Assembly (NCBI RefSeq): GCF_037975245.1
Contig: NC_092563.1
Location: 17,101,594-17,165,593, forward strand
Length of the DNA stretch: 64,000 bases
Origin: Apostichopus japonicus
Lineage: Eukaryota; Echinodermata; Holothuroidea; Aspidochirotida; Stichopodidae
Reading direction: 5' to 3'
A program made the position numbers and the translations under genes. Below, one piece after another: positions 1 to 64,000 of this stretch. The notes under the pieces are model-generated. The model was given only the letters and a program-made list of their open reading frames with translations, was not told the origin of the DNA and did not search any database. Numbering within the stretch: position 1 is the stretch's first letter; each line of letters opens with the position of its first letter.

Positions 1-717
1 AGGAATCTATGCAGTCAGGTTGGCGAATGCGTGTGTGTGTGTCCGTGACACTTGTTTGGTCGTCGATGAGTCAACAACGTTGTGATGGATATTTGTCATA
101 CTGCTATGTAGATGTATTACAGTGAGAGGTATGCCCTGTTGTTTTTGACATGGATGGACCTAATGAAGTTATGGGGTCAAACGTAAAAATCTTTACATTG
201 CAGTAACTCTGCAACCTTAAGCCAGATTGTAACCAAACTTGGTATACAGTTGTTGCTGAATAGCTGGTACATGTAGGCCGAATTGTTCTGTGACCATTTG
301 GGCCCCCAAAAATTCCGAGGCCAGTTTGGGCTGGTGGGCCCAAATTTTATTTCCACCTCAAATGCATTTTGGGACACATTCTTTGGTCCTGAATTTGTGG
401 GCCCAACATTTTTGGGACCATTTTGGCCAACACTTTCTTTACATGGCAATATCTCCACAACCGTGAAATGCGAACAGTTTCAATACAGTTTTTCAGTAGT
501 AGTTGCATATGTGTGGATGGGTTCCATATGGCTTGTCCATTATACCCTGCCATGTAAATTACCTAACCTACAAAAAAGACTTAAGAGGGTGAATCATGAA
601 CAGCAAGCAGATTGGGAACAATTTGGAAGAAGGTTACACATGATTTTACTCACTGCACTTTGATTTATGCATTGCATCACTATCTCCATGAATATTCAAT
701 GCAATATGACACAGAGC

Positions 718-1099
718 AGCCAGTTGGGACAATTTCATAATGTTTATACAGTACCTCTTTAAACTGTACACCAATATCATGCTTTGAAGCACTGGTATTG
801 ACAGTACAAACAGTTCTACCCTTGATCTGATAGAAACATGATATTCATACTGCTCGCACTGACAATGCGAGTGCTCCGAAAGCGGGACATGGCACTACAG
901 TATAGAAAAACTTGTCCCAACTGGGTGCACGGAATGAGTAGAATTGTAAATTTTTAATGGCATTCTTCTGATATTCATACTGCTCGCACTGACAATGCGA
1001 GTGCTCCGAAAGCGGGACATGGCACTACAGTATAGAAAAACTTGTCCCAACTGGGTGCACGGAATGAGTAGAATTGTAAATTTTTAATGGCATTCTTCT
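718..1099. repeat. TIR element (CAGTTGGGACAA family, copy 1) with 130-bp tandem duplication
   Basis: The sequence opens with CAGTTGGGACAA near 721 and closes with the inverted TTGTCCCAACTG near 923, so it has terminal inverted repeats and no coding capacity. Related copies lie at 34694-34904 and 60883-61089. In this copy the 3' half plus about 40 bp of flank is duplicated head to tail: 840-969 and 970-1099 look identical at a period of 130 bp, and a third repeat starts at 1100 but stops after four bases. The rest of 1-1225 holds no gene I recognise. It includes a G/C-rich patch (about 297-430) rich in GGGCCC and TTTGGG words. Confidence 0.7.
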
Positions 1100-1225
1100 G
1101 ATAGTTGTCTTGGAATTTAGATATCTAAAACCTAAATTTACTTTAAAAAAAGCCAAAATGCTACGAAAGGAGGAGAATTTTAGGATGGGAAAACGGGTAT
1201 TAACACCAATTTGATCTTCCTGCAG

Positions 1226-4200
1226 GTATGAAAGATGATGAACGAGAGGTCCTACAAGACCAGCTGGTGGAGGTTATAGTGAGGGTGCTCTGTGAGAACA
1301 ACCAGCTACATTACTATCAGGTCGGTAAACATATACAAAGTAATGACTTGTTCTCTCTGAAAACCATCAGTTTGGATTTTACTGCCAGGCACTTGGTATA
1401 TAGACAAGAAGCCAATGGAGGGCACTGCTCAATTCAATAACGAGTCACTCGAATTTTACAGTGGAGTTAAAAATTCATTTGCTGGTTACTTTTCCGACTT
1501 GGGTTGAGTCATTGAGTCACTGTATTATATATATGGTGAAAAACTTCCAAACAATCTTTGAGTCACTTGACTTGATATTTTAGTGGCTCGAATCGTGACT
1601 TAAAACACTGATACTATTGCACTACTTTAGGAAAGAAAAAGCGTTTGACTAAACTGCAACAGTAATAACATTTTTGGATCTAGGTAGAATTAGTTTATGT
1701 TGTATGTATATAAACAAAGTGTTTTGTCGTTTTTATCATCAGTTATATTTTTTTACTCTTCCTTCACATCTTCCTGTCAATCAATCCAAACATTTCCACT
1801 TTTCTGTTTCATTTGTCCATGATCATGTTATCCATAAATGTTGCTCATCTTGCCAATAAACCCTCATCTGTTGTTTTACTTGTGCATGTAATGCAAATAA
1901 GGAAGCCTGGGAAATGTTTAAAGAGTGTGCTTAAATTTAAGCATTTTTTAATACTTTCTCCAGGCTGCCTTATTTTCCAAGATATTGTCACCCATATATC
2001 CCATTTTTGCTCACATTTGTCAGAATTAAAATATTTAGTTTTTACATATGAAAATTTGTTGTCAATCTTCTTCTGGTCTAACAATTTTGTTCCTTATTTT
2101 TTTTTACATGCTAGGGTTACCATGACATCTGCGTCACTTTCCAGCTGGTGGTTGGTAAAGAAGCAACAGTCAGCTTAGTCAACAAACTATCAACACATCA
2201 TCTTAGGTATACAGTATTTATATGTAAAGATGTAATGATTCCAATTGATACCTGGCTACAAGTTATATGATAGCTAAATTACTGAATTGTGAATTGTGTG
2301 AGCTCTCCAGCATTTCTGAAGAGGACACTGGATACCTGTCATGCGCATAATCTGCACCGTTGACAGATCTCTGAATCAAAAGTCACATGATCGTGTGAAA
2401 GCGCACAGGAGCATGAGAACGGATAATCTCGCAAACAGAGGCACTGGTGATTGGCTAGTTCACATGTTCCACTTCTCCAGACAAGAAACACAAAAACACA
2501 GTTAGCTTGACTTGAAACTTTGAAAATATCATTCAGAAGATCTGTTCATCAGTATTTACAAAGGAAACTGTATACACATGTAGAGATGTATACTCATGTT
2601 ACTGTACCATTATGATCTGCAGTCAGAGCAGGCCAGCTTGTCAAGTTTTTGCAGAACTAGATCGGACCGATATGAAAGGTGCCCTCCATTGATTTGCGGT
2701 GTCACTGTTGTTTTATGCGCATGAAAAAGAGATTGTGGGAGTAACAATGTTTGTAAAATGCTTTGTGAAGGTCATTCAAAACGTGATTAAAGTGAATCTC
2801 AAATTTTGGCATATATATGCATATAATTTATATAAGTACTGTTTTTGTAATGAATTAGCTATCATCTATGACTTATGAATGGTTGTTTATAAAATGTTTC
2901 TATCTGATGATTACCAAGATAGTAATGCTGTAAAAAAGTATTGTTTTTATACATTCTACAGACAACTTATAAACTGGTTATTATAATTTTTATCAAGAAA
3001 TGACAGAAATCATGTACAGTACCTGCAGTATAGTCATTTTTATAAGTCGTTTGAAAAGGTATCAAATGTACGATCAACGTTTATTCCTAACGATAGCCTT
3101 GTCTTCTCAACGACACAGTAAACAAGGGTGTATTACAAGTTGCCCTAGCAACGATAAACTGAGTAGAGGAAATGATTAAAATCTGATGTTTTCTTGTACA
3201 TTCTAGAGACTTCATGGATTCCACAATGGACAGAACCAAACACATGCTTAACTACCTGTTACCTATTATCAACAAGTCAAAACCTGCTCTACATGACTTC
3301 CTACAAAGGTAAGAAATAGTTTTTATTAAGTGGTTTCTACGTCGGGCAGAAGTCAATCACATCCTTCTACGGCTGTTAGGTAAATGCAAGAACCCCACAT
3401 GCTTCTGCCCAACGTAAACAAACCTTTCAACTTTGTATATACATCACATTGCAGATTTGTACTTAAAGGCATTGAAGACTCGCTCCAAACTGCGTGACGC
3501 CCTGTGAAAAAGTTAACTTTTCGTTGCCCGCAAGTGAAGTTTTTTTCTTGTCGCTACAAAATGCAGACAGTAATGAAACGTGATACCTTGTTATCTTTAT
3601 CTAGACCTGAGATGTCCATCGCTGCTATGTACACTGTGTTATGGGTATTGACTGTAGCTGCATGTATTGACTGTACACTAGTGTCTAATTACCGACGGTA
3701 GCATGCTCTGTGTGTATTTTCTGGGATAGATGGTGGTGTCTAACACTTCTGTTACACCTCATTCGAAACTAGATCAGATTACCGGCATGAGTCGTTTCTT
3801 TGTGCGCGAGTCTTCACACCCTTTAAGAGTATAATAGCATGGTTATGAGTACAAACAGAATTCCCCAGGTTAAAGTACCAGTGCGAGAACAGGATCATGT
3901 ACTCATAGCTATAAGAACATGAGTACAGATATTCAAGGACTAGTGTAAGGATTCAATACAAACCTATCCTTTTACCATCAGATAGATGGAAACTAGTTCT
4001 AAACAAGAATTCATCTTTTTTTCAAATTGGAAGATGAAAGATAAAGTACTCAGCCAATCCTCTTTGCATTTTATTGTTTAATATAAAGGTGCTATTCTTG
4101 TTTTAACACAGGTCAGAGGTCGGCACTGTCTTTGCACTGGCATGGCTCATCACCTGGTACGGGCATGTGCTCAACAGTTTCCGCAGCATCGTCAGACTCT

Positions 4201-6910
4201 ACGATTTCTTCCTGGCGTGCCATCCGCTGATGCCTGTGTACTTGGCTGCCGCAGTGAGTTTTAATATCTTCAACCCTTTTAACTTTAATGTTTAGAATTG
4301 CCTAACATTAGACCTGCAGTACTCTTGCAGGCGATATTCCTAGTCCTGGCCTGATTATTTGTAAGATGAAAGATGTGTGTACATTTCCCTCTTGAAAACT
4401 TTGAAAAGAGCAGAGACTGAATAAAACTAGAAGCTACAATGGAGCCTGAACAGTGCAAAGACCTCATGGTTATAATTTCTGTGTTCTATCAATAGAGCTA
4501 TACCGCTATTAGTATTAAAACATTTTGGGGGTTTTCTGTCAAGTACCAATCAAAAGCCACAATACTGTATCTTGCATAAGTTGGTAGTCAGGGACAAAAC
4601 CCCAGTTTTATTTGAATCAACCCCGAAAGTGGCAAGAAAAAGTCATCCGTTTTTCTGTTCCCAATGCAAGAGATCCAAGCTTTTGAGTGTATTATTTCAC
4701 AAACAACGATTGCCCATTATTATCCTATCAGTTTAATATTGAATGATTGTGTGATTCAACCTCCAGTAGAGATGTGAGTATGGATATGTTTTATTCATAA
4801 ATTTATGTGAATCCCTTTTCTTCTGCTTCTCAGATTGTTTTGTACAGGGAGGAGGACATCATGCAATGTGAATGTGACATGCCGTTCGTCCACAGCTTAC
4901 TTTCAAAGATACCCCAGAATTTGCCGTTAGAAAAACTGATCGTGGACGCGGGCGATCTCTTTGTGCAATATCAGCCGAGTCAATTAGCCAAAGAGGCGAG
5001 ACTTTACTACAAGGAGAGGTATAAAACCAGCCAATATGTTGGGTCGGGTGGAGGGACATATAGAAAGCCTTGGCTGCTTCACAGTTGACCTTCAGGCTTT
5101 GTGGAGAGTTCTGCCACTGATTGATTCTAGGAGTGACAGAGTGGGGGAGGGAGGGAGGGGGGACAAGCCTAATTGTGGGGCAACTTAGGAAATATCTTGA
5201 TATGCCTGCGACTGAGAAATTAATTCATGCTGTAATCTCGCGTAGGCTTGATTATGGCAATTCTCTTCTATTTGGTGTAGCTCCATCCCAACTATCGAGA
5301 TTGCAAAGAATCTAAAACACGGCTGCTCGAATCGTCTATAGGGCGAACAGGTTTACCCCCATCACTCCTATACTGGAACAACTACACTGGTTACCAATAA
5401 GGCTCTGTATTGACTATAAAATACTCATTCTAGTTTATTGTACCATTAAAACTGGTACCCTTACCCACCTTAATGTTCTCTTACATCAGCAAGCTAACTG
5501 TCGACCAATACGTTCGCATTATCAATTTCAACATCATGTTCTAATGTCACGTACAAGATCTTTCGGTGACCGTAGCTTTCAGAGTGCTGCACCACGTTCA
5601 TGGAACTCCTTTCCGGTTGAAATTAGATTCTATTATTCAATTCAAGGGCTGTCTTTAAACTTTTCTTATCTCTCTTCTCTATTAGTTTTTGCACATTCAG
5701 CACCCGTAAAGCACGTTGAACAACTTTTGTTGGAGTGTGCGCTATATAAGTCTAGTTATTATTATTATTGGAGCACACTTTCTGCAGGATGGTGGCTATA
5801 TAGATAGCAGAAAGGAGGTTAGGGGTGGGGGCTGGGAGGGGACTAGAAAATGCTTGATTCCAAATCACATCTCTCCAACTAATAGTACATCAAATCTATA
5901 CCGTCTGTAGAAGGATTACCTTACTTCTGGATTTCCCCGGCCATGTCCTCTTTCATCTTTATATCTTTCATGAACATTTGGGTGGAATGTGAGCAAAGAA
6001 AGGCAATAGACCTTCTTACTTCCTGATCTTACAGGCATATTGCAATTTCCTTGACTTGGATTTGGTAATCACTCCCACAAATAGTAGAGGGAACCACTCA
6101 AAGGAATTATTTTGCCATAGGTTGCTATAACAACTTGTCCCTCTCTCTTCAACTTAAATTTAGTAACCCCAGTCTGGAGTGCATCTGTGCATGAATTTGA
6201 AGACCATTGTTCATAGGGTATCTAAATGGGATAATGCATTCTGCTTTGGAATTCATGTACTGCTGGAGCTGATGTACAACCCTAGTCCCTTCCCACAAGA
6301 ACCATTAACTTTTACTCAAATAAAGAATTTGGTGCACATTATATAAACATACCCTCAATATCCCCCCCCCCCCACCCACCTCCACTCATCAGACTTGGTC
6401 GTAGGTGTAGACATATCTGTTTGGTAGATATAATATTTTACTACTGTGTCAAGATAATGAACACTGTTTTCTGACTGTAATGGGTATATATGTTTTGATA
6501 TAATAATTTCATGTGATGGAAGAGGCTACAATGTAGCTAATAATAATAATAATGATAATAATTTTTATGGAGAAACCTGCAAGTGCCTATGAATTACAAC
6601 TTGGCTTCCAGTTCAACATATTAACTCAAATTTTGACTTTTTTTTTTAGGCATGATAATCCTGTTAAAGTATGTCCTCTTGTTCCTTATTCAGTACTAGC
6701 CTCACAACTTACCAAAGCCTTGAGGAGTCATCCCGAATACAACGACCCGACTCAGTTTTGAGACGTCTGACAAGGAGAGGTCAAGCAAGCGCTGCCGGCC
6801 GTCCGCAAGACAGCAATAGGGTAGTTAAGGTAGCTGTTTGGGCTATCTCCATGGGGATTTGTGCGGCGGCACTTACAGTGCTTAATAATGCCTTAGAATT
6901 TTGGGGTTGA
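1226..6910 (+). CDS. TBC1D20: TBC1 domain family member 20 (Rab GAP), last six coding exons
   Basis: ER-membrane GTPase-activating protein of the TBC family; the vertebrate orthologue acts on Rab1 and Rab2. Exons: 1226-1320, 2115-2206, 3207-3308, 4112-4253, 4834-5018 and 6694-6910. Phases agree at every junction and all introns are GT-AG. Exon 1 ends in LHYYQ, which contains the glutamine finger of TBC domains. Exon 2 begins GYHDI, exon 3 carries DFMDSTMDRTKH, exon 4 SWLI-like LAWLITWYGHV and YDFFLACHPLMP, and exon 5 IVLYREEDI and AGDLFVQY. The last exon carries QRPDSVLRR and then a C-terminal membrane segment (VKVAVWAISMGICAAALTVL), the tail anchor expected of TBC1D20. The arginine finger and N-terminus lie upstream of the window. 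The last exon uses the acceptor before 6694; a second acceptor before 6650 gives another reading frame (see findings). The first AATAAA follows the stop at 6926-6931, unusually close. Confidence 0.93.
2318..2695. repeat. Diverged relative of the TIR element at 62275-62645
   Basis: Located in TBC1D20 intron 2. Its right end (about 2659-2695), with the words ATCGGACCGATATGAAAGG and GTGCCCTCC, matches the right end of the element at 62275-62645, and internal words (GACAGATCTC, CAGTGATTGGCT-like) run in the same order. I cannot see a clear left terminal repeat here, so this copy is probably truncated or decayed. Confidence 0.45.
3467..3822. mobile_element. piggyBac-like MITE, copy 1 (TTAA target)
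   Basis: This is a 356-bp non-coding element with terminal inverted repeats, AGGCATTGAAGACTCGC at the left and a weaker GCGAGTCTTC plus CCT at the right. TTAA flanks it on both sides (3463-3466 and 3823-3826). A second copy, about 355 bp, with the same flanking TTAA lies at 30350-30704. TTAA duplication is the hallmark of the piggyBac superfamily. The terminal bases are not the usual CCC, so the assignment rests on the target site. It lies in TBC1D20 intron 3, and the small ORF inside it (3504-3701) is not a gene. Confidence 0.75.
5175..5770 (+). mobile_element. Non-LTR retrotransposon 3' fragment (CR1/Jockey-type reverse transcriptase tail)
   Basis: Translation in one frame gives the typical C-terminus of a LINE reverse transcriptase: RRLDYGNSLLFGV, then LQRI, an in-frame stop, NTAARIVYRANRFTPITPIL, LEQLHWLPIR, and later RSFGDRSFQSAAPRSWNSFP. 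It ends at about 5768 in a short ATT-repeat tail, as CR1-like 3' ends do. The frame is broken and only the 3' few hundred bases are present, so this is a dead, 5'-truncated insertion in the last TBC1D20 intron. Confidence 0.8.
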
Positions 6911-9595
6911 GAAAGTGAGACGTCGAATAAAATTGGGCAAGACATTCGCACAGCAGCAGGGCAAGGCCTCCGATAGTGATACTACCAAAGTGGTGCAAAC
7001 AGTTGACTGAGCCATGACAGAGCTCTATTAGAAGGCAGTTTTGTAATAGGCTAGTTACTATGATGATTCTAGGCAAGGAATGGCCTATGCAAATAGGAGG
7101 TCATACAATATGGGGCAACATCTTAAAATTGAATGATCCAGACTTTTCTTTTTGAAAATATCTGCAGTTCTGCCCTTACTACAAAGCACAAATAAGCAAA
7201 GAATTAAAGTCAAAGCTTGCCGCTGGCCTCAACATTTAAATCGATGTCAGTCTTTCGTCAAATAGCTACCTATTCAGATTGTTAGGTTGTTCAAAAACTG
7301 CCATGCCTGCATATCGTAGTTGTTACTAGGGAGACTGGAAAATTAAAGCTATCTATGCACTTAAAATGACTGGTGTGCTGGTTTATTGTGGTACTTGGAG
7401 AAAATGGATCTTGAATACAACAAGGTATTATTATCAAAGAACCTTTTAGGTCCCATGGTAGTAAAAACCATGATTAAGGCATACAGTGCATAAAAGCCTT
7501 CTATTCCTGTTCTGCAACCGTGAGAATTTACCTCTCAGGTTTGGAAAATTCTTCCATTCTTCCTACGAATTTGAATCGATATTATGTAAAGAAACCTCTG
7601 CATATAATAGCAAAGTAAAAGCGTGCTCTCCTTTTCTTTGTCAAGTCTGTAGGCTAGCAGAATTCCTTATGATTTAGTGCCAGTATAACTGACAAGTTAG
7701 TAGTACAACTGTCTTGAGTAGACCCGAGGCTTTGACCAAGAATTATTTCTGGTTATTACCCAAAGGGTCGTATATTTCAAATGAGGTCACGACAATTAGA
7801 CTATGTTATTTGGCTCTCTATATTTGTACCTCTGATATATCTTATAGTGGTTAGGTGCTGCAAAATTACAAGGTGTTATTTACCTTACATGAAAACTATC
7901 AGTACTGGTATTTGACTTGCTTGTGAAGGTTCACTTTGTGGTTTGGTTAACAACCACTCCATCTTTCATCTATTTGAACAGTGACAAGGTATGAGGAAAG
8001 GGGGGGGGTTGGGGAGGGGGGTTAGCATAAGGGAGGAATGGTATCAGCTTCAGTAGTGGGACATTAACATGGTGTGAAAGATAAATGTAATATATTCGAC
8101 ATAAACTGGTAGATGTAGTCTGGTAGTAGTAGATATTGCATACACTAACTGTGATGTAGAGACAATAGCTCTTTCTTTTCTCACTAGAATCTAATACCAA
8201 ACAACATTTATTTTACACACATGATTAGGTACTTTAGAATATGGTGCAGATGGAGATGACATGGTATTTTTCAAAACTTTTGTGTTGACCATTTGTATAT
8301 AAAAGTTCAGAATGATAATGTATTCTATTCAGCATTTAATTTCACATGGTACAGAGGAAAGTATGAATTTGGAGATTCTTTCTACAGATTAAATTTTGCC
8401 ATCTTTGAAGGTAATGGAGGTACTGAGCAGATGCAAGAGGAAACCAGCTTAATTATTCCCTTTTGATAAAGTATTGACTTTATTTTTTCAGTTACCTCTG
8501 TACCTCACACATATTCAGACATTTTGGATACCCTTCAATTCAAGTAATAAATCTATGTGCTCAAAATTTTTCGGTTGCCTTTTTCTCGACCATTCAATCA
8601 AATGCAGAATTTTTTATTCATTGGCATCTGACTTACTTTAAGTATAATAACAGGTTGTTTACAGGTAGCTTGTCTTTCTATCAACTTCTGTGCATGATAT
8701 TGCCACAGAGCTGGTAAATGGTATCCATGGAAACAGCAAATTAGATAGTTCAACACAAAATGAAGCTTCATATTTCTTGCAGTTTAACATTCACAGCTTC
8801 AATCTGTTATTCTATGAAAGCTCCTATCAATCTTTGAGATTAAACAGAGAGGGGAAGGGGGATTACTTTTTTTAATTAGAATGAATAAGTTTGATTAAGT
8901 TTTATATATACATATATATATATATTGATGGATATGTATATATATTTGTGCAATTGTTTGGTAAACCATTTGTGAAATAATGGGTAAAATCATTAGTGCA
9001 TCTAATGGATACAAGTTCATGTCTCTGATATTTCATATCTTAAAAGTCATTCAATAATGTATGTAAACAATGGACAGTCAAAAATATATTCCATAAAAAC
9101 AAGGAAATTTGGTCATTGTTTATTTGAAGGTTGTGAAGTTACATAAGATCAAATGTTAACTTTATGTTTTTAAATATCAAACACAAGCACAAACTGATGT
9201 TGACAAACTAAAGACCTTAGAAAAGTTGCTGCAGAACTGTCTAATCCACTGGCTGCTTCAGAAGAGAGTAGCTACATGCTATCCTCCAACCCCTCTTTCA
9301 ACCAACCTGTCTTGAAACAATAAACTTACACAGTTCGGCAGAGAACAATGCCATGATTTACTGAATTGCAAAAACAACATCAGTTAAGATAAAGATATGA
9401 AACAGAAGGAGTTTGTAACATGCTTAAATATGTGCATAGTAGGAAATGTTACTGCTACACGATATATGAAAAGAAATTTCCATATTCTTATTATAACCTT
9501 AAACTACCAAGATTCCAATCTCGTTTTCATTGAGTCACAAGTAACTGAAAACGATCAGGGTAAAATCACAGTGGAGCTTCTGTTCATGTAGTTCT

Positions 9596-10510
9596 CACAG
9601 TCTGCATAAGGTTCCATGTAGCTCTCATAGTCTGTATATGACTCTGTATATGTATTTTTGATCCTCCTGCAAGCAGGAACTTGCTAAGAAGCCTCATTGG
9701 CTTATCAAAGCCGCAAGTTGACCGAAGTCAGTCTCTTACATTCATATTTAACGTCCATGATTATTAATCTTGGGAGTGACTTGAACCGGGGACCTTATGA
9801 TTGGAAGGCACCGGCGTTAACCACTGAGCTAACACTCCACATATGACTCTGTATATGACTCTGTATATGTGTCTATATGACTCTGTATATGTGTAGCTTT
9901 AATAGTCTGCATACGGTACATGTAGCTCAGTCTGCATAAGGTTCCATGTAGCTCTAGCAGTCTGCATAAGGTTAATACGGCTCTGACAGTCTGCATAAGG
10001 TTCATGTAGCTCGAATAGTCTGCATAAGGTTAATATGGCTCTGACAGTCTGCATAAGGTTCATGTAGCTCTCATAGTCTGCATACGGTACGGTTTAGCTA
10101 TAATAGTCTGCATACGGTACATGTAGCTAAGTCTGCATAAGGTTCCATGTAGCTCTAGCAGTCTGCATAAGGTTAATATGGCTCTGACAGTGTGCATAAG
10201 GTTCCAGGTAGCTCTAGCAGTCTGCATAAGGTTCTGTTGACAACTATTTGTCTGCACAAAGTCCTGTGTATCTGTGATAGTCTGCATAAAGTTCATGTAG
10301 CTCTCACAGTCTGTATATGGCTCTGTGTAGCTCTAACAGTCTGCATAAGGTTCTGTGTACATCAATTAGTCTGCACAAAGTCCTGTGTATCTTTGGATAG
10401 TCTGCATACAGTCTGCAGAAGGCTCTGTGTTGTCTAATAGTGTGCATAACGTCCTGTCTAGCTACACCAGTCTGCGGATGGTTCCGTGCAGCTCTTACAG
10501 TCTATCCTTC
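9596..10510. repeat. Minisatellite array, about 34-bp unit
   Basis: The core word AGTCTGCATAAGGTTC, followed by ATGTAGCTCT and a few variable bases, recurs roughly every 32-36 bp with moderate divergence. A SINE (9661-9840) interrupts it, with array sequence on both sides. Apparent ORFs on both strands at 10060-10437 are products of the repeat period and are not genes. Confidence 0.85.
9661..9840 (-). mobile_element. tRNA-derived SINE inserted in the minisatellite
   Basis: Read on the minus strand from 9840, it has an A-box-like TTAGCTCAGTGGTTAACGCC and a B-box GGTTCAAGTC at tRNA spacing. The non-tRNA body that follows contains GACTTCGGTCAACTTGCGGC and ends near AGGAGGATC. Array sequence resumes on both sides, so the SINE landed in a pre-existing array. 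The terminal bases diverge from a functional tRNA acceptor stem and the RNA would not end as a tRNA, so I call a SINE rather than a tRNA gene. Confidence 0.75.
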
Positions 10511-11311
10511 GCCGTACTTGATGGGTTGATTTTCCTAACTATGGCTCTTAATTCAAATTTTTCAAATTAGTCATTATTCTAACTCAGTATATAGCCTAGT
10601 TGGCAGCATTCAATCTTGTCATAAATAACTGGATGTGCAGATTGGTTATCAGTTACGATATCGATGCAACAAACAAACGATATAAGTAAAGTAATAGATT
10701 AAGTTCACTTACAATTCTGTGACAACACACAGATTGTTTGGTGTGTTTTCATTATTATAGAGTTATTTTGTTCTTTAAAAGCCTTTGATCAACTAAACGA
10801 CTATTGCATCTAAATATCCTAAAGGAAAGGAACATTGCACTGATAAGATTTTACATAAAGATATATATATACTGAATAAAAAAGACATAAATGGAAGATA
10901 AAACACACTCTCACTATTCCAGAGGAATTCCCCTAACACTCAACCATTTGGAGGGGGGTGGGGGGGAGGGTAAGGCTAAGATGATATGTCATCCATGGCA
11001 GGGTTCTATACAAGGTTTGCTGGTAATATTCTGTCTGCCAGAAGGGTGGCTGAGCCCTCACCCCCACCCCAGCTGGATTTACCCCTGCTCAAGCATCATA
11101 GGGTGAAAGAACCACTTGAATACTCCTGTATGAAATACTTGATTTTTATTATGTTTGACTTTGTTTTTAAATGACTCACATTTGATAAATCGTTAACAAC
11201 TGATATCTTATGCCGCTCAATAAAATCTTCTGCTTGGTCAGTCACTGGACGGATGGCCTTCTTTACTCAAGCTGCGATGCTGTTGCTGGTCAAACAATTT
11301 TTGGCCCCTCC

Positions 11312-14300
11312 TTATCTGTGATCACCGGTGAAGATTTGCATTTCTTGAAGGGACTCGGCAGAGGAGGAGTGATATACGGCGGCTGCGTCGTTCGGTGGTG
11401 ATTCGTCTATCACTGGGATGCTCGACAATCTCGCAGCAGGCTGGCTACTTTGAATTAAAGTCCCTGTTGTTAAAGAGAAAAAATCAACGTTAAGACTCTT
11501 GGTGCTTCTATGGTGCTTCTTGGTGCTTCTTGGTGCTCTATGGGCCATAGAGCAAAATATCGACCAACCGTATTCAATCAATTGAGCAGGAAACTATAGA
11601 CGATTGATGGAGAGAGGGGTAGGGATGAAGGGGTGGGGGGGAGGGTTAATAATGAGGCTGACACCCAGTTAAGTATTAAAGTAGGTGTGCATCAACAATG
11701 TATAATTAATCTTGATATAAAACTCTACAGATCAAGGGATCATTAAATGTTATTTACCTGTAATGTGGTAAGGTTCAACATTTAGTGCGGGGAGATTGCT
11801 GTTGGTTAGACTGTACCGTCGCACGATATGCTGCTCTAGAAATGTCTCAGGCTGGCCGTGCCCCAAATCGATGGATTTACCCGTGGTGCTGTTGAACGAA
11901 CGGTCCAAGGACACCATATCTTCGGCGGTGAACAATGGCGGCACCGTGCGGATCGGAGGTAAATGGCGGTCCTGTCGCCTCTTGCGCTTTTTCCGTTTGG
12001 GTTTCTTTCTAGGAGTTTCATCGTCCTGACAACTGTATTCCCTTTTCGATGTCGGTGACATCTTTTTTTCTGTTTCAATTGTTGGAGATGGTGGTTGCTG
12101 TGGTGGGGTTGGTGCACTCTCTGTTTTCAGGTTGGTTTCTTCCATTTCGTATCTCGAGAAAGTTTGATTGTTATAGCTAGCGTCGTCCTTGATCGGAACC
12201 AGGCTTGATGACACCTCTCTGAAACAAATTTGTAAAAAATTAAATAGATTCAAAACTTTAAAAAATTGTCAAGTTATTTGATATGGCTCCTGTAGACAAT
12301 TGCAGAGATTAACCTCAAATTGCTATAGCCAAGTCATAATTACAGAAGCCTCATGATTCAACAAACATGATGATTATTTATGGAAACGTTAGACTTTAAT
12401 CAATTTAAACCTTTCCCTTTCCTTTCAATTGCACAGATCTAAAATCAATTCAAGATGCTCCTTGAAGCTGCAATTTGCATATAATTTTTGTTCAAATATG
12501 TTATGACAACACTCTATAGATGTTGGGTGGCAATGGTAACACTTATCTAAAGAGAGGAAAATATTCCACAGTGCTAGTCGGAAACGCCATCTCAATATCT
12601 GGTTCCTCACTCAAGATTTAATTGACTGAATGTCTTAAATCTATCTTTGACTGGCTAAGCCCTGCCTTACTCCAGGAAAGTTGATCACATATTGGATTTG
12701 TTATTTCATTATGACAAATGTTTTTCAATAGCTTTTACTTTCCTATTGCACTGTTCTTGGTGATTTATCACTGAAATGTAACACATTTAAATTGTTTGCT
12801 TGGCAGATCAATGTACTTTAGAATTTCACCAAAATGCAACTTGTTGAGAAACATCATTGTCCTCTATGCATAAATGTTACAAATATTGTAAAGAAACGCA
12901 AATGTTATTTTCAAATCGATTGCCAGGGATGATATATATCATACAAGCACAATCTGCTCGATGCATTCACAAAAAATATCATCAACTTTGAAAACTGTCA
13001 TATCTTTGTAACACAAAATGCTATGAGGATCCCATTTTCACACAAAGATGCAGAATTTTTTTTTCCAGCAATCATGTTAAGCAAATAAACTTCAGCCACC
13101 ATAGAAATACAGTATCTCGTTGGATGTCTGTTGATTCATATAATGCATCATTAAAGGTAAAAATTATTGCAGAGAGGGGGAGAGAGAGAGATTGACTTTC
13201 AGACACAATTATCTCCACAAATAAACTGTCAACCTACTTTTGGCTGATGTCATTATCATTGTCCAGAGATTCCATGCTTTCATTAGTTGGAGCTACCTTA
13301 TTACTCTGCAAAAGAAAAGGGGAACAAAAGTTGACAAGATTGTTAATACTATTATATTTAAATTGTTTATTTCATAAACAGAGATGTCCAAGTTATGACT
13401 TTTCTTTATTCTCTTGATTGTCTTACCAATATACCTTCCCTGCTGGCCTTACAAAGCCTTTCAATTGTGTAATTTGAAGACATGTCCCTTATTCTGACAA
13501 CAACCTTCCCAGGACATTGATTGTCTTACCAATACATGATTGTCTTACCAATAGACCTTATTCTGCTGGCCCTACGAAGCCTTTTAATTGTGTAATTTGA
13601 AGACATGTCCCTTATTCTGACAACAACCTTCCCAGGACATAGATTGTCTTACCAATACATGATTGTCTTACCAATATACCTTATTCTGCTGGCCCTACGA
13701 AGCCTTTTAATTGTGTATTTTGAAGACATTTCCCTTATTCTAACAACAACCTTCCCAGGATATTGCAAGTCAATTGTTTTTTCTCATCACCACCCCCACA
13801 CTGCACCCTCCTCCTGAAGTAAGAAAGCCAATCCAGAGCAAAACCAAACAGATGAAGTACAAAAATTAGACAGAAAAAGGAACAATCGGCATATTAAGTA
13901 CAATAAACCATGGATGTACGGGTAATAATTAAATCTGGTATTGGATCTAGCCAAATGCAATGCACAATGGTCACATTGCCATAGATAACGGTGTGGAGAC
14001 ATTAGTGAACTCTCAGTGTCTTTAAAGGAGACAAAACTCAGACCCGCCTCAACTGATGCACAAAGTGCGAACACTAATTATTATCCCCTGGATTATTCGG
14101 ATATTATTTTCGAAATTTGTTTGACCGTAGAAAAAGTTTGTGAGAAACCTACGTTGCAAGAGAATGGACAAGCTGAAAACATAACATAAAACAAAATGAA
14201 ATATGAATAACTTGTTTAATGTGCCTTATCTTGTCCAGAACCTTCCAACACATACAAACACAGGTAAACAACAAGAACAACCCAAATACCCAATGTAATG

Positions 14301-17300
14301 AACAGATAACCAACCTCAAAGTCTTAAAACCTACAACCTTTCACCAGACAAAGACACGCTACTATGGTGACCGTATCAAAGGTCACCATAGGGGTGATCG
14401 CTAAAAAGCGGTAACCTATACAGCTTGTCATCTTCTACAACTACAGTTCTAGAAGGTCGATTAAGTCACTCTCCTTTCTTTCTTGGTCCTAAAATATGTA
14501 ACGTAATCAGTACGGTGCATAGACCTGTGCTAAAACCAATCCTCCCTGGTGATTTCAGGAGCTCATAACCTTCGCACCTTAACCAACTCGTCTCTGGTTA
14601 ATATCTGGTCAATCAAACTTTCCAGATCAGTAGTATTTACCTGACAGCAACCACTTTTGTTCTTCACTTCCCTATTATTTTCAACCTCTTCTAATTCTAA
14701 TCGAGTTTCCTCCTCTCGTCTTTTAACAATGTAGTCATACGTGCCCATACCATTGCACACTGTAGAGAAGCGGGAAGAAAAGACATGTTATTGGGAGTGG
14801 AAGATTTCAAGCTATGTTATATGTTTCCTCTCAAGAATATGTCAACATGATGCTGCCAGTATTGTTACATCTGGAGACAGTACTACTGTTCATGGTGACA
14901 CGGTTATCGATACCGAAACCGTCTATAATATGACTGGAAATCTTAGGAGAGTAATTAAAAATTTATGTCTAGAGTCAGTCTGCGAAATTGATGCATATTT
15001 TACAAAGGCAGTACAGTTATTTTTTGATATTGGAATGATTTTACACATATGTGGTTTTTACTTACATAGATACATATGACAGGAGTAATTACATATTATG
15101 TCTACTTTAGACAAATTGATGTGTATTTTACAAAGGCAGTACAGTAAGTTGTTGATATTGGAATGATTTTACACATATGTAGTTTGCACTTACATAGATA
15201 AACTATGACTGGAGTTATTACATATAATGTCTAGAGTCTTAGAGAAATTGATGCGTATTTTACAAAGGCAGTAGAGGAAGTTGTTGATATTGGAATGATT
15301 TACCACATATGTAGTTTGAACTTACGTAGATAAATATGACTGGAGTAATTACATATTATGTCTAGAGTCTTTTAGAGAAATTGATGCATATTTTACAAAG
15401 GCAGTACAGTTAGTTGTTGATATTGGAATGATTTACCACATATGTAGTTTGTACTTACATAGATAAATATGGAAGCCGTAAAGGTGTATCATCAGAGCTA
15501 ATGCTATCGATAAAAGAATAAATGTAATTAATACAGCTAAGAAGAAGACTATGCCAGGGACTTCTACAAACAACCTCAGTCCATCTCGAAAATTCATTTG
15601 CTCTGGCTCGGCAGTAGTCGCAGCAAAAATACTCTCTGTACTGTAATATTGTGTCGAGCCCGGCTCCTCCGATAGTAAAACTATATCGGGACTCGCGATA
15701 GAAAGGTACTGGGATGTCTTGATGCCGTATTTACGCTTCTTCAGGAGATGTCTCGAACGGAAGAAAACAATGACTTCACACAAAAAAACAATTTGACGAG
15801 ATAGGATTTGATTTGATGATTCGGTATAATTTCTTCTCTGTCGATTCTCTTTACAAATAAAACTAAATTACAATGATTTGACTTGACTTGACTCCGTCAA
15901 TTAAACAATTAGAAAGAGTGATGAAATGGTGACGAAGCAACGAACTGATCACGGAGCGCTGACGGAGTGATAAATTTGCTGATCAAGTGATAAACTTTCG
16001 GCCTCCTTTTTCTTATATACCATACTTCTACAAAATCCCTCTGCGCACAATCAGGAGGCAGCCAATAACCTGACCATCCAGTATTAACTTAACGATATAA
16101 AAATAATTGTGCTGGCACTGATCTGCCCTGATTGGTTGGGAGTTTGGAAGTCCATCCCCTTTCTATGGAAACTTCCATACCACGTGAGAAAACCTTCTCG
16201 AATGTTCCACAGACATAATGGAATCTATTTTGGGAAAAGGCCCTGTACCAAGATTCAATAAGATAGTTAAAAACTTCTCGTGGGAAAACTGAATCCATGA
16301 CCTAGATAAATACATAAGAGGCCCATAAGGTGTCTCGATGGAGTGTTTCGGTAACATCAAAGAGATGGTATTACTATTTCATAACATCCCCCTCAATCTT
16401 TTAAAATTTTTGGATACTCCAAAATTTTAACATCATACTGCTTTAACTTATCATTATCTCAAGAAGGTAGTGCGAGCACATTCATTAATATTCATTGACT
16501 TCAATAAATGGTCTTCATATATCTCAAAGGTTAACATCTAGGTTACGAATTATTAAAAATGATCATATGGTATATACATTGACCCTATCTCCATGAAATT
16601 GAAGTGTACCTCTTCAACATTGATGACATCATATGATGTAATCCAAAAAAAAATATCATTAAGATATCTTAAAGTTACATGACACAGCAAAATATGCAGT
16701 ATCTCTAACAAAATACATTTATGCACATTTCATACATCAATAATACATTTATATCAAAAGTGAAATCATGCCGTGAATTGGGGAGAGATCAGAGAAAACT
16801 TGACTTAGTTATCTTTTAACTGAACAGAACAGCTTGGCGTTCCATGAAAAATTCGTACATTAGAAAAAGAACCTTAAAATATTACAAACTCACTTAAAAA
16901 AACCTCCTCTTTAATGAAGGCATAGTTTCAAAACTGCTTTGAAACCTTGTGAATCATATACATTCACTTCAAGAATATCAACAAAATGTGACTCGATAGC
17001 ATAGTGACCCTAGGTATGCACTCCGAAATAATTCTAGTAAAGTACCAAAGTACTAGATATTCGATACCATAAAAGAGACCCCATAGACTATGACATCAAC
17101 AAATCTTTCTTCAAATTAACATAATACTTAACATCTTGTCTTTTAAACTTCATGATGAAATTTACTTTTTCATGAATATTTGAGGAAAAGAAAATATATA
17201 CATAACTTCCTCAAAAGATCTATACTCTCATTTGCTTCGATAACTGTTGCTGTAAGCAAAAGTTGCAAATCACCAATGCTGTCTCTAAATAGCCTTCAAT

Positions 17301-20300
17301 ATATAACATAAATGATGCAATGTAAATATCCCTAAAATATTTCTCAATATATGAAAACCCATGTTGCTAATATTCCGGATATGTTCTAATTGCCGGGTAA
17401 ACGTTTGAACGAATTCATAAGGAGAAAAAAGGTATACTCATTACACATTTGTTATAAAAGATGAAACTAGGTCACTTGGTGGTGGTTTTAACAATAAAGC
17501 TTATATTGTTACACCATACAGTACAATGACTTCCACTTAATAGGTATGCAGGTAAATGCAATGACGCATTCCATTCATACAATTGTGGGTAAAACACCTG
17601 TTCATCTGAACTTAAAGCAAAATGCAGTTATACACATTAACCATATAATGTTTGCAACATCCTGCCTGGATTGCCTGTAATGTTCAATCCCTTTTCATGG
17701 AGAAAATTCATTATTTCCCCTGTGTTGGAATATTTTCCTACATTCCACCAAAAATCATGACTCTTAAAGCCTGTTGGAAAACATGGTGTCTGATAGGTGA
17801 CCAGAACCTGTAATTCACCCAATTTGTATCGAGCACGTTGGACTTTCATGTCTCCTTGTGGAGCATTTGCAAAAACTTTCTTTTGCCTTAATATGCTATC
17901 TTTCATGGAAGGATATGGAATTGCTAATCCTTCATTATGTGCTCTATTCTCTAAAAAGGATGCAACATTCATTGGCTTAGTGCTCATAAGACACATGACA
18001 TGATCTGAAGTTACCCCTGGCAAAATGTTACCAAACTCATCATGAAACTCAATATGTGCATCTTGCATGACATTAACATTTTCTGCATTCGAAGTGTTAC
18101 TACTCAAAACATTTCTCATTCGAGCAACCTTTTCACTTGATGAACCCTTTGTTTTCAAGACCTTTCGCAATTTCTGAATGTTGGTGATATTCTTAGTCTC
18201 AAAAGATGCTCTTACAAAACATGGTTTAAGCCTGTTATAATTGAATACATCACTAAGAATTTCTCCTTTGAGAGTGGCCAACAAATAATGAGTCCTATCC
18301 AAAACTTGATGGATCACTAGTGGTCCACACCATTCTGCAGCAATTTTGCGAGAGTTCGCAGTCAAGGAGGAAGACGTTGGCTTATACAGATACACTAATT
18401 GACCCGTTGAATAAATTGCACCCTTGTCCAGTTTTGCACTTATCTTAACATTTTGAGCATCTTGTTGCTTCTTTTGTAAGACCAACATTACCCTTGACAA
18501 ATGATCAAATCGTTTCTTTAACAATGCAGCATATTCTCCATGAGATTGTGATAATCCTGCCATGGGATTGAATGATAAATTTGTAAGATTTGGCGGCTTA
18601 CGTCCAAATGCAAGTTCAAATGGGCTATAGCTACCTAACTGAGGAGAGGAAAATGTGTTATATGCATAGGCTGATGTTGGGACAAATCGTACCCAATCCG
18701 TACCAAACTGATTTAAGTTCACTTTGAGGAAATTTGAAAGAGTCTGAATGTGTCTTTCAACCTGTAAGCTTCCATGATTGCTTACACTGATGAACTTTTG
18801 TTCAATGCCTAAAGCCTTACTTAAGAGCTCCACTAATTTTCCTGTAAGAGAAGCTGCCGCATCACTTATGATACAAGACGGTGGGCCAAAAGTTGTGACT
18901 ACCCTCTGCAATAATGCTTCACATATCGTTTCAGCATCAAGAGTCTTAAGAGAAACACATACAACAAATCTAGTGATCTCATCACAAACAACCATCAAAT
19001 GTTTAAATCCTGTAGCCGTTGTGGGCATAGTCTTGAAATCCAGACTAAGTCTGTCAAAAGGACGATAAGAATCAGGAATGCGAGCATGATATTGTCTCAA
19101 TTTGTCCGGTTTCTTACGGAATTCTTGACAACGGAGACATGCCTGAATATAATTACTGATGCGTTGAAACATATTGCGCAGATAGAAATGTTGTCTAATG
19201 GTCAAATATGTACGCATTACACCCTGATGATTACTTAACAAGTCATCATGATATCGAGATATTATTTGTTCTACCATAGTCTCAGGTACGACTAACTGAA
19301 GAGTCATCTTAGCATCATTAGTCTCATGCAAAAATATCCTGAATAACAAACTATTACATAACAAATAATCCTCTGCTTGAGAACGAACAGTTCTAGCATG
19401 CTTAACATTACTTGGAATAATGTCGTGTGCAAGAAAATCATAAATTGGTTTGTAGTAAGGACAAGTTTGTTGTTGAATTTGCAACTCCTTTACATCAAAT
19501 GGCAGATCATAGTTTTTGATCAGCTTTCCTTGAATTGCCTTCATGACCTTATTCAATTCCTTTTGTTTTGGAATGTGCCCTGTAACCAAATGATCAATGT
19601 TTGTTATGACTGGCTTCGGCTGAACAAATAATTCTGGTGGTGGTTCTCTGACTACCTCTTGCACCCTATGTCTACTCTGATCCACTAATCTTGGCTCTGA
19701 AGGTTGAGAAACACTTGTAAAATTTGGCACAACTAAAATGTCAGGACTATATGTATGTCTATTTTCACTCGGCATAGAAATAGTAGGCCTTTGAATATAT
19801 GTTTCTCTCTTATCATTAAAAACAACTGGTGTAGTCCTCTTTTGTGACTCAGATTGTGGTCTCTGTGTAACATGCTCATTAGAATGTGTTGCCTTAGGAA
19901 CGGATGTCCTTTCAACTCTATTTGTTGATTCTTTGGCTGGGGAATCCTGCTTAGACTCCTTAGTGACTTTATTCGGAAATAAATCTGGAACTTTGACTCC
20001 CATTGACCTTGCCATTGACCTTGTCATGATTGGATTAAATGTCTCCTTAGGTAGAGTTGAAAAATCCTCATAAGCATTGACCTCTTGAGCAACCTGATCT
20101 ATTTCAGAGTGAAATTCCTGTGGTGCTCTAGACAAATAATCTGCCAAAACCAATTCTGAACCCTTTTTGTAACCAACCTGAAATGTATATTCTGACAATT
20201 TGAACAGAAGTTTACGTAAGCGTGAAGTTGCTGGTTCTTGCTTCGACTTAAACAATTCAACAATGGCAGAGTGATCAACATATGCCTCAAATTCTACATT

Positions 20301-23300
20301 TTGCAATAAATGTTTGAATGCTGTCACATTAATAAATAGACCCATCATTTCTAATTCAGTTACACTATACCTCTGACATGCTGGTGGTAATATCTTAGAG
20401 TAATATGCAATAATATTCTCTTTGCCATTAACTCTTTGGGTCAAGTATGATCCTGTTGCTACTCGTGATGTGTCGCTATATAATACAAAACGACCATATT
20501 TCTGTGGCATATGCAATATAGGTGGATTACACAACAACTCTTTAATACTTTGAAATGCACACTGATGTTCCTCTGTCCATTTAAATACCTTTTTCTTACG
20601 ACTCAAATGATGTAATGGTCTCAATAGTGCTTGAACATTTGGGAAAAATGAAGCCACATAATTAACTGCACCTACAAATCGTCTTACTGACTTAACATTG
20701 TGTGGTTTCGGTGTGTTCCTGATTGCTGCACATCTGTCATGTAAAGGTTGGATACAAGCCTCACCTTCTGGGGTTATTGAGAGCAAATGTCCCATATATC
20801 GGACTGAATTTTGGAAAATGCTACACTTTTTCGGAGAGATTTTCAATCCGTTGTCCATTAAAACCTTAAAAATTGCCTGTAGGTGTTGTTTGTGCGATCG
20901 TTTGTCTGCACTGTACACAATAATATCGTCATGATGAGCAATACAGAACTTATTTGAATTTGGGATCGTTGCCAAAATATCATTAATTTTCGACTGAAAG
21001 ATTGCTGGAGATAAATTCAATCCCTGTGGTAAGCGTTTATAATAATAATGCTTTCCTCCATGAAATGAAGCAATACCTGTATATTGTTGTGCATGAACAC
21101 TAAGTGGCAGACAGAAGAATGCAGACTTTAAATCGAGAACACCCAAAATTTTGGCTCCAGAGTACCCTATGGTACGGATAGTCTCATTCAGTAATGGAAA
21201 TGGGTGATTGAGACGTTTTATTCTACTGTTCAAGTAGCGAAAATCTGTGACAACCCTTTTGTCTTTTGTTCCCTTCTTTGGAATGAGGAAAACCGGTGAG
21301 GTATAAGACTGATGTCCTACTGCTAAGATTCCTAATCGCACTAATTTGTCAAGCTCACTGGCGACAATGACTTTGTCCTCATCTGAAAGTCTATAGGGAC
21401 GTATGTAAAATGGCTCATCATTAGTAAGAGTAATATCAGCCTCATAATTTGGACAGTGAGATAATTCACCATAAAGAGAAAATGCATCTCTATGTGAGTC
21501 TAGAAATTCATAAATGCTTTCTGTTTCTGAAGCATCTAGAATACTTTGTTCCAAATTAATGTTTTCTCTCATGATCTCCTGTTCGGATTTGGAAACCAGG
21601 GGATCATCGGCTGTTAAATGTGGATAACGATGTAAATTATATCGTGTAATTGCGTCACGATTCTCTTTGGAGTCTGAATTGGTTCGAAAAAGAGACGGTT
21701 TTTCGATGTCTCTCATGACATTGAGAAAATCTAGAGAATCAGTAGGTATGTCTTCTGTGACCGTAATGATATCTGCTAAATCTAAATGAGCCACTGTGCG
21801 AGAAGGATTCAGACAAAATTTCTGGTTACCCATGTTCCTTAGTAGAATCTTTGTTCTACCTTTATGCATTTTCACTAACATTCGTGAAGGACACATACGA
21901 GATATTAGAGGAAACGGTTTAATAACCACATCTGCATTTCGTGCATAAAGTGGAAGACGTCCCTGTACAGTAATGTATCTTTGCTGACCTGGGTAAATAA
22001 CAAATCTCTGCACAGGCCTAAGGAAAACTTTGGCTTGTTTAATTCTAAAACAGTTTGTGGTAAAGTCCAAAGATCCATTCAATTCCTTCAGAGTTTGACT
22101 ACCTAATATTAAGTCAATACCTGTCAGGTTTGCAGCAATTAAAGCAGAAAGCTGAAATTCATGACCTTGAATTTTGACCTGAAATGTTATCGTGCTATAC
22201 GCATGAATAAACTGACCATTACCCAACTTTAGGTTTACTACATCAACTGAGACTGGTTGTATAGAGGATAAATACTTTGAATTTTGCACTGTAGAAGAAG
22301 AAATGATAGAGCGTGTCGCTCCACTATCAAACAACAGTGAAATTCCTTTACCATCATGTAAAGTACCTCTTACAAAATTACGTGTGTCCAGTTGAATATC
22401 CACATTACGGTCGTTCCCTGTATATTTAGAACTAGGAATATTACTATTCTTCCAAATATTATTTGCTTTACGTTTCGATCTTCCTTTACTTGGTACTTTG
22501 TCTGGAGTCACTGTATGATGAGTGCAATCATAAGTGCTCCCTACTGAAAATTCTGTGTTGGTACTTTGTTTACATTAGCCTCTATTTCATGGCTAAGGCG
22601 AATTTGGCAATATTTTGCAAAATGACCTCGATTATGACAGTAATGACATGTGATTGAAGGATTAAAATATGGTAACCTTCTCCTGTTATCATTCCGACCT
22701 GTCCTAGGACCACGAGAATCACGAGAACTATATCTTTGCCTCATATCTTTAGGATTGTCTTGCGATTCTGACCTACGTGACTGATCAAACTTGGTCTCTA
22801 ATTCCTGAATTTTGGTACACAACTCGTGTATCTCAGAAGATGCAGAAATAGATGGAGTCTGAACAGAAGACGCTTTGTCGTGCATTGCCATAAATAGTTC
22901 GGAAGAAGCTGTGGGTTGACTTTGGATTTGTAAGTCAAAATAACATTGGACTTTCATGACCAAATCTGCAATTGTTGCTTTTGGTGATGCAGACATTAAC
23001 ACTGCTGAGCGGCATTGCAAAGGCAGGGTCGAGATGAATTTATCTCTAATTTGGTCCTCGCCATAACTTAATTGTGCTGCAGCTTTTGAAATTTTGGCCA
23101 AATGTGCTTGAGCTGTATCACCTGGCGTATAGGTTAATGCATGAAATGCCTGTGATTTAGCGTAGGAAGAAGTGCCTGGACTGAAACGAGCAAGGAATTG
23201 CTTGCGCAGATCAGCAATAGTTGAAAAATTTTTGTTTTCAATCCAGAGTCTGGCTTGGCCTTTTAGTGTTCGCTTAAATATGCGACATATTTCATTAAAT

Positions 23301-26300
23301 TCTGCCTCTACAGGGGGGGTTTGGGGCGGCAATTTATGCAACTCTAAATAATCTTCAAATCCCAAATAATGAGCTTCGGCTAAATCTGCATCAACTACAT
23401 CGCCCTGAAATCGTGATGGCAAAAAATCAGTGGGCCTATGTTTCTGCATAACATTAACAGAGGTCGAAGTTTCCTGTTCACTGACGGACATTATGCCGCA
23501 TACAATTAGGCTAGTTACGAGTATACAACATGAGCCTTTACTAAATTGAACACACTATCGACCATAATTAAATACAAATAACAAATATGCAATACATGAT
23601 GGACACGATTTAAAACAACTTATCGTTACACTCTGATCTCAAATAGGGGTTGGGATACAAATTGGCATGATTTCACTCACCCTTAAGTTTAACTATGAAC
23701 TGGTACTGGAACTGCAAACGATGATTGAAGACCCTCGGCTAGTAGTAGTATAGTAGTAGCAGCAGGTAGTAGCAGGTAGGTAGTAGCAGGTAGTAGCAGG
23801 TAGGTGGTAGCAGGTAGGCCTACATCTCGTATACTGCAGATTCGTTCGCCGTTAACATCGGGTAGAGTCTTGGCTTAGATCGCGAAAAATGTTCAGTTCT
23901 GATGTTTAGAGCTGTAGTATTCTACGTACTAGTTGCGCGAATGTTCAAACGCGAACTGCATGCTGGGTTGATTAACGTTAGTGTACAGATCAGTGGTTCC
24001 GGTGTACAGACTTAGGCTAGTATAGGCTGACTTCCATCGCAGAGTGTTTCCGTTAGGCTAGGTCGTGAACATGCGCTGTGTTCCTCGTTAGGTCTTCGGG
24101 CCAAAAAAAAAATCACCTGTTCGTTATTGAACGTAACGAACGAAAGTTGTGAAAAGTTCCGTTACCGTTTTGTTCCTGAAGAAAGCAACCGATCTCCACC
24201 ATGTAATATTGTGTCGAGCCCGGCTCCTCCGATAGTAAAACTATATCGGGACTCGCGATAGAAAGGTACTGGGATGTCTTGATGCCGTATTTACGCTTCT
24301 TCAGGAGATGTCTCGAACGGAAGAAAACAATGACTTCACACAAAAAAACAATTTGACGAGATAGGATTTGATTTGATGATTCGGTATAATTTCTTCTCTG
24401 TCGATTCTCTTTACAAATAAAACTAAATTACAATGATTTGACTTGACTTGACTCCGTCAATTAAACAATTAGAAAGAGTGATGAAATGGTGACGAAGCAA
24501 CGAACTGATCACGGAGCGCTGACGGAGTGATAAATTTGCTGATCAAGTGATAAACTTTCGGCCTCCTTTTTCTTATATACCATACTTCTACAAAATCCCT
24601 CTGCGCACAATCAGGAGGCAGCCAATAACCTGACCATCCAGTATTAACTTAACGATATAAAAATAATTGTGCTGGCACTGATCTGCCCTGATTGGTTGGG
24701 AGTTTGGAAGTCCATCCCCTTTCTATGGAAACTTCCATACCACGTGAGAAAACCTTCTCGAATGTTCCACAGACATAATGGAATCTATTTTGGGAAAAGG
24801 CCCTGTACCAAGATTCAATAAGATAGTTAAAAACTTCTCGTGGGAAAACTGAATCCATGACCTAGATAAATACATAAGAGGCCCATAAGGTGTCTCGATG
24901 GAGTGTTTCGGTAACATCAAAGAGATGGTATTACTATTTCATAACAGTACTATCAGCATCTGGAAAGACAGGATGAACAAAATATCTCACTTAAAAGAAT
25001 GTTCAGTGGCTTTCAAGAAAGAACGAAAGTAGAAAAGGAAGAAATACAGAAAGAAAAACAAGTCTCAGTGTGTTGAAAAAATTCAAATATAACTGGACAA
25101 GCCCATTGATACGCATGGGGATGGGTTCCTACACTTTGGTGAAACTAAAATTTCATTGAACTTTTCCATGACAATATTAAAAGTTAAAATAAAATAAAAC
25201 TGTTAGCAAACTGGTTATTCACTAGAGAGCCTGTGTAAGAGAATGTGTAGAAATAAGTTGGCCTGACGTTTCGATCCTAGCAGGATCTTCTTCAGAGGCT
25301 AAATGATAAATGATAACATAATAAAAGTTGCATGAACTTTTTATTGAACAATTTTGGGCAAATCATATGGAAAAAAAAATGTTGGGCTGTGAACCTATAA
25401 GAATTAAAAAATGAGATGTAATCAGGACATAATTATAACATAACCTTCATCTGATGAAATGAAGGAGGTGTATAAGCAGACGGAGTGCCCCATACCACCT
25501 TTTTCATTTTATCATGCAGAGCATTTTCAAAGACAACAGTGGCAATTTGTAAAGTTTTTAAATAGTTAGTCCACCCTTTTCTATTCCCAATAAATTTCTT
25601 GTGGATTCTAGGTAATTGGTTCTTTTTCACTTTCATGATAACGATCTCCTTACAGGTGATCTGTGCCAGAAAAAATAAATAAATAAAAAATAGTTCCAAC
25701 TTACTGTAGTATGGATGAAGTAGCTGTGGATGAACCCAATACACTACACATATATAGAGTAACACGATTAACACCAATATTGCACTAGTCAAACCGGTTA
25801 CCAGAAGGAGAAGGAAAAATCTGCCGAAAAGAGAAACAGAAGCATCTCTGAAATACACGGTTGGTACAAGTCTTTACTTTCGTATTTATAGTAGATGTAA
25901 CTCTATCTTCATTCCTTACCAATTAATTAAACTTAAAGATGTATGAGGCAGGCCGGCAGGCATGATTTTTCTATAGGGTGGTGTCTTCAGCTGTGGAACT
26001 TGTATAATTGAGCATAGTCCTAGGTGAGTGGTCCATGTTTCTATAATTGAGGATGCCTGGATGACAAAATGGTATTTTAATTTTGCAACTATATCAATTT
26101 GTTTTCTTTCACCATTGTTTTGTTGACATTGCATTGTAGCATTTATAAAGACCTTGTAATGGTCGTGAGCGATTCCAATGGTTCTTTAGATTCTCGTTTT
26201 GCCACACTTGAATCTGGTGTTTCATAAAAAATATATAATTTAGAAATTCATTAGAACATAACAAAAATTTAATTTTGCCTCAATTGTTAACTGTAGGTCT

Positions 26301-28258
26301 CCTTATATTCTATAGTCCATTTTAGGTTATGAATATTCGTCACACAATCTGCTTACCATTCTTTTTCAGTGTCTTCTTTCATCTCTTCAATATTTTACTG
26401 ATGTTTAAATTATGGTCAGTCTTGTGTTTATAACCCGCTGAAATCAATGTTCCAACCTGCAGCCTTTTCTAAGGTAAAATTGCCCTAAGCCTTCATAGTC
26501 ATTCTTCTGTTATCAGACAGGCAACTCATGCAGTGTTTGGACATACTCTTCATGTATCCTGTCTAAAAGAAGATTTATTGCTAAAAGAAGATTTATTAAA
26601 GACGCTTACTTGTAATTTTTGCCACCGACACAGTTATTCAGCCATTTACAGTGATGATCAAAATCGGACACGCACTTATTGCAAGTACCACAGTGTTTCG
26701 ACTTTGGTAAGCTGAGGGTGGGGGGAAAAAAATATATAAAAAAATGAATAAAACTGGTAAATGACAAATATTAATGTGAAGACGAAAGAAAATTGACATT
26801 CGCTGATACCAATTATGCAGAAGGAAAGTTACTTTCACATAATGCCTACATGAAAATTGCTCCTTATTATTACTGCCAATTTTTTTTGGCAAATTTTTAC
26901 GCAATTTACAACACAAATTTAGCCTTTTCTCGAGTCTACGAGGGCTGATGCTTACACTTGTGTCTCGCAGATGTAGCAATAACGGTTTTCTATGACATGA
27001 GAGTGCTGGGCTCTGTCAAATTTTCCAGTCTTTTCTTTTCCTTTCCTTCCAGAGTATGGATCAACAGGATTTATTGTCATACTCAGTAAATATGACAATG
27101 CCTGAACAACAAAGGAAGTACCAATGACCTGAGGGTAATGTTAAGGACACAGTCAGTTAAATATTAATTTGTCTTAATTAGTAATTTATCCATGATTTTC
27201 ATGTGATCGACATGGACAGGGCTGATGATTGTTAATCTTACCTGGTGGATAATTAAGTGACTTTAATATGAAATTATATTATTAAAAGGGAATAAAATTG
27301 CAATTAGCCTTCATGATAATAATTTGCTTTTTTACCTATTGCGTCCAACTCCACTTCCACTTTGCTTGCAATATCATTCACTCACAGATATTACCCAATA
27401 TTTTTTGTAGAAATGTTCAGTCGATTACAATGCACGAAAAGACTCTCTTTATTTTCCTTAAATATGTGAGTAGAAGAATGGTCAGAATTGTTTTATAAAA
27501 GTGAAAATTGTGTAAAAGTAAGTTGGCCTGACGTTTCGATCCTAGCAGGATCTTCTTTAAAGGCTAAAAGCCTTTGAAGGCTTAGCCTTTGAAGAAGATC
27601 CTGCTAGGATCGAAACGTCAGGCCAACTTACTTTAATTTTCACATTCTCTTACACAGGCTCTCTAGTTTTATTTTATTTTGAAAAGTGAAAATTGGTTAA
27701 TGTAATAATACCAGAGATACAACTCGGAGATATAGTATATAAACACAATTAGGAATTATTTCTAACATGTAACAAGTACGGCCAATGTTTCTAAGGAGCA
27801 GCTAATTTATGCCCCACCATTTCTTTGTTTGGTGATGTTTAATTAACAAATTTAATTATGTATACAGTTTTAGAGTCAAGCACAGCAATGACAGCATTTA
27901 TCAGATGTATCTCATAGCAAAATCTTTCATAAACTGGGTTTATTGTTACACAAATATGTACAGTAGATCAGTAAAAAATAAATTAAACAGAACAGAACTA
28001 TATAGCCTAGTATTTTCAGTATTTTCTGCAAAAAAAAAAAAACTGACTACACCAAATGTGAACCCTAAATTATTTCCCTTATCTTGGGCAGAAATAACCT
28101 TAAAAAGACAAAATTAAAAGGATACAGCATAGCCTGCTAGTTGCCACTTGGATGGGAGGACAAGGTTTGCTACTCCAAAATAGAAGACACTGAAATACAG
28201 CAGGAAACCGAGAGCGACAAACTGCAGGGGATGAGGAGGCCAGCTCCACCCGTTGGTC
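11312..28258 (-). CDS. ZDHHC1: ZDHHC1-type palmitoyltransferase; coding exon split by an LTR retrotransposon
   Basis: DHHC S-acyltransferase; the vertebrate ZDHHC1 is an endomembrane enzyme. Exons in transcript order: 28258-28126, 27101-26956, 26711-26610, 25820-25705, a split exon (24959-24951 plus 15641-15459), 14759-14641, 13305-13238, 12218-11758 and 11463-11312. All phases agree, giving 495 residues, close to the family length. Motifs: [11 protein letters not shown] before TM1; [39 protein letters not shown] with the catalytic DHHC; NNCVG; TM3 in the next exon; TM4 ending FHIYL; and GTYDY in place of TTxE. The C-terminus has a Lys/Arg block (about 12016-11987) and Ser/Pro-rich sequence. 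I did not find the start-codon exon, which must lie upstream of 28258. TM2 across the 28126/27101 junction is about six residues shorter than in vertebrates, so a small exon may be missing. The retrotransposon is in the same orientation as the gene. Reading from the exon into the 5' LTR meets a stop after five codons, which would remove TM4 and the tail. Confidence 0.88.
13420..13765. repeat. Tandem repeat in a ZDHHC1 intron, about 107-bp unit, three copies
   Basis: Three copies of a unit containing ATTGTCTTACCAATA, GCTGGCC, TTGAAGACAT, CCCTTATTCT and ACAACAACCTTCCCAGGA. Within it the short word ATTGTCTTACCAATA is itself repeated. On the gene's (minus) strand this word reads TATTGGTAAGACAAT, a donor-like sequence. 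Confidence 0.8.
14970..15471 (-). repeat. Tandem array seeded at a ZDHHC1 exon end, about 130-bp unit, four copies
   Basis: On the minus strand the real exon ends CATATTTATCTAT|GTAAGTAC at 15459/15458. The same exon bases plus donor recur about 133, 265 and 393 bp further into the intron (donor words at 15321-15325, 15189-15193 and 15061-15065 on plus coordinates), followed each time by the same intron sequence (AAACTACATATGTG, then ATCATTCCAATATCAA). The repeated unit therefore includes about 12 nt of coding sequence (HIYL) and the 5' splice site. The ORF at 14741-15079 on the plus strand comes from the repeat. Confidence 0.85.
15459..15641 (-). other. ZDHHC1: Larger part of the interrupted ZDHHC1 exon (TM4)
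   Basis: This is the downstream 183 nt of the exon. It encodes [15 protein letters not shown], then a hydrophobic segment ([20 protein letters not shown]) and FHIYL, and ends at the GTAAGT donor. Its first four bases on the minus strand are one copy of the 4-bp target duplication. Joined across the insertion to the nine bases 24959-24951, it makes a 192-nt exon that fits the flanking phases exactly (2 + 63 codons + 1). The adjoining 3' LTR is open in the same frame but offers no ATG. Confidence 0.9.
15642..16386 (-). repeat. 3' LTR
   Basis: This is 745 bp, beginning TGTTAT and ending ATTACA on the minus strand (TG...CA). It matches the other LTR base for base at a constant offset of 8,560 bp as far as I can read. 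A TATATAAG box lies at 16012-16019. The last part is open in frame with the downstream ZDHHC1 exon, but without an ATG. Confidence 0.95.
16387..16396 (-). other. Polypurine tract
   Basis: On the minus strand TTGAGGGGGA directly abuts the TG of the 3' LTR. A G-rich purine run at this spot is the plus-strand primer of LTR retroelements. Confidence 0.8.
16397..17636 (-). other. Non-coding interior segment between pol and the 3' LTR
   Basis: About 1.24 kb of A+T-rich sequence with no ORF worth naming on either strand. Some Gypsy elements carry an envelope-like gene here, but I see no trace of one. It may hold the 3' untranslated region and signals I cannot identify. Confidence 0.7.
17637..22574 (-). 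CDS. pol: Retrotransposon pol polyprotein
   Basis: The frame is open from 22574, just after a stop at 22577-22575, to the stop at 17637. There is no clear own start; the first plausible initiator is a GTG at 22511, from which residues are numbered (1,624 aa). Aspartic protease: FDSGAT at about 61-66. Reverse transcriptase: LPQGLNLSP near 494-502, first catalytic Asp in GVLDLKSAF (460), and the usual Y-x-D-D box reads HHDD (526-529). RNase H: YSDTS (D680), VDHS (D746), ADYLSR (D791). Integrase: zinc finger H1088, H1095, C1125, C1128, then the catalytic triad D1158, D1217, E1252. The linker between RNase H and integrase is long (about 280 residues, polar), and about 200 residues follow the integrase core. 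The frame is -1 relative to gag with a 34-nt overlap, suggesting expression as a Gag-Pol fusion by frameshift. Confidence 0.95.
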   Translation of the reverse strand, partial: CKQSTNTEFSVGSTYDCTHHTVTPDKVPSKGRSKRKANNIWKNSNIPSSKYTGNDRNVDIQLDTRNFVRGTLHDGKGISLLFDSGATRSIISSSTVQNSKYLSSIQPVSVDVVNLKLGNGQFIHAYSTITFQVKIQGHEFQLSALIAANLTGIDLILGSQTLKELNGSLDFTTNCFRIKQAKVFLRPVQRFVIYPGQQRYITVQGRLPLYARNADVVIKPFPLISRMCPSRMLVKMHKGRTKILLRNMGNQKFCLNPSRTVAHLDLADIITVTEDIPTDSLDFLNVMRDIEKPSLFRTNSDSKENRDAITRYNLHRYPHLTADDPLVSKSEQEIMRENINLEQSILDASETESIYEFLDSHRDAFSLYGELSHCPNYEADITLTNDEPFYIRPYRLSDEDKVIVASELDKLVRLGILAVGHQSYTSPVFLIPKKGTKDKRVVTDFRYLNSRIKRLNHPFPLLNETIRTIGYSGAKILGVLDLKSAFFCLPLSVHAQQYTGIASFHGGKHYYYKRLPQGLNLSPAIFQSKINDILATIPNSNKFCIAHHDDIIVYSADKRSHKQHLQAIFKVLMDNGLKISPKKCSIFQNSVRYMGHLLSITPEGEACIQPLHDRCAAIRNTPKPHNVKSVRRFVGAVNYVASFFPNVQALLRPLHHLSRKKKVFKWTEEHQCAFQSIKELLCNPPILHMPQKYGRFVLYSDTSRVATGSYLTQRVNGKENIIAYYSKILPPACQRYSVTELEMMGLFINVTAFKHLLQNVEFEAYVDHSAIVELFKSKQEPATSRLRKLLFKLSEYTFQVGYKKGSELVLADYLSRAPQEFHSEIDQVAQEVNAYEDFSTLPKETFNPIMTRSMARSMGVKVPDLFPNKVTKESKQDSPAKESTNRVERTSVPKATHSNEHVTQRPQSESQKRTTPVVFNDKRETYIQRPTISMPSENRHTYSPDILVVPNFTSVSQPSEPRLVDQSRHRVQEVVREPPPELFVQPKPVITNIDHLVTGHIPKQKELNKVMKAIQGKLIKNYDLPFDVKELQIQQQTCPYYKPIYDFLAHDIIPSNVKHARTVRSQAEDYLLCNSLLFRIFLHETNDAKMTLQLVVPETMVEQIISRYHDDLLSNHQGVMRTYLTIRQHFYLRNMFQRISNYIQACLRCQEFRKKPDKLRQYHARIPDSYRPFDRLSLDFKTMPTTATGFKHLMVVCDEITRFVVCVSLKTLDAETICEALLQRVVTTFGPPSCIISDAAASLTGKLVELLSKALGIEQKFISVSNHGSLQVERHIQTLSNFLKVNLNQFGTDWVRFVPTSAYAYNTFSSPQLGSYSPFELAFGRKPPNLTNLSFNPMAGLSQSHGEYAALLKKRFDHLSRVMLVLQKKQQDAQNVKISAKLDKGAIYSTGQLVYLYKPTSSSLTANSRKIAAEWCGPLVIHQVLDRTHYLLATLKGEILSDVFNYNRLKPCFVRASFETKNITNIQKLRKVLKTKGSSSEKVARMRNVLSSNTSNAENVNVMQDAHIEFHDEFGNILPGVTSDHVMCLMSTKPMNVASFLENRAHNEGLAIPYPSMKDSILRQKKVFANAPQGDMKVQRARYKLGELQVLVTYQTPCFPTGFKSHDFWWNVGKYSNTGEIMNFLHEKGLNITGNPGRMLQTLYG
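22541..23491 (-). CDS. gag: Retrotransposon Gag
   Basis: A 316-residue capsid/nucleocapsid protein starting at ATG 23491. The middle (about 60-195) resembles the helical retrotransposon Gag domain: [28 protein letters not shown] and [12 protein letters not shown]. An Arg-rich stretch (about 250-273) is followed by one CCHC zinc knuckle (C282, C285, H290, C295; spacing 2-4-4). The stop at 22543-22541 lies inside the start of the pol frame. Confidence 0.93.
   Translation of the reverse strand: MSVSEQETSTSVNVMQKHRPTDFLPSRFQGDVVDADLAEAHYLGFEDYLELHKLPPQTPPVEAEFNEICRIFKRTLKGQARLWIENKNFSTIADLRKQFLARFSPGTSSYAKSQAFHALTYTPGDTAQAHLAKISKAAAQLSYGEDQIRDKFISTLPLQCRSAVLMSASPKATIADLVMKVQCYFDLQIQSQPTASSELFMAMHDKASSVQTPSISASSEIHELCTKIQELETKFDQSRRSESQDNPKDMRQRYSSRDSRGPRTGRNDNRRRLPYFNPSITCHYCHNRGHFAKYCQIRLSHEIEANVNKVPTQNFQ
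23492..24184 (-). other. Retrotransposon 5' leader
   Basis: Untranslated stretch between the primer-binding site and gag. It contains a short tandem run of TAGTAGCAGG-type units at about 23740-23825 (plus-strand reading). No ORF is supported. Confidence 0.75.
24185..24201 (-). other. Primer-binding site
   Basis: Directly inside the 5' LTR the minus strand reads TGGTGGAGATCGGTTGC. The leading TGG matches the CCA end of a tRNA and the position is right. I do not assign the tRNA species. Confidence 0.75.
24202..24946 (-). repeat. 5' LTR with TATA box
   Basis: This is 745 bp, identical in my reading to the 3' LTR. A TATATAAG box on the minus strand at 24579-24572 is a plausible core promoter for the element. 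I see no canonical AATAAA on the minus strand downstream of it within the LTR. Confidence 0.95.
24947..24959 (-). other. ZDHHC1: First bases of the interrupted ZDHHC1 exon, with target-site duplicate
   Basis: The minus strand reads TTTCCAG|ATGCTGATA and then GTAC. This is the acceptor, nine exon bases (24959-24951) and the second copy of the 4-bp duplication (24950-24947), followed by the 5' LTR. The preceding exon ends in phase 1, and A plus AT gives Asn, continuing Ala-Asp-Ser-Thr. Confidence 0.9.
25226..25300 (-). repeat. Penelope-type end motif, single copy
   Basis: On the minus strand, CTGAAGAAGATCCTGCTAGG runs into ATCGAAACGTCAGGCCAACTT. It is preceded on the plus strand by GAGAGCCTGTGTAAGAGAATG, which also flanks the hairpin at 27513-27665. 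CTGAAGA, a 5-bp stem (GATCC/GGATC) and GAAAC resemble a hammerhead ribozyme core of the kind found at Penelope-like element ends, with one extra A before the stem. Confidence 0.5.
27513..27665. repeat. Inverted pair of the Penelope-type motif forming a long hairpin
   Basis: AGTTGGCCTGACGTTTCGAT and CCTAGCAGGATCTTCTT (27521-27558) are mirrored by GAAGAAGATCCTGCTAGG and ATCGAAACGTCAGGCCAACT (27591-27628). The arms are about 50 nt with a short spacer. The outer right flank repeats the flank seen at 25226. It lies in a ZDHHC1 intron. Confidence 0.75.
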
Positions 28259-31200
28259 CTACAGAAAACCATTTGAGTTGCCTCAATGGATCTGCATTGT
28301 AGATGAGAAATGATAATCACTACGGTAAGGAAGAGAAGAAGAGAAAGAAAGAAAGGAAAGGTTTTATTAATAATTTGATTAATAAATTTATTAATCTAAC
28401 ATTTTTTAATCTAACATTTTATTTCAATTACACATTAATTAAACATTTTTTGTACATTCCCCTTTTTTTTTACATTAAACATAAATTAAACATTTTATTA
28501 ATCTAAACTTCATAATAATAATTAACACAATGAACGATTTTGATACACAACTTTACAGTTTTGACAAAAACTTACCATAAAAAGCAGACAACAAAAAGTG
28601 ATTTGTCCCCACAGAAATTGTGTACGTGCTTTTGCCATATAGGAAATGCATGGGGATTATAGCAGAAAGCAATGGCAGAAACTAACTGTGGCATAAAATA
28701 TCCGTCCCTCCTGCCTTGACGAGCACGCTCGTCAACTTGCCACTGGCGAGTAGAATTATTACTCTGGCTGATAGAGAATGCACCACGCTAGACATTTTGG
28801 CGAGTGACTCGTGGGCTAGTCAAACCCCAACAATAGCAAGACTCTCGTTACAAACACATCACAGTATCATAAAAGCAGTACCTTGGCAAACTTGAAGTAA
28901 GTTAAAGTTGTAAACTGATTTTTGTCAATGGCCAATCTCAATGGGAATTAACCGTGAAAACGGTTAGCTTTCTGTATGGCACTATATAGACGAGAATTTA
29001 TCATGTGCAATAGTTTGTTCACAAACTTCACAGAGCTTTCTCTCCCTTTGTGAATATACAGCGAAAACATCATTTAAAATCGCATGTTAACATCTTTATC
29101 CAAGTAAAGGTTGCGCTTACGAAGTGCGTAATATGTTTCACAAGTATTCATAAAGTGTTGTGTTCATTTATTCAATTTTATTAAACCAATTAAAAAGTTT
29201 CTTGAATATCAACATCATGATAGTTTGGTTAAATGGTCAGGCAACCCCTAAACAGTCTAGTATATTACTAGCAGCCCAAGTAGTAGTTACAATAAAACAA
29301 TGGAAATCCCCCTCTAAACTTGAAATATAAAAAGTGCATTTAATAACTAAAGGATCTACAAAAACTTTTAGCAAGCTGTATCCATGACAAGTAAGGTTTT
29401 GCACTATTAAATTCTATGAGCTTATGATTCAAGAACCTTTTAGAGCTGATATGCCAAAAATGAATTCCACAATTCAAGTTTGTCATTATTGTTTGTCATT
29501 TAAGTGAAACCATTTTGCCGACAAATCAGTTGGTTCAGAAGGTAGGTAGGATAGTATTAGCTTCATTAACACCAAAAAGTGTAGAAAAAATGTTTCAAGT
29601 ACTGCCAGAATTTCCAACACAAAAAGAGGTTGGACAAACACCTAATGGATGATTTCTTGAGGCATTTTCTACATGCCCAATGTTGGTAATACTTCACTAA
29701 ATTCTAAAATCTGTGAGTTTTGAGACAAGTTTACTGAATTTTTTGTAAAGATTATTCAGATTCTCACTCAACACATGTTACAAGTGGAAGACAGATCTAT
29801 TCTTTGTTAACCTTAGATATATTCAGATACAAATGATAACCTTGCGTTTGGCAGTGTAGTAGGGTAACAAAGACATTTTTGGTATACCATTTTGCAGTTA
29901 AAACTGCAAGAATACACAATTGGTAAATAAAAGAAACTTGCTATGTACTCGAGTAGCAGTTCAAAGTTGGTAGAGGTGTGATACTGTATTGGCATACTTG
30001 CCCACACCTAGGTACAGTAATATACTGTAGGTCTAAGAGCTTAGTAAGCACTTCGGGAGCCCTTATGTTTACAGATGCCAAGCTACCTATGTAGCAAGTA
30101 AACACCATTCTTGCCAAAGTTCTTTGGAATTGTTCGAAACAAAATAGGCCTAGATGCTTAGTAACATATTTTATGTTGTTCATGCTTTTTTTTTAGGTGA
30201 AAGAAATTTCAACTTTATATTGCACAGAAAAAAACTCCAATGCACATTAAACATGTATCTAACCTTAGAAAGTATTGATGTTATAACTTAGTTAGGTACC
30301 ATACTACTACTTATATCTGTAGGCCTATGGCTCCAGCCTCGAGGCTTAAAGGCATTGAAGACTCGCCCCAAACCGTGTGCCGCGATCTGAAAAAGTTAAC
30401 TTTCCGTTGCTTGCAAGTGAAGTTTTTTGTGTCGCTAAAAAATGCAGACAGTAATGAAACGTGGTACCTTGTTATCTTTCATCTAGATCTGAGATGTCCA
30501 TCGCTGCTTTATACACTGTGTTGTGGCTATTGACCGTATCTGCATGTATTGACTGTGCACTAGTGTCTAATTACCGACGGTAGCAAGCTGTGTGTGTATT
30601 TTCTGGGATCAATGGTTATGTCTAACACTTCTGTTACACCTCATTCGAAACAAGGTCAGATTACCAGCATGAGACGTTTCTTTGTGCGCGAGTCTTCAAT
30701 GCCTTTAAACATAGCCTTAATCATAATTATTAATAGTGGTGTAAGAATTTTGTATTTGGAAAGTAGATTTCAGTCAAGCTCGCTAAGTGGCATGTAGTTT
30801 AAAGTATATTTGTTGGTCTGCAAGACCTACAACTTATGTTAGGTCTTAAATTCCACTTAGCCCAACCTTATGACTAGTAGTACTAATACTAGTAGTAGGC
30901 CTATACTAACTTAGTCCTAACTATGACGTTACGTTTAGTCAGTGGGCCTAGGCCTAAGTGCTGTGAGTTATGGACAGGTCTACAAAGAACGAAGCTACAG
31001 TAAGTACGGAAATGTGGTAAAGTACTTTTGGCAGTTTTGAAACATATCTGCACCACAGGCCTAGGCTTTTGCGAGGTATTACTAGACTGTGGCTAGCAAC
31101 TCTATACCGGTATACATTTATCACCTTAACTAGCCTAATCGTCGACTTTCACTAACAGTAACACTAACATATATTAACAGTTTAAGTTTGGCTAAGCTAG

Positions 31201-31489
31201 CAGAAAAATCAGGCATTAACGCTAAGTTTGTCTAAGCGAAGTTTCACGGTTAATATTAAACACATTAAATTCCCACTCGCGTATTTAACTTAAGCTAGTT
31301 AAAAAACAAATATCTCACCATGTTGGGCTGGTATCGAAGAATAGGGATAAAGGTTATATTATTTTCTGTCGTTAGCTTCGCATCATCCAGCTATAGCCTA
31401 TGCACTATGTGTTACATGTACACTGATTAACACAAATCCTAGGCTACACTTTTCTTGCACTATATACTGAAGCCCAAATTCCACTTATA
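28259..31489. other. Region upstream of the ZDHHC1 exons; no gene recognised
   Basis: It must hold the ZDHHC1 promoter and 5' exon(s), but I cannot place them. Visible items are an A+T-rich stretch with repeated ACATTTTTTAATCTA-like words (about 28360-28510), a perfect 9-nt inverted repeat at 28716-28735, and a MITE (30350-30704). A 36-codon ORF at 31320-31430 (plus) starts with a hydrophobic stretch but is too short to call. Confidence 0.5.
30350..30704. mobile_element. piggyBac-like MITE, copy 2
   Basis: 355 bp, flanked by TTAA (30346-30349, 30705-30708), with long terminal inverted repeats: AGGCATTGAAGACTCGC at the left and GCGAGTCTTCAATGCCT at the right. It matches copy 1 (3467-3822) in the same orientation over its whole length with scattered substitutions. 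It is better preserved at the right end than copy 1. No coding capacity. Confidence 0.8.
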
Positions 31490-31828
31490 ATGTATTGGTG
31501 GTGTTTTCTGTTACTAACGCAAGTCACTTGCACTGTATTTTTGTCGGCAAGCTCTGGCGCCGGAAGTGAGGGCGACATTCACCAATTCTTTCAAAGCGTG
31601 TTCGGTAATAACATCGAAACGTCAGCTTTGCAAGCAAATGGTATTTATCCTCCTAGACTCTATCAACGTCGGTGGTATATGGAAAAATACGACAGATTGT
31701 TGGACGTATTTTTAGATGATAATGTCAGTGGGCCGCGTGCTTTTCGTAAAACTCATTTGGGATCAAGATATCGTAATCTATTCACTAGAGTCGAAATCAA
31801 TACAGGACTAGGAAATGAAAAGAAGTAA
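31490..31828 (+). CDS. Putative small secreted protein, orphan (112 aa)
   Basis: I do not recognise this protein. It starts with a credible signal peptide (MYWWCFLLLTQVTCTVFLSA, then SSGAGSEGD). The mature part has no cysteine and is rich in aromatic and basic residues (YPPRLYQRRWYMEKYD, LGSRYRNLFTR), and it ends in KK. Dibasic sites (RR, RK, KK) would allow processing as a peptide precursor, but no amidation Gly-Lys-Arg motif is visible. No introns are needed. A TATATA-like word lies about 30 bp upstream of the ATG (near 31461). Codon choice and amino-acid composition look more coding-like than the other short ORFs. It could instead be the first exon of a longer gene or a chance ORF. Confidence 0.45.
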   Translation: MYWWCFLLLTQVTCTVFLSASSGAGSEGDIHQFFQSVFGNNIETSALQANGIYPPRLYQRRWYMEKYDRLLDVFLDDNVSGPRAFRKTHLGSRYRNLFTRVEINTGLGNEKK

Positions 31829-34800
31829 AAATGACACGCTTTGCGACATCGACGTAGATTTTGTACCATTGTGAAACGGTTGCTTCAACTCGACCTTAAA
31901 ATGAAGCGATTCGTTACAAATCAGGAATGCGGATTGCGCTTGTAAACTAGAAATAATATAAAACATATAACATTAATACGCTATTTATTTGGAACCACAC
32001 AGCAAGAAGTTAATTTGTGGTTACTCTGCAGAAAGCCATGCATAGTGAAATATTTTAGATTTGCTATAAGTGTCCAATTGTCTGTAATCAGGATGTTCCT
32101 TTTACTTTTTCTATGCACCAAAATATTATGTTGGCTTCTTGAATGGATTCAATAACATTCCTCTTTACATTACCATTATCTATGTAACGGAGTATAGAAT
32201 TACACAAGTAACAGTATGGACATATTAGGCATCCGTACATACATCGTTTTTTGGCTTGTATTTGCTTTTATGACAAGTCTCTTTTATGATTTCTGCCTAC
32301 AAATTCCATGTAGAATGGAATAGACTAAAGATGTAATCACTACTGAACTAACTATCAGTCGCAGTGAACGTGATATTAAGAAGATATCGAAGTTCTAATT
32401 TCCCGTACGTTTTCACGTTAGGCCCCTCCGTTGAAGCTATACAGTAATTTATAACATTAGGTCCAAATATTGGAATACTGTTCCCCGTAAAGACGTTTTT
32501 CATCCACACACACGAGGAGTATTTTCTACGGTATCCTGTATATGCCATAAGTGTTAATATTAGTAATTAAGGTACAGCGGTCTAATTCTCTTCCGAAACT
32601 GATATTAAATGAGGATTACTGGGGCTAACTTACTCATTGAGACTATTGATTTCCCTTCTTGACTGAAGTTCGCCGAAATGTAGATCAGGAGGAACATTAT
32701 TAGTTGAATACTTACCACCGACCGTATGGGAAAACTTCGAGTACACCGTCGTTTCACAAGTATCTCCACCAGCCAGTGCGGTATTTTCTAACCTGTATTT
32801 GAGACAACTTATCCAGAGAATGAAACAAATTTAAATAAAAGGCTGTAGATATACATAATGGCAACTTTTATTTCTTGTCTGCCGAAAACCAGAGCAAACA
32901 AATAAACAGGACAAGAAACTAGGGATTATTGTCTTCAATGAAACAATTTTTTTTTAACAGAATTTTTTTCAATATATTTTTTGGGTGACAGATAGGAGAG
33001 AAGGGAAACTCAACTTTTGGAATCATATTACTTTTACCGAAATTGTAGTGGGCTTGATGATGAGGGGGCAGGTGAGGTGGGTGTTAGGTAAACAAAGTGT
33101 ATATATACCTTCAAACAGAGTAGTCAGTGATTGTCTTTATTATTGCAAACTAATAACCTAAAATTGTGGAGAGGGTGGGGGGGGGGGGGGAATTATGAAA
33201 TACGGGCAATGAGGGTGCAATTTTTGCCACATTCTCCTTCCTTTAAATATCCATGATAAAAGTTTTACTGAGCAGAGAAACAGTTGTAATGCAAATATTA
33301 AATTATTGGCTATTAAATACTTTGGGGGATTAAAGCAGATTTTTTAATTGAGTTTAAACATTTTCTTTTTGTTATTTGATAGCCGTTAAGCATGTTTACT
33401 CCCTTTTTTGTTCAAATGAAGAAATTCTTAACCTGTCAACAAAATGCATAACACTATACCTAAATCAGTGATGTACATTTCAAGGATGTATGGATGTGTG
33501 GGGGACGGGGGTCGGGGGTGGAGGCAATATCAGCCAGGCTAGGGCAAGGGGGTCCCTATTTCAGAGCCTGGTCGTCTCCCCTTTGAGAACTTTCTTGATA
33601 TTAAGCTGATATCAGCAGACTATTTTTCTAAACCTATGAGACATGTTTTGGTGTATACACATTATTTTGTGTGAGGTAGACTCAATAATAAGAACCTTAA
33701 CATTTTTTGCTGCTGTAAAACTACACCTGAAACCTTTATGTCCTGTTTCTACATAAAATCAATGTTAACAAACACAAAAGAACAGGAAACGAAATTGAGA
33801 CACATTTTTCATTTGATATTTCAAAACAACATCAATGTTATTGATTCACACAATGACTACAAACAGACAAACCTAATTAACAGAATCTTAGGTTTCAGGG
33901 TTTGGAAAAACCAATACCAGCTGGTATATTTACATGATTATAATAACAAAATGGCTGTCAATGACACTTCCAGGCGAAAATCCTTCTTTATTTTGAATGA
34001 AGGTTAAAACGAGTCATTAGTTAATGGTTGTTTGAAGTAAAGACAGTTTTCATATTAACGAGATATATCATTCTTACTAGCTTTTATCTGAAATACAATA
34101 TTAATATGTATTCAAGTTTACAATAGTATATACCCCCCCCCCCACCACCCTTACAGGCATTCATATGAAGAACAGTAACAACCATACTCATAGAAGACAC
34201 CACTCCTCTACAGTAATTGCATTATAGCTTTAAACGTATCAACCTAACTCACAGTGTTTTTGACTACAGCATTGATTGCATTCACACAAGATGCTTTACA
34301 GTATCATCTCTCTTTTAAACTTCTAAGATGTCACACTTGAATTTAGTTATCAAAAATTCAAAATTCCAGTATGAATTGCATTAACAGAGTGATGCTAGTT
34401 ATCAGGCTATGTAGTACTAATTCTGTCTTAAATTTACAAGTATGTCACGTTTTATTTAGTTATCAGCGTTACAGTACTAACTTCAATCCACCTTTCTCTC
34501 TCGTCTCCTAAAGCAGTCATCTTGAAGTGTAACATAATATAGAACTATTCTGTTATTATATGTTGTGAGTTTAACTCAAACTCTAGCCATTAAGCTAGGG
34601 AACACTCTACCCCTGATACAGTTAACTGATACTAATGGATTACACTTATAAATATGCTCATACTTCAACATTCACTGGTAAAACAGGCAGCAGCACCCAG
34701 TTGGGACAATTCTCTCTATACTTTATTGTAATGTCCCGCTTCCAGAGCACTCATATTGTCAGTACGAGCAGTATAAATATCATGTTTCTATCAGATAGAG

Positions 34801-35339
34801 GTGAGGAACTGTTCATACTGTCAATATGAGTGATTTGAAGCATGATATGGGAGGACAGCTTAGAGAGGTATTAGCAATTAGGAAAATTGTCCCAACTGGC
34901 TGGCAGCAGTGTGCTTTGCACAAGCTGTCTGCAGTAATGTGAATAAACATTGTTCAAAGAAATGACTCATCAAACTTAAATCTTCTTCTGTCTCTTGTCA
35001 CTCTAAGATTCCTAATAAAAGACTAATTAAAAATCAATTCCACATACAAATTTGTATGCCCAGACCCCACTTATTATCACAATTAGGAAGTTATTATTTT
35101 AACTTATGACAGTTGCCCATAGTCAGTGGTCATTTAGCTTGTAATGTAAACAAAAATCCACACGAACACTTATCACTTCTACTGATGAGGATCGACCTCG
35201 ACTCAGCAGATGACACATGTGATGAAAGATGTACACAAGGAGGAAATATGTGCTTTATAAGTCCATCCCAGACATAAAAAGTTCTGCCTCAGATCTGTAA
35301 TATGTCTGTTTCAGGAGGCTGACACTGATTCATCTCAAT
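31829..35339. other. Intergenic region downstream of VIRMA; no gene recognised
   Basis: No coding exon can be supported on either strand. It contains G-rich and C-rich homopolymer runs (33178-33190, 34133-34142), a TIR element (34694-34904) and the VIRMA 3' untranslated region. The nearest minus-strand AATAAA below the VIRMA stop is at 34727-34722, inside the TIR element. Confidence 0.6.
34694..34904. repeat. TIR element, CAGTTGGGACAA family, copy 2
   Basis: Starts CCAGTTGGGACAATT and ends AATTGTCCCAACTGG, an almost perfect inverted repeat. Inner words CAGAGCACTCATATTGTCAG, TATCATGTTTCTATCAGAT and GAAGCATGATAT match copy 1 in the reverse orientation. The short word GGCAGCAG flanks both sides. 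Confidence 0.8.

Positions 35340-64000
<28,661 letters not shown>

Follow-up and report, generated by a model that had tools for sequence, protein, structure and literature searches.

A Ty3/Gypsy-type retrotransposon interrupts a coding exon of a ZDHHC1/11-type gene in the Apostichopus japonicus reference assembly and probably marks a recent null allele

A complete-looking retrotransposon that lies within a coding exon of the Apostichopus japonicus reference assembly raises the question of whether a palmitoyltransferase gene has been lost by the species, has been divided into two genes, is rescued by splicing, or is disrupted in the reference haplotype. The locus was studied in a stretch of 64,000 nucleotides (the 64-kb window), for which a sequence-only reading had proposed that an intact Ty3/Gypsy-like element was inserted into an exon of ZDHHC1. 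The positions of all features are compiled in Table 1.

The joined open reading frame of the host gene encodes 509 aa and is undamaged apart from the insert. It contains a DHHC cysteine-rich domain (PF01529, E 1.8e-24) with its motif in exon 3, and the gene-named matches (among the best 120 of 752 and the best 120 of 216) are ZDHHC1, ZDHHC11 or ZDHHC11B, in line with the family first proposed, while the nearest echinoderm matches among those listed are labelled only as 'uncharacterized' or 'palmitoyltransferase'. Judged by the closest gene-named matches among those listed, the gene thus appears to be a palmitoyltransferase of the ZDHHC1/11 type. Exon 4 is taken by us, from the topology of the family, to encode TM3, and a hydrophobic stretch of exon 5, which is aligned in the orthologues, is the candidate TM4; query residues 95-166 of the host protein are covered by the best PDB match. 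The assembly holds five matches to the 3' half of the gene, all inside the window, and the gene is single-copy in this assembly.

The acceptor of exon 5, TTTCCAG, ends at 24960 and is followed by nine exon bases (ATGCTGATA) and then by GTAC, the second copy of which was located at the far end of the insert, as the sequence-only reading had described. When the flanks are joined, exon 5 amounts to 13 + 179 = 192 nt and the phase is kept from exon 4 to exon 6, which bears out the claim that removal of the element restores the exon; other echinoderm proteins continue uninterrupted over the join. With the insert in place, the frame runs into the LTR as ...HPYYNADSTVMK and then stops, by position at the predicted TAG 24936-24934. 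Over the 64 residues of exon 5, identity reaches 40/64 and 33/64 with two close proteins (P0001 and P0002, respectively), 22/64 with Acanthaster, and 21/64 each with Asterias, Amphiura and Anneissia. Relaxed constraint on exon 5 was also considered and is unsupported, P0001 and P0002 agreeing with each other at 32/64 residues. An uninterrupted exon elsewhere had been named as a finding that would overturn the interpretation; it was sought in the window, where only a 33% match (E 2.2) was obtained, and in the 671.6-Mb assembly, which contains one exon-5 match and no empty copy.

Table 1. Features of the host gene, the insertion site and the retrotransposon, numbered within the window
Feature	Position	Strand	Remarks
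Exon 1, coding part	28126..28272	-	ATG at 28272
Exon 2	26956..27128	-	
Exon 3	26610..26711	-	carries DHHC motif
Exon 4	25705..25820	-	start placed by orthologues and NCBI protein P0121
Alternative last exon	25222..25298	-	encodes P0121 tail; within dispersed repeat
Exon 5, 5' piece	24947..24959	-	13 nt, one GTAC among them
Target-site duplication GTAC, upstream copy	24947..24950	-	belongs to exon 5
5' LTR	24202..24946	-	745 bp, TG...CA; TATATAAG at 24579-24572
Primer-binding-site-like TGGTGGAGATCGGTTGCT, candidate	24184..24201	-	adjoins 5' LTR; TGG-initial
gag-like ORF	22541..23491	-	316 aa; CCHC knuckle read by eye
pol frame	17637..22574	-	1,645 codons without stop; protease, RT, RNase H, integrase
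Polypurine-type tract GATTGAGGGGGA	16387..16398	-	adjoins 3' LTR; same in 11/11 LTR-paired copies
3' LTR	15642..16386	-	same sequence as 5' LTR; TATATAAG at 16019-16012
Target-site duplication GTAC, downstream copy	15638..15641	-	abuts outer end of 3' LTR
Exon 5, 3' piece	15459..15637	-	179 nt; loop and TM4 region
Cryptic acceptor AG in exon 5	15603..15604	-	splicing from exon 4 to 15602 would preserve frame and TM4
Exon 6	14641..14759	-	
Exon 7	13238..13305	-	
Exon 8	11758..12218	-	
Exon 9	11312..11463	-	TAA at end

The insert (15642-24946, minus strand) is a complete-looking Ty3/Gypsy-type element of 9,305 bp with open gag and pol frames, which is oriented in the sense direction of the host gene and whose two LTRs are 100% alike across 745 bp; the earlier description of it as intact is thereby upheld. 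The Pfam domains of pol follow one another as RVP_2 (57-152), RVT_1 (410-575), RT_RNaseH_2 (645-742), Integrase_H2C2 (1075-1133) and rve (1149-1244), and this predicted order of protease, RT, RNase H and integrase fits Ty3/Gypsy. Ty3 Gag-Pol (7q5b, E 3e-73) is the top PDB match among the best 60 of 213 listed, and, as between these two groups, the RT would accordingly be placed nearer to Ty3 than to retroviruses. Like members of the Ty3/Gypsy group (Metaviridae), the element carries gag ahead of pol, TG...CA LTRs and a 4-bp duplication, within the 4-6 bp expected. It differs in the catalytic motif of its RT, which reads HHDD instead of the usual, though not strictly defining, YxDD (an aromatic first residue occurs in 0/29 readable matches at >=45% identity), and it has no env candidate of the kind expected in an Errantivirus-like element, because no ORF of at least 100 aa lies between pol and the 3' LTR. 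The gag-like ORF scores 17.3 bits against Pfam Retrotrans_gag, below the cut-off of 24.1. It overlaps pol by 34 nt in a different frame, pol lying at -1 by position, and inspection of the overlap by eye revealed no canonical -1 slippery heptamer. ARAGORN found no tRNA genes in the window. Over pol residues 330-1250, named protein kin occur in Holothuria leucospilota (56%) and Patella caerulea (51%).

Relatives of the element were sampled from the assembly by fetching 30 of 40 scored LTR matches, chosen by similarity to the LTR in the window, from which 11 LTR pairs were formed. The pairs differ by 0, 0, 0, 1, 1, 1, 2, 1, 0, 0 and 1 substitutions in about 745 sites, one pair having in addition two gap columns, so that, with 0-2 substitutions in 11/11 pairs, the sampled copies are young. 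A 4-bp duplication flanks all 11 pairs and 6/8 single LTRs, the duplicated sequence reads NTAN at 15/17 kin sites, and TGGTGGAG stands behind the 5' LTR in 10 of the 11 LTR-paired copies. A near-identical parent copy was not found among the scored candidates in the haploid assembly, the nearest other LTR being 97% and the nearest other gag 98% identical; this is expected if copies segregate, and could instead reflect loss, recombination or the limit to scored candidates.

For the one gene, NCBI lists two truncated proteins, one ending ahead of the insert and the other starting beyond it. The 5'-half model (P0121, 204 aa) consists of exons 1-4 and a repeat-derived tail; it skips the 24959 acceptor, non-use of which by transcripts had been named as another refuting finding, does not use the LTR stop, and takes its final exon (25298-25222) from a dispersed repeat. 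A CTGAAGAAGATCC...GAAACG repeat near 25298 was considered as a ribozyme and set aside, because nothing in the window matched Rfam at gathering score. The 3'-half model (P0003, 312 aa) starts in the exon-5 frame at the first ATG that follows the 3' LTR, 15595..15597 on the minus strand. A full-length A. japonicus protein is absent from the matches listed (best 120 of 752 and best 120 of 216), which, in a patchy database, speaks weakly against a common intact allele.

These observations are probably best explained by a recent insertion; the reference haplotype would carry a null allele that most likely segregates, being rare or heterozygous. Counted in its favour are the identical LTRs with their GTAC duplication, the in-phase join, the one exon-5 match, the split NCBI proteins and the young kin, and further support is lent by the intact remainder of the frame and by an exon 5 not extra diverged from P0001. 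A member of a multicopy, recently active Ty3/Gypsy-type family would have used the ordinary integrase route to enter coding exon 5 of a single-copy gene, at an NTAN site such as its kin favour. A normally spliced transcript from such an allele would yield no full-length enzyme; the 5' half would retain DHHC and TM1-3, lose TM4 and the cytosolic tail, and end at the LTR stop or in the repeat-derived last exon. The null effect, the polymorphic state and the low frequency of the allele are what we infer. In a limited search of the literature on ZDHHC1 in A. japonicus and on retrotransposon insertion polymorphism in sea cucumbers, no report of the insertion was found.

Instead of abolishing the gene, the insert might have divided it: the sense 3' LTR would start transcription at its TATA box to give a stable 312-aa protein of TM4 plus tail, and the 5' half would become a separate DHHC protein. 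The sole TATATAA of the LTR lies at LTR position 368 with no ATG after it within the LTR, and therefore scanning would reach the first read-through ATG (15597), which is in frame, 45 nt past the LTR and exactly where P0003 begins; a gene finder, however, would pick this start regardless, and by Kozak rules the ATG lies in a weak context (AGCAAATGA). ATG is likewise absent from the last 375 nt in 27/30 fetched family LTRs, the exceptions being L010 (at -347) and L024 with L025 (one insertion, at -369), none of them more than about 30 nt from where the TATA box lies. Nevertheless, the 30 loci represent fewer insertions of common ancestry, the chance of such an ATG-free stretch is about 0.001 by base shuffling and about 0.02 under a first-order model, and TATAWA is missing near the TATA position in 9/30 family LTRs; moreover, the element leader between TATA and gag contains 11 ATGs, so ATG avoidance is not a whole-leader rule. 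A preprint reports expression of Gypsy elements, which may be of a different family, during regeneration in another sea cucumber (PMC13228809). Promoter capture is on balance rather unlikely, and still less likely is a gene caught mid-fission, in which the ZDHHC1 tail would exist as a free protein of 312 aa alongside a DHHC-only protein that terminates in another repeat. Since an ATG-free promoter leader tends to occur in LTRs of this family, insertion in sense into an exon could leave the downstream half LTR-driven and translated.

Splicing offers another escape from the null reading, which we consider slightly more doubtful again. Joining exon 4 to the cryptic acceptor at 15602 would keep the frame, TM4 and the tail at the cost of replacing about 17 variable-loop residues by one. 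In scores from a rough matrix, which serve for ranking only, this acceptor (+0.83) exceeds the native acceptor of exon 8 (-1.2) and that of the NCBI alternative last exon (-0.5), and a second in-phase acceptor at 15773 in the 3' LTR scores -0.7; against this, the acceptor natively used by exon 5, which precedes the insert, reaches +5.0 and 58/626 AGs within the element outscore 15602. Skipping of exon 5 (192 nt) would preserve the frame but lose TM4, and excision at the duplication would depend on a donor of -6.5 and junction acceptors of -3.1 and -3.9, whereas 7/8 native donors fall between +1.5 and +4.0 and that of exon 1 is at -5.7. A fixed, species-wide loss of full-length ZDHHC1 agrees with the split A. 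japonicus proteins, the only ones among the matches listed, yet is improbable: with no LTR differences and a 509-aa frame otherwise undamaged, a long-standing loss is unlikely. An assembly artefact, or a somatic insertion in the sequenced tissue, is highly improbable. The insert is known from one assembly only; in the exactness of its ends, its purine tract and its 4-bp duplication it nevertheless resembles 10 other LTR pairs, and an assembler would hardly choose a rare somatic insert. If the assembly is that of 2023, its 64x HiFi reads, averaging 14.7 kb (PMC10344927), could span the insert.

Insertional mutations by LTR elements are familiar from the gypsy alleles of Drosophila and the IAP and ETn alleles of mouse. 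The recent null allele proposed here resembles them in a fresh LTR element within a gene and an expected truncated product; it differs in coming from a public animal assembly, in striking a coding exon, and in that the gene appears in the protein set as two entries. A candidate counterpart of LTR promoter capture, which can give N-truncated host proteins, is the sense LTR that here precedes an in-frame host ATG.

Users of the proteins of this assembly meet two truncated proteins in place of one ZDHHC1. Mammalian ZDHHC1 is tied to STING signalling, and comparisons of gene content or immunity in the farmed sea cucumber could therefore mislead. The insert provides a natural candidate null allele that is easy to type and whose cause is recent and identified. 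The locus also allows a clean test of the idea that an LTR in sense, if its leader lacks ATG, can divide one gene into two that are both expressed.

The ZDHHC1-like host gene, which comprises nine exons on the same strand as the insert (ATG 28272, TAA ending at 11312), is interrupted within exon 5 by an exactly inserted LTR retrotransposon. Its two LTRs show no difference across 745 bp, its termini read TG...CA, and GTAC adjoins both outer ends, while a primer site starting TGG lies directly behind the 5' LTR and the tract GATTGAGGGGGA immediately precedes the 3' LTR. Both the gag (316 aa) and pol (1,645 codons) frames are open and overlap by 34 nt in different frames. The pol frame encodes protease, reverse transcriptase (RT), RNase H, integrase zinc-binding and integrase core domains in the Ty3/Gypsy order, and its nearest match among solved structures is Ty3 Gag-Pol (7q5b, E 3e-73); the score of gag against Retrotrans_gag stays under the curated cut-off. 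The identical LTRs, the GTAC flanks, the open frames and the domain order thus bear out the intact Ty3/Gypsy-like element described in the sequence-only reading.

Positions of the inserted element and the two NCBI protein models of the host locus
Feature	Window position	Strand	Basis
LTR retrotransposon, 9,305 bp	15642-24946	-	LTR comparison, ORFs
5' LTR, 745 bp	24946-24202	-	
3' LTR, 745 bp	16386-15642	-	
Pol, with RT motif HHDD at residues 526-529	22511-17637	-	
P0121, 'palmitoyltransferase ZDHHC1-like', 204 aa			A. japonicus, NCBI
P0003, 'uncharacterized protein', 312 aa			A. japonicus, NCBI

Joining the 13-nt and 179-nt pieces of exon 5 yields 192 nt and a 509-aa host protein, in which a DHHC domain was detected (PF01529, E 1.8e-24, the query being a version 9 residues longer). 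The gene-named proteins among the matches listed are of ZDHHC1 or ZDHHC11 types, and many others are uncharacterized. The start of exon 4 was set at 25820 by the NCBI protein and by P0001 and P0002, the two closest echinoderm proteins, whose contigs (2.1 and 1.8 kb) are probably transcripts. Echinoderm proteins align straight through the joined site, so that the reading frame crosses it and the 192-nt ZDHHC1-like exon proposed upon removal of the element holds. Identity to exon 5 amounts to 40/64 in P0001, 33/64 in P0002, 22/64 in Acanthaster and 21/64 each in Asterias, Amphiura and Anneissia. Since P0001 and P0002 share only 32/64 residues with each other, exon 5 is no more diverged here than between them, and normal constraint probably acted on the frame until recent times. 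With the insert present, use of the native acceptor at 24959 gives a reading ...HPYYNADSTVMK followed by a stop, whose position agrees with the TAG previously located in the LTR at 24936-24934.

The assembly searched contains 671,581,487 bases in 35 contigs, including C3 (31,432,100 bp), which bears the locus at C3:17101594-17165593 (the whole window). This size agrees with the 671.60 Mb in 34 scaffolds published for a HiFi-read assembly of a single female from Rushan (PMC10344927), which is probably the same assembly. One genome match was obtained for the 3' piece of exon 5 and five for the 312-aa half, these five all being exons of the host locus (16/16 candidates scored). No empty or duplicate copy of the host gene was found in these 671,581,487 bases; an uninterrupted exon elsewhere in the locus, which the earlier reading had recognized as fatal to it, did not turn up either, and the assembly holds one host-gene copy.

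P0121 consists of exons 1-4 and a 25-residue tail encoded at 25298-25222 in intron 4, while P0003 is 100% identical to host exons 5-9 starting at ATG 15597; in the public protein set the gene is thus divided where the element sits. On a rough matrix used for ranking only, the acceptor of the last P0121 exon scores -0.5 versus +5.0 for the native exon-5 acceptor, and its use in P0121 might therefore reflect how the gene was modelled. The tail stretch is part of a dispersed repeat with at least 45 matches including itself (40 of 227 candidates scored). This GATCCTGCTAGGATCGAAACGTCAGGCC-bearing repeat, which resembles Penelope-type repeat ends, also occurs in intron 1 (about 27620-27520) as an inverted pair judged by eye.

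Elsewhere in the locus, a 133-bp tandem array of about four copies (14949-15471) extends over the 3' end of exon 5, with GTAAGT donors repeated at 15458, 15325, 15193 and 15065. Upstream, a minus-strand ORF run at about 36550-60840 resembles a VIRMA/virilizer gene; a Pfam search with one piece of it gave no match, and satellite arrays of 32 bp (59228-60338) and 82 bp (51483-52642) lie among its ORFs.

The simplest reading is that an ordinary integrase-made insertion would have created a null allele of the ZDHHC1-like gene, and we infer that activity would be abolished through loss of TM4 and the tail and that the insert-bearing allele would be polymorphic. Splicing rescue is possible, in which exon 4 is joined to a cryptic acceptor behind the insert (exon start 15602); the frame, TM4 and the tail would be retained, and what would be lost is a loop stretch that differs between orthologues (7/18 identical to P0001). 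That acceptor scores +0.83, where native acceptors span -1.2 to +8.1, but it is exceeded by the native exon-5 acceptor upstream of the insert (+5.0) and by 58 of 626 AGs inside the element. It is nevertheless a better rescue route than skipping of exon 5, which keeps the frame and drops TM4, whereas splicing out at the duplication would rely on poor sites (donor -6.5, acceptors -3.1 and -3.9).

Promoter capture, whereby the 3' LTR starts a transcript read from ATG 15597 in the exon-5 frame, is a possible candidate. The LTR has a single TATATAA (position 368) with no ATG downstream within it, and upon read-through the first ATG comes 45 nt beyond the LTR in that frame. The last 375 nt were devoid of ATG in 27/30 fetched LTRs, several being both ends of one insertion, and the ATGs of the 3 exceptions are close to the TATA position, where, however, TATAWA is missing in 9/30. 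Base shuffling puts the chance of such a stretch at about 0.001, a first-order model at about 0.02; as the LTRs are also related to one another, the ATG-free leader is no more than suggestive. Moreover, the start context of the ATG is weak, a gene finder would choose it regardless, and the element's own leader carries 11 ATGs between TATA and gag. The null allele remains the simplest reading.

Kin copies of the insert were compared for age and target site. The LTR search gave 443 candidates, of which 40 were scored and the 30 most similar to the insert LTR fetched; chosen by likeness, they lean close and young and carry little information on the whole family. The 11 LTR pairs formed differ by 0, 0, 0, 1, 1, 1, 2, 1, 0, 0 and 1 substitutions over about 745 sites, one having 2 gap columns besides. 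A 4-bp duplication flanks 11/11 pairs, a 5-bp one 0/11. Single LTRs show the 4-bp duplication in 6/8, and the remaining two, directly behind a purine tract, look like 3' LTRs with partners outside the fetched set. NTAN occurs in 15/17 duplications of this sample (binomial p about 1e-13 versus base composition), which makes GTAC a typical target of a marked preference. Zero differences in 745 bp bound the insert divergence at about 0.004; at substitution rates between 5e-9 and 1e-9 per site per year, its age would be under about 0.4-2 million years. The closest other scored LTR is 97% identical (best 40 of 443 candidates) and the closest gag 98% (best 40 of 129); the lack of a parent among them, in a haploid assembly that carries the fresh copy, agrees with copies of this family segregating in the population. 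Three copies of about 2.4-3.2 kb (L008/L009, L012/L013 and L024/L025 in the assembly) have 0-1 LTR substitutions and, too short for gag and pol, were perhaps mobilised in trans.

Most RTs carry YxDD; the motif of the insert reads HHDD. Of 102 matches, 95 aligned over the motif region, and P0264, a match at >=45% identity, was unreadable there and left out. Among the 29 readable matches at >=45% identity, the first motif residue is H in 21, I in 5, V in 2 and M in 1, and an aromatic residue in none; at 30-45% it is I 17, Y 8, F 3, H 1 (gaps 4), and below 30% Y 17, F 2, H 2, V 1, A 1 (gaps 9). The insert falls, with full support, inside a 49-row group of a 93-row RT-RNase H tree. Lacking the YxDD tyrosine, this Ty3-like lineage may merit separate study.

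Overall, the sequence-only reading was right. The event is of an ordinary kind; what is unusual is that a coding exon is hit, in a conserved gene with a single copy, and that the gene's protein models in the public assembly are cut in two by the insert.
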